From Hexactinellida sp. DTS-2022 (Eukaryota; Porifera; Hexactinellida), in NCBI GenBank assembly GCA_028753945.1, contig JAPNXP010000001.1, positions 6,128,501-6,192,500 on the forward strand: a stretch of DNA of 64,000 bases, written 5' to 3'. Numbering within the stretch: the stretch's first letter is position 1; each line of letters starts with the position of its first letter. This document shows, one piece after another, positions 1-64,000 of the stretch. The translations under genes were made by a program, and so were the position numbers. The notes under the pieces were generated by a model. That model had not been told where the DNA came from. It worked only from the letters and a program-made list of their open reading frames with translations, and made no database searches.

Positions 1-568
1 TTATCAACAATTGATTGTGGTACACAGTTGCTTCAATCATTAGCCTTTATTGCAGGCTATACTGTCCATCAGTACCTGAAACAAACAAAACCGTGTCATG
101 TCTGTACATATGCTAACAGTTGATAAAGAATTTCTCCTTGATTTAGACCTGGACTCTCAGTATAAACTTCTGCAGCTAACGTACCGTGGCGGACTTAAAT
201 ATCCATCTGAGCCTTTTTTAAATTCCATATTTGTTATATGGAAGACCTTTAGTGCCATCGAAAACAATAAAGAGCTGATGGCGAAGCTTGTAAGTGGACC
301 TTCTAGAAAAATACTAGTTGAACTCACGTTGATGTATTTGGAAGATAGCGATAATCGTGATCCAAGTATTAGGAAGTCTACTTGTATTAGCTGTGGTGTG
401 TTTAGTTGGAACATCTTATCGAAGCTCGTCCTTACTGCAGCGAATTGCTTTGGTGCAAAAATTAACAATGTTAAGAATTATAACTCGCTGGTTCTTTCAA
501 AAAGTATAGAAAGCGTAAATTTAAGAAATTCTCTTAATTATGTGTCTACTTATTTGTATTTACCATGA
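1..568 (+). pseudogene. P-element transposase C-terminus, frameshifted (copy 1)
   Basis: The first frame (1 to about 100) reads a stretch with LAFIAGY and CHVC, matching the C-terminal zinc-knuckle-like segment of the other P transposases here (LAFIAGYA, CLIC or CILC). The frame breaks just after CHVC. The next frame (about 107-568) resumes at TVDKEF and runs through the conserved RGGLKYPSE segment to a stop. A one-base indel near 105 explains this. The downstream part ends in KNYNSLVLSKS, matching KNYNVLVLKRD of P-A1, so the gene's 3' end is here. It is a relic: the upstream catalytic part lies off the window, and in copy 2 it is replaced by the duplication junction. Function would have been transposase, nuclear, DNA-binding. 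Confidence 0.8.
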
Positions 569-932
569 TTTGTATTACTCTGTTATTCTTATTTCTATTA
601 AGTAGTTAAGTGTGTCGTGTGTCACTGCTAGAGCCAGAGATAGAAAGAGGAGAGAGGAAAGAAAGCAAATAATTGTGTATTATTTACTGTATATTAATAC
701 ATAAATTGTACTGTTTGTGTTTATTATTACTATTAAATTATGAAAATCCAATCACCGTTCTCATTACAGCTAATACTAATCACGGGCTAGCACGGCTGAG
801 TTATGTTTACGACCTAGAGACCCATAAAGAACTTAGTAGTTCAATATAGAAAACATTAAAAAATTAAAATTTCCCATCTTCTTGTGCATCCCTGGTACAT
901 CTACTGTCAGGCCATATATAGAGTAGGCTATG
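1..932 (+). mobile_element. P-B1: 3' remnant of a P element, copy 1
   Basis: The fragment holds the C-terminal coding part of a P-type transposase (see the pseudogene entry) followed by noncoding sequence, and ends in a terminal inverted repeat arm at about 885-932. Read from the outside in, that arm starts CATAGCCTAC, as P-B2 and P-C do, and has the shared block ACCAGGGATG further in. The 5' part and the left arm lie outside the window. No target duplication can be read because only one end is present. Confidence 0.75.
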
Positions 933-1116
933 GTTCAAAGATGTAATCAAAAATCGTGACCCCAGGTGCACATCTGTAACCCATGATTCACCTATCCTGA
1001 CAATTTGGGCTTTTATTTAATAACACTCTGTTCTGTGGAGAGGATACGGACTAAAATACCAAGGCAGTCATTCCAATACTGGGCCACTATACTGTCACGT
1101 AGTGATAAGCTCCAGG
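933..1116 (+). repeat. Interspersed repeat with motif AATCGTRACCCCAGGTGC (copy 1)
   Basis: Between the P-B1 end and the P-A2 start lies about 180 bp related to sequence at about 43536-43720, including the downstream phrases on an uneven GCCACTATACT motif. Shorter related pieces starting with the same phrase lie at about 41250 and 42072. I see no coding potential. It may be the tail of an older element into which the P elements inserted. Confidence 0.5.
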
Positions 1117-1312
1117 AATAGCATTCTATACACAAGGCAATGGTGGTCACTAAAATTTTGGACCAGGGATTGGTTAAGTACTTCAAAACAACATTTTCTA
1201 AAATGGTAATTTGTTCAATTTTCCATTAATTTTAGCTACCCTCATCATCCTGACAACACATTATTGTCAATTAAATTGATTGGAAAATATAGGGAGTTTA
1301 ATATATAATATA

Positions 1313-2217
1313 CTAGCCGAAAAGCCGCCCTCCGGGCGGCGTTCTTCTGCTAGTTTACTACGCTTTGTATTTCGTGGTAAGTTTAATTTTCACGTTTTAA
1401 TCGCTTTCTCGCTGTATTGGGCGTTTGTTTACAATCATTACCAACACGCGAACGTTTTTTAAGTGGCATACGTAATAGTTGAATAACAGGTTTGGATTTT
1501 GTATGTAAATTATGACTGAAGTTGGAAAATATGTCAATCCGATCTATATATAGTCAGGTTCTTTTATTATGAACATTTAAAGGACCAAAAATGTGTTCAT
1601 AATAGAGAGACTTCATAATAAGCGAACTCAACTTAATACAACCCTATGTAAGTTGTTAAATTGGGACCATAAGGCTTGTTCATAATAAAAAATCTTCACA
1701 TTAAGCAGACGAAATCTTGTTCATAATAAGCAGACCTGACTGTATAGCAATAGGTATGACTATTAAATTGTCCAACAACACAAATGTAAGGTTGAATTTT
1801 ATTGGTCTATATGTATATTCAATTGTTGTTTATATTATGGGAAATCATAATGGAATACTGAACACAAATAACTGATTGGATGAATTAATTTACTCTCGCC
1901 CAATTAAATCACAGTCTCAGTTAGGCATTCTATACTGCACACTTAACAATTGATAGAGACATAAAAATCCTTTTATACGAATTGAATGCTAGATGCTAAT
2001 CCATACTGGAAAACCCTCGAATTTAATAGGCCTCTAGGTTTTGTCACCTTGGGGATGGGAAGATGTGAATATTTTTCTTAAAAATTCCTTATCTGGAGTG
2101 GTGAGATAATTCCTAGACAATATGCAAAATTTGGTACAGATCGGTTCAGGAATCTCAGAGAGATGTGAGGACAGACAGACAGACAGACAGACAGACATTA
2201 TATTTTATATATATAGA
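1313..2217 (-). mobile_element. Non-autonomous Helitron, 905 bp (copy 1)
   Basis: On the minus strand it starts TCTATATATATAAA and ends CTAG, inserted between host A and T with no duplication. Near the 3' end is a strong GC hairpin (about 1325-1342, arms GCCGCCC / GGGCGGC). The 5' part carries a GACA/TGTC microsatellite (about 2170-2200) and the words GTCCTCACATCTC and ACCAAATTT. Both occur at the same place in the Helitron at 24309, so the two are one family. The uninterrupted host sequence is visible in P-A1's left end (about 4540-4560), though it differs there by a few bases of TA repeat. No Rep/helicase coding is present. Confidence 0.8.
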
Positions 2218-2347
2218 TAATACAGTATACTCATACAAACAAAGATATTGATATAAATGTTATTATTATACTAAGGAGCTTAAGACATAAATACGTAAAT
2301 AGAGATATACTTCTAAGAGGGAGTAGCCACACTTAATACATCTACAG

Positions 2348-2460
2348 CAGTGGTTCCCAACCTGGGAACCATGGATCCCTTAGGGGTCCACGGATGGCTG
2401 TAAGGGGTCCACAGAATGACTATAGGGGGTCCACGGTTGAAAAAGGTTCGGGAATCGCTG
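2348..2460. mobile_element. hAT-type MITE, 113 bp, TSD ATCTACAG (copy 1)
   Basis: Imperfect inverted ends CAGTGGTTCCCAACC and CAGCGATTCCCGAACC are flanked by a perfect 8 bp duplication ATCTACAG (2340-2347, 2461-2468). The related P-A1 left end at about 4675-4690 shows the empty site with one ATCTACAG. The inside has three GGGGTCCAC-like repeats, typical of MITEs mobilised by ZBED/Buster-like hAT transposases. Noncoding. Confidence 0.92.
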
Positions 2461-2547
2461 ATCTACAGGAACAGCAGCAGGTTGACTGAATAAAACTAAC
2501 AGAAATAAAGAAAAATTAATTCTTGAATTTAGTAAGCTTACTAGTAC

Positions 2548-4355
2548 TGTTTCATTATATATTGACACGCATGATATATTGACACGCTTAACATATGATA
2601 CATACATACACCATGGATATTATATTACCATGATATATTGACACGCTTTTAACGTGCTGCGGTTTGCATCTTCCCATTGACTTGCATTTGTTGCATTGTG
2701 TTTTCTTACTTACTTGCATTTGTTGTATTGTGTTATCTTGCTTACTTGTATTTGTTAGAATGAGTTTTCATTAACAACCATATTTTGTTAAGTAACTAGT
2801 ACATTACCCAATCATTGTATAACGTGGTTGTGGTTTCACTATGAGCAAGGAATGAATAGATGTTTATTCGTTATTCATTCTCACAAATTTAATCCAACAA
2901 TTCCAACAAAACAAATGCAAAAACTATAACAATGACTACTTAGAATTCCAACAAATGCTGTGGCCCCATAAACTGCAACATTATTGATAATTTACTATAA
3001 ACTAATCGGATCTGATTAGGAAGAAATATAACTCGATATTCTTCGGAATTTATGGTCTTGGAACTCAGTACACGTATATTGAAAGTATGCTAATCAACTG
3101 AAATAGATTCTGTTGATTGTGCAAATTTGTAAGATTGGTATTCACAAGTCTTCATTCTTGTAACGGGCTCAAAATGGTGATCATAGTTGGTAATATAGAG
3201 GCACACTGATCCTGGAGACTTGCAACCAGAGTAGCGTAGCCACTCAATTCTTGTCCATCGATGTTCAGGACTATGTTGCTTGTTTGCGACGAATATATCT
3301 GCATTTAGCATTCTCGAAACATTTATAATTTCCACGTCAGTTGCCCATATACCAATCTCGGTCATTGCTGATCGCTTGAGGTAGGCCAAAGGTGAGGTGT
3401 CCTGATAAAACTTTGTTCTAAGATACTCTTTGGCAAACTCTTTCCCTTCGGTCACTATAAATCTGCAAATTTCTCCTCGTAGTCGTTCGTGATACTCTTG
3501 ACTACCAGTAATTGCTTGAGAAACACATCTGAAAAAACAGTTTCCATCTTTTACGATCGGATCCCATTGCCATGGTATTAGATTTGAGAGATGCTGTTCT
3601 GAAAGGGCCCTATGTTGTTCAATCTCTCTGAAAAATTTCAATTCCAGCTTGTTGCATATTTCTTGTTGCCAAACCATTGTAATAGGGTGATAACATGGGT
3701 TGAATTTGGAGGGCTGTAAAAGTGAAATTCTGCACGGAGAGGAAGTGATAGTTGGCGAAGTACTGAAATGGATCTTTTCAAGCTTTTCACAGACCTATCG
3801 AACATTAAATGAACAACTTTAAAATTCGGAGTTAATTTTCTGAGTTATGAACTTACCACTGGATAGAGAACTTTATGTGCATATTCAATACATAATCTGC
3901 TATCTGAATTAGCTTTGAATGCCTCTTGAGCCCAATTGAGAAGTATTTCCATCATCACTTCTCTCTATGAATACATTTATTCGGACAATCACAATAGGTG
4001 TACGTATATTGATAAAATGTTAACTAACATTCATCATAATTGTATTAAAGCATAAATTTACCATTGTAAATGCTTCAGTATCTTTAAGAAAGGAGAATAT
4101 CATTGTGTAGGTTGGACACATTTGTTTCTTTGGGGTATTATGTAGCTGTTCATGGAGCGGAGAGTACGAGGTACAATTCTTCAAGCTGTCGATGATTTCG
4201 CCCTAAGGTAATACAAATCTTTTTAATAATGCTATATTGTTGGGTGTTTGTTTGTAACCACGATTTCATAAACTCTTAGTATATTAGGTGAAACCATCAA
4301 AAATAATTTACCTGGAGATATTTCAGATCATTGATTATAGCGTCATGAGTGATAC
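2548..4355 (-). mobile_element. Ginger-2, 3' portion (copy 1)
   Basis: This is the duplicate of 7477-9284: the TIR (2548-2646), about 440 bp without a gene (2650-3089), and exons 8b-11 of the integrase-OTU gene. It stops at the CGTAGAC duplication (4356-4362), where the P-A1 fragment starts. The integrase half of the gene is not present in copy 1, so this copy cannot code for a transposase. Confidence 0.9.
3090..4355 (-). pseudogene. OTU half of Ginger-2 gene, duplicated fragment
   Basis: The same exons as in copy 2: 4312-4355 (part of exon 8), 4062-4202, 3857-3964 and 3090-3794. The last exon encodes an OTU cysteine protease domain with the catalytic motif KDGNCFFRC (Asp and Cys) and the C-terminal NYDHHFEPV (His). 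The triad is complete, so the deubiquitinase fold may be intact. However, the gene's start, zinc finger and DDE core are missing from this copy, because the duplication broke within P-A1. Expression would need a new promoter. See the entry at 8019-15956 for the full gene. Confidence 0.85.
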
Positions 4356-4362
4356 CGTAGAC

Positions 4363-4868
4363 CATAGCATTCTATACACTAAGGCAATGGTGGTCACTGA
4401 AAAATTTGGACCAGGGATTGGTTAAGTACTTCAAAACAACATTTTCTAAAATGATAATTTGTTCAATTTTCCCATTAATTTTAGCTACCCTCATCATCCT
4501 GACAACATATTATTGTCAATTAAAACGATTGGAAAATATAAGGAGTTTAATATATAATACAGTATACTCATACAAACACAGAAATTGATATAAATGTTAT
4601 TATGATACTAAGGAGCTTAAGACAGCAATACGTAATAGAGATATACTTCTAAGAGGGAGTAGTCACACTTAATACATCTACAGGAACAGCAACAGGTTGA
4701 CTGAATAAAACTAAAAGAAATAAAGAAAATTAATTCTTGAATTTAGTAAGCTTACTATTATCACGCTTCAATACTAGTACATTATAATTCTTAACTCTAT
4801 TAGATAATAAACAGTTGGAAACAGTGAGAAAAAGTTTTCGTAGAATGTCCCACCGCGATACATTGCAT
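4363..4868 (-). mobile_element. P-A1 left 506 bp (copy 1 of the duplication)
   Basis: This duplicates 9292-9797: the terminal arm CATAGCATTC..., the 3' noncoding region and the last codons of the P-A1 transposase (minus strand, ending at 4730). It is cut at 4868 and fused there to plus-strand P-B1 coding sequence. Two transposase C-termini therefore face each other tail to tail across the duplication junction. Confidence 0.9.
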
Positions 4869-5861
4869 AGCGTACTCCACTACTGATGGTGAGTTCAATT
4901 TGGAGCCATTTCTTGATGCGATTAATGATTTATCAACAATTGATTGTGGTACACAGTTGCTTCAATCATTAGCCTTTATTGCAGGCTATACTGTCCATCA
5001 GTACCTGAAACAAACAAAACCGTGTCATGTCTGTACATATGCTAACAGTTGATAAAGAATTTCTCCTTGATTTAGACCTGGACTCTCAGTATAAACTTCT
5101 GCAGCTAACGTACCGTGGCGGACTTAAATATCCATCTGAGCCTTTTTTAAATTCCATATTTGTTATATGGAAGACCTTTAGTGCCATCGAAAACAATAAA
5201 GAGCTGATGGCGAAGCTTGTAAGTGGACCTTCTAGAAAAATACTAGTTGAACTCACGTTGATGTATTTGGAAGATAGCGATAATCGTGATCCAAGTATTA
5301 GGAAGTCTACTTGTATTAGCTGTGGTGTGTTTAGTTGGAACATCTTATCGAAGCTCGTCCTTACTGCAGCGAATTGCTTTGGTGCAAAAATTAACAATGT
5401 TAAGAATTATAACTCGCTGGTTCTTTCAAAAAGTATAGAAAGCGTAAATTTAAGAAATTCTCTTAATTATGTGTCTACTTATTTGTATTTACCATGATTT
5501 GTATTACTCTGTTATTCTTATTTCTATTAAGTAGTTAAGTGTGTCGTGTGTCACTGCTAGAGCCAGAGATAGAAAGAGGAGAGAGGAAAGAAAGCAAATA
5601 ATTGTGTATTATTTACTGTATATTAATACATAAATTGTACTGTTTGTGTTTATTATTACTATTAAATTATGAAAATCCAATCACCGTTCTCATTACAGCT
5701 AATACTAATCACGGGCTAGCACGGCTGAGTTATGTTTACGACCTAGAGACCCATAAAGAACTTAGTAGTTCAATATAGAAAACATTAAAAAATTAAAATT
5801 TCCCATCTTCTTGTGCATCCCTGGTACATCTACTGTCAGGCCATATATAGAGTAGGCTATG
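4869..5861 (+). mobile_element. P-B1 3' remnant, copy 2
   Basis: Same content as 1-932 plus 60 bases cut off in copy 1. It includes the coding segment EFNLEPFLDAINDL, which matches EIDLEPFLKAISDL of P-C. The inverted terminal arm ends at 5861 (GGCTATG on the plus strand). Confidence 0.85.
4876..5497 (+). pseudogene. P-element transposase C-terminus, frameshifted (copy 2)
   Basis: The first frame covers DGEFNLEPFLDAIND and SLAFIAGYT with the CHVC pair. A one-base indel near 5034 shifts the frame. The second frame (about 5036-5497) gives the rest, with YRGGLKYPSE and the terminal KNYNSLVL. It is closest to P-B2 and P-C and more distant from P-A1, which reads ECLAFVAGYAVF. The catalytic part is missing, so it is a relic. 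Identical to 1-568. Confidence 0.85.
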
Positions 5862-6045
5862 GTTCAAAGATGTAATCAAAAATCGTGACCCCAGGTGCAC
5901 ATCTGTAACCCATGATTCACCTATCCTGACAATTTGGGCTTTTATTTAATAACACTCTGTTCTGTGGAGAGGATACGGACTAAAATACCAAGGCAGTCAT
6001 TCCAATACTGGGCCACTATACTGTCACGTAGTGATAAGCTCCAGG
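5862..6045 (+). repeat. Interspersed repeat with motif AATCGTRACCCCAGGTGC (copy 2)
   Basis: Second copy of the stretch at 933-1116, with the same relation to about 43536-43720. No gene seen. Confidence 0.5.
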
Positions 6046-6241
6046 AATAGCATTCTATACACAAGGCAATGGTGGTCACTAAAATTTTGGACCAGGGATT
6101 GGTTAAGTACTTCAAAACAACATTTTCTAAAATGGTAATTTGTTCAATTTTCCATTAATTTTAGCTACCCTCATCATCCTGACAACACATTATTGTCAAT
6201 TAAATTGATTGGAAAATATAGGGAGTTTAATATATAATATA

Positions 6242-7146
6242 CTAGCCGAAAAGCCGCCCTCCGGGCGGCGTTCTTCTGCTAGTTTACTACGCTTTGTATT
6301 TCGTGGTAAGTTTAATTTTCACGTTTTAATCGCTTTCTCGCTGTATTGGGCGTTTGTTTACAATCATTACCAACACGCGAACGTTTTTTAAGTGGCATAC
6401 GTAATAGTTGAATAACAGGTTTGGATTTTGTATGTAAATTATGACTGAAGTTGGAAAATATGTCAATCCGATCTATATATAGTCAGGTTCTTTTATTATG
6501 AACATTTAAAGGACCAAAAATGTGTTCATAATAGAGAGACTTCATAATAAGCGAACTCAACTTAATACAACCCTATGTAAGTTGTTAAATTGGGACCATA
6601 AGGCTTGTTCATAATAAAAAATCTTCACATTAAGCAGACGAAATCTTGTTCATAATAAGCAGACCTGACTGTATAGCAATAGGTATGACTATTAAATTGT
6701 CCAACAACACAAATGTAAGGTTGAATTTTATTGGTCTATATGTATATTCAATTGTTGTTTATATTATGGGAAATCATAATGGAATACTGAACACAAATAA
6801 CTGATTGGATGAATTAATTTACTCTCGCCCAATTAAATCACAGTCTCAGTTAGGCATTCTATACTGCACACTTAACAATTGATAGAGACATAAAAATCCT
6901 TTTATACGAATTGAATGCTAGATGCTAATCCATACTGGAAAACCCTCGAATTTAATAGGCCTCTAGGTTTTGTCACCTTGGGGATGGGAAGATGTGAATA
7001 TTTTTCTTAAAAATTCCTTATCTGGAGTGGTGAGATAATTCCTAGACAATATGCAAAATTTGGTACAGATCGGTTCAGGAATCTCAGAGAGATGTGAGGA
7101 CAGACAGACAGACAGACAGACAGACATTATATTTTATATATATAGA
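6242..7146 (-). mobile_element. Non-autonomous Helitron, 905 bp (copy 2)
   Basis: Same as 1313-2217: minus-strand 5' TC..., GC hairpin close to the 3' end, terminal CTAG, insertion between A and T, no target duplication. Noncoding. Confidence 0.8.
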
Positions 7147-7276
7147 TAATACAGTATACTCATACAAACAAAGATATTGATATAAATGTTATTATTATAC
7201 TAAGGAGCTTAAGACATAAATACGTAAATAGAGATATACTTCTAAGAGGGAGTAGCCACACTTAATACATCTACAG

Positions 7277-7389
7277 CAGTGGTTCCCAACCTGGGAACCA
7301 TGGATCCCTTAGGGGTCCACGGATGGCTGTAAGGGGTCCACAGAATGACTATAGGGGGTCCACGGTTGAAAAAGGTTCGGGAATCGCTG
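7277..7389. mobile_element. hAT-type MITE, 113 bp, TSD ATCTACAG (copy 2)
   Basis: Same element as 2348-2460, with duplications at 7269-7276 and 7390-7397. The empty site is in P-A1 at about 9604-9614. Confidence 0.92.
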
Positions 7390-7476
7390 ATCTACAGGAA
7401 CAGCAGCAGGTTGACTGAATAAAACTAACAGAAATAAAGAAAAATTAATTCTTGAATTTAGTAAGCTTACTAGTAC

Positions 7477-7575
7477 TGTTTCATTATATATTGACACGCA
7501 TGATATATTGACACGCTTAACATATGATACATACATACACCATGGATATTATATTACCATGATATATTGACACGC
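7477..7575 (+). repeat. Ginger-2 left TIR, 99 bp
   Basis: Contains three copies of TATATTGACACGC, two of them about 21 bp apart near the tip and a third near the inner end. The partner is 16183-16281; copy 1 has it at 2548-2646. The motif resembles TATTTTGAGACGC in the Ginger-1 TIR and is a candidate transposase-binding site. Confidence 0.93.
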
Positions 7576-8018
7576 TTTTAACGTGCTGCGGTTTGCATCT
7601 TCCCATTGACTTGCATTTGTTGCATTGTGTTTTCTTACTTACTTGCATTTGTTGTATTGTGTTATCTTGCTTACTTGTATTTGTTAGAATGAGTTTTCAT
7701 TAACAACCATATTTTGTTAAGTAACTAGTACATTACCCAATCATTGTATAACGTGGTTGTGGTTTCACTATGAGCAAGGAATGAATAGATGTTTATTCGT
7801 TATTCATTCTCACAAATTTAATCCAACAATTCCAACAAAACAAATGCAAAAACTATAACAATGACTACTTAGAATTCCAACAAATGCTGTGGCCCCATAA
7901 ACTGCAACATTATTGATAATTTACTATAAACTAATCGGATCTGATTAGGAAGAAATATAACTCGATATTCTTCGGAATTTATGGTCTTGGAACTCAGTAC
8001 ACGTATATTGAAAGTATG

Positions 8019-8723
8019 CTAATCAACTGAAATAGATTCTGTTGATTGTGCAAATTTGTAAGATTGGTATTCACAAGTCTTCATTCTTGTAACGGGCTCA
8101 AAATGGTGATCATAGTTGGTAATATAGAGGCACACTGATCCTGGAGACTTGCAACCAGAGTAGCGTAGCCACTCAATTCTTGTCCATCGATGTTCAGGAC
8201 TATGTTGCTTGTTTGCGACGAATATATCTGCATTTAGCATTCTCGAAACATTTATAATTTCCACGTCAGTTGCCCATATACCAATCTCGGTCATTGCTGA
8301 TCGCTTGAGGTAGGCCAAAGGTGAGGTGTCCTGATAAAACTTTGTTCTAAGATACTCTTTGGCAAACTCTTTCCCTTCGGTCACTATAAATCTGCAAATT
8401 TCTCCTCGTAGTCGTTCGTGATACTCTTGACTACCAGTAATTGCTTGAGAAACACATCTGAAAAAACAGTTTCCATCTTTTACGATCGGATCCCATTGCC
8501 ATGGTATTAGATTTGAGAGATGCTGTTCTGAAAGGGCCCTATGTTGTTCAATCTCTCTGAAAAATTTCAATTCCAGCTTGTTGCATATTTCTTGTTGCCA
8601 AACCATTGTAATAGGGTGATAACATGGGTTGAATTTGGAGGGCTGTAAAAGTGAAATTCTGCACGGAGAGGAAGTGATAGTTGGCGAAGTACTGAAATGG
8701 ATCTTTTCAAGCTTTTCACAGAC
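8019..8723 (-). CDS. Last exon of Ginger-2 gene: OTU cysteine protease domain
   Basis: This exon is open from its acceptor (AG|GTCTGTG) to the stop, 234 codons, so it begins well upstream of the internal ATG at 8606. The OTU core starts about 95 residues in, with WDPIVKDGNCFFRCVSQAI (catalytic Asp and Cys). It continues through RLRGEICRFIV and EIGIWATDVEI, with ADIFVA, and ends with YITNYDHHFEPV, where the second or first His would complete the triad. OTU enzymes cleave ubiquitin chains. In Ginger1 elements an OTU or Ulp1 protease follows the integrase; its role in transposition is not known to me. Confidence 0.9.
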   Translation of the reverse strand, partial: VCEKLEKIHFSTSPTITSSPCRISLLQPSKFNPCYHPITMVWQQEICNKLELKFFREIEQHRALSEQHLSNLIPWQWDPIVKDGNCFFRCVSQAITGSQEYHERLRGEICRFIVTEGKEFAKEYLRTKFYQDTSPLAYLKRSAMTEIGIWATDVEIINVSRMLNADIFVANKQHSPEHRWTRIEWLRYSGCKSPGSVCLYITNYDHHFEPVTRMKTCEYQSYKFAQSTESISVD

Positions 8724-11700
8724 CTATCGAACATTAAATGAACAACTTTAAAATTCGGAGTTAATTTTCTGAGTTATGAACTTACCACTGGATAGAGAAC
8801 TTTATGTGCATATTCAATACATAATCTGCTATCTGAATTAGCTTTGAATGCCTCTTGAGCCCAATTGAGAAGTATTTCCATCATCACTTCTCTCTATGAA
8901 TACATTTATTCGGACAATCACAATAGGTGTACGTATATTGATAAAATGTTAACTAACATTCATCATAATTGTATTAAAGCATAAATTTACCATTGTAAAT
9001 GCTTCAGTATCTTTAAGAAAGGAGAATATCATTGTGTAGGTTGGACACATTTGTTTCTTTGGGGTATTATGTAGCTGTTCATGGAGCGGAGAGTACGAGG
9101 TACAATTCTTCAAGCTGTCGATGATTTCGCCCTAAGGTAATACAAATCTTTTTAATAATGCTATATTGTTGGGTGTTTGTTTGTAACCACGATTTCATAA
9201 ACTCTTAGTATATTAGGTGAAACCATCAAAAATAATTTACCTGGAGATATTTCAGATCATTGATTATAGCGTCATGAGTGATACCGTAGACCATAGCATT
9301 CTATACACTAAGGCAATGGTGGTCACTGAAAAATTTGGACCAGGGATTGGTTAAGTACTTCAAAACAACATTTTCTAAAATGATAATTTGTTCAATTTTC
9401 CCATTAATTTTAGCTACCCTCATCATCCTGACAACATATTATTGTCAATTAAAACGATTGGAAAATATAAGGAGTTTAATATATAATACAGTATACTCAT
9501 ACAAACACAGAAATTGATATAAATGTTATTATGATACTAAGGAGCTTAAGACAGCAATACGTAATAGAGATATACTTCTAAGAGGGAGTAGTCACACTTA
9601 ATACATCTACAGGAACAGCAACAGGTTGACTGAATAAAACTAAAAGAAATAAAGAAAATTAATTCTTGAATTTAGTAAGCTTACTATTATCACGCTTCAA
9701 TACTAGTACATTATAATTCTTAACTCTATTAGATAATAAACAGTTGGAAACAGTGAGAAAAAGTTTTCGTAGAATGTCCCACCGCGATACATTGCATTCA
9801 CATACGAATCTCCAAAGTGTGCTATGCTCTAGTTCCATAGTGGCCCATGCCAGTTGAACAAGTTTTGTACTGGAAGAGCCTGAGTAAAAGTTGTCAAATT
9901 GTTCCCTATGACTGTCAATTTTGCTAAATATATCAAAAATTACCTTAATGCATTCAAGAACATGGCTCGATGGATATTTGAGAGAACCCCTATCTAACAA
10001 TTCTATGAGTATAGACTGACTGCCCATGTCATCATTCACTTGTAAGGATTTTTCAGTACACAGAAATTTCCTGCACAATATACAATTACTAGATTTTTTG
10101 AGATAAGAAAATACAGCATAGCCAGCGACAAACGCGAGGCACTCAACTTGAGATGCTGCCATTTCCGGAAGGCTGATTTCATTTAAGGTTGACAAAAGGA
10201 ATCTACATCAAAACTAGCAGCATGTTCATCGTCATTTGAGTGAAAAAATGTACCTAAATACTCTAAGAGACTAGTAGGTCTCTCAATAGTATCAGATTCT
10301 CTTTTGATCTGAAACAATTTTAGAATATTAGAAAGCTGAAGCCGGCGCTCAGACTCCAGGATTTGGCAATATGAAATGTGATACTGTGAACCTGACATTT
10401 GCCGGTACAAACCAAAATGGTGTTCTAAAGCATCGTTTTGTATCCTTGATGTCAGAAGGTATTTGAAACCATATTTTGTACAAATCAATTCGAGTAGTAA
10501 AGGTAATGCCTTGCAGCTTTGTATAAAACTTTTAAAAGATTGAGGAGATAATTTTCCTTTCGCTGTAGGAAGAGCTCTCCAGCACTCTAACCAAGACACA
10601 AAGTTTTTGAGAAACAATAATCGCGAGTCGTTCAAACACAAGGGTGCAGACATTTCGTCATTAAAACGAATATTCTTCCCTACCCAGTTCACATTAAACA
10701 TTTTCCAAACATCATTGATTAATTTCAAAAATTCAACAGTTTGAGTTTTGTCTACAATGTTCTTTTCCAAGTTATATGCTAACAGTCCCGCTGATGTTGA
10801 TTCGTGAAAAACCCTAAGTGCTAAATTGACATTTTGTCTTTCCAGGCTAGATGGCCAACAGGCTTTTGATGTTAATCTGGGAGCACGCTTGAATAAATTG
10901 CACTTATCCGAATTGAATACAGTTCTTATGTCCTGAAAGGCTGAATAGCATATGGTAGGGTACATAGAATTAGAAAATGAACTGGTATCGATACCAAGTT
11001 CTGAGGTTTTGATGGAAACTCTGAGGTTATTAGGAGGCTTATTTTCGGTATATGTGTAGTCATGAGGTTTGCATTCAGTAAATTTTGGGAAGATAAAGAC
11101 CTTTTCGTAGTCTTTTAAATTGAGCCAATTGTTCCTAACAGACTTAATAATATGCACAACGTCAAAGAATAAAATTAGATCTCTGAATGGATCACATGGA
11201 TGTTTTACTATGGGCATCAGAGATTTTTGGTCAGCTGAAAAAAGTTTAAATAAACTGACATTTAGTGGGTAGTTATCAGTGCATATTGCGTCAACATATA
11301 TATTACATCTTTCGATATCAGAGATAGTTTTTGTAACAATGGGAAAAAGAGCCGTAGCAGAGCTAGAACCGAGAGGGACTAGACGTACAATTGTGGAAAA
11401 TTTTGTCATAAAACTAGATACCATCATAGAAAACACAGTTGTAGGTGGATCTTCCGGATGGTCAATAGAGCCTATTATTTTACCACCTTTATAGCTGGCA
11501 TCACTACGTATGTGTACTTCGTCCATTTGAAGTATGACGTGTCGCTCGCTGTCATTAAATGAGGATGAAAACTCTTTAAGAACATTTAGATAATCGCTAT
11601 CTAAACCGATAGAATTTTTTATTTTGAGGAGATTACGCTCATGTGGTAGAGTTAAACAATTCGAAGATTGAATAAGACGGTAACAAGCTGGTGAAATACC

Positions 11701-14700
11701 ATGAACCTTAAGGGAAAAAACCTGTGTTAAAACACTATATCGGCGCCCAAATTTGGAAACTTTCAAAGATTTCAATTGGTCAAGTAAAAAATGAAACCCT
11801 ATTTTTGATGAATTAAAGAGGTTATCATTTATAGCTTCGTCGGCAGCGAAATCTAAATCATCATGATCTAGTAATTTAATAACGTGTTCCAAATTATTAA
11901 TGGCATTTTCTAGGCAGGTTGTAACAGTGGGTTGTGGTGTTTCTGAACTTTGATTAATCTTAGGCCTAGGTAAACAATCTATTTCTAATAACAGGGTCTC
12001 AATTTGACGGATGTCACTAACTTGGTTCATGGAGAGATCTATTTGATATTTTTGTTGATGAAAGGCCGTGATATATAAATCAGAATTTATCGCAAGCGAT
12101 GCTTCAATATGAGGTTGACTATCCTTATTAACTAGGATCTTAAGGAAAATAATAGAATTTAAATCCGGTATATGACTAGTCCAACCATTGGAGAGGTCAA
12201 TGTATGACAATTTATCAATAATATCAGCAATTAACGAAATTGAAAACTTAGCTGTTGTGGTTGCACTCTCTTCTCTGCTTAGCTTCATTGCTGTTTCAGT
12301 CAGGGTTACTTCTTTCTGTTCTCTTGAGAATCTCCTCGGTCTTTCATTGGTGTCAGAGAGGTAGCTGGGACAGTTTGGGAAAATGCATGGTATCGCAGAC
12401 TTAGATACGGCATATTTTTGGCGAGGTACATCAACATATTTACTTCCATCAAAATATCTTATTGATTTTTCGATATCTTCCTCTTTAAAGTGGAGTATGC
12501 ATATCTAGATGTATACAAAAATACAGTTGAAGTGGCACCTTGTTAATCAATTATTACCTATACGGTTAAATAAGGTGTATTTGAGGTCAAACTAAGGAAA
12601 ATTTCAATAACGAGGTTCAGATTGCATAATCAACACTTGTACTTTTAATTAATTAAATTATTATATTAACTGATCAGAGTTTCGTTGAAAAATCATTATT
12701 TTAATGTAAGAATTTCTAACCCTTGGAATCTTGTTGTTTTGGTAGTCTTCTCTGGGTCTGGGAATAGCCTTGAACCATTTTTCCCGAAGATCCTCATCTT
12801 TTGGGAAATTAAAAATTTTCGTGAAATCTTCTCCTCTGTAATTGGAGGTACAGCCAGGCACAACACAAGACATCGTATTCAGTCAGATAGATATTATACT
12901 GGTTGAGGTATGTATTTGGAATAAGTGCGAGTGGATTGGAATGAAGGGGCAAATAATTTTTTTTTTAGAATCCCATTAATATCCATCAATGTAAATTTTT
13001 ACATTATGGGTGGATAAAAAAAGGTGGATAAAAATAAGATGTTTAAGACCTTAAGTGACACGCAATATCAATTCCTTTGAACATCAGTTCAAATACAAGT
13101 ATACTCATATAGATTACTAATGAGTCAGGCCTGCTTATTATGAACAAAATATAGTTAATTAATTGTTAATTTCTATTTTATATTAAAAGCTTATTAGTTA
13201 TTTTCCCAATTAACAATTTAAATTTAAAATGTATTCGAGTTCGTATATTATTAAATTTGTGTATAATGAACACAATCCATTATACACGAGGCTGATTGTA
13301 ACTATTAAATAAGGATTTTATTAAACTAATGTACAAAATAACGAAAAATCATTTTGTCTAGTTGAAGTATTTAACCAATCCCTGGTCCAAATTTTTTAGT
13401 GACCACCATTGCCTTAGTGTATAGAATGCTATGCGTAGACATATCGGATGGGTGATCTCTAATATAAGATAGTATATGTTATTATACTGTTATTTTCTTA
13501 ATATACTAGTTTATTGTAAATCCTAACTATTTATTTACTTTGTCTCGTTTCAGATTAGCATTTGTTTGGATATCACTGTGTGGCCTTTTGAGATAATTTG
13601 TAGAAGCAATGTGAACTGTTGTTGGTGTTGGTGATTTAGATTTAGATTTCTGTTAATACAAGTAGAACATTATTATCTTGAAAAATATAGTCACTGGTGC
13701 AATCTCGCAACAACTAAAATAATTCGGTGAAATATTTACCTGTATCTTTCGACTGTTGTATCTTTTTGTTAGGTTCAAAGGATACGTTTTGGGGCGATCG
13801 TTTTTAGCGCACGGTTCGACAACATGGCTTCTGACTTCTTTAGCTTCAAAAGGCCCGAGATATTTCATCTGAGTTTTAGTACCAGGTATTTTCTTGTCTT
13901 TCTGGATATATTTCTTGCTAAAAACAAGTCGCCTTTTTCGAGCTCCGATCTAAATAAACAAAATTCAATTCGAAAATATTTCCTGGCCTCATTAATTACC
14001 CTAAGATGAAACATAATATGGTAGGTATTAAATTGGTTACCATCGCAATAATTTCTATGAATTAGTGATATGCATTTAAGATTTACCTATTATCCTTCAC
14101 TTTTCTGTCATAAATTTTTTTCTGTCTGAATTGCTCAATCTTTATATTCATTCGAGCTTCAATTTCGTTTTGGGTACGAATATTTCGTAATTCATTCATT
14201 GTTTCATTAACAGATTCTATGGGCACATCGAATGGACAATGAGATTCAGCTAGGGGAGTATCTTCATCAAAGAGTAAGTTTTCCGGATTGGCATGCACGC
14301 TGGTGGTATTACTTAACTTTAATAAGTGTGTCGGGTCGCATTTCCGCCCAAACATCAATTCGAATGCCGGGAATCCTGTTGACCTTTTGATCTTGGTGTT
14401 TGAAGAAAAGGATGCAAGAGGTAATTTCATTAGCCAGGTACCATCAGAGTGCAGGCGTAATTTCTCAATCACTCTATTTCAATGAAACAACATTACACCA
14501 CAATTTGATAATGTATACTAGTATGTTTGAGCATACCTCTTAAGAATCTTATTATGTGATTCAACCAATCCGTTGCTTTGTGGATGGTATGCAGTAGTGC
14601 TTCTATTATCGACGCCAAGATTTAGGTGAAAATCTTTGAATTCCTAAATTGATTCATCCTTTAATCGTAAGATTATATCATACTTGTGCAGTAACTGTAT

Positions 14701-15956
14701 GTTGAATTGCTGAATAAGTAAATACTTTACTCAACGTCAACAAATATTGATTATAATATCACATCAATGTACGTGCAAACCGCAAAATGTAATAATAAAT
14801 TGTGGTAACTATGATATTACAGAAATATCAATTACTTGACAGATTCTAAATTTTCTACAAAGAAAAAATCATACGTATACAGCATACTATATTTCGTTTA
14901 CAGTTGCTTCGTGAAATAATGTCAAGTTTTAAATGATACGGATAACTTTCCTAATTTAAAAAATGGTTAACAACCAATCAATTACTGACCTTACTAGTGA
15001 ATTCCCTGCCTTGATCATGCTGAATGATGGATGGCACACCATAGGTCAGATAAATATTACGTAACTGAGCTAAGACTTCTGTTGATATTTTTGTCTTGAG
15101 TGGACGTGCAACTACTAATTTTGAAAGGTAGCATACTGTAACTAGGATATGCAAATATCCGAAATCATTTGCGGGCATATTGTTGATCAGATCGATGCAG
15201 ATATGCTGCCAAGGGCCTTGAGGCGGAACGATTGGTTTGAGCTCGCGTTGTGGGTGAGGAGGCTTAGGGGCTGTTACTTGACATCCATGGCAAGTCTTTA
15301 CCTATAATATTAGTATATAAATTTGTAGAAATAGTACCCTTTACATACTCAATATTTGCCAACAAACATAAACTGATGTATCACATAGGAAATATTAATT
15401 AATTGAGCAATTGATGCGCTGTTATTAATTAGCAAAGGTTTTTGTAAAAATACTATAGATTATTTATATTGTATCATTCTGTTCAAGAAAATATGGAAAA
15501 CCCCCGATATACATCGGGTATAAAGAATCAGAACAGGAATATAAATTAACGAAATGCACCTACGTATTGTGTGATATCATCTGTCATTCCAACCCAATAG
15601 TATTTAACACGTATTGAGGACATCATTGTATTCATACCTGGATGATCTGTATGGTAGAGGTCAAGAAGCTCAGGGATTTTAGACTTCATTGGGTACTCGA
15701 ATTGTTCAACTTTCCCCGATCGATTTTGTATTTGCTACAATATAGTTCATAATCTTAAGACCAAAAAATTTAATTAAAAACATATATTTCGTACCTTGAA
15801 AAGTTTTCCGTCCTCGGATATTCGGAAAGAAAATGCTTTTCGACGAAAGTTATTTCTGGCATATCTCCTTGCTTTAGGAGAACCTTGCTGAATCTCTAGT
15901 GGGAGGTTTCCAGTACGTAAAAAGTTATACAAGTTTTTGTGATCTTCGGGGTTCAT
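8019..15956 (-). CDS. Ginger-2 integrase-OTU transposase gene, 11 exons, interrupted
   Basis: Cut-and-paste transposase with a fused OTU-type deubiquitinase. Exons on the minus strand, all GT-AG: 15795-15956 (ATG at 15956), 15564-15734, 14990-15301, 14537-14643, 14087-14473, 13740-13949, 13539-13649, exon 8 split as 13434-13458 and 9241-9284, 8991-9131, 8786-8893, 8019-8723. The H2C2 zinc finger spans exons 2-3 (YHTDHPG then TCHGCQ). DDE residues are in CIDLINN, IIQHDQGREF and SNGLVESHNK. A GPY/F-type motif reads LGPFEA. The OTU Asp/Cys are in KDGNCFFRC and His in NYDHHFEPV. Lesions seen: P-A1 within exon 8 and a missing base in the A run 13920-13924. With one TSD copy removed and one base allowed there, the exons total 828 codons including the stop. 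Confidence 0.88.
9659..12873 (-). CDS. P-A1 THAP/P-element transposase, one frameshift
   Basis: Nuclear cut-and-paste transposase related to Drosophila P transposase and animal THAP9. Exon 1 is 12721-12873 and starts MSCVVPGCTSNY, the first half of a THAP C2CH zinc finger. The intron is 12505-12720 (GT-AG). Exon 2 starts at 12504 with ICILHFKEED, giving the second Cys and the His, then SAIPCIFP, the usual THAP end. The catalytic region has MDEVHIRSDASYKGGK (first Asp), CTDNYPLNVSLFKLF (second Asp), DVVHIIKSVRNNW and DALEHHFGLYRQMSG (probable acidic Glu). The C-terminus has ECLAFVAGY and CILC. One base is missing near 10190: P-A2 reads GATTCGTATTTG where this copy reads GATTCCTTTTG. With that base the gene would be about 999 codons. 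It is the least damaged P gene here. Confidence 0.92.
13365..13433. repeat. P-A1 right terminal inverted repeat
   Basis: About 69 bp, the reverse of 9292-9360, ending GCTATG. Contains the inner ATCCCTGGT (reverse of ACCAGGGAT), a candidate transposase site. Confidence 0.93.
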
Positions 15957-16182
15957 TTGAAAGAATGGATTACAACTTATAAAATGTTATTTATTGTTAT
16001 CAGTTTTATATTCGGATCTTGTAACTTACGAAATATAAAGAATCCTTATTGGAAACCGCAGCACGTTGCGTGTCAATATATAATGACTTTTTTGCATAAT
16101 ATACAATGTTTCTTATTGCAAACCGCAGCACGTTGCGTGTCAATGTGCAATGACTTTTAGCATAATACAATGTTCCTATCAT

Positions 16183-16281
16183 GCGTGTCAATATATCATG
16201 GTAATATAATATCCATGGTATATGTATGTATCATATGTTAAGCGTGTCAATATATCATGCGTGTCAATATATAATGAAACA
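16183..16281 (-). repeat. Ginger-2 right TIR, 99 bp
   Basis: Reverse of 7477-7575 with a single T/C difference seen. Carries the GCGTGTCAATATA motif three times. Confidence 0.93.
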
Positions 16282-17651
16282 GTACTATCACGCTTCAATA
16301 CTAGTACATTATAATTCTTAACTCTATTAGATAATAAACAGTTGGAAACAGTGGGAAAGTTTTCGTAGAATGTCCCACCGCGATGAATTGCATTCACATA
16401 CGAATCTCCAAAGTCTGCTATGCTCTAGTTCCATAGTGGCCCATGCCAGTTGAACAAGTTTGCACGGGAAGAGCCAGAGTAAAAGTTGTCAAATTTTTCC
16501 CTATGACAGTCAATTTTGCTAAATATAGTATCAAAAATGACCTTTATGCATTCAATAACATGGCTAGATGGATATTTGAGAGAACCCCTATCTAACAATT
16601 CTATCAGTATAGGCTGACTGCCCATGTAATCATTCACTTGTAAGGATTTTTAGTACACAGAAATTTCCGGCACAATATACAATTACTAGATTTTTTTTTG
16701 ATAAGAAAATACAGCATAGCCAGCGACAATCGCGTGGCACTCAACTTGAGATGCTGCTATTTCCGGAAGGCTGATTTCATTTAAGGTTGACAAATACGAA
16801 TCTACATCAAAACTAGCAGCATGTTCATCGTCATTTGAGTGAAAAATGTACTTAAATACTCTAAGAGACTGGTAGGTCTCTCGATTGTACCAGATTCTCT
16901 TCTGATCTGAAACAGTTTTAGAATATTAGAAAGCTGAAGCCGGCGCTCAGACTCCAGGATTAGACAATATGAAATGTGATGCTGAGAACCTGACATTTGC
17001 CGGTACAAACCAAAATGGTGTTCTAAAGCATCGTTTTGTATCCTTGATGTCAGAAGGTATTTGAAACCATTTTTTGTGCAAATTAATTCGAGTAGTAAAG
17101 GTATTGCCTTGCAGGTATGCATAAAACTTTTAAAAGTTTGAGGAGATAATTTTCCTTTCGCTGTAGGAAGAGCTCTCCAGCACTCTAACCAAGACACAAA
17201 GTTTATGAGAAACAATAATCGAGAGTCGTTCAAACATAAGGGTGAAGACAGTTCGTCATTAATACGAATATTCTTCCCTACCAGTTTACATTAAACATTT
17301 TCCAAATATCATTGATTAATTTCAAAAATTCAACAGTTTGGGTTTTGTCTACAATGTACTATTCCAAATTATATGCTAATAGTCCCGCTGATGTTGATTC
17401 GTGAAAAACCCTAAGTGCTAAATTGACATTTTGTCTTTCCAGGCTAGTTGGCCAACAGGAATTTGATGTTAAGCTCGGAGCACGCTTGAATAAATTGCAC
17501 TTATCCGAATTGAATAAAGTTCTTATGTCCAGAAAGGATGAATAGCAAATGGTAGGGTACATAGAATTGGATAATGAACTGGCATCGATACAAAGTTCTG
17601 ATGTATTGATGGAAACTCTGAGGTTATTAGGAGGCATATTTTCGGTATGTG

Positions 17652-18776
17652 CAGTGCTGCCAAGTGAGTTCAGATAAATTCTTGGAGATTGACCATAAAA
17701 TTTACGGAGATAAATTTCTTTTACGGAACATTCTAAAATTCCCTGTATGAGCCTAAAGGTCTTAATTTGCTTCTACAAATAACAGAAACTAACAGTTTTT
17801 ATGACTATCATTTATAAAGGTAGATATTTTGACGTTGTAAACAATAAGATATACTCACTAATAGCATGTAACAAACTATCAATGTAATTTTTACTTTTTC
17901 TAATTTTGAATTGTGAAACTGTTTTAAAACGCTCTATTACGTAAAGGTAGCTTGCTAGTACTAACTATATTGGCACTAACATCGCATTGATAGCTATCCA
18001 ATTTTCCTGGAAATCAAAGTGAATAGGTATTTCTCAATTAATGCTAAATACAATGATTCGTCATTTAGTTCCATATTCACATACCTTGCTGTAACTTGGA
18101 AACTATATGAGCTAGAGAGTCAAACTTTGTTGTGAATATATAGCTAATAGAATAATCTAGTGAATTTTAATATAAAAATATAGGGGTTCAGTAGCACTTT
18201 CATTTCCTGGAAAATTGAGTAGTTATCAATGCGATGTTAGTGCCAATATAGTTAGTACTAACTAGCTACCTATACGTATAGAGCGTTTTAATTGATATCT
18301 TGTTTACTTTCAATACTACACCAATGACTTTCTGGAATTTTTTTCAAAGGTGAGAAATTCCTACTTATCATTCTGACAGTGTTGAAAGTAAATATGATAT
18401 CAATTAAATCAACTAGAAACAAACATTGTTGATAGTATTAGATACACTAGAGAATTAGCCTCAAGTCCTGTTTAAAGATAGAATGTGAAATTTGTCAGTT
18501 GAGTCTATCCCCCAAATCTAACATAATTTGAAGAGAAATAGTAATGAGTATTCTGTGATTTGCAATTATCCATCACTAAGCTATAATTTAACATAATATA
18601 AAACATAAATAATGATAAGATAGTTCACTATTAATAAGAAAACGCAGCTAAATGTTACACAAAAGTCTTAAATTTATTTCTCTAAAAATACGTAGAAATA
18701 AGTCTTCATACGTAGACACGTAGATAGGGGTCATATTACGTAGTCTACGTAAATTTACGGAGACTTGGCAGCACTG
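17652..18776. mobile_element. hAT-type non-autonomous element, 1,125 bp, TSD GGTATGTG
   Basis: Perfect 14 bp inverted ends CAGTGCTGCCAAGT (17652-17665; reverse at 18763-18776) are flanked by a perfect 8 bp duplication GGTATGTG (17644-17651, 18777-18784). P-A1 shows the uninterrupted sequence near 11045. No ORF of note. The middle has large internal inverted arms (see the repeat entry), so it may itself hold another foldback element. Confidence 0.95.
17925..18300. repeat. Inverted repeat inside the 1,125 bp element
   Basis: The left arm (about 17930-18020, with AACTATATTGGCACTAACAT) is mirrored by the right arm (about 18195-18295, ATGTTAGTGCCAATATAGTT), about 80-90 bp with a few mismatches around a 175 bp loop. 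A second short pair (AATTGATATC...GTTTACTTTCAA and its reverse) follows at about 18290-18400. It could be a nested foldback MITE or a hairpin transcript source. Confidence 0.75.
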
Positions 18777-19335
18777 GGTATGTGTGTAGTCATGAGGCTT
18801 GCATTCAGTAAATTTTGGGAATATAAAGACCTTTTCGTAGTCTTTAAATTGAGCCAATTGTTCCGAACAGACTTAAAGTGGAGTATGCATATCTAGATGC
18901 ATACAAAAATACAGTTGAAGAGGAACCTTGTTAATCAATTATTACCTACACGGTTAAGTAAGGTGTATTTGAAGTCAAACTAAGCAAAATTTCAATAACG
19001 AGGTTCAGATTGCATAATCAACACTAGTACTTTTAATTAATTAAATTATTATAGTAACTGAACCAGAGTTTCGTTGAAAAATTCATTATTTTAAATGTAA
19101 GAATTACTAAACCTTGGAATCTTGTTGTTTTGGTAGTCTTTTCTGGATCTTGCAATATCCTTGAACGATTTTTCCCCAAGATCCTCATCCTTTGGAAAAT
19201 TAAAGATTTTCGCGAAATCTTCTCTGTAATTGGAGGTACAGCCAGGCACAAAACAAGACATCGTATTCAGATAGATAATATACTGGTTGAGGTATGCATT
19301 TGGAATAAAAATCCCATTAACTGTCCATTGAAAAA

Positions 19336-19690
19336 AGCAAGACCGCGTAGGATTTATTTATCCGTAGCGAAGTGACCGAGACCGAAGGGCTTATGATATA
19401 TCTTTCCCCAAAAGTTGCAATTTACAGAAAATTATTTTTCAAAAACCTTAAGTTTGACTAGAACTTAATTAATCAAAAATCTTAGATTTCCGCTAAGTTT
19501 TCTAAGTATCAGAAAACCTAACCAAAACTAAGCAAAAACTTAAATTTTTCTTAGATTTTGGTCAAAGTTAAGCATAATCTAAGATTTCAGGTAAATTTTC
19601 CTAACTTTATGAAAACTGAACAAAAACTAAAGAAATGCTAGTGAATAAGACCAAGGTGTTTATTTTGATGCAAAAATGAAAAATCGTAAA
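19336..19690. other. AT-rich stretch without a gene
   Basis: Here the match to P-A1 stops and the 177 bp satellite has not yet started. It contains short loose repeats of the type AAAACTTAARTTTT and CTTAGATTTT. No ORF, arm or RNA gene recognised. Confidence 0.5.
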
Positions 19691-21880
19691 GTGTACAAGT
19701 AGTAACCCGGAAACTGCACTTCGTTTATTTACATTCATTTGAGAGGTTTAAAGTAAAGAAAAAGCTTTTTTCGTGCATTGACTGTCAAAAAACTCCAAAT
19801 TGATAAATTCGTATTTTTAAGAACTTTGCCAGCTGAATCTTCTGATGCAAAAATTCTCTTTATTCAAAAGTGTGCAGACAGTGCCCTTAGAATTGCACTT
19901 CATTATTTTAATTCATTTATCAAGTTTAAATCGAGAAAAACCTTTTTTTCGTGCATGACTGTCAAAAACTCCCAAATTTATATATTCGCGGTTTAAGCAC
20001 TTGACCAGCTGTTTCTTTTGATTCTAAAAATTCACTATTTTCAAAGGTGTGCAGACAGTGCCCCTAGAATTGCACTTCATTATTTTATATTCATTTATGA
20101 AGTTTAAATCAAGAAAAACCTTTTTCAAATGCAATGACAGTCAAAAACTCCCAAATTGATAACATCGTTGTTTAAGGACATTCCCGGATGTTTCTTCTTC
20201 ATGATAAAAATAATATATGGTCAAAGATGCAGAAATACACTTACGATTGCACTTCATTAATTAATTTTCAATTAAGTGGTTAAAATCCAGAAAAAACTTT
20301 TTTTCGTGCAATGACTCAAAAACTCCCAAATTCATAAATACTTTTTTGAAAAACTTTGCCTGCTGAATCATTGTTCCAAAAAATTCTATATATTCAAAAG
20401 TGTGGAGACAGTTACCTAGAATTGCACTACATTATTTTAAATTCATTCACTAGGTTTAAAACAAGAAAAAACATTTTCTTGTACAAATGAATGTCAAAAA
20501 AGACCCTAATTGATAATTTCTTGTTTTAAGGATATTCCAGCTGTCTCTTTCGATGCTAAGAATTAATTTAGTCAAAAGTCTGCAGTCAGTGCCCCTAGAA
20601 TTGCACTTCATTACTATATATTCATTTATCAAGTTTAAATCAAGAAATCCTTTTTCTACTACCATAAATGTCAAAAGACTCCCTACTTGATATCATCGTG
20701 GTTTAAGGACTTTTTCGGCTGTTTGTTTTGATGCAAAAATTCTTTATGTTCAAAAGTGTGCAGACAGAATCCTAGAATTGCACTTCATTAATTTAAATTC
20801 ATTTATCTGATTTAAAACAAGAAAAAACATATTCTTGTACAATGGATTTCAAAAAATCCAAACTGTTAAATTCGTGTTTAAGGACTTTTCCGGCTGTTTC
20901 TTTTGTGTTTATTGGAACAAATACATCAGAAAGACCATATCTAACGTTTGTATATGGTTATGAGTCTCTACTAATATAATTTCCATTGTAATGAGCTATT
21001 TTCAACAGCAAAACTTTGATTTCACCACTTTTAACCATTCTCAATGCTCTATTCCACAACATTGGTAAGATTAGTGTTTTAATTACTATATCCAAGCCAT
21101 CACTGACTAAATAATCAACAATTCATCAAAATGAATACTAAAAAGTGATAATGTGAAACTTTATGTCCTTAAATCTCATTCGAGGGTACGTTTTCTTGTC
21201 CATTTTTCTCAGACACCCGAGGAGCTTGAATCAAAATATACATGTTCAAAATTCTCGCAATACCCGACTTCTTATCCGTGCATAATACATTTTGTGGCCC
21301 TAAAAGCCACCATTTCAAAATGACCATATATGGTAAAGCATGTGCCCATTTTTGTTGACACAGCAAATTTCTCTATCCTAGAGTGTAAACTCTAGAGCTT
21401 AGCTCTAACCATCTAATCACATCAATATTCCACTACAAACTCATTGGAAGAACAAATGTTACCTTATCCAAATGGTTACAATCCTATAAATTCACATGCC
21501 CATATATGTTGATGTCATTTCAGTGATGTGACAATAAACCTTTAAACTAATTAATATGCAAGAGCTTAACTCTAACTTCCTAGTAATATCAATGATCCAT
21601 TTCAAGTTAGTATCAAGAAAAACCTTTTTCTAGTGCAATAGACGTCAAAAAACTCCCAAATTGTTAAATTCGAGGTTTAAGGTCTTTGCAAGCTGTTTCT
21701 TCTTCATGACAAAATTGTATATAGTAAAAGGTGTGCAGACAGTATCCCTAGAAACGCAGATCAATATTTTATATTAATTTATCAGGTATAAATACAGAAA
21801 AACCTTTTTTTCGTGCATTAACTGTCAAAAACAAACAAATTGATAAATTCGAGTATTATTCTGCTTAAATTAATGTAAAT
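19690..21880 (+). repeat. 177 bp satellite, direct-orientation block
   Basis: Monomers of 175-178 bp are marked by TGCAATGACTGTCAAAAACTCC-type phrases at about 19774, 19951, 20126, 20304, 20481, 20660, 20837, then 21637 and 21812. Each unit also has a GTGTGCAGACAGTGCCCCTAG-like phrase and AATTGCACTTCATTA. Copies are strongly diverged (roughly a fifth of bases by eye). Small ORFs in it are chance. Confidence 0.9.
20906..21597. other. Unrecognised insert in the 177 bp satellite
   Basis: The satellite phrase stops after GCTGTTTCTTTTG and resumes at about 21600 (AAGTTAGTATCAAGAAAAACC). The 690 bp between are unique, with no ORF above 65 codons and no inverted ends I could find. It may be an old decayed element. 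Confidence 0.5.
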
Positions 21881-22440
21881 GAACCAAGTCAGATTTCAGG
21901 GTTACTATAAGTTAAACCTTTGAAGATATACAATTTTTGCATCAAAAGAAACAGCCGACACTGTCCATAAACCACGAATTTATGAATTTGTGAGTTTTTG
22001 ACAGTCATAGCACCAAAAATGGTGTTTCTTGATTTAAAAAAAACTTGAATGAATGTAAATGAAGAAGTGCAATTTCAGGGGTACTATCTGCACACAGTTT
22101 TACGATATTTAATTTTCAGCATCAAACAAACAGCCAGCTACGTCTTTAAACCAAGAAATTATCAATTTAGGAGTCCGTTGACAGTCATTGCAAAATAATG
22201 GTTTTTCATGATTTCAACCTCTTAAATGAATGTAAACGAACGAAGTCAACTTTCAGGGGGTGAGTATGGACATCTTTGACGATATATAATTTGAATATTC
22301 AAAGGAAACAGCTGGCGACGTCCTTAAACCTCGTATTTAGCAATTTAGGAGTATATTGATAGTCATTGCAAGAAAAATGATTTTCTGAATTTAAACCTGT
22401 TAAATGAATGTGAATGAACGAAGTCCGATTTCATTGAGGT
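21881..22440 (-). repeat. 177 bp satellite, inverted block
   Basis: The same monomer now reads in the reverse sense, e.g. GAGTTTTTGACAGTCATAG at about 21993, then at about 22170 and 22345, with CAATTTAGGAGT before each. The switch of orientation falls in about 21850-21900. Confidence 0.85.
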
Positions 22441-24308
22441 TGCCAAAAAGTACCCCTCTATAATACGAACTGTGCTAAATATGCTGGCCTTCTAAGAAAT
22501 ATACAAAAGTCATAAACGGTGCGCAAAAGTACCTCTCCAAATTACAAAAGTGCTAATTATGCTGCCCACTAATAAATATACATTAGTTATAGACGGTGCC
22601 CAAAAGAACCTCAATAAAATATTAACTGTGCTTATTATGCGGCTCCGAAAAAGAAATATACATTAGTCATATACGGTGCCAAAAAGAAACACTCTATTAT
22701 AACAACTGCGCATAAAATGCTACTCGAATAAGAATATACATTTGTCCAAAATGGTGTGCTAAAGTACCTCTCTAGAATATCAGATGTGCTCATTATGGTG
22801 CCCGACTAAGAAATATACATTAGTTATAGACTGTGCCCTAAAAACCTCTCTAAAATATTAAATGTGCTCATTATGCTGCCCTACTATGAAATAAACATCA
22901 ATCATAAACGGAGAATAAAAGTACCTCGTATAATAACAACTGTCCTTAATATGCAACTCGAAAATAACTATACATTAGTCCTAGACGATGAGCAAAAGTA
23001 CTTCTCTATGATAACAACTGTGCATTTTATGCTGACGAATAAGAAAGATACATTAGTCATAAACTCTGTGCAAAAGCACCTATCTCTATTAACAACTGCG
23101 CTTATAATGCAGGCCGACTAAGAATAGTATACATTATTCTAAGACAGTGCGCAAAATTGCCTCTCTATTTTAACAACTGACCTGATCAAGCTCTCCTAAC
23201 TTAAAAATGTACATTAGTCATAGACGGTGGCCAAAAGAACCTCTGTATAATAACAACTGTGCTTATTATGCTCCACTACTAAAATATACATTAGTCATAG
23301 ACTTTGCGCAAGAGTACCTATCTATAAAAACAACTGTGGTTAATATGCTCCCCAACTATTAAATATACATTAGTCATAGACGGTGCCCAAAAGTAGTTCT
23401 CGATAAAAACATCTGTGCATCTTATGCTCCCCTACTAAGAATATGCATTAGACTTAGGCGGGGCGCATACTAAGCACCTATCTATATTAACAACTGTGTA
23501 TATTATGCTCCCATACTTAAAATATACATTAATCAAATATGGTGCCCAAAAGAACTTCCCTATAATATCAACTATCCATATTATGCTGCCCAAATAAGAA
23601 ATATACATTAGTGATAAACTATGTGCAGAAGAAGTATCTATATTCACAACTGTGCTTATAATGCAGGCCGACTAGGAATATACATTAGTCTTAGACGGTG
23701 CGCAAAAGTACCTCTCTATTGTAACAACAGTGCATATTATTCTCCAATTAAGAAATATACATTTGTCGTAATCGGTGCGCAAAAGTACCTCTCTATCATA
23801 TCAACTGTCCTTATTATGCTCCCCTACTAAAGAAAATAAATTAGACAAATACGGTGCCCGAAGTACTTCCCTAAAATTTCAACTGTCCATATTATGCTGC
23901 CCGAATTAGAAATATACATTGGTCATAAACTCTGTGCAAAAGTAGTATCTAAATTAACAACTATGCTTATAATGCTCCCCTACTAGGAAATAGAGATTAT
24001 TCTTAGACGGAGCGGAAAAGTACCTCTCAATAATAACAACTGTGCTTATTAGCTCCCGACTAAGAAAATACATCAGTCTTTTAAGGTGCGCAAAAGTACC
24101 TCTATATAAAAACAACTGTGCTTATAATGCTGCCCTATGTATGAAATAAAGATTAATCTTAGACGGTGCCCAAAAGTACTTACCTATAATAACAACTGTC
24201 CATATTATGCCTCCCTACTAGGAATATACATTAGTCATAGACGGTGCCCAAAATTTCCTCTCAATAATAACAACTGTGCTTATTATGCTGCCCGAATATT
24301 AATATACA
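22441..24308 (+). repeat. 78 bp satellite, block 1
   Basis: Monomer about 78 bp, of the general form ACATTAGTCTTAGACGGTGC, GCAAAAGTACCTCTCTATAA, TAACAACTGTGCTTATTATG, CTCCCCTACTAAGAAATAT. A second flavour reads TCATAAACTCTGTGCAAAAG with GTATCTATATTAACAAC. Between 63271 and 63349 the same phrase recurs at 78 bp. All blocks in the window run in the same direction, so they look like one array split by transposons. ORFs inside are artefacts. Confidence 0.95.
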
Positions 24309-24734
24309 TCTATATATATAAAGTTGTTTGTGTGTGTGTGTGTGTGTGTGTATGTCCTCACATCTCAGAAAGTTCTCTATAGATCTAAACCAAATTTGGT
24401 ATGTCACTTAGGGGCTACCCCATCACCCTGAATAAGGAATTTTTAAGAGATATTTATAATCTTTGCGAAGTTAACTCAAAATATGTGATTTTTTTACACC
24501 TTCCCATACATTTCAATGGGAATTATAAAAAGTTCACAGTGCTGCTAGAAAAAACATTTCAAAAGTGCAATCTAGGTTTTAGTGCATGAGGAATCCAAAT
24601 ATGATATTACAAAGTCAATATAATGCATAATTTGCAATTCACCTCATGCATATTTTCACACTTTGCGAGGATATCGACCTTGACCTATCAGATTGCAGAG
24701 TTTTCACATTATTCTGACTCGAGTTTTATTGGTC

Positions 24735-24877
24735 TGTTGTGTGGTATTTTGTGACGCTGTGGTATTTTGAGACGCCTATATGATACACTCTATACACCAT
24801 GGATGTGCTATTACAATTTAGACTGTTGTATTTTGAGACGCTGTCGTATTCTGAGGCGCAACTATATAAGGTAAATT
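24735..24877 (+). repeat. Ginger-1 left TIR, about 143 bp
   Basis: Contains four copies of a motif of the form TATTTTGAGACGC (one TGTGACGC, one TATTCTGAGGCGC). The partner is 32718-32860, with few differences. Confidence 0.93.
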
Positions 24878-26385
24878 ATATTAATCTCCTTGTCTACAAC
24901 TATCACAACACAATCAATCAATCAATCAATCAAACAAACTAATCAAACTAAACCAAACCAAATAATCAATCATTTCTATTCTGATTTTCAAATGAATTCA
25001 GAAGAGTATCAAGAAATTATTCAGTTTCTTTTCACGGCAAAAAAGATGGAATTACAAAAGAAAACTGTCCCCCTATTTCATTGCAGAATCTGACACACTA
25101 TTCAAGGTGAGATTTTTTTTTTAACTCCAAAATGACTCGCTATACTAATAAATAATCCCATTATTTATATATTAATTAAAATACAGTAGATCCTCTTTAA
25201 TTAACAGCCACTGCATAACGGTTACTTGTCTATAACGAAAATTTGCCCTGTCCTTTCCTGGTCCTTATTAATTAGCAGGTTCTACTATATTTCATTTAAT
25301 AGTTTTAATTAATCTTCTCCTTAGAGAGTTAAACTGGGAGGTACAGAAACAGATTTGGAAGTTCCATTGAAGTTTCAGTAGGATAATATTTATCAAAGGT
25401 TCCATGACCAAGTTGGTCATCCAGGGATTCACGCCACTCTTCATTCAGTTCAGCAAAGATACACATGGACAGGCATGCACATTGACGTTCGAGATTATGT
25501 AAGTTAATATGATAATGAAATTTATTTGAACAATTTGTATTTAATGTCTTTCGAATTAAAATTGCTTAATTAATAAGGGTAACTTATTTACTCAAAATAG
25601 GAAAATTAGTTACTTTTCAAATTATAGCCAACTAGATCACCTTGGTACTCATTTTGAAACTTCCACCAATCTAATCTTTGACTTCAGTACGAAAATTTCC
25701 CTATTTCCTAACGATTATATAATTATATAATTATCCCTTAACCTACTATTAGTTCGATTTATTTTGAATTAAAGGCAATTTTAAATGTTATGTAGATATA
25801 TTCATTTGATTTATTTTACAATTACTGGGTAAATTGCATTGCAATTATCAATTCAGTAGAATTATCAATTCAGTACAGTACATACTCGAATCACGGAATC
25901 AGACGTGCCGATTTCTATTCCCAACTAAATTCTGCTAGTACGTACTCTAGAAAATTGTCAGCAGAACTCCGTTAGTGTTTTGATTGTCTGAGTACGTGAC
26001 AACCAAAATACTTTTATATTATCGTTGAGATGTTTGAAGACTTGTATACCATTTATATCTTATTTACACAATTAACAAGTCAGCATTTCGACCTGTGGAT
26101 TATGCATACGGTTAAGACATGCCTTCGGGAAGTAGCGTACTTTGTCTTGTTTCCTAAAGCTTGTACGCCATAGAGTTCTATTATATTTCTATTCTAATTG
26201 ATGTACGTACATCCCAAAATAACATTAGAATGCAGTGTTAGTGGAACATTTGAGTTGAATCATCCATGTGCTGTAATCGTAATTATTAAGTTCTAGATTG
26301 TTTAATTAGTAAAGCATTTTATTTAGACGACTAATAGCAACTAACATGATTTCGCAAGATCCCAAATTGTTTTTATATCTATTTT

Positions 26386-26798
26386 TAGGGCTGAAACGAT
26401 TATACCGAATATTCGAAAATTCGTTCGAAATGATTGAACGAATATTCGTTCGTTTGCAAAGGAATATTCGTTACGAAACGAATATTCGTTTGGACGAATA
26501 TTAGATTGAAACGGATATTCGTTAACTAATTTTGGGCAACAACAAGACTTTTGTATAGCTGAGAAATATTGTAAATATATATTCCCACTTAAACTAGCTG
26601 ATTATTAGTCAACTTGTGTATAATACACTTTGTGACTATTATTATACCATTCTAAGATTATCAAAAACCTATTTTCCAATGTATTTTGTCTCTTGAAATT
26701 GATTTAATGCTTAGTCATCCAAACGAACGAATATTCGAATATTCGTTCGTTTAGAAAAATGTTCGTTCTTTACATTTCGAATATTCGTTTCAGCCCTA
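26386..26798. mobile_element. hAT-type MITE, 413 bp, TAGGGCTGAAACG ends
   Basis: Inverted ends TAGGGCTGAAACG and CGTTTCAGCCCTA, followed by dense CGAATATTCGTTCG palindromes. The flanking 8 bp TCTATTTT / TATATTTT differ at one base. A second copy of exactly the same length lies at 36094. It sits in intron 2 of the Ginger-1 gene. Confidence 0.9.
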
Positions 26799-29011
26799 TA
26801 TATTTTTATAATGTTCAGTTAACTTTAATCAACCATTTACGAATTTTATATAATGGTGTAATTATATATCGGTGATGTAACTAATACAAAAATTATTAAA
26901 AAATGCCATATTATAATGACTTTCTTGTATACTAAAGGTAAGAACTTGCCATACATGTCAGATGACAGCGGCCTTGCCACCACAGCCGCAAAGGAAGCTC
27001 CAACCAATCCCACCTCCGTCTAAAACGTGGAAACATATAGGGATGGACCTTATATGTGATTTTTCTGAGAGCAAAGATGGATATAAACACATTTTAGTCA
27101 CTGTTTGCTATCTGTGCAAATATGTTGCAGTGCGCGCTCTCAAGTCGAAGACATCAGAAGAAGTAATCCAGAATCTTAAGGATATCTACTTCGATATGGG
27201 ATTACCCGATATTATTCAACACGACCAAGGAAGGAGTTTACAAGTATTGTGAGTTGCATAATAATTTTTCTACATTCTAATCAAATATTTTCAGTGACAG
27301 ATTGCTAAATATTTCTTTTTAATAATATTAGTACGTATTCGATAGTAATTTTGCTTGTATTATTCATAGATATTTCAGGAATTTCACCGGTAGTTATGAG
27401 TTGAAAATCGTAGCACTCGTGCATACCACCCGATGGCTAACGGTTTAGTCGAAGCACACAAAAGATTCTCAAAATGTAGTGTTATTAGTTAACTATTAAT
27501 TGATAACAACATTTCGAATGCATGATTTAGGATAATATACTAACTATGAAAGTTCTTTTTTAGTAAATTGAACAAAATGGAGATCCAGACTGGGGATCAT
27601 TGGACAAATCTTCTAAAAGCTGCTGCAATAACAATGAATTCTACCTTTAAAAGGTCCCATGGACAAACTCCATTCAAGGTTATGTGGGGAAGAGAGTCCA
27701 GGCATCAAGATCTTCTATCGACCATTAACAACCTGCAGTGCAACACAGAAGAAGATTTTGCAATAGATGATGCTATTATGAGCGAATTAATTCCTCAACT
27801 CGATGATATTGAAGAAATATCAGACATATTTTCTCCACCACTTGACATTTTCCAAGAAGAAGTTACTAGTATTGCTGAATCTCGTACTTCTACACAGCAA
27901 TCAGCAATGGATAGTATCAACTTTGAGCAAATAAAACAGAAGATGCAGTATGATATGAAGGTCAACGAAGGACGGTTAGTTGAGCTTTATATATTCAACA
28001 ATGTTTTCTTACTCACATTTTATTATCATTATGACATCTGTAGTGCCTCTCTGAAGATGGATGATAAGATCATATACACTAACATGCCAAAGATAAAACA
28101 CTTACCCAAAACGAATAAGCAATCGAAATATATTGGGCCTTACACGGTGTCGAAAGTAACAGATAGTCATGTTACTATTTTTCAGACAGAATTAAGAGCC
28201 AAAAAAGACAAGAAAATTCCAATCCATATCACACGTCCTTATTTTGTAAGAAACACTAAGAAGAAAGTAAACCTCGATTCGAGCATAGGTGTCGACACAT
28301 CACAGGTACTATTGATCAATTCATACATAATTAGAATTAGTGTCTATTTCATTGAAAACATTCAATTTTAGACTTGCCTGAATATCTATGGATTTTCAGC
28401 AGTATCTATATTTACACATCTAACTACTTTCAAAGTAAGGATTCCATTCTCTTTACATTCATGAATTATTGTTGAGAAGTCATTGTTTTATTTTATAATT
28501 CACTTTTCCAATTGATATCAATTTCAGTTATCTCATAAACTTCCAGGCAATAATGATTACTTCATCATTTTTTGAATTTCTAGGAAATTCTAAAACAGAA
28601 TACTCTCCAAGGAACCTTCGCGAGCCTTTACATGAGAAATTGTACAGAAGCTTAAAGAAACAACACATCTATACTCCCAACACCTATTTATTTCAGTTTT
28701 TGAATGGTCAAAAAGAAGATAAAATTGTAAGTCTAGCCGAGTATAAATTAGTAAATTTTAGATTAGTAAAACACAACTTATATCCATTGAATCTATATAT
28801 CTGTAGAAGAGAGACATAATTGAGACTGTAATGGAATGGACACCAGATCTTTATCCTAGTTTTACATATAATGAGCGTGCTAGACATACACACAAAATAC
28901 TGTATTTCGTGGTGAGTATTCTACACAATATTAATTGAGATACCTTATATGGATGCTCTAATTAATTGTGTAATTTTATTATACTTAATGATTCCTATAT
29001 ACCTTTATTAG

Positions 29012-29661
29012 GCGATGGAGTATCTCAATACGATGCTATTGGACACGTTCGACAAAAAAGATCAAACCGTTATTACAGATGCCAATCCAGATGACCCAAA
29101 AATTATTGTTATAGATGAGAATTGGCAGCGTAGTAAATGTGTTCTCTTGGGGATAACATTTGATTCAGTTAGCAAGCAACCATCGGATCTCGTTGGACAG
29201 CCACTAAGCAAATACGAACCAGAGCTGACAGAGAAAATCAAAGGAGATGGTAATTGTCTCTTCAGATGTCTCTCCAAAATAATTACTGGGAGTGAAAACA
29301 GCCACCTACAGATTCGTTCCATTATATGCCGATTTATATCCAGTCAAGAGACAACAAAACTTGGATGGTATTTTAAATCAAAGCAAACGACACCGTGTCA
29401 TTACCTCACACACGAAAACGCTATCTACCGTGAATCCATTTGGGGAAGTGATGTTGAAATTATGGCTGCTTCTGCTATTCTGAATGCCGATATCTACTTT
29501 GCTAACAACGATTATAGAATGCCAGAGTCTGTAATTCGTCATGTGCGTTGGAGCTTGCTCAGATCTACTAACTGCCCAACTGCCAAACTTTACATCAAAA
29601 TTTCGTCCTACATTATGAACCTGTTGTATCAATGCTGAAATCTCCTATCCCGACGTATTGA
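29012..29661 (+). pseudogene. Ginger-1 OTU exon, frame broken before the catalytic His
   Basis: Starts after AG with the codons of AMEYLNTMLLDTF. The OTU core has IKGDGNCLFRCLSKIITG (Asp, Cys), SIICRFIS, SIWGSDVEIM and ADIYFANN. In this frame the protein stops after LYQC at 29638. One base over, from about 29602, the sequence reads FVLHYEPVV, matching the HHFEPV of Ginger-2, and stops at 29661. One frameshift thus removes the His of the triad. Confidence 0.9.
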
Positions 29662-31135
29662 AATACAACAGATGAAGTCCTAACAGTGTAAAAACAACTC
29701 ACAACACTCTTTCGAAAGCGCTCAAAGACAAGGTACATCGAACTTTGTGGGGACCTCTGCTCGAGGTTATTCAGGCAACGCAATCACTATCATGGTGAGC
29801 CCAGATAATGGAAACGTGACCTGCAACGGCACATCCCCAGTGGCGAGAGACGAGCTGTTATCTACGAGGTAAATAATTGATGACAACAACTAGGTAAGTG
29901 ATATGATATCACCTATGGAATCAAGTGAGTTTTAAACTTATTTTTTTAGTTGAAGTTAATATTGTTTGCGTTTTTTTCTTTTAAGTTTTAGGTACATTGG
30001 AAACCGCCTCGCATTCTTAGGGTTCTTCATAATACCTGGAACTAGATCAACAAAATTTTCCAAAGCTAATTCTTCCGTTTATCCAGTTTCATCAACATAT
30101 AGCGAACTCTCGATTAAATTATAATAGGAAATTAGAACAATTTACAAACAAACTGGTTTTTAATTAAAAAGAAATAGAATAATTAATTTACTAATACTAT
30201 ACTAGGTACAGCAGCTAGAGACGATATTAATAAATAATTGTTATATATTCGCTGTCGTATGCCATAAAAAAGAGCATCTAATTCAGTACATATGTCTGGC
30301 TATAATTTGGTTGTTGTTGTGGAATACTGAGATAATAACTAGCCAAAATTTCCATTTCTTTCAGTTAGCTAAGTTAAAACTTTCGTTGTGATAACTTTTC
30401 ATAGTTTTTATTAAACCTTCTGTTTAATAAAAACCCTCAGACTCATGTAATGGGTAAATTGTCCTGAGCCTAGGTCCCGCTAATGATGTCAAGAGATAAG
30501 TTCGGTGTTCTCAGGTAAGCTCTTGACTTCCCTCAACCGTTAGGCTCGCGGTTGGGGAAAGGTACAGGGTGTGTTCCAAATACACTGACAGCGAAACTAC
30601 TCTTTAGTATCTAGCTGCTGCCCTGAGGGACCAACCTACTATTAATTAATTAACTAATTAATTAATTAACACTACTTCACAGCATTATTAATTATCTATC
30701 CATATAGCTTACTAACAGGCAGTTATCAAGACATTTTATCTTATTACTCTGCGAGAAGAATCGAGCCTGAACATTGTACAAGCCAGAACAAGTAGTTTCC
30801 GTCCTGAATTTGTGTATTTTGATGGATTAGTTTATATCCTTTACACGTTAGTTATGTGGTATATTTATCACATCTTTCTGAAACTGTTACTCTGATAACT
30901 CCCATTAAATTAATTAATAAAAGATATCAATGCATAATAGTGGCTAATATTAATAACAGGGTGATAAAAGTAAATTTTTAATATAAATTGCTTTTAGTTA
31001 GACAGAATTTTTATAATCAAAAATATAATCATGGAGTAATAAGGTATGTATTGTAGCCAAACAAAGTGGAGAATTAAGATAATAAACTAGTAGTTAGATA
31101 AATTAGATATCGTGTTACTTAGGAAGCATTTTGAG
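29662..31135 (+). other. Ginger-1 downstream region
   Basis: An open stretch at about 29713-29872 (ending at a plausible donor AG|GTAAAT) has richer codon composition than the surroundings and could be a lost exon. The frame is not assignable to a family. The rest is AT-rich, with a GC-richer patch at 30465-30640 and TTAATTAA runs near 30645. Nothing else recognised. Confidence 0.35.
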
Positions 31136-31312
31136 CTTCCACAATGTGTGCACTTGCCTTAAATTACACAAGTTTCATAATCTTCCAGAATGTGTGCACA
31201 TGGCCCAAATAACACAAGTTTTATAAGCTTCCACAATGTGTGCACTTGGCCCAAATTACACAAGTTTTATAAGCTTCCACAATGTGTGCACTTGGCCCAA
31301 ATTACGTTTTTA
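31136..31312 (+). repeat. Minisatellite, about 46 bp unit, four copies
   Basis: Units of the form TTCCACAATGTGTGCACTTG then GCCCAAATTACACAAG then TTTTATAAGC, starting at about 31136, 31182, 31227 and 31274. It stands directly upstream of the small ORF at 31372 and could belong to its promoter or leader. Confidence 0.85.
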
Positions 31313-31371
31313 ATGTTTCATGTCTCAGTTTTGTGCTACAATGATTTACAAATTACAACTATAAATACCAC

Positions 31372-31623
31372 ATGAAATATGGAAAAGTAATTACAGCTAT
31401 AATGGATTCTTCAGAAAGATACTATATTGAATTCATTGAACAGATGCAAAAAGAAAACGAAGAAAAAAAAATGAGCATGATGGAAGAGACATGCAAAATG
31501 ATTGATGAGCATAAAGCGCATCTAGATATGAAAAGGGCTGAATGGGAAATCGAAAAAAAGCATTTAAAAAAAATCAGAAAATTAAAACAAACGATAATAC
31601 GAATAGGATATAAATTCAGATGA
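31372..31623 (+). CDS. Small Lys/Glu-rich coiled-coil protein in Ginger-1
   Basis: I do not recognise the family. The ORF is 83 codons (second Met at about 31402). From residue 20 on it is almost all charged and predicted helical by eye: MQKENEEKKMSMMEETCKM, then DMKRAEWEIEKKHLKKIRK. It ends with a basic tail. A poly(A) signal AATAAA lies at about 31697, some 70 bases past the stop, and the minisatellite is just upstream. It sits in Ginger-1 between the OTU exon and the right TIR and has no counterpart in Ginger-2. It may be the last exon of a longer gene, for instance the C-terminal helix of a Myb/SANT-type protein, or a captured gene. No intron signals were verified. Confidence 0.45.
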   Translation: MKYGKVITAIMDSSERYYIEFIEQMQKENEEKKMSMMEETCKMIDEHKAHLDMKRAEWEIEKKHLKKIRKLKQTIIRIGYKFR

Positions 31624-32228
31624 AGTGTAGAATTATTTAATTGGAAGCAGAGTATTAGATTTTAGTTTGTAATGTGTTTTTTGTTAATTCATAAGATTAA
31701 ATAAAGTTGTGCTTTACTAGTATTTTAATTAATGGTATTTTTAATTAATTAAACTATAAGGGAAAATGCATCTAGCTTGCCTAGATCCTGTCTTTTTTAA
31801 GGCAAGTGGATTAGAGAGTTAAATCTTTCAATTATAAGAATTATCAATATGATATTTAGCCATAAAATGCTTTAGATAGAAAAAAATTAAGATTTGCAAG
31901 ATATCGAATTTTGTAATCGTTTTGGGAACCAGTTCCTCACTCTTGTAATCGGAAGTGATAAATAACTAACGCATTTCCATTTGATTCCAGAATTTGATTC
32001 AAGAATATAAGCTATTAGTTCGAATTACATCAAATTTAATGATCAATGCACATGATATTCGTGATACTTCAAGAGTCTTTCTATTTGATCAAAGATGTAT
32101 AAACTTAGAAACTATAAATAGGTTACAGTTTAGGAATTTTTGAATTAGGATGGTTTCAATGATTTATGTGCACGAGACGTTGACAGAAGAAATTCAGAAT
32201 CAGCCGAAGAGCAGATCGAGCTGCCAAG

Positions 32229-32360
32229 ATGCAGTCGAGCAATTTTAACAAATTGATTCTTTTAATTAAGAGCAGAGGATCCCTGGAGAATGAGAGAAGA
32301 GTATGGCAGGATGAGAGAAATGCTTTGAAAATAAAAATTAGGGAGAAAAGTAGAAAATAG
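32229..32360 (+). CDS. Possible second small basic helical ORF in Ginger-1
   Basis: 43 codons from ATG, with RGSLENERRVWQDERN and a basic end IKIREKSRK. The pattern (acidic-basic helix with one Trp) resembles the end of the ORF at 31372. Both are followed by the phrase AATAAAGTTG (at about 31697 and 32470), which suggests two diverged copies of one 3' terminal exon. Too short to be sure that it is coding; the opposite strand is also open here. Confidence 0.3.
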   Translation: MQSSNFNKLILLIKSRGSLENERRVWQDERNALKIKIREKSRK

Positions 32361-32717
32361 CGAAACATGGAGACTTAGCTGGAGGCTTCCGAGTAGTGTA
32401 GGGATATCATTGGGAAACTAGAATAATTTGTATACTTTATTATTTAGATGTTTGTTGTGTCAATTAATGAAATAAAGTTGAGTTGCTACTACGTATTAAT
32501 TAATAAACACTTTCTTTTAATAAAGCAAGTGGATTACAATTAATCTGTAAAGTGGAAAATTCTTTTCACTACCCGCGCCTCGAAATACCACAGTAGATTG
32601 GAAAAGCTTATCCAGAATTCAATAGTTATACTAAGTCTCAAATTCACAATTTAATTAATTAATAAATAATTAAGTATAACATTAAATGTTCAGTAAACTT
32701 ATAGTTAGAGTGGATAA

Positions 32718-32860
32718 AATTTGCCTTGTATAGTTGCGACTCAGAATATGACAGCGTCTCAAAATACCACAGTCTAATTTGTAATAGCACATCCATGGTG
32801 TATAGAGTGTATCATATAGGCGTCTCAAAATACCACAGCGTCTCAAAATACCACACAACA
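32718..32860 (-). repeat. Ginger-1 right TIR, about 143 bp
   Basis: Reverse of 24735-24877; carries the GCGTCTCAAAATA motifs. Followed by the GGTC duplication. Confidence 0.93.
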
Positions 32861-34338
32861 GGTCTATAATTCAATGGGTCAATAGTGTATTAAAGAAAAC
32901 AACAATTGGATGTCCCTTGCTATAGCTGACATGATTTAACCAATAAAATTTCAGCTTGCATTGAGTTGTCAATAGTCTCATTCCTATGGTGCCCGTAATA
33001 TTAATACAACTGTTTACAATATTTTTAAATATAGTCATTTATCTGCATTTGCTAACGGGTCTTTCTTACATAAATTGAAAAATCCATGATTCGATGTTTA
33101 TACAATGATCTTCGTGTTTATGAAAGGCATGTTGAAAAGTATTCTATGAACTTAAAAATAATACCCGGGTACCCTAGTATATTCGGGAATTAACTTGGCA
33201 AAGGATTCGAGATCCTGGTATTAGAATTTGAGGAATCGTCTACACCCCTACCCAATACTGACAAATGATAATTAGAATAACAGTTATCTTCTGTACTTCC
33301 CAAGTGGTAATACCACAAAAGAGGTACATAAATAACAAGTTCGTTGGAACATAATGATATTTTGCAAGAACTAGCAAGAAGATTTTTTGTGGAGGAGGGG
33401 GACGCTTCGGCTATTAGTTATACTATCAATAACATATGTAAATATGAATATTTACTCATATTAAGACATCCCGTGAATTTGAATACCGCGGCGCACAGTA
33501 GGCAAACAAGTGGAAATTGAGCATTTTTCGATCACCTCAGATTGATTCGATATTATTGACATCGTTTTCAGCATACTTGAAAACCTAAAAATCCAATTTA
33601 TTGTGCGGAGAAATATTCGAGATCAAGAGTTATGTGTAATGAGATCATCATGTTACAACAATTCTAAAAAAAGCAATTTTTGTGGTTTCAGACTGCAGTA
33701 TCAAAGTCGAACAAATTATATTATGTTGATGAAATATTCAAGTTAGCTTTATCACTAACTTTACATTGTCATTGGCATGTTTTGAAATCAATGTACATGA
33801 ATGCATTTTAACTTCTTATATAATCTAAAATTGTCATACATTCCGACAGGAATTTTATGATTCGGACGCATTTACTTAATTCCAATAATGTTCAAGAACT
33901 TTTGAGAGCAATCATGAGCAATTGGTTTATAAATTTTAAATGAAAGGTTATGATGATACCTTCAAATAAAAAAGTATTCTAGATGCGCGAATTGACGTGA
34001 CTGGGGTCATCTAATTACTTTTAAACATAATATTTTAGGATTTTAACGCTTTTTGAAAAATTATATGAGGTTCAAGAATAATAATCAATAATCACGGTTG
34101 AACAATAAATTTTTGTTAACAAACATAAAATATAATTTATGGCTGATTTGTCATTAATCGTCTAGAAATGCGTTTAGGAGACTACATATATGATTTTTGA
34201 TATTGCTATTCAGTTTACAGCTACCGATAACCTATATGTCAATAATACTTCACTAGATTCTATCTAGCATAGTTTTTCCTATTTCCACTTACACCCGTGA
34301 AAATGCCCACTGTGCGGCGAAGCGCGGGTACTGGCTAG

Positions 34339-34770
34339 TTAGTCATAATCTCTATTCCAAAAGCACATAACTATATTCACAACTGTGGTTATAATGCAGG
34401 CCGACTAGGAATATAAATTAGTCTTCAACGGTCCGCAAAAGTACCTCTCTATTGTAACAACTGTGCATATTATGCTCCAATTAAGAAGTATACATCAGTC
34501 TTAGACGTTGCGCTAAAGTACCTCTCAATAATAACAACTGTGCTTATTATGCTCCCCAACTATAAAGAATATACATTAGCATAGACGTTGCCCAAAATTA
34601 CCTCTCTATAATAACAACTGTGCATATTATGCTACCCGAATAAGAAAGATACATTAGTCTTATATAAACTATGTGCAAAAGCACCAGTCAGTATTAACAA
34701 CTGTGCCTATAATGCAGGCCGACTAAGATTATAAATTATTCTTAGACAGAGCGCAAAAGTGCCTCTCTAT
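34339..34770 (+). repeat. 78 bp satellite, block 2
   Basis: Resumes in register after the Helitron and ends at the MITE duplication CTCTCTAT (34763-34770). Confidence 0.93.
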
Positions 34771-35071
34771 CAGTGCTCGACAAATTAGGTGGTTTGGTGG
34801 CGTTAGCCACCAAAAATCTTTCTTAGGCCACCAAATTTAAACTTTGGTTGCTTAACTAATCCACCATTAATTGTGGAATTATTTGATGTTGTGTAGGTTA
34901 AATTGTTCGTTGAATTATTGGTTATGAATATTAGTGTTGTTTTACGGCATCAAAAGTTTGTCAAGCCATCAGTGGTTTGTTAAACCGGCCGTTGATTATT
35001 CTTTAGCCACCAGAAAAAGTGAGATGGTGGTTTAATTAGCCACGATCTAAATTTCATTTTGTCGAGCACTG
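34771..35071. mobile_element. hAT-type MITE, 301 bp, TSD CTCTCTAT
   Basis: Inverted ends CAGTGCTCGACAAA are flanked by a perfect 8 bp duplication CTCTCTAT inside a satellite monomer (34763-34770, 35072-35079). The interior is noncoding, with GCCACCAAA / TTTGGTGGC pairs. Confidence 0.95.
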
Positions 35072-36093
35072 CTCTCTATTATAACAACTGAACTAATTAT
35101 GCTCCCCTACTTAAAAATATACATTAGTCTTACAAGGTGCGCAAAAGTACCTCTCTATAAAAACAACTGTGCATAATATGCCCCCAACTATTAAATAGAG
35201 ATTAGTCAAAGACTTTGCGCAAAAGTACATCTCTATGAAAACAACTGTCCTTATTATGCTCCACTAATAAAATATACATTAGTCTTAGACGGTGCATAAA
35301 AGTAGTTCTCTATAATAACATCTGTGCATATTATGCTGCCATACTAAGAATATATGACTTAGATGATGCGCATACTAAGCACCTATCTATAATATCAACT
35401 GTCCATATTATGCTGCCCGAAAAAGAAATATACATTAGTCATAAACTATATGCAAAAGAAGTATCTATATTCACAACTCTGCTCATAATGCAGGCCGACC
35501 AGGAATATACATTTGTCTAATACGGTGCGCAAAAGTACCTCTCTATGATATCAACTGTCCATATTATGCTCCCCTACTAAAGAATATACATTAGACATAG
35601 ACGGTGCCCAAATTACCTCTTATAATAATAACTGTACATTTTATGCTGCACGACTAGGAAATATAAATTAGTCATAAACTCTGTGCAAAAGTAGTATCTA
35701 TATTAACAACTGTGCTTAAATGCTCCCCTACTAAGAAATATACATTAGTCTTAAACGGTGCACAAAAGTAGTTCTCTATAATAACAACTGTGCTCCTTAT
35801 GCTGCCCTACTAAGAAAAATACATGAATCATAAACGGAGCGCAAAAGTACCTCTCTATAATACCAACTGTCCTTAATATGCAAATCGGAAAAGAAATATA
35901 CATTAGTCATAGACAGTGCCAAAAAGAATCACTTTATAATAACAACTGTGCTTAAAATGCAACTCGAATATGAATATACATTAGTCTAATATGGTGCTCT
36001 AAAGTACCTCGCTATAATATCAACTGTGCTTAATATGCTCCCCAAATAAGAATATAAATTTGTCAAATATGGTGCGCAAAATTGCCTATCTTT
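35072..36093 (+). repeat. 78 bp satellite, block 3
   Basis: About thirteen diverged monomers between two MITEs. Confidence 0.93.
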
Positions 36094-36506
36094 TAGGGCT
36101 GAAACGAATATACCGAATATTCGAATATTCGTTCGAAATGATTGAACGAATATTCGTTCGTTTGCAAACGAATATTCGTTATGAAACGAATATTCGTTTA
36201 GACGAATATTAGAATGAAACGGATATTCGTTGACTAATTTTGGACAACAACAAGACTTTTGTATAGCTAAGAGATATCGTAATTATAAATTCCCACTTAA
36301 ACTAGCTGATTATTAGTTAATTTGTGTATAATACACTTCGTAACTATTATTATACCATTGTAACATCATCAAAAACCTATTTTCCAATGTATTTTGTCTC
36401 GAGAAATTGATTTAATGCTTAGTCATCCAAACGAACGAATATTCGAATATTCGTTCGTTTAGAAAAAGGTTCGTTCGTTAGATTTCGAATATTGGTTTCA
36501 GCCCTA
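36094..36506. mobile_element. hAT-type MITE, 413 bp, second copy
   Basis: Same ends and same length as 26386-26798. The flanking 8 bp CTATCTTT / CTATCTAT differ at one base, at the same position of the satellite monomer as the 301 bp MITE. Confidence 0.9.
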
Positions 36507-37107
36507 CTATCTATGATAACATCTGTGCATATTAATCTGCCCTACAAAGAAATATACATTAGTCATAGACGGTGCCCAAAATTTACTCTCTATAATAACA
36601 CATTTGATTATTATGCAGCCCGACTAAGAAATATAATTACTATTAGAAGGTGCCCTAAAAAACCTTAACGTAAATATTAAATGTGCATAATATGCTGCCC
36701 TACTGAGAAATATACAATAGTTATAAACGGTGCGTATTTACCTATCTCTAATAACACATGTGCTTATTATGCTGTCCGACTAGAAATATATATTAGTCAT
36801 AAACAATGCCCAAAAGAACCTCTAAAAATATTAACTGTGCGTATTATGCTGCCCGAATAAGAATATACATTACTCATAAACTCTTTGCAAAAGCACCTAT
36901 TTAGATTAACAACTTTGCTTATGATGCAGCGCGTCTAAAAATATACATTGGTCTTAGACGGCGCGCAAAAGTGCCTCTCTATTATAACAACTGTCCTTAT
37001 TATGCTCCAATACAAAATATACATTAGTCATAGACGGTTCCCTAAAGTAGTTCTATATAATAACATCTGTGCATATTATGCGCCCCTACTAAGAATATAC
37101 ATTAGAC
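36507..37107 (+). repeat. 78 bp satellite, block 4
   Basis: Ends in the P-B2 target duplication ATTAGAC (37101-37107). Confidence 0.93.
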
Positions 37108-38464
37108 CATAGCCTACTGTACATAAGGCCTCACAGTAAATATGAAATCTAGACCTGGGATGCGGTCGCCGCCGGGTAACGAAATTGCAATTTTTTATCA
37201 AAATTAGTGACATTCCGCTTAAAAACAGATATTCCGGTGAATAGCAGTCGATATATATCGAAAAATATGCATATTAGCCACAAAGCTAATTTTAGAATTT
37301 TGTGTTGTTATTCACCCATAATATAAATAAGTGGTTTATGGTATATAACATACATAGCAAATTTATACTTTTAAACGCTCTACTGCTAAATAATCCATCT
37401 TGTTATTTATTTATGTCATTCCCATTAGTACAATACCCCTACAGAGCCCATTTCCCTATAATTAATTAACCTTATAATTTGATTTATGCTACTACCATTA
37501 ATTTATTAGTTTTTTTCTAGCGATGCCCAACAGTTGTGCCGTTTTCGGATGCAAAATCAACTACGACGATCATCGTGTCCCAGTGTTTAAACTACCTACG
37601 AAACCATATGACCTAAGACACAGATGGATTCAGGTTCTTCAAAAAGACGATTTACAATCATTCAAGGGGGTTTTCGTGTGTGAAAATCATTTTTTCCAGT
37701 AGGATGTTGAGTATACTCACCAAGTTCCAAACGGAGATGGTGCTTATCGTGAAATTCCAAGAGTCAACCCAAAGCTAATAGATGATGCCGTTCCAGTTTT
37801 TCTAGCAAGACACCCTTCAATCTATTAGCTCCAAAAAGAGCAGATCTGTGTCACCTACCTCAAAAGATGAGGAAATGTTCAATGAAGCATTAACACTTAG
37901 CCTGGCATCTGAGAGCAAAGAGAAAGAGAAATATCAGATCAATTGTTTCCAGGATATCAAAGCTAAGTTACATTTGCTTACCCTACCTAAAACATGTTCA
38001 TATGGTACACAGATGATCATAGTATAATTTATATGCTGCCTCTACTGACAGAACACAATATCATTGTCAACACCCATATATTAGTGTCCTTCGATTTGTC
38101 AGTTTGAGCTTATGGTAATGGAGAAATTTTACCAACTCCAATTTGCTCAATTAGCGATATACGACTCCTTGAATCAATTCTCTGTGAGATTTCTATATCC
38201 CCTCGTCCTGTTCTGTCCACAGAATCTGTTTCAAAGACCGTTAATGAGACTTTATCTTTAGCGAAGGACAATATCCAACTACTCATTAACAAATTACTTT
38301 CATCTAATGGTGAGTTAGAGTTTAATTAACTGATTCCCTCGAAATATCCAGGCTTCAATTCATCCAATGTCAGCTTGAAAACAGTATTGTACCCAAAACA
38401 GGCGGAGGTACAACATCCTCACACAGGTTATGGCACTTAAAGCACATTTAATTGGGTAGCTGGA

Positions 38465-38680
38465 ATTTGTCCTAAAATAACTAGGGAATTTGTCCTAAAT
38501 CTATAGTATCGGAATTTGTCCTAAAGAAATTCCGAGTTCGGAATTTGTCCTAATTCTAAATTATGAGTTTGTCCTAAAGAAATTAGGAGTTCGGAATTTG
38601 TCCTAATTCTAAATTATGAGTTTGTCCTAAAGAAATTCCGAGTAGGAATTTGTCCTAAGTTAAATCGGATCTTGAAATTT
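38465..38680 (+). repeat. Tandem subrepeats at the MULE left end
   Basis: About seven units of GGAATTTGTCCTAAAGAAAT and shorter variants, some 28 bp each. They recur inverted at 45025-45228. Tandem units inside long TIRs are common in MULEs and are candidate transposase-binding arrays. Confidence 0.9.
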
Positions 38681-39496
38681 GTCTTCCCAGTATTTCATAA
38701 CTGCAAAAAATAACGGATACACTAGGAATATTTACACTACCCCTCCAAAAGTTTTCGTAGACACAACCACGTTTACCATTTGAACTAGTGCAAAATGATT
38801 TTATTTAGGAAAGAGATTGCCCTTCACGACAAGATGTGTATACTAAATGATAAATATACTGTTAAATCTAGTAGTAATAAAGGACAGTGATAATAGAGGT
38901 AGTGACATAAGAGCAGTTAACGAATAGAAATTGCAAAATCACTGAAAAACTTAAAGCACGCAATTTATTTACCTCTGCAAATAGGGCAATCAGCTTTCAT
39001 GCTCAGTAAGCGATTTGCACATGTTTGACAAAATCCTCCATGCACGAATCATCTTACAAGAGTGCATAATTTTCTGATCTAGGCAACAGATATACGTGAC
39101 ATTTTTCAGAATGTTCGTCTTCGTTATCTGTTGAAACATCTAAAGAATCCTCCAAAGTGTTGGATATTTTTGAAGACATATGACCACTTCCGAGGTCTTC
39201 GCGACCTATAGTTAATGTAATTGCATCTAGATATTCTAATTCGCTAAATGATCTATTCAAATATTTTCTTTAGCAAAATTTCTCCGATCTGTTTTCGTCT
39301 TTGTATAAGAATTAGGTCCTCTAGTAGTATCAAGGCCTTCCATTAATCTTTGCAATTCAATGTCATTATCAGAGATCACATCAATTAAACTTGCCATAAA
39401 TTTCCAGATATTGCGATGATGTACTTTTATATAAGATTTCAACGATTTATGATAAGACTCGGCTCCATTATTTGTTGCCTTTTCATAGTAAATAAA

Positions 39497-39614
39497 ATCC
39501 AAAATAGAAGCTGTGCCGACGCATGTTCCTTTGGTGGCACAATATTTTGTTGGTTGTTTATTGATAGTGCCTCCAAAGGAGCATGCTGTCGGCACAGGCT
39601 GCAATTTTGGATTT
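39497..39614. mobile_element. 118 bp foldback element, copy 1
   Basis: Ends AATCCAAAAT and ATTTTGGATT, with long inner complementary arms: GTGCCGACGCATGTTCCTTTGG against its reverse. Two more copies of equal length at 41360 and 42210. It overlaps the apparent start of the MULE C-terminal ORF, whose first 40 or so codons are therefore not MULE. Confidence 0.85.
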
Positions 39615-39891
39615 CTATCCGCCATGTCTTCATCACTATGAAGGTGTTAAATTATTTAAGAGAGGTGTTTCAAAAGGCAACGACCCTTAGTGAGTTGGTA
39701 GTTTCGTTTTAGCTCACTTCATTTCAAAGATATTCAAATTTCAGTAGAATATAATAAGTGATGAGTCAACATTTTTTATATGAGTGTTTGGTGATACACA
39801 ACACCAACCAACTCATTCGAAACATATTATTCACAAAATTGTAAAAACACATTTTTTTGACGATGTCATCATCACCTCAAGGTGTCAAAAC

Positions 39892-40491
39892 CAGGGAATG
39901 AAAGGTTCACGAACGAACTTATTGAACTTGAACTGAACGAACTGAACGAAGGGCTTTTAAGGAATTCACGGTGAACGAACTGAACGAACGCCAACGGTTT
40001 CCGAACGGCAATTGAACGAACTGAATTGAACGAATTGAACGGATTGAACGGATTGAACGAACTGAACTGGACAAACTAAACTGAATAAAGATAAATTATA
40101 AATATTGATTTATTAAATATAATACGTGAATGCAAAAGTGGTAATTACAGACACCCTAGTGGACTCATGTCTCTTAGCTTAGTTCTAGCTTCTTAACCTG
40201 AATTTCAATAACAGTATGGAAGATCGACAGTCTATCATAAACGGAATAGTTCGACCCACTCACTGTACACTGAACGAACGGAACTAAAGGAATTGAACGG
40301 ATTGTTCGAACTGGGCGAACAGAATGAACGGATTGAACGGATTGAACGAACGCGGGTTAGCCCATGAATGAACTGAACGAACACTAGAGGAGCTGAAGTT
40401 AGGAGAAGAACTTGAACGAACTGAACGTGCGTTCATTTGAGATGAACTGAATTGCGTCAATTCTGTCCGTTCGTGAACCTTTCATTCCCTG
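39892..40491. mobile_element. hAT-type MITE, 600 bp, GAACGAACT-rich, TSD GTCAAAAC
   Basis: Inverted ends CAGGGAATGAAAGGTTCACG are flanked by a perfect 8 bp duplication GTCAAAAC (39884-39891, 40492-40499). The inside is dense in TGAACGAACTGAACG units, reversed in the second half. A relative of 549 bp lies at 57672. Confidence 0.95.
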
Positions 40492-41359
40492 GTCAAAACC
40501 CATTTGTAGAGGTGTTACGTTGCACAAGGATCAATTGATAAATTTGAAATTTGTTCCTATCTTCTATAATCTCTGAGATTAACGATATTTAATTAATTAG
40601 TTTAAATAATTATAAATTAATTAGTTTGAATGATTATTAATATTATTTATAATATAACACCAATTTCAATGTTAATTTACAATAATTAAATTAAATTATT
40701 TTGCCATAAATAATTAATTAATTAATTTGGCTATCAAATTTCAATTCCGCACACTCGATAACCCCAATAATCTAATTGGAACAGTCTCTATAAGTTAAAG
40801 ACAGAGCGATTAATTATGTCAGTGGATCCATTGTGCAGAATATTCACGCAGAAGTAAATATAATCACATAACCTGTCGTTGTTAAGGAGAGTAATATCTT
40901 AGTTTTCAATTAGAAAATAGAAGCCTACTCGATCTCACAAGTTGAATCAATATAATTATCGCAAGTTTAAACAATAGTGCAAGATTTAACAAGTTGAATC
41001 AATATATTTATTACAAGTTGAAATAATGGAATTAGATTTAACAGTTTTACTGAAATGGAGGTGTGGGTAAACAAAGAAATTTAAAACCCGATTTGTGGCA
41101 AAAATTAACGCAAAGTTTACTATTTTGATTTTCCAAAAGGTGTAAAATTAAATTAGCTATCCAATGTGAAAATTTTCTCAAATTGACAAGGTATGATTTC
41201 ATGTAATAGCCATAATTTGTTTAAATAGGTGTTAAAATTAGTTGATCAAAAATCGTAACCCCAGGTGCAAATTAGACGGTCACTCCGACCTGCATGCCAA
41301 GTTTCAGCCTCCAATGTATACAGGTGTGGCCAGGGCATCGTCTACGGAGAAATAATAAA

Positions 41360-41477
41360 AAATCCAAAATTGCAGCTGTGCCGATCATGTTCCTTTGGTG
41401 GCACTGTATTTTGTTGGTGGGTTATTGATAGTAAATCCAAAAGAACATGCTGTCAGCACATATGCAATTTTGGATTT
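41360..41477. mobile_element. 118 bp foldback element, copy 2
   Basis: Same ends and length as 39497-39614, with scattered differences. Confidence 0.85.
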
Positions 41478-42209
41478 TTTTTCGCCAAGTCATCAACGCC
41501 TCAAGGGGTCATGATCCATTTGTTAATTGATCCGAGCCACAAGGAACGGTAGATAAATTTGAAGTTTGTTTCTATCATAAACAATCTTGAGTTTAGTGCC
41601 ATTCATTCATGATGAATTGATAATAAATAATATTATTAGTTAATTTTTTTAGCAATGTTATCCGCGGTTGAGTTGAATTAAGTCAACAAAATCCTTATAA
41701 TATATTATTTTATTTAATCCATTGTCTAGTAATACTACAATTAAATAGAAGCCAGCTGCAATTTCTAAGTTAAATCAATATATTATCGCAAGTTGAAAGA
41801 ATAGAGTAGGATTTAACAAGTTAAATCAATATAATTATTACAAGTTGAAACAATGTAATTAGATTTTACAGTTTTACTAAATAGAAGTGTGAGTAAACAA
41901 AGAAATTTTAACCCCCATTTGTAGCAGAAATTAAACCCATTATTGATAGATTTCTTCATACATCAGACGCAGAATTTTATGGTGAATCCATATGTGAAAT
42001 ACAATTTGGGGATTTATTAGTTATGGACCAGACAAATTTTGAAAGGTGTTAAAGATGCATCCAAAATTTGTTAATCAAAAATCGTAACCCCAGGTGCAAA
42101 TTAATCGTCGACTCCGAACCTACATGGCAAGTTCCAGCCCATCAACTATAAAGCTCTGGCAAGGGCACCGTCGTCTACGGAGAAAAAATAATATAAATAA
42201 TAATAAAAA

Positions 42210-42327
42210 AATCCAAAATTGCAGCCTGTGCCGACGCATGTTCCTTTTGTTGCACTATATTTTGGTGGTGGTTTATTTATAGTGCCTCCAAAGGATCATG
42301 CTGTCGTCACAGCTGCAATTTTGGATT
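42210..42327. mobile_element. 118 bp foldback element, copy 3
   Basis: Same ends and length as 39497-39614, with scattered differences. Confidence 0.85.
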
Positions 42328-43659
42328 TTTTCGCCATCTTATGAACGTCTCATAGTGTTTAGACTCATCTATCAAGTTGTATGGTACAAAAGAACGATTG
42401 TTGATTTTAAATTATTTCTATCTTGAACCACCTTGAGTTTAATGCCATTCATTCATTATGTATAGATAATAATTTATATAAATAGTTAATTATTTGAGCA
42501 ATGTTATCCACTGTGATTTGAGTTAAGTAAACAAATTCCCAATATAATTTACTTTGCTTTAATCCATTGAATATTAATATACTGTGAAAAATTGGAAATA
42601 AGCATACTTGTTTACTTAGAATGACAAAAGGATTAAGTTTATATTACCAATATAAATGCGTTATAATTATCCCCCCCCCTATCACTCTAATACAATTCGG
42701 ACACCAAACACGCACACAGACTAATAGTCATTTAATAGATATTCCATTTCATTAATCCATTGTTTGTATATCTGTCATCGTTTTAAAATTGAAATCAGCA
42801 TACTCGCTTACTTTGAATGATATATGGGTATTAAGTTTATATTCCCATTATAAATGCGTTATAAACCCCCCTTACACTCTAATACATTTCGGGCACCAAG
42901 CATACACATAGACAAATATTTATACAAATAGATATTCCATCTCATTAATCCAATGTTTGAATATCAGAATCGTTCTGAAATTGAATAACTGTTGAGTTAA
43001 ATTGAATTTTCTTATAGGAGAAAACTTTAATACAACTATTGTATTAGAAATCGATTTATATAGTAGCAGCTATTGAATCAAATTGAATTATTCATATACA
43101 CTAGAATACTTTATTGTAACTATGATATCAGAAATTGATTTGTATAGTAATAGCTATTGAATGTAAATTAACTATTCATATATTCTAGAATTCTTTATTG
43201 TAATTATGATATCAACAATAACTTGAATCGAAATAACACTGAATCTAATTGAATTATTCATAAATATAGTTATTCATTGAAACCACGAAATAATTGCATA
43301 ATTGAATATTAATGAATTTATGATTTTAGAAAGTTAAGGGTGAATTGTGGCAACTTTGAGCCTAATTATTGGGAAAATGAGGACAGATTAAAAAAATCGT
43401 GAAGATCTATCAGTTGCAAAATACTTTTCAGATACTAATGATTCTAAATTTTTTCTTGTTATTGCATTTATTTTCTTATGGGACAAAAAAAGCTAAAAGT
43501 CCCGTTAAAAATTTTCCCAAGTCGAAATTAATAAATCGTATTCCCAGGTGCACATCTGTGACCCATGAGACACATATTCTGAAAATTTTGGCTCTTAGTT
43601 AATAAAACTCTGGTCAGTAGAGAGGCTACGGACCAATAACAATAATAATATTAATTACC

Positions 43660-43835
43660 AAAGCACTAAGACCAATACTGGGGCACTATACTATAGTATA
43701 GTCGGCACAGTAATAAAGGCAGAGATTCCAATACTGGGCCACTATACTATAGTATAGTCGGCACAGTAATAATAATATTAAAGGCAGTAAGATTAGAACT
43801 GGCCCAATATACTATAGTATAGTCGGCACAGTAAA
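43660..43835. repeat. Tandem palindromic repeat, three units
   Basis: Three units end in CTATACTATAGTATAGTCGG then CACAGTAA (about 43685, 43740, 43805), each with a perfect 16 bp palindrome CTATACTATAGTATAG. It abuts the MULE core at about 43830, suggesting it belongs to the insertion that split the gene. Confidence 0.8.
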
Positions 43836-46414
43836 AACTGACAGGTTAGCGTTCCCATTTATCCAGAATTTGTTAAAATAACTCTTAAATTTATGGACAA
43901 GTTCTTTTTCCGAATCTAATATGTCAGCTAATGGTATGTCTAAAGACAGATAAGTATGCTGTATATGTTCTTCCGGAAGGAATGGTAATGCCATTAGTTT
44001 ACGAATCCAAATTCTAAATAATTGAACCAACACCCAATAATTGTGGCCGAGGGAAATATATCAGTCAGAGCATTCCTTGGAGCTTGCTCAAAATCCCTCT
44101 ATGGCAAACGTTGGATTGAATCCCGGTATTAATATCCGAATTGTTATCATAACAGCTCTATATAGTTTCTCAGTCTTTCCAGTCATCAGAATATGTAACC
44201 CAGGAAGAGAACGGCCTTTAACATTAATAAAAATGGTAAATAGTTGATAAATGAGTCTTGGGACAACTTTAAATGTTCCGTCGAATTGAATATGTGATGT
44301 ATCCTTTAGTATATTAATCACATGGTTTGAACCGAAAACAAATGCCATCTGATCGGCATCTATAACCGTTTGTAAATGGTAATCAAAATACTGAGATTCT
44401 TGTAATAGTATATCAAATTCTTGAACTGATACGGGTAGTTTTGGCTGTAGGGTTCTCCTTCTTTAGTACATGGAGCTTCCTGAGCTTCTAAACGTTACAG
44501 AAGAAGCTCCATCAGATTCTCGACATGTTTCGTTAAATATTTCTCGAAGATTGGCTGTAGATACCTCAGCTTTGCGTATATTTGAATTACTGAGAATAAT
44601 TTTCTTAACATTATAAGAGGCAGTATCGTGATTGTGAATATGTGTTAAATTATTAAATTTGTTGCTTTGTCAATCTTACCAATACATGGGCACGAGTTCG
44701 TCCTAAATAATGCACATTTAATATATATTGAACCTTCACATTCTCTCGCTTCTACATAGCGGAATCCTTCACTTTCATAATTTTTCGAATTTAACTTTTT
44801 ACCTTCAACGATACTATATTAAATGAAAACGAAAGATTGCGAAATAACAAATGAATAATTTGTCATAATGCTAGTCAAAGAATGCTTTATACGTTAAGTG
44901 TGCATTGTTGAATTCCTAACATAGGCTGTAATTTCATTTGTCGAGAGTACTAAGCAACCAATCAGTTATTTGTGTTCCAATAGTTATTTTACAATATAGA
45001 CAAGTACAGCTGCAATTTTGGATTTTTTTAGGACAAATTCACAACTCAGTTTTTTTTAGGACAAATTCCGAACTCGGATTCTTTTTAGGACAAATTCCAA
45101 ATAATTGTTTAGGACAAATTCCGAGGTCGGAATTTCTTTAGGACAAATTCAGACATTGGGCATGGGACAAATTCCGAACTCAGAATTTAGGACAAATTCC
45201 AAAGCTGGGTAGGACAAATTCCGACTTCCCATTTAATTTCACCAGCATGTTATTAGTATCTTCAACAAATGGCTTGTCTATCTATGCCTCATGTCAACAC
45301 TTGGAGATGTTGTATTCTTCATTCGGACTTGAGTGTGAATTCTTTCCTTTCCTCAAGCAAGCGACAAATTCTTTCACTGAAGCTGAGAAACATATCGTTA
45401 TGCAAATGGACGAAATTCACGTAAAATCTGATGTCACATATAAAGGAGGCAATATATATGGTTCTAGTCTAAGCCCAGAAGATCCAATAAAGACTGTATT
45501 CGCTATTATGGCATCTTGTCTCCAGAAAAAATGGTCTACTATAGTTCGTCTATTACCATGTACCTCTCTTTCCGCTGAGAAGAAATTCCCCATCATACTC
45601 GCTTGTATTAAAGATATCGAAACTTGTGGTTTATGTGTGGATGTAATCTCAACAGATAACTATCCTCTTAACGTAAGTTATTCAAACAATTCTCTCCTGT
45701 TGGTAATCTTGAAACATGTGAACCTCATCCTTGTGTTCCTAACAGGCCTCTGTATCTATCTTTCGATTTCGTCCATATTTTGAAATCTGTACGAAACAAT
45801 TGGCTAAATCTGAAGTCCAGTTATAAGTTTTTTTCTAACCCGATTTTGACACTATTCGATTTTATTATTGTTCATTTCCTTTAAAGGTGTCCTGCGCTTC
45901 TTTCCAAGATGTACGCGCCCTTTATAGCTCAGAGAAGGAGAGTCTTGCAAAATTAGCCCCGTGGTTGACATTTAAATCATGTTATCCTTCTGTATTGGAA
46001 CGCCAAAATGTCAAATTAGTCCTGAAAGTAATCCATGAGTCCACGATTGCTGCTCTAGCTCTCCAAAATGATCAACGTTGCAGTGAGTTGAAAACAAACA
46101 CCTCTTGTTAAGTAAAATTCTACTCACGTTATGGAACATGTTTAATGTAAATGTTCCATATAAGCATATTCGTTTAAATGATTCTTCATGTCGCCCTTTC
46201 ACAGTTAATGATGAACGCTTTATCTTTTTAACCAGGATAGTAAATTGGCTAGACTTGGGAATCACACTCTTTGAAAGATGGCAAATTGAACAGGCAAACT
46301 TTTACAAGCTTAAGTCACGCGTGCATTGTACTCCCTCAAATAGTTTATTATCTAACTGGACAATGTGGATATGATTACATTTTAACACTTTTCTTACAGA
46401 CAGATCCACTAGAG

Positions 46415-48894
46415 CAGTGGTCATCAAACTGGGGTACGCGTACCCCTAGGGGTACGCGAGGCTTCTCATGGGGGTACGCCAGCTCTCTTTGAGACGAGTA
46501 GGTAAAGTATATACGTAATATCTCAGCATCCAGTAAAAAGATTTTATTAAACCATAATTGTTTCAGACTGAAAGTACGTTAAGTAAGTAATGTTATTGCC
46601 TTCGTTATTTATACTCCTGATTCCTGTAGCTAAATTGTTGCAAAATATTTATTTACTGACCAATCTTTACTTTTTTCTGTACTTAACAGATTCAAGTCTA
46701 TGTTCTATTTATTCGCCGAGTTCACGTAGATAAGTGCTACCTGTTACAATTGTGTTTTTCTTTTAATTTGTTTTATTAGCATGGATGAATTTCAGCTAGA
46801 TATCGGATGTTGTTCTCAAGATGGTGCGGTTTTACAAGGTGAATCAAGTAGTGAAAGTTCAAATTCGGAATCTCCTGGGGTAATGAGAGTAACTAAACGA
46901 ACTAAAACAAGGGCAAAAACAAAAAAAAAGACGATACGATGAATCATATATTAGATTTGGGTTTGTTTCTACCAACAGTGATCCTGCATTACCACTTTGC
47001 GTTATTTGCAACCAAAGTTTTTCAAAAAATAGTATGAAGCCATCTCTTTTACGGAGTGTTTTTGTCACAAAACACAAGGAATTACAAAATAAACCAATAA
47101 AATTTTTCAAACGAAAGGCTAGTGAAATTAATAAGTCAAGAAGCATTATAAATCATTTTTCACAGTCTAATAAGATAGCACAAAAAACATCATATTAATT
47201 CGCATTTCTGACAGCTAGAGCTAAGAAGGACTATTCAATCACAGAAAATCTAATAATTCCAGGTGCTTTGATAATAGCTGAAAACATGCTAGATGCTGCA
47301 GCTGTCAATGCTATCAAGTCAATGCCATTTTCTGATACAACGATGGCTCGCAGAATTGAAGAAATGGCGTGTTATGTCTCACAACAAGTTATAGAGAAGA
47401 TTAAACAAGATAAACGTTTTGCAGTACAACTTGATGAATCGACTGATATCTAAAACCAGGCTCAATTACTGATGTATGTGCGTTAATATGATGAAGGTAT
47501 TAATGATCCAATATTGGCATGTAAAAGTTTACTTGGAAAAACAACTGGAGGAAAAATATTTGAAGTACTCGATGGTCACATAAGAGCTGAATGTGGTTTC
47601 AAATGGGAATGGTGGAGCAGGATATCTTCAAATGGAGCTGCCTCAATGACAGGACACACAAATGGTCTTATTGCTCGCATTAAGTCAGTAAATCCAAATT
47701 TAAAATGGCAAACTTGCATGATTCACAAACAAGCTTTGGCAACTAAGAAAATGAGCCCAGAATTACACATGGTATTGGATGATGCTGTTAAAATTGTCAA
47801 CTATATCAAATCAAGAGCATTGAATTCACGTCTATTTAAAATAAGGGGTGAAGAAATGGGGGCAAACTATAAGCAATTATTGTTGCATACTGAGGTCAGG
47901 TGGTTATCGAGAGGACGAGACTTGACAAGACTTTTTGAAATGAGACACGAAGTATGTACTTTTCTCTCAGATATGAAATCTGATTTGAAAGTTCATTTTT
48001 TGGACGAAGACTGGATTTGTCAATTAGCCTATCTTGCAGACGTATTCAGTAAAATAAACGAGCTAAATCTTCAGTTACAAGGATTTGGTATTAATATTTT
48101 TCAGGCACATGACAAAGTGAAAGGCTTTTACAAGAAAGTATTGTTTTGGGTTACTCGAGTTGAAAAAGGGGATTCACCAGTTTTGATTCGCTCAGCAATC
48201 TTATCATTGAAAATGAAATAGTTCTCACAGGGAGAGTGATGGGAATAATTAGCAATCACTTAACATTACTTGCAAATACTTTTCTGGAGTATTTTCCTGA
48301 AATAGATCTAAATGATTTGACGAATACCTGGATTACTTATCCTTTTGCAACTCAGGCAATTTCTGAAGCGAATCTTAGCAATAAACTAAAAGAATATTTG
48401 CTTGAATTGTCTGTTGACAGCAAACATGAGATCTATTTTACACAACATGCTTTGTGCCAGTTTTGGACATTTGCTAGCCTTGAATTCAAAAATATTAGTA
48501 ATGTTGCAATTACTCAGTTACTTCCTTTCACTCAACATACTTATGCGAACAAGGTTTCTCAGCGGTCACTCTAATTAAAACAAAACTCAGAAATCACCTG
48601 GATCCAGAACCATCTCTGATACTAGCATTGACTAATATTAGGCCCAGAATTAGTCAAATTTTAGAGCTTATACAGAACCATTCATTCCAATAGGTTCAAG
48701 AATACATTTAGACTTTAGAGTAGATATCTATTCAGAAGTAATTGAATAGGAATTATAATCATTCTTTATCATTCACTTGAATATTACTTTAGAATAATAC
48801 TGTATGTAAAAATTAGATGTTGGGGACTTGGGGGTACGCGTAAAGTTAAAAAATAGCCAGGGGGTACGCTGAGAAAATTTTTTGAAGACCACTG
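46415..48894 (+). mobile_element. hAT transposon, ZBED/SCAND3-like, 2,480 bp, TSD CACTAGAG
   Basis: Ends CAGTGGTCATCAAA / CAGTGGTCTTCAAA (inverted) with GGGGTACGC repeats just inside, flanked by a perfect 8 bp duplication CACTAGAG (46407-46414, 48895-48902). The target is the conserved LEHHFGLY codons of P-B2. It contains a hAT transposase gene with several stops. The end style (CAGTGG..., then GGGGT repeats) is that of the 113 bp and 439 bp MITEs here, so a relative of this element may have moved them. Confidence 0.96.
46783..48700 (+). pseudogene. hAT transposase with BED finger, broken
   Basis: Transposase of the group that includes the host proteins ZBED5, ZBED8, SCAND3 and FAM200. It begins at 46783 (MDEFQLDIGCC), has a basic run, and shifts frame at the A run 46921-46929. 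Next comes a BED-type finger (LPLCVICNQSF, then FVTKHKEL; the first His appears lost). After a TAA at 47196 comes FAVQLDESTDI, with the first catalytic Asp. Stops follow at 47451 and about 47483. The ORF 47514-48221 then has SSNGAASMTGHTNGLI (second Asp region in this group, here Asn), MIHKQALATKK and LLLHTEVRWLSRGRDL. The last part, 48236 to about 48690, has the dimerisation end: LLPF, then after a frameshift CEQGFSAVTLIKTKLRNHL. Confidence 0.9.
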
Positions 48895-49690
48895 CACTAG
48901 AGCACCATTTCGGACTTTATCGGATGATGTCTGGATCAAATTACCATGTTTTGTACCTTCAAATATTTGAAGCTGAACGTCGTTTGAAGATCTCCAATCT
49001 ATTAACTCCATTTTCTAATACCAACACTAACCATCCAGCCAGATTTCTATGGAGGAATATATTCAGTCTTTCTCTCCCATTTATAGCGTACAAACAGATA
49101 CAGAAATTGACATTGATCCTTTTCTTGATGCTCTATCAGATTTATCAGCCATTGAGTGCGATACCCCAACACTCAGTCACTAGCTTTTATTGCTGGGTAT
49201 GCTGCCTACCAATGCCTTAAGCATTCTTCACCGTGCTTAATATGCCGAGATCTTTTAATTATCGACAAAGATATTCTAGTAGATGAATCCGTCGAATTCC
49301 GGTACCAACTTCTGCACTTTTCTGATCGAGGTGGTCTAAAGTATCCTTCAGAGCTTGCATTGGAATCTTTATTATTGTTTGGAAGATTCTAACTATAATC
49401 CAAAGTAATAGTGAACTAATGCCCCTGTTGATAGAAGGTTAAACTAGAAAGATTTTAGTAACACTTGCTTTTGGCTCCCTAACTGGTCTTTATAGTGGTT
49501 TTGAAGGTTGAAGAACTACTTGTCCTTCTTGTAATGTGAAAGGTTCAACCATTCTATCAAGTCTCGTTCAATGTGAAGCAAATTGTCTGAATTGCAAATC
49601 TTGTCAAGAATTCCAATTCGAGCCTTACTTTATAGGGATTAGAAAAGCGGAGATTGAAAATGTTCGATTCCTGATTATTTAGATACGAGT

Positions 49691-49988
49691 TAGTTGTCTT
49701 ATGTGAAGTAACTATATCTACCAGAGTAAATAGAGGTTTTCTAGTAGTTTCTGTATTGTGTATGTTATGTGACTGATTCAAACTCACAAAGCAACAAGAT
49801 TAATGGTATAATCAGAGTATACGTATATCTATATTATAGTTGGTAGTTTTAGAGGTAGCGGTTTTTAAGCAGTAAGTCACTATATTTGATCTAAAATTGC
49901 AATACCATAATTTTCGTTTCCCGGCGGCGACCGCATCCCAGGTCAGATTTCATATTTTACTGTGAGGCCTTATGTATAGTAGGCTATG
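49691..49988. other. P-B2 3' noncoding region and right TIR
   Basis: No ORF. The TIR occupies about 49909-49988, the reverse of 37108-37187, with CGGCGGCGACCGCATCCCAG in the inner half. Confidence 0.85.
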
Positions 49989-51623
49989 ATTAGACTTAGG
50001 CGGTGCGGATACTAAGCACCTATCAATAATGACAACTGTGCTTATTATGCTCCCGAAGTAAATACATCAGTTATAGACGGTACACAAAATTACCTCTCTA
50101 TTATAACAACTGTGTATATAATGCTGCCCGACTAAGAAATCAACAATGGTAATAAATTCCGTGCAAAAATAGTATCTACATTAACAACTGTACTTATAAT
50201 GCTCCAGTACTAAGAAATATACATTGTTCTTAGACGGAGGGAAAAGGTAGCTATCAATAATAACATCTGTGCATATTATGCCTCCGACTAAAAATATACA
50301 TTAGTCTTTTAAGGTGCACACTAGTACCTCTGTATAAAAACAACTTTGCTTATAATGCTGCCCTATGTATGAAATATACATTAGTCTTCGACAGTGCGCA
50401 GAAGTGACGCTATTGTAACAACTGAACCGATCATGCTCCCAAACTTAAAAATATCCATTAGTCATAGAAGGTGGTCAAAAGAACCTCTCCATGATAACAA
50501 CTGTGCATATGATGCAGCCAGAATAAGAAATATACATTTGGCTTAGACGGTGCGCAAAAGTACCTCTCTATTGTAACAACTGTGCATTTTATGCTCCAAC
50601 TAAGAAATATTCGTCAGTCTAAGACGGTGCGCAAAAGTAACTATCAATAATAACAACTGTGCTTATTATGGTCCCCTACTAAAAATATACATTAGTCATA
50701 GACGGTGCAAAAAAGTTCCTTTCTATGATAACTACTGTGCATATTATGCTCCCCTAGTAAGAAATATACTTTAGTCTTAGACGGTGCGCAGTACCTCTCT
50801 ATAATGACAACTTTGTATATTATGCTGCCCAAATAAGAATATACTTTAGTCTTTTAAGCTGCGCAAGAGAACCTCTGTATAAAAACAATTGTGCTTATAA
50901 TGGTGACCTATGTATCAAATTGTGCTTATAATGGTGACCTATGTGTCTTAGACAGTTCGCTAAAGTGGCTCCCTTAAATAACAAAGGAATTTATTATGCT
51001 CAATACTTAAAAATATACATTAGTCTTAGAAGGTGCGCAAAAGGACCTCTCTATACTAACTAATGTCCATATAATACTCTCTTGCTAAAGAATATACATT
51101 AGTTATAGACGGTGCACAAAATTACCTCTCTATGATAACAACTGTGCATATGATGCAGCCCGAATTAGAAAAATACATTTGTCTTAGACAGTGCGCAAAA
51201 GTACAACTCTATAATAACAACTGTGCTTATTATGGTCCCCTACTAAAAAATATACATTTTTGATCGATGGTGCCCAAAGGTACATCTCTATAATAACAAC
51301 TGTGCTCATAATGTAGGCCGATTTGGAATATAATTTAGTCTTAGACGGTGCGCAAAAGTACCTCTCTATAATTTACAACTGTCCTTATTATGCTCCCCTA
51401 GCTAAATATACATTAGTCAAATAAGGTGCGCAAAATTACCTCTCTATAATAACAAATGTGCATATTATGCTCTCCTACTTAAAAATATACATTAGTCAAA
51501 AGACGGTGCCCAAAAGTGCCTCTCTATAATAACTAATGTCCATATAATACTCTCCTGCTTATGAATATGCATTAGTCATAGACGGTGCCCAAATACTTCT
51601 CTTTAATTACAACTGTATATATA
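49989..51623 (+). repeat. 78 bp satellite, block 5
   Basis: Continues directly from the ATTAGAC duplication. About twenty diverged monomers, including a short local duplication near 50900-50945 (TGTGCTTATAATGGTGACCT twice). Confidence 0.93.
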
Positions 51624-52100
51624 CAGTAAGCGGACAAATGTATTCGACCACCCAACATTTTCCCATTGAAAATAGTACTATGGTAGGTCTAATAATATTG
51701 TTCAATGTAATAAAACTTTATGGCAAACTGCTATTTTGTTTTCAGATTCGTATTCTACGCATTAGAATTACCCATTTTACATGCTTTCAAATTGGTTACA
51801 TATTAATTGGGGAAATTATCAGCAAATGGCAACATGTGCCACCAGTTGCCATCTCTCCCATAGTGGCAATATGGGAAAAGTGGTATATAGTGGTACAGGA
51901 TGATAATTTTTGACCAAATAAAAAATAAATTGAATTGAAAGCTTCAACAAGTGTTAATTCGAATACGCAGAATACGAATTTGTAATCGAAATATCAATAT
52001 CTCATGTAATTTGAAAACACTATCTTCCATTGTTCAACCTACTCTTGTGCTATTTTCAATGGGAAATGTTGGGTGTACGAATACTTTTGTCCGGGAAGTG
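51624..52100. mobile_element. Tc1/mariner-type MITE, 477 bp, TA target
   Basis: Inverted ends of about 50 bp, CAGTAAGCGGACAAA and CACTTCCCGGACAAA, then GTATTCG, CACCCAACATTT and CCATTGAAAATAG on both sides, are flanked by TA (51622-51623, 52101-52102). The inner part is AT-rich. A small ORF (51638-51913) overlaps the end and is not a transposase. Confidence 0.9.
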
Positions 52101-52908
52101 TATTGCTGCCCGAATTTGAAATATAGATTGGTCAAAAACTCTGTGCAAAAGGAGTATCTATATCAACAACTGTGCAAAATATGCTCCCCTACTAAGAAAT
52201 ATACATTAGTCTTAGACGGAGGGAAAAACTACCTCTACATAATAACAACTGTGCTTATAATGATGCCCTATGCATTAAATATACATTAGTCTTACACAGT
52301 TCGCAAAAATGCGTCTCTATTATAACAACTGAACTAAATATGCTCCCCTACATAAAAATATTCATTAGTCTTAAACGTTGCTCAAAAGTAGCTCTCTATA
52401 ATAACAACTGTGCATATTATGCAGCCCGACTAAGAAATATACATCCTAACTCTGTGCTAAAGTAGTATCTCTATTAACAACTGTGCTTATTATCCTCCCA
52501 TACTTGGAAAAATACATTAGTCAGAGACGGTGCACAAAAGTACCTCTCTATAATAACAAATGTGCATATTATGCTCCCCTGCTAAAGAATATACATTAGT
52601 CATAGACGGTGCCCAAAATTACCTCTCTATAATAACAAATGTGCTTATAATGCAGGCCAACTAGGAATATACATTAGTCTTAGACGGTGCGCAAAAGTAC
52701 CACTCAATTGTAACAACTGTGCATATTATCCTCCAACTAAGAAATACACATCATTCTTAGAAGGTGCGCAAAAGTTCCTCTAAATAATAACATCGGTACA
52801 GATAATGCAGGCCGACTGGGAATATACATTAGTCTTAGAAAGTGCACAAAAGTACCTCTCTATTGTAACAACTGTGTATTTTATGCTCCAACTAAGAAAT
52901 ATACATCA
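52101..52908 (+). repeat. 78 bp satellite, block 6
   Basis: About ten monomers, ending at ...AATATACATCA. Confidence 0.93.
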
Positions 52909-55752
52909 TAGTCCGGCAATATGGATCCGGAAATGGTCGAATTGTGCATTTTCGAGATAAAACTGCTAAATTTTGCACAATTGTAGTTTTATAGGTTCTG
53001 ATCAACTTTAGCTATGGCACATAGCAGAATTTTTGGAATAACTATTTTTCAGGGGGGTCAAAAATAGGTGCCCAATCGAGATCGCCGGCAGGATATATAC
53101 AGGCTAGCTAATTCAAATGAATTCTTGACGATTTTATATTGTCAGATTTGTGCTCAACAATTAATTTCCAGCATTTTGAATTTTTGATAAATATATTAAC
53201 TATATTTGGATGGAATATTTTAAGGTTTTCGATAGCAACGGTAAGAATGTGATGACATTATGATCCCCCAATTTGGAGTAACCATATCGAGTGACCCCTT
53301 GTTTTTCTCGGGAATGTGTACTGAGAACGAATATACTATTAGAAACACTATAAATATTAATTGTCCACCCAAAAGTATGCATTTTCATATCCTGCTATTT
53401 GATTCACCATTTTAATACCTATGATCCCTCAATATTTTGTCTAAAAATAAGAAAACCAATTCAGTAATTGTATTTATGCAACTAGGGCGGACTGAGACAG
53501 TTCCAAGGCCACTGTCGGTAGTGCCGTTTTGTTCGTGAGCTGGCCATCAGCCTGCTATACTGAGGGATCTGCAAGCTTACTTCCATATGTGGGTTGCGTC
53601 ACAAAGCAAATATTTATATGTGGTTTTAAATAGTTACCATTTTAGTAATTAGACTGTTATAATTAGTCTTAATTTTGACTAGTATTTATGTTGTTGTAAC
53701 GCCATCAGATATTAGTGTTAAAACTGACGCAGCCGCTTCTCTCTTTTTATCAAACAAATGTATTAGTATGATATCTAGCTCTTTCTGGCTGCATGGGACG
53801 GTAAATTTATATTATTAAAATTCGATTGCTGTTAAGCTTTTTTTTGCTTGTTTGTTGTTTTTCCTATTATATTAGAGCATGGGTTTTCAACCTGGGGGGC
53901 GCGACCCCCAAGGGGGTCGCGAAGGCTTTATAGGGGGGTCGCGAAAAGTTCCGGAAATTTTACATAAAATCGTTGAAATCTACAGAGATATAAGTCAAAA
54001 CTTATTTAAATTATCCACATTGATATGCTTATGATGTGTAGACATTGTGCATGTACTTAAAAATGCAGTGCTGCATGTGTAATGTACATGCAATATTTAC
54101 GCAATGAGGTTCAGGGATTCGAGATGATTTTTATATAGCCTTGTAGTTATTTCATAATTGTCAGAATTTGCTTGAAACTTGAGGTGCATCGATTTAATTA
54201 AACAATAGGAATACTTATTACACATTAATAAAAACTTTCATATTAACATTGTGGGGGTCGCGAGCTTTTCCACATCTGTAAAAGGGGTCGCATGGTACAA
54301 AAGGTTGAAAACCCCTGTATTAGAGTGATATGTCGATATAGAACGGATTTATTATTGAGATAGAGACTCACTTCCCATGTTATAAGAAGTAATCATGTAT
54401 ACTGGGTGCCATGGTCATTAGCTAACCTCCCCAAGGGTGGCCTTTTTGATGCAAGTGGTATTCTATAATTAGTGTAAATGGGTCAATGTAGTTCGAATTA
54501 TTGTTTGGACATGAGGAAATGCGTCTCATACAATATAGATACTTAATAAAAACATAAAGGTCCATTTGAGTCAAGTACAAAAGATGCATATGTTACAACA
54601 TCCAATATTTTGACGATATTGTGAGTAAATGAATGAAAATAGTAATAAAAATGTTGGTTGGGACGAAAAGAGCTATTCATTTACCTAGAAGCAGGAACGG
54701 AATCCTCTCTCTTTGGGATGGTGCCATTAAGTGACTAGGGGGAGGGGCAACAAATCACTATTTCACAAGGCAGGCCAGTAGCCAGAAGTAGTAGTGGGTG
54801 AGGTTATGAGGATTGCAGGGGAGCTGAGTATAATAATTAATATGAAGACCCTGGGTAGGGGTGCATTTAGGATTTGCTATAAGGGGGATTGTGGCTTCTA
54901 AAACAACGCTTCGCCAGCTTGGGGTCTGGGAGAGCAGTTAGCTCCCCAGATGGATCCAGGGCGAAGCCCTTGGAAGCCAGATACAATGCGATTAGTACTA
55001 TTCACCCAAATTTCAGTACCTACGTACAAGTGCGAGACTAGATTATTAGAGGTATTAATACAAAATGTGAGCATGAGGAAATTGAAAATCCAATAATATA
55101 CAATTCAACAACAAATCCAAATGTCAGAAATATGGGAAAAGTTAACCTAGCCGGCGAGCCTCCCCCTTGCTTCTGGCCTGACACAAGGACGAATAAATGG
55201 GGGAGCATGGGCATTGCACTATGGAACTATGGCCGGTCCAAGCAACTACTACTTTTGATCCTCGATAAATATTGGCTTTGAGCAGGAATATGATAAATGC
55301 ATACTTATGGGTGGACAATTAATATTTATAGTGTTTCTAATAGTATATTCGCACTCAGTACGCATACCCGAGAAAAACAAGGGGTCACTCGATATGGTTA
55401 CTCCAAATTGGGAGATTTAAATATTATCACATTCTTACCGTTGCTATGGAAAACCAAAAATTATTATCAACAAGTATAGTCAATATACCCATCAAAATGC
55501 TGTAAATTAAGTGCTGAGAACGAATCTGACAATATAAAGTCGTTAAGAATTCATTTGAATTTGCAATCCTGTATATATACTGTCGGCGATTTCGATTGGG
55601 CACCAATTTTTGACCCCCTGAAAGAATTGTTCTTCCAAAAATTATGCTATGTGCCAGAGCTGAAGTTGATCACAACCTATAATACTGCAATTGTGCAAAA
55701 TTTGGCACTTTTATCTCGAAAATGCACAATCTTGCACCATATTGGTGGACAA
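52909..55752. mobile_element. Unclassified long-TIR element, about 2.84 kb
   Basis: Inverted arms about 480 bp long (52909-53395 and 55285-55752), clearly diverged. Outer ends TAGTCCGGCAATATGG and TTGTCCACCAATATGG. The arms share CGAATTGTGCATTTTCGAG-like, GGCACATAGCA and GGGTCAAAAAT blocks. The flanks allow a duplication of TCA or ATCA. The equal-looking ORFs at 53200 (minus) and 55297 (plus) are just the two arms and not genes. 53396-53877 and 54317-55284 have no ORF of note; a GC-richer patch is at 54690-54970. The superfamily is not recognised. Confidence 0.8.
53878..54316. mobile_element. hAT-type MITE, 439 bp, TSD TATTAGAG
   Basis: Ends CATGGGTTTTCAACCT and (inverted) CAGGGGTTTTCAACCT are flanked by a perfect 8 bp duplication TATTAGAG (53870-53877, 54317-54324). 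GGGGGTCGCGA repeats lie inside both ends. Nested in the long-TIR element. Confidence 0.95.
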
Positions 55753-56733
55753 TCAGTCTTAGACGGTGCGCACAAGTACCTATCAATAATAACAACTGAC
55801 CTTATTATGAGCACCGACTTAAAAATATACATTCGTCTTAAACGTATGCTCAAAAGTACCTCTCTCTAATAACAACTGGGCATATTATGCTGCCCGAATA
55901 AGAAATATACATTAGTCATAAACTCTGTGCAAGAGTAGTATCTCTATTAACAACTGTGGTTATTATGCTCCACCTACTTAGAAAATACATTAGTATAGGC
56001 GGGGCGCAAAAGTACCTCTCAATAATAACAACTGTGATTATTATGCTGCACGAATAAGAAATATACATTAGTCATAAACTTTGTGCAAAAGGAGTATCTA
56101 TATTAACAACTGAGCAAAATATGCTCCCATAGTAAGAAATATACATTAGTCTTAGATGGAGCGAAAAACTACCTCTCGATAATATCAACTGTGCTTATAA
56201 TGCTGCCCTATGTATGAAATATACATTAGTCTTAAACAGTTCGCAAAAGTTCCTCCCTATTATAACAACTGAACTTAATATGCTCCCATAATTAAATATA
56301 TGCATTAGTCTCAAACGGTGCTCAAAAGTAGCTCTCTATAATAACAACAGTGCATATTATGCAGCCCGACTAAGAAATATAAATTGGTGATAAACTCTGT
56401 GTAAAAGTATATCTCTCAAATAACAACTGTGCTTATTATGGTCCCCTACTGAAAAATATACATTAGTCATAAACGTTGCACAATGGTACTTAACTTTAAT
56501 AACAACTGTGCATATTATGCTCCCCTACTAAGAAATCAACATTTTTCTTAGACGGTGCGCAAAAGTACCTCTATGATAACAACTGTGCATATTATGGTCC
56601 CAAACTAAAGAATATGCATTAGTAATAGACCGTGCACAAAATTACCTCTCTATAATCACAACTATCCACATAATGTTGCCCGAATAAGAAATACACGTTA
56701 CTCATAATCTCTGTGCAAGGGGGTATCTATATT
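55753..56733 (+). repeat. 78 bp satellite, block 7
   Basis: Resumes at TCAGTCTTAGACGGTGCGC and ends in CTATATT (56727-56733), the P-C target duplication. Confidence 0.93.
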
Positions 56734-57074
56734 CATAGCCTACTATACATATTGCCTCACAGTAACTTGTGGATTTTGGACCAGGGATGTCGGAGTCGAC
56801 CTAACTATTTTGTTACAAAATATATCGATATATGGTTTTAATAGGTTAATATAGGGTATAATAACGTATTCTAGATAGTGAAGGGACAAAAATACTACTT
56901 TAATCTACTTTTTGAAATTTGAAATATTGGAATATTAGTCAATCCATAAATGTTAATTATAGTATATACTATGCATATTTAAAAACTATACATTGAAACT
57001 TTGTCATTTATCCAATTCATTTCAGATTTAGCATTATATTCAAGCAGTTTACGTATTATTTCCTCACGATTACA

Positions 57075-60000
57075 ATGCCCAGCCGCTGGTCAGCTCCCGG
57101 ATGTAGAAGCAATTATGATGATGACGAGCGAATCCAAGTGTTCAAGATGCCACACAAACCAGACGAACTTCTACACGCTTGTTTTCGAACACAACACTCA
57201 GATGATATTCATGAACTCAAGAGTGTGCACGTTTGTTCCTTGCATTTTAAGGAAGAAGAAATTGAACGCACCTACAAGGTACCGAATGGCGATGGGACAT
57301 ATCGAGAGATGCCACGAAAGTACCTAAAGCTTAAAGAAGGAACTGTACCATCCATTCTACCCGGATGCCCGAATTATTATTCTACACAAACTACCAACAA
57401 ACGTAGTCAACTTTCTATTGAATCTAAAGAAGAAGAACTTTCTCACAAGTATTCATTCTTATCCTGAAATCGAATATTGATGAGAATGAGAGGTTTATAT
57501 TGAACAGTTCCAGGATTTGCAAGATAAGTTACCAATTATTTGTATTTCTAATATCTTATCATATTGGTAACCGAATCCGAATTCTTTGATTTTTATGCGC
57601 CCTCGTTTAGATAATAAGAAAATTCTAGTTAATATATATTTGACAGTAGAAATTGATTTATTCGTAAGAGCCAGGGAATGAAAGGTTCACGAACGGACAG
57701 AATTGAAGCAATTCAGTTCATCTTAAAATGACGTAGGCTCAGTTCGTACAAGTTCACCTCCTAACTTCATCTCCACCAGCGTTCGTTCAGTTCGTTCACG
57801 GGCTAACCCGCGGTCGTTCAATTCGTTCAATCCGTTCAATTAAGTTCGTTCAATTAGTTCAGTTCGTTCAGCGTACAGTGAGTGGGTCGAAATATTCCGT
57901 TTATGATAGACTGTTCGATCCTCCAAGCTGTTATTGAAGTTCAGTTTGAGAAGGTAGAATCTAACCTAAGAGAAATGAGTCCACTAGGGAAGTCCGGATT
58001 AGCACTTTTGCAATCATCTATTATATTTAATGGATCTATATTAATAATTTATCTTTAATTCAGTTTAGTTCGTTCAGTACAGTTCGTTCAATTCGTTCAA
58101 TTTCCGTTCGGAAACCGTTGGCGTTCGTTCAGTTCGTTCACCGTGAATCCCTTAAAAGCCGTGCGTTCAGTTCGTTGAGTTCAAGTTCAATAAGTTCGTT
58201 CGTGAACCTTTCATTCCCTGGTAAGAGCATATCGTAATTGCCAAATTTCCCGCTTTCACGAATTTTTGTGAGCGACACACGTCATCTTGAAACTTTTTTA
58301 GATGAAATTGCATATATCTCTTATAGTTCTGAAACGTCTCTTGCCTGTACTTCTAATGATTCTCATATTGCTTCTGCTGAAATTAATGTACAACAAGTTA
58401 TCGATAATATTAGTGATAAAAAGTCAGATGAAGAGTTCCACAATTCTCCTGAAATTTCAAAACTTCAATTTATTCATTGCCAACTTCAAAACAGTCTAAT
58501 TCCGAAAAACAGGCGACGGTATAATATATCAACACAGGTGTTATCCCTCAAAACACATCTAATTTCAGCTTCTTGTTATAAATATCTCCAGAGTATGTCT
58601 TGCCTATCTCTTCCTCGCTTCAATACTTTAGAAAATTTTTATTCTTCTCATGGACTTGATAGTGATTTCTTCACATTTCTTAGGCAATCTACGCAATATT
58701 TTTCTCCACAGAAAAAGCATGTAATCATTCAGATGGATGAAATACATGTGAAGTCCGACATTTCTTACAAAGGAGGTAAGATACTTGGTTCCAATCTTGA
58801 TGCCGATGATCCTACGAAAACTGTTTTTGCTATTATGGTGTCCAGTTTGTACAAGAAATGGTCGTGTGTTGTCCGTTTACTTCCATGTGCTTCTGTCTCA
58901 GCTGAGAAGATGTTTGACACGAATAAATCTTGTATTTGTGAAGTTGAGGATTGTGTCCTATTTGTCCAAATCATTTCTACTGACAATTATCCTCTTAATG
59001 TGAAACTCTTTAAATTGTTTTCCCCTACTGGTAAACTGGAAACGCGAGTACCACATCCTTGTGGTATAGACAGGAGCCTGTTTCTTACTTTTGACTTCGT
59101 GCATATTTTAAAAACTATTCGCAATAATTGGCTGAATCAGCAATCTGATGGTAAACTCTTTTCTTATCCTGATTTAGATTGCATCTCCATTGATCGATCC
59201 ACCAATCCTTTGAAAATTTGTCATGCTTCTTTTCGATATTCGAATGCAATATAATTCAGATAGGGATTGCATGGCTAAACTCGCTCCATGTTTGAATCTA
59301 AAGGCTTGTTAACCATCTAGCCTCGAACGTCAAAATGTTAAACTTGTTTTAAAGGTAGTTCATGAATCCACTATTGCAGCTCTGGCTATTCAAAATGAAC
59401 AAAGCAGCCCAGAATTCAAATCCCATACCTCCGAATTTGTTCAGATTCTAATATTTCTTTGGAAAATCTTTAATGTTAATATGCCATATAAATATGTTCG
59501 TTTAAATTATTCTTTATCTCGTCCTTTGATTTCTAAAGATGACCCCTTTATTTTCCTAGCGCGCATTGTTTACTGGTTAGATGCCTGGCAGTCATTGCAT
59601 GAGAAAGGAGGAAAATTGAGCAAGCAGACATTTACAAGCTTGAGGCATGCTTGTCTAGTATTACCTCAAATTATAAACTTCTTAACTGAAAACTGCGGCT
59701 ATTCATTTCTCTAAACATCATTCCTCCAGACAGATCCATTGGTACACCATTTCGGTTTATATCGTATGATGTCAGGTTCCAACTATCAAGATTCTTATCT
59801 TCAGATCTTGGAATCGGAGCCATGTCTTAAAGTTTCCAGAATCTTAAACTTTTTTTCCAGTCAGACTGTATCTAGCATATCTTCTTTACAAGAGTTCATA
59901 GAATCATTCTCTTCTGTGGACAGCGTAGAAACGGACTGCGAGATTGATTTAGAGCCATTTTTGAAAGCAATATCAGACCTATCTATCATTGAGTGCAGTA

Positions 60001-60560
60001 TCCAGGTCCTCCAGTCCTTAGCATTTATTGCGGGCTATTCAACTTTAAGCGTAGCAAGTCATGTCAAATATGCCGAGAATTCTTGACTATTGATAAAGAT
60101 CTTATTGACGATCTATCAATATCTCAATTTAAGCTTTTAGACCTCTCTGATCGCGGGGCCTTGAAATACCCTTCTGAGATCGTATTAGAATCTATTGTTA
60201 TAGTTTGGAAGATTTTTATTCCCATAAAGAATAATAATGAACTGATGGCGAAGTTATTGGAGGGACCATCTAGGATAATTCTTGTCGAGCTCTCAACTAA
60301 TTCTGTTTTGGATTGTAATATCTGTGATTTCTGGTATAATAGCTGTTTGTTCTGTTCAATTGATGGCTGCCACATCCTTAAGAAACTTGAATTTGTAGTT
60401 GTTAACTGTTTTCTAGCAAATATAGTTAAAAATTATAACACAATTGTTATTTTTAAGGGTATTGACAATCGAAAACTTAAAGAATTTAGTGAGTGTCATT
60501 GCTATAATTTTGATATACGATTGTTCGTTAAGTATTTCATGCTTTGTATTGTCTTTAGAG
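57075..60560 (+). pseudogene. P-C THAP/P transposase, multiple lesions
   Basis: The THAP domain runs from 57075 (MPSRWSAPGCRSNYDDD) through VHVCSLHF to VPSILP. Its first zinc Cys is replaced by Trp (compare MPNSCAVFGC in P-B2). A trace of the next segment reaches the 549 bp MITE (57672-58220). From about 58240 the body has IQMDEIHVKSDISYKGGK (first Asp), ISTDNYPLNVKLFKLF (second Asp) and DFVHILKTIRNNWLN. A frameshift lies at about 59240, with stops at 59310 and 59712. QTDPLVHHFGLYRMMSG follows, where Val (59742-59744) stands for the conserved Glu. Then LAFIAGY (about 60020), a frameshift near 60045, CQIC, and DRGALKYPSE to KNYNTIVI. The gene is dead by several independent hits. Confidence 0.92.
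57672..58220. mobile_element. hAT-type MITE, 549 bp, GAACGAACT-rich, TSD GTAAGAGC
   Basis: Same family as 39892-40491: ends CAGGGAATGAAAGGTTCACG. Perfect 8 bp duplication GTAAGAGC (57664-57671, 58221-58228). Here the GAACGAACT units run in the opposite order. Confidence 0.95.
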
Positions 60561-60707
60561 GGAATATTGTAAGATTTCATCTGGATGACTGGCTTAATAT
60601 CTGGAGGACTGGGTTGTTATCTGAGGAGTGGCTTGTTATCTGGAGGATTTGATTGTTATCTGGAGGGCTACTTTGATTTTCACTAAATAACTTTGGACAC
60701 CTGCTGC

Positions 60708-60873
60708 CATAGGCGTCGTAAATGCAAAGGTCAATCCATCGGGCGGCCCGGAAATTCCGGGAATGTCCAGGTAAACTCCGGATAACCTCGGAGTATAGTG
60801 TTAGTAGCATGGGGACAATCCCTTCGGCCCGCCCGGACATTTCCGGGCACCCGGGCGGTTTACGACGCCTATG
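60708..60873. mobile_element. GC-rich MITE, 166 bp, TSD CCTGCTGC
   Basis: Inverted ends CATAGGCGTCGTAAA, perfect 8 bp duplication CCTGCTGC (60700-60707, 60874-60881), interior with GGCCCGGAAATTCCGGG-like palindromes. Much more GC-rich than its surroundings. It lies in the 3' noncoding part of P-C. Confidence 0.95.
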
Positions 60874-61164
60874 CCTGCTGCTGATTAGTACTATATATAC
60901 GTAAATATATATTAACAAATCACTTACATGTATTTTATAGCTGTTAAGAGTCATTTTCATATGTCTTAAATTTGAATTTCTATATACATTCTATGCTATT
61001 GGAGACGAAACAAATTATACTATCTAGATTACGATATTATACAAAATATTAACATATTAAAACCATATATAGATATATTTTGTAACAAAATAGTTAGGTC
61101 GACTCCGACATCCCTGGTCCCAAATCCACAAGTTACAGTGAGGCCTTATGTATAGTAGGCTATG

Positions 61165-61450
61165 CTATATTCAAAACTGTGCAAAATATGCTCCCCTATT
61201 ATGAAATAGAAAATAGATATAGACGGCTTGATAAACTACCCCTCGATAATAACAACAGTGCTTATAATGCTGCAGTATGTATGAAATATACATTAGTCTT
61301 AGAAAGTTCGCAAAAGTGCCTTCTATTATAACAACTGAACTTAATATGCTCCCCTACATAAAAATATGCATTACCTCAAACATTGCTCAAAAGTGCCTCT
61401 CTTTAATGACAACAGTGTATATATTATGCTGCCCGAATAAGAAATATACA
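61165..61450 (+). repeat. 78 bp satellite, block 8
   Basis: Between P-C and the Helitron-like piece; ends ...GAAATATACA. Confidence 0.92.
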
Positions 61451-61900
61451 TCTATATTATTAAATCTCGATTGTTGAGTGTCTGTGTGTTTGTTTGTTTG
61501 CCCGGATTGTATTAAAGTGATGGGGGAATAGAAACCGCATTAATAAATATATGAGATATAAACTAACTGTCAAATGTTATAATTGGTAAACAAATGTAAA
61601 ATAGGTAAACAAGTATGCTGATTTCAAATTTCGCATTTATAAATTTATAATATGAATATTTGTTGTTGTTTTCACAAAATAGGTAAACAAATTATTGAAA
61701 ATTCAAAATCGACCTAGATGTTAGCTTTCAACGGGTCTTATAGGTAAACAAATCTGCTGAACACGAATTTCGCGTTTATAAAATTCTGATGTGAATATTT
61801 GTTGTTGTTGTTGTTTACACAAATAGGTAAACAAAAATTCATGAAAATTCAAAATCATAACGTCCCTTTCTACCTTTTTCATGGTAGAAAGTGTGAGGAG
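61451..61900 (+). mobile_element. Possible Helitron relic, 450 bp
   Basis: Starts TCTATATTATTAAATC after a host A, at the same monomer position as the Helitron at 24309. It has a TGTGTTTGTTTG run near the 5' end. Near the 3' end is an 8 bp stem TTTCTACC / GGTAGAAA (61867-61874, 61883-61890), ten bases before a T where the satellite resumes. The canonical CTRR end is missing (GGAG), and the satellite resumes in another phase, so some host sequence was lost. The inside repeats AGGTAAACAAA. Confidence 0.5.
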
Positions 61901-64000
61901 TAACTGCGCATATTATGCTCCCCTAGCATGAAATATTCTTTAGACTTAGACGGTGGGGAAAAGTACCACACTATAATAAAAACTGCGTTTATTTTGCTCC
62001 GATAAAACAAAATATACATTAGCCTTAGAAGGTGAGCAAAAGTTCTTCACTATAATAACAACTGTGGATATTATGCCCCACTACTAAGAAATAAACTTTT
62101 GTTTTAGACGTTGCGCAATAGTAACTCTCTATAATAACAAATATTCATGCTATGCTCCCTATCTAAAGAATATGCAGTCATCGAAGGTGCACAAAATTAC
62201 CTCTCTATAATAACAACTGTGCATATAATGCTGCCCGACTAAGAAATATACATTAGTCATAAACTCTGTGCAAAAGTATTATCTCAATTAACAACTGTGT
62301 TTATTTAGCTCCCCTAATTTAAAAATATACATCAGTCATAAACGTTGCTCAAAAGTACCTCACTATAGTAACAACTGATTATTTTGCTCCCATAATACAA
62401 AATATACAATAGCCTTTGAAGGTGTGCAAAAGTACTTCACTATAATAAGAACTGTGCATATAATGGTCCCCTACTAAAAAATATACATTAATCATAAATG
62501 TTGCATAAAAGTACCTCTCTATAATAACAAATGGGCATATTATGCTCCCCTACATAAAAATCCACATTAGTCTTAGACGGCGTCAAAAGTACCTCTCTAT
62601 AATATCAACTGTCCTTATTATGCTGCCCTACGTATATATTCAATAGTCAAAAACTCAGTGCAAAATTAGTATACCTATAATAACAACCGTGCTAATTATT
62701 TCCCACTAAAAATATACATTAGTCATAGACAGTACACAAAAGTATCTCTCTATAATAACAACTGTGTATATTATGCTGCCCCACTATGATATAAACATTG
62801 GTTATAAACTCTATGCAAAAGATTTATATATTTTAACAACTGTTGCTTATTATGCTCCCCAAACTCAAAAATATACATTAGTCAAAAACGTTGATCAAAA
62901 GTACCTCACTATAGTTTCAACTGCTTATTTACATCCATAATTATTGCTAAATATACATTAGTCTTAGAAGGAGCAAAAGTACTTCGCAATAATAACAACT
63001 GTTCATAAAATGGTCCCCTAAAAAAGAATCTGCAATAGTCAAAGACGATGCACAAAATTACCTCTCTATGATAACAACTTTGTATATTATGCTGCCCGAC
63101 TAAGAAATATACATTTGTTATAAACTCTGTTCAAAAGAAGTATCAATATTAACAACGGTGCATATAATGCAGGCCGATTCGGGAAAACATTAGTCTTAGA
63201 CGGTGGGAAAAAGTGACTCTCTATTGTAACAATTGTGGATATTATGCTCCAACAAAGAAACAAACATCAGTCTTAGACGGTGCTCAAAAGTACTTCTCTA
63301 TAATATCAACTGTCCATATTATGCTCACCTACGTTTAATATACGTTTGTCTTAGACGTTGCGTCAAAGTACCACTCTATAATGACAAATGTCCATGTTAT
63401 GCTCCCCTAGTAAGAAATATACTTTAGACTTAGACGGTGGGCAAAAGTACCTCTCTATAATAACAACTGTGCATATTATGCAGCAAACTAAGAAATATAC
63501 ATTAGTCATAAACTCTGTGCAAAAGTTTTATCTAAATTAACAACTGTGTTTCTTTAGCTCCCCTAACTAAAAATATACATTAGTCATAAACGTTGATCAA
63601 AAGTACCTCACTATAGTAACAACTGCTTATTTTGCTCCCATAATACAAAATATACAATAGCCTTTGAAGGTGAGCAAAAGTACTTCACTATAATAACAAC
63701 TGTGCATATTATGGTCCCCTACTAAAAATATACATTAGTCATAAAAGTAGCACAAAAGTACCTCTCTATAATAACAACTGGGCATATTATGCTCCCCGAC
63801 TGAGAATTACACGTTAGTCTTAGACAGTGCGCAAAAGTGCCTCTCTAATATAAATAAAGAACATACTAAGCGCCCCTACATAAAAATCTACATTAGTCTT
63901 AGACGGCGTCAAAAGTACTTCTCTATAATATGAACTGTCCTTATTATGCTCCCCTACGCAAAATATAGTTTGTCTTAGACGTTGCGTAAAATTACCTCCT
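61901..64000 (+). repeat. 78 bp satellite, block 9, to the window end
   Basis: About 27 monomers, continuing past the window. Some adjacent groups repeat as larger units: about 62280-62530 and 63520-63780 are very alike (TTTAGCTCCCCTAA... to GGGCATATTATGCTCC), about 1.24 kb apart. This points to a higher-order or segmental repeat. Confidence 0.93.

Follow-up and report, generated by a model that had tools for sequence, protein, structure and literature searches.

The element at positions 7477–16281 of the window (W1), which is bounded by terminal inverted repeats (TIRs) and flanking GTAC and carries its gene on the minus strand, is very probably a defective Ginger1-like DNA transposon with a single spliced integrase–OTU gene, belonging to a lineage whose joints with target DNA fall at A^GNNC T. 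We read this lineage as Ginger1-like with a changed choice of target, and it is the GNNC target of Ginger1-like elements that is new here. The window is the whole stretch of DNA that was analysed, 64,000 bases with a GC content of 34% (G000:C1:6128501-6192500), within a genome of 112,398,167 bases in 18 contigs.

The two TIRs, located at 7477–7575 (plus strand, 3′ side of the gene) and 16183–16281 (minus strand, 5′ side), were delimited by inverted-repeat detection and direct comparison; they are identical at 98 of 99 positions and start with TGTTTCATTATATATTGACACGC. GTAC lies directly beyond each of them, as read at the junctions (7473–7476 and 16282–16285), so that both the 99-bp TIRs and the paired GTAC claimed in the first-pass annotation are borne out. 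An alternative reading with TIRs of 113 nt was rejected, 14 of those bases being GTAC plus ten flanking bases. No LTR structure was found for W1.

A profile search with integrase and OTU models, which the first-pass annotation had proposed, placed Integrase_H2C2 in exon 2 (2e-9), rve in exon 3 (9.1e-8; at 32.7 bits, barely over the Pfam cut-off of 32.6) and OTU in exon 11 (7.8e-8), all of them over cut-off in W1 as well as in L065, a relative on contig C12; the family-B core in L052 scores 29.1 with rve, under the same cut-off. The catalytic residues of the W1 integrase have DD35E spacing: the first D is separated from the second by 58 residues, and the second from the E by 35. The D, C and H of a complete triad all stand in the expected motifs of the OTU piece. 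A GPF motif was found by eye in exon 6 and in L065, and exon 1 carries an FL....P, a mere candidate for the YPYY motif upstream of the finger, which is aligned in a published figure. By Pfam, catalytic spacing and motif reading, the zinc finger, three acidic positions, GPF motif and OTU triad noticed earlier are thus all present. Among sequences in the PDB, exon 3 best matches foamy virus integrase (E 2.1e-6), with Ty3 at E 0.0049, and the best match of the OTU piece is OTUD1 (E 1.9e-5).

The predicted gene comprises 11 exons and ten introns of 60–346 bases, each with GT-AG borders. On the minus strand, it runs from exon 1 with the ATG (15795–15956) through exon 2 with the H2C2 zinc finger (15564–15734), exon 3 with the rve core and two catalytic D (14990–15301), exon 4 with the catalytic E (14537–14643), exon 5 (14087–14473), the frameshifted exon 6 with the GPF motif (13740–13949) and exon 7 (13539–13649) to an exon 8 in two parts; the first of these (13434–13458) ends in one copy of a 7-bp duplication made by a P-type element, and the second (9241–9284) is preceded by the other copy (9285–9291; together 9241–9291). 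Exon 9 (8991–9131), exon 10 (8786–8893) and exon 11 with the OTU domain and the stop (8019–8723) follow. All exons were placed by their borders, in combination with Pfam for exons 2, 3 and 11, catalytic spacing for exons 3 and 4, the triad for exon 11, a counterpart in L065 for exon 1 and comparison with L065 for exon 6. Exon bases total 2483, one less than 828 codons, as a single frameshift is expected to give; with that frameshift, the minus-strand GT-AG model of 828 codons put forward at first pass holds.

The core exon of L065 (listed in the rve-exon search under L028) is 78% identical to that of W1, and L065 has counterparts, with exon borders, for W1 exons 1–6, part of exon 8 and exons 9–11; none was found for exon 7 in the L065 alignment. 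In the aligned parts, changed codons between the two elements divide into synonymous and non-synonymous as 7:16 in exon 1, 15:14 in exon 2, 36:23 in exon 3, 34:48 in exon 5, 4:5 in part of exon 6, 6:4 in exon 9 and 54:59 in exon 11. We read these raw counts as pointing mostly to constraint, less so in exon 1. Between W1 and L009, a copy of its own family on contig C16, the ratio summed over six exon pieces is 13:15.

Two lesions disable the gene. Exon 8 is split by a guest P-type element of 4,142 bases (9292–13433, minus strand), recognised by repeats and Pfam, which has THAP and TNP-like RNase H domains, 72-nt TIRs and a 7-base duplication on either side, as against 8 bp for Drosophila P; in L009, the same site is uninterrupted by P. 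The frame of exon 6 changes within about 13,925–13,900, where L065 stays in one frame, and the remaining exon pieces have an open frame. Both the P insertion and a second lesion by frame error had been called from the first reading, and both stand. The flanks of W1 (7142–7475 and 16283–17651) are themselves parts of the guest P sequence, at 93–98% identity; with P sequence on its flanks as well as inside it, W1 was received by P and in turn received P.

Across seven terminus types, the 4-bp duplication reads GNNC, mostly after an A. At the left ends of family B, GNNC is present in 37 of 40 cases and A at −5 in 38 of 40, counts that include the L081 end moved by one base (36/40 and 37/40, respectively, before the shift); AG and C occur together in 35/40, and the three ends without GNNC have GCAT, GTAA and CTTC. 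Right ends of the same family have GNNC in 22/22 and A at −5 in 16/22. CCGG, CCGT or ACGG is found at 0/40 left and 0/22 right ends, in agreement with the earlier suggestion that the target is another one. For comparison, the background frequency per base in the window is 0.0325 for GNNC and 0.0027 for AGNNCT.

Left and right duplications agree in 21/22 family-B elements (L053/L075 are off by one base) and in 8/8 elements of other kinds, 29/30 in total. Both ends of the latter were read: they are W1 (GTAC), L009 (GGCC), L064 (GTGC), L065 (GTAC), elements on C8 (GTAC), C16 (GTGC) and C4 (GATC), and a second, decayed Ginger1-like element of the window (24735–32860, plus strand), identified by its flanks and by domain comparison and bordered on either side by GGTC, as stated in the first reading. 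Of the words for which a genome search was advised there, GTAC was thus read at L065 and on C8, and GGTC at this second window element. GNNC also lies at 13 single ends (L029, L034, L062, L063, L010, L031, L038, L041, L043 and L137–L140), picked by known end sequence or by the similarity border between copies. The non-palindromic words GTTC, GGTC and GTGC recur in direct orientation, which identifies them as duplications and not as part of a longer inverted repeat. Not all insertions are independent, since L114, L126 and similar sites share flanks or a flanking repeat. Family G (L135/L136) was excluded from the target list because its two copies are similar upstream of the terminus too; no terminus was found in five of 19 end windows (L117, L120, L123, L124 and L128) or in L047, and these are uncounted. 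No description of a GNNC target was found in the literature covered, which included available portions of PMC2836005, PMC12863088, PMC10045372, PMC5753468 and PMC9004415, with subscription journals and Repbase reports outside its scope.

At the insertion point of W1 itself, GTAC is absent from 31/31 other P copies examined. These are the guest P, L141–L150 and L151–L170, from 40 rows found, with left-side sequence diverged in L165 and L166; outside the 31 are whole or partial P copies at C8:957462, C5:1340945, C2:3207105, C10:2869754 and C15:2319761, the tandem-duplicate copy at C1:6133211, and three rows of the W1 flanks or their duplicate. A short distance downstream, the P sequence itself contains TACTAGTAC, so that a patch may have been copied. 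The GTAC of W1 would thus be either a private change in the host P allele or a junction of other origin. That, for W1 alone, it is no true target duplication but was carried in or born at the junction, W1 having arrived otherwise, would agree with the P copies; we nevertheless consider this unlikely, as the preceding A and following T fit the word of the other copies, and further elements whose flanks are unrelated also have GTAC in duplicate. The target finding as a whole does not depend on W1. The same region contains a tandem duplication (window 1–4868 and 4930–9797) with a unit of 4,929 bp, which extends 63 bases upstream of the window and repeats the OTU half of W1; it is either very recent or an assembly fault. 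The recurrence of 4,868 bases at this spacing with 100% identity could suggest that the nested layout at 7–16 kb is partly a product of assembly, a reading that we hold to be very improbable in view of the TIRs, gene order and duplication word of W1, which are found in independent copies on other contigs.

According to the available portions of the original description (Bao, Kapitonov and Jurka 2010; PMC2836005), Ginger1 elements are defined by a finger, a DDE core, GPY/F and YPYY motifs and a C-terminal OTU/Ulp1 or PHD domain, together with TIRs of about 40–270 bp, TGTNR ends and CCGG or CCGT/ACGG duplications; Table 1 gives them 0–4 introns, their families are small, and their excision mechanism is called unknown. 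W1 resembles them in its H2C2 finger, DDE core, GPY/F motif, C-terminal OTU domain, TIRs within the 40–270 bp range, 4-bp duplication and possession of introns. It differs from these published features in its GNNC word as opposed to CCGG/CCGT, in its TGTTT as opposed to TGTNR ends (the TGTTG of family B fits TGTNR), in having ten introns instead of 0–4, and in the abundance of its relatives, the core exon having at least 150 matches in this genome, whereas the families of that description are small (PMC2836005).

Other integrase-bearing systems are further removed. Ginger2/TDD elements, as described in PMC2836005, are likewise integrase-like DNA transposons with an H2C2 finger, a 4-bp duplication and a symmetric target (RTATAY), but they are without GPY/F and YPYY and use another word, whereas W1 has GPF and GNNC. 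Integrases of Gypsy/Ty3 elements and foamy virus have a similar core, at the E values given above, but belong to reverse-transcribing elements, whereas W1 is bounded by TIRs and has its own predicted spliced gene. In contrast to Polinton/Maverick elements, for which PMC10045372 and PMC2836005 give no N-terminal zinc finger and a 6-bp duplication, W1 has a finger and 4 bp. GIN1, GIN2 and Imagin are multi-exon integrase genes of Ginger1 origin, but they are host genes without TIRs, and Imagin has lost its DDE residues (PMC2836005, PMC12863088). Domains, TIRs and the finger and 4-bp duplication that set W1 apart from Polintons support its first-pass identification as a Ginger1-like DNA transposon with an integrase–OTU gene. 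Judged by the published description, we read W1 as closest to Ginger1 and as probably working like it; it is not filed as a standard member because its target word departs from that of the group and its own ends depart from TGTNR.

On balance, we lean towards a sister lineage of Ginger1, still or recently mobile, in which the target switched from a CCGG-like word to A^GNNCT while the 4-bp stagger was kept, and in which the integrase–OTU gene is rich in introns. W1 might instead be an ordinary Ginger1 member, the published CCGG/CCGT rule being too narrow for the group, an interpretation that we regard as a serious but less probable one. Every domain and TIR feature tested fits it, and the published word was derived from 112 Hydra elements, that is from one species according to the Figure 1 legend of PMC2836005; against it, that word is termed highly specific and used to define the group in the same source, and not one of the 40 left ends carries CCGG, CCGT or ACGG. 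We give very little credence to a branch of Ginger2, Gypsy or Polinton that gained its OTU domain independently: weak hits in the PDB to integrases of retroviruses and of Ty3 point in that direction, and Ginger2 too has a reported symmetric, AT-flanked target (PMC2836005), but GPF is absent from Ginger2, and the finger and the 4-bp duplication argue against a Polinton origin. A Gypsy origin is opposed by L064 and L065, which are about 4.2 kb long, end in TIRs and have a single gene, no LTR having been found.

DDE integrases join 3′ ends at staggered target positions, and gap filling gives the duplication; the stagger of foamy virus integrase is 4 bp, and the target words of retroviral-type integrases are weak in general. 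In the lineage described here, the transposase would pair two TG..CA ends and attach the 3′ ends of the element to the two target strands at positions offset by 4 bp; repair of the gaps would then yield the 4-bp duplication. With joints at A^GNNC T, recognition by the protein would involve the outer G:C pairs and the A/T beside them, with no demand on the two central bases, and the symmetry of the word may reflect a two-fold symmetric complex contacting the outer bases. The OTU domain might spare the transposase from ubiquitin-driven loss or handle repair factors, a repair role for it in Ginger1 having been suggested by Bao et al. (PMC2836005). That the gene is transcribed and spliced, its protein active and the element excised is presumed. 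If the sister-lineage reading is true, its many families would form a natural series for the integrase residues that set the target and for the role of the OTU domain. Close relatives with a strict word unlike that of their published cousins should make target choice mappable on the protein by comparison, and in a genome rich in near-identical copies, both excision and the part played by the OTU domain would become amenable to experiment.

Searches of the genome gave at least 150 matches to the rve exon (the best 150 scored of 871 candidates), with an in-frame stop in 29/150 rve-exon rows among the matches listed, and at least 150 to the OTU exon (the best 150 of 712). L048 and L051 are 99.67% identical over 3.0 kb, and L025 and L028 99.77% over 2.6 kb, which suggests recent movement in relatives of W1. 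Its own family is represented by broken or partial copies only, among those examined: L009 is 91–98% identical to W1 over the non-TIR aligned stretches and 100% in one TIR, and has broken frames and no recognisable integrase-core exon; L010 is a fragment; and L029, of which one end was read, has a core 91% identical to that of W1. The recent activity that had been claimed for the W1 family thus finds little backing in its broken sister and its fragment; it is for the relatives at 99.7–99.8% that recent movement is suggested instead.

At L009:4943-6588, DNA unmatched to W1 stands where W1 has its integrase core exon. Outside this genome, a viral_contigs scan for relatives returned 105 pattern matches, none of which was confirmed. 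An OTU relative with 29% identity lies in a 905-aa open frame at G000:C1:13273850-13274404 and C15:3351813-3352367, perhaps part of another kind of element. Elsewhere in the window, at 19649–22432, similar repeats are arrayed at offsets of roughly 180 bases in both orientations.
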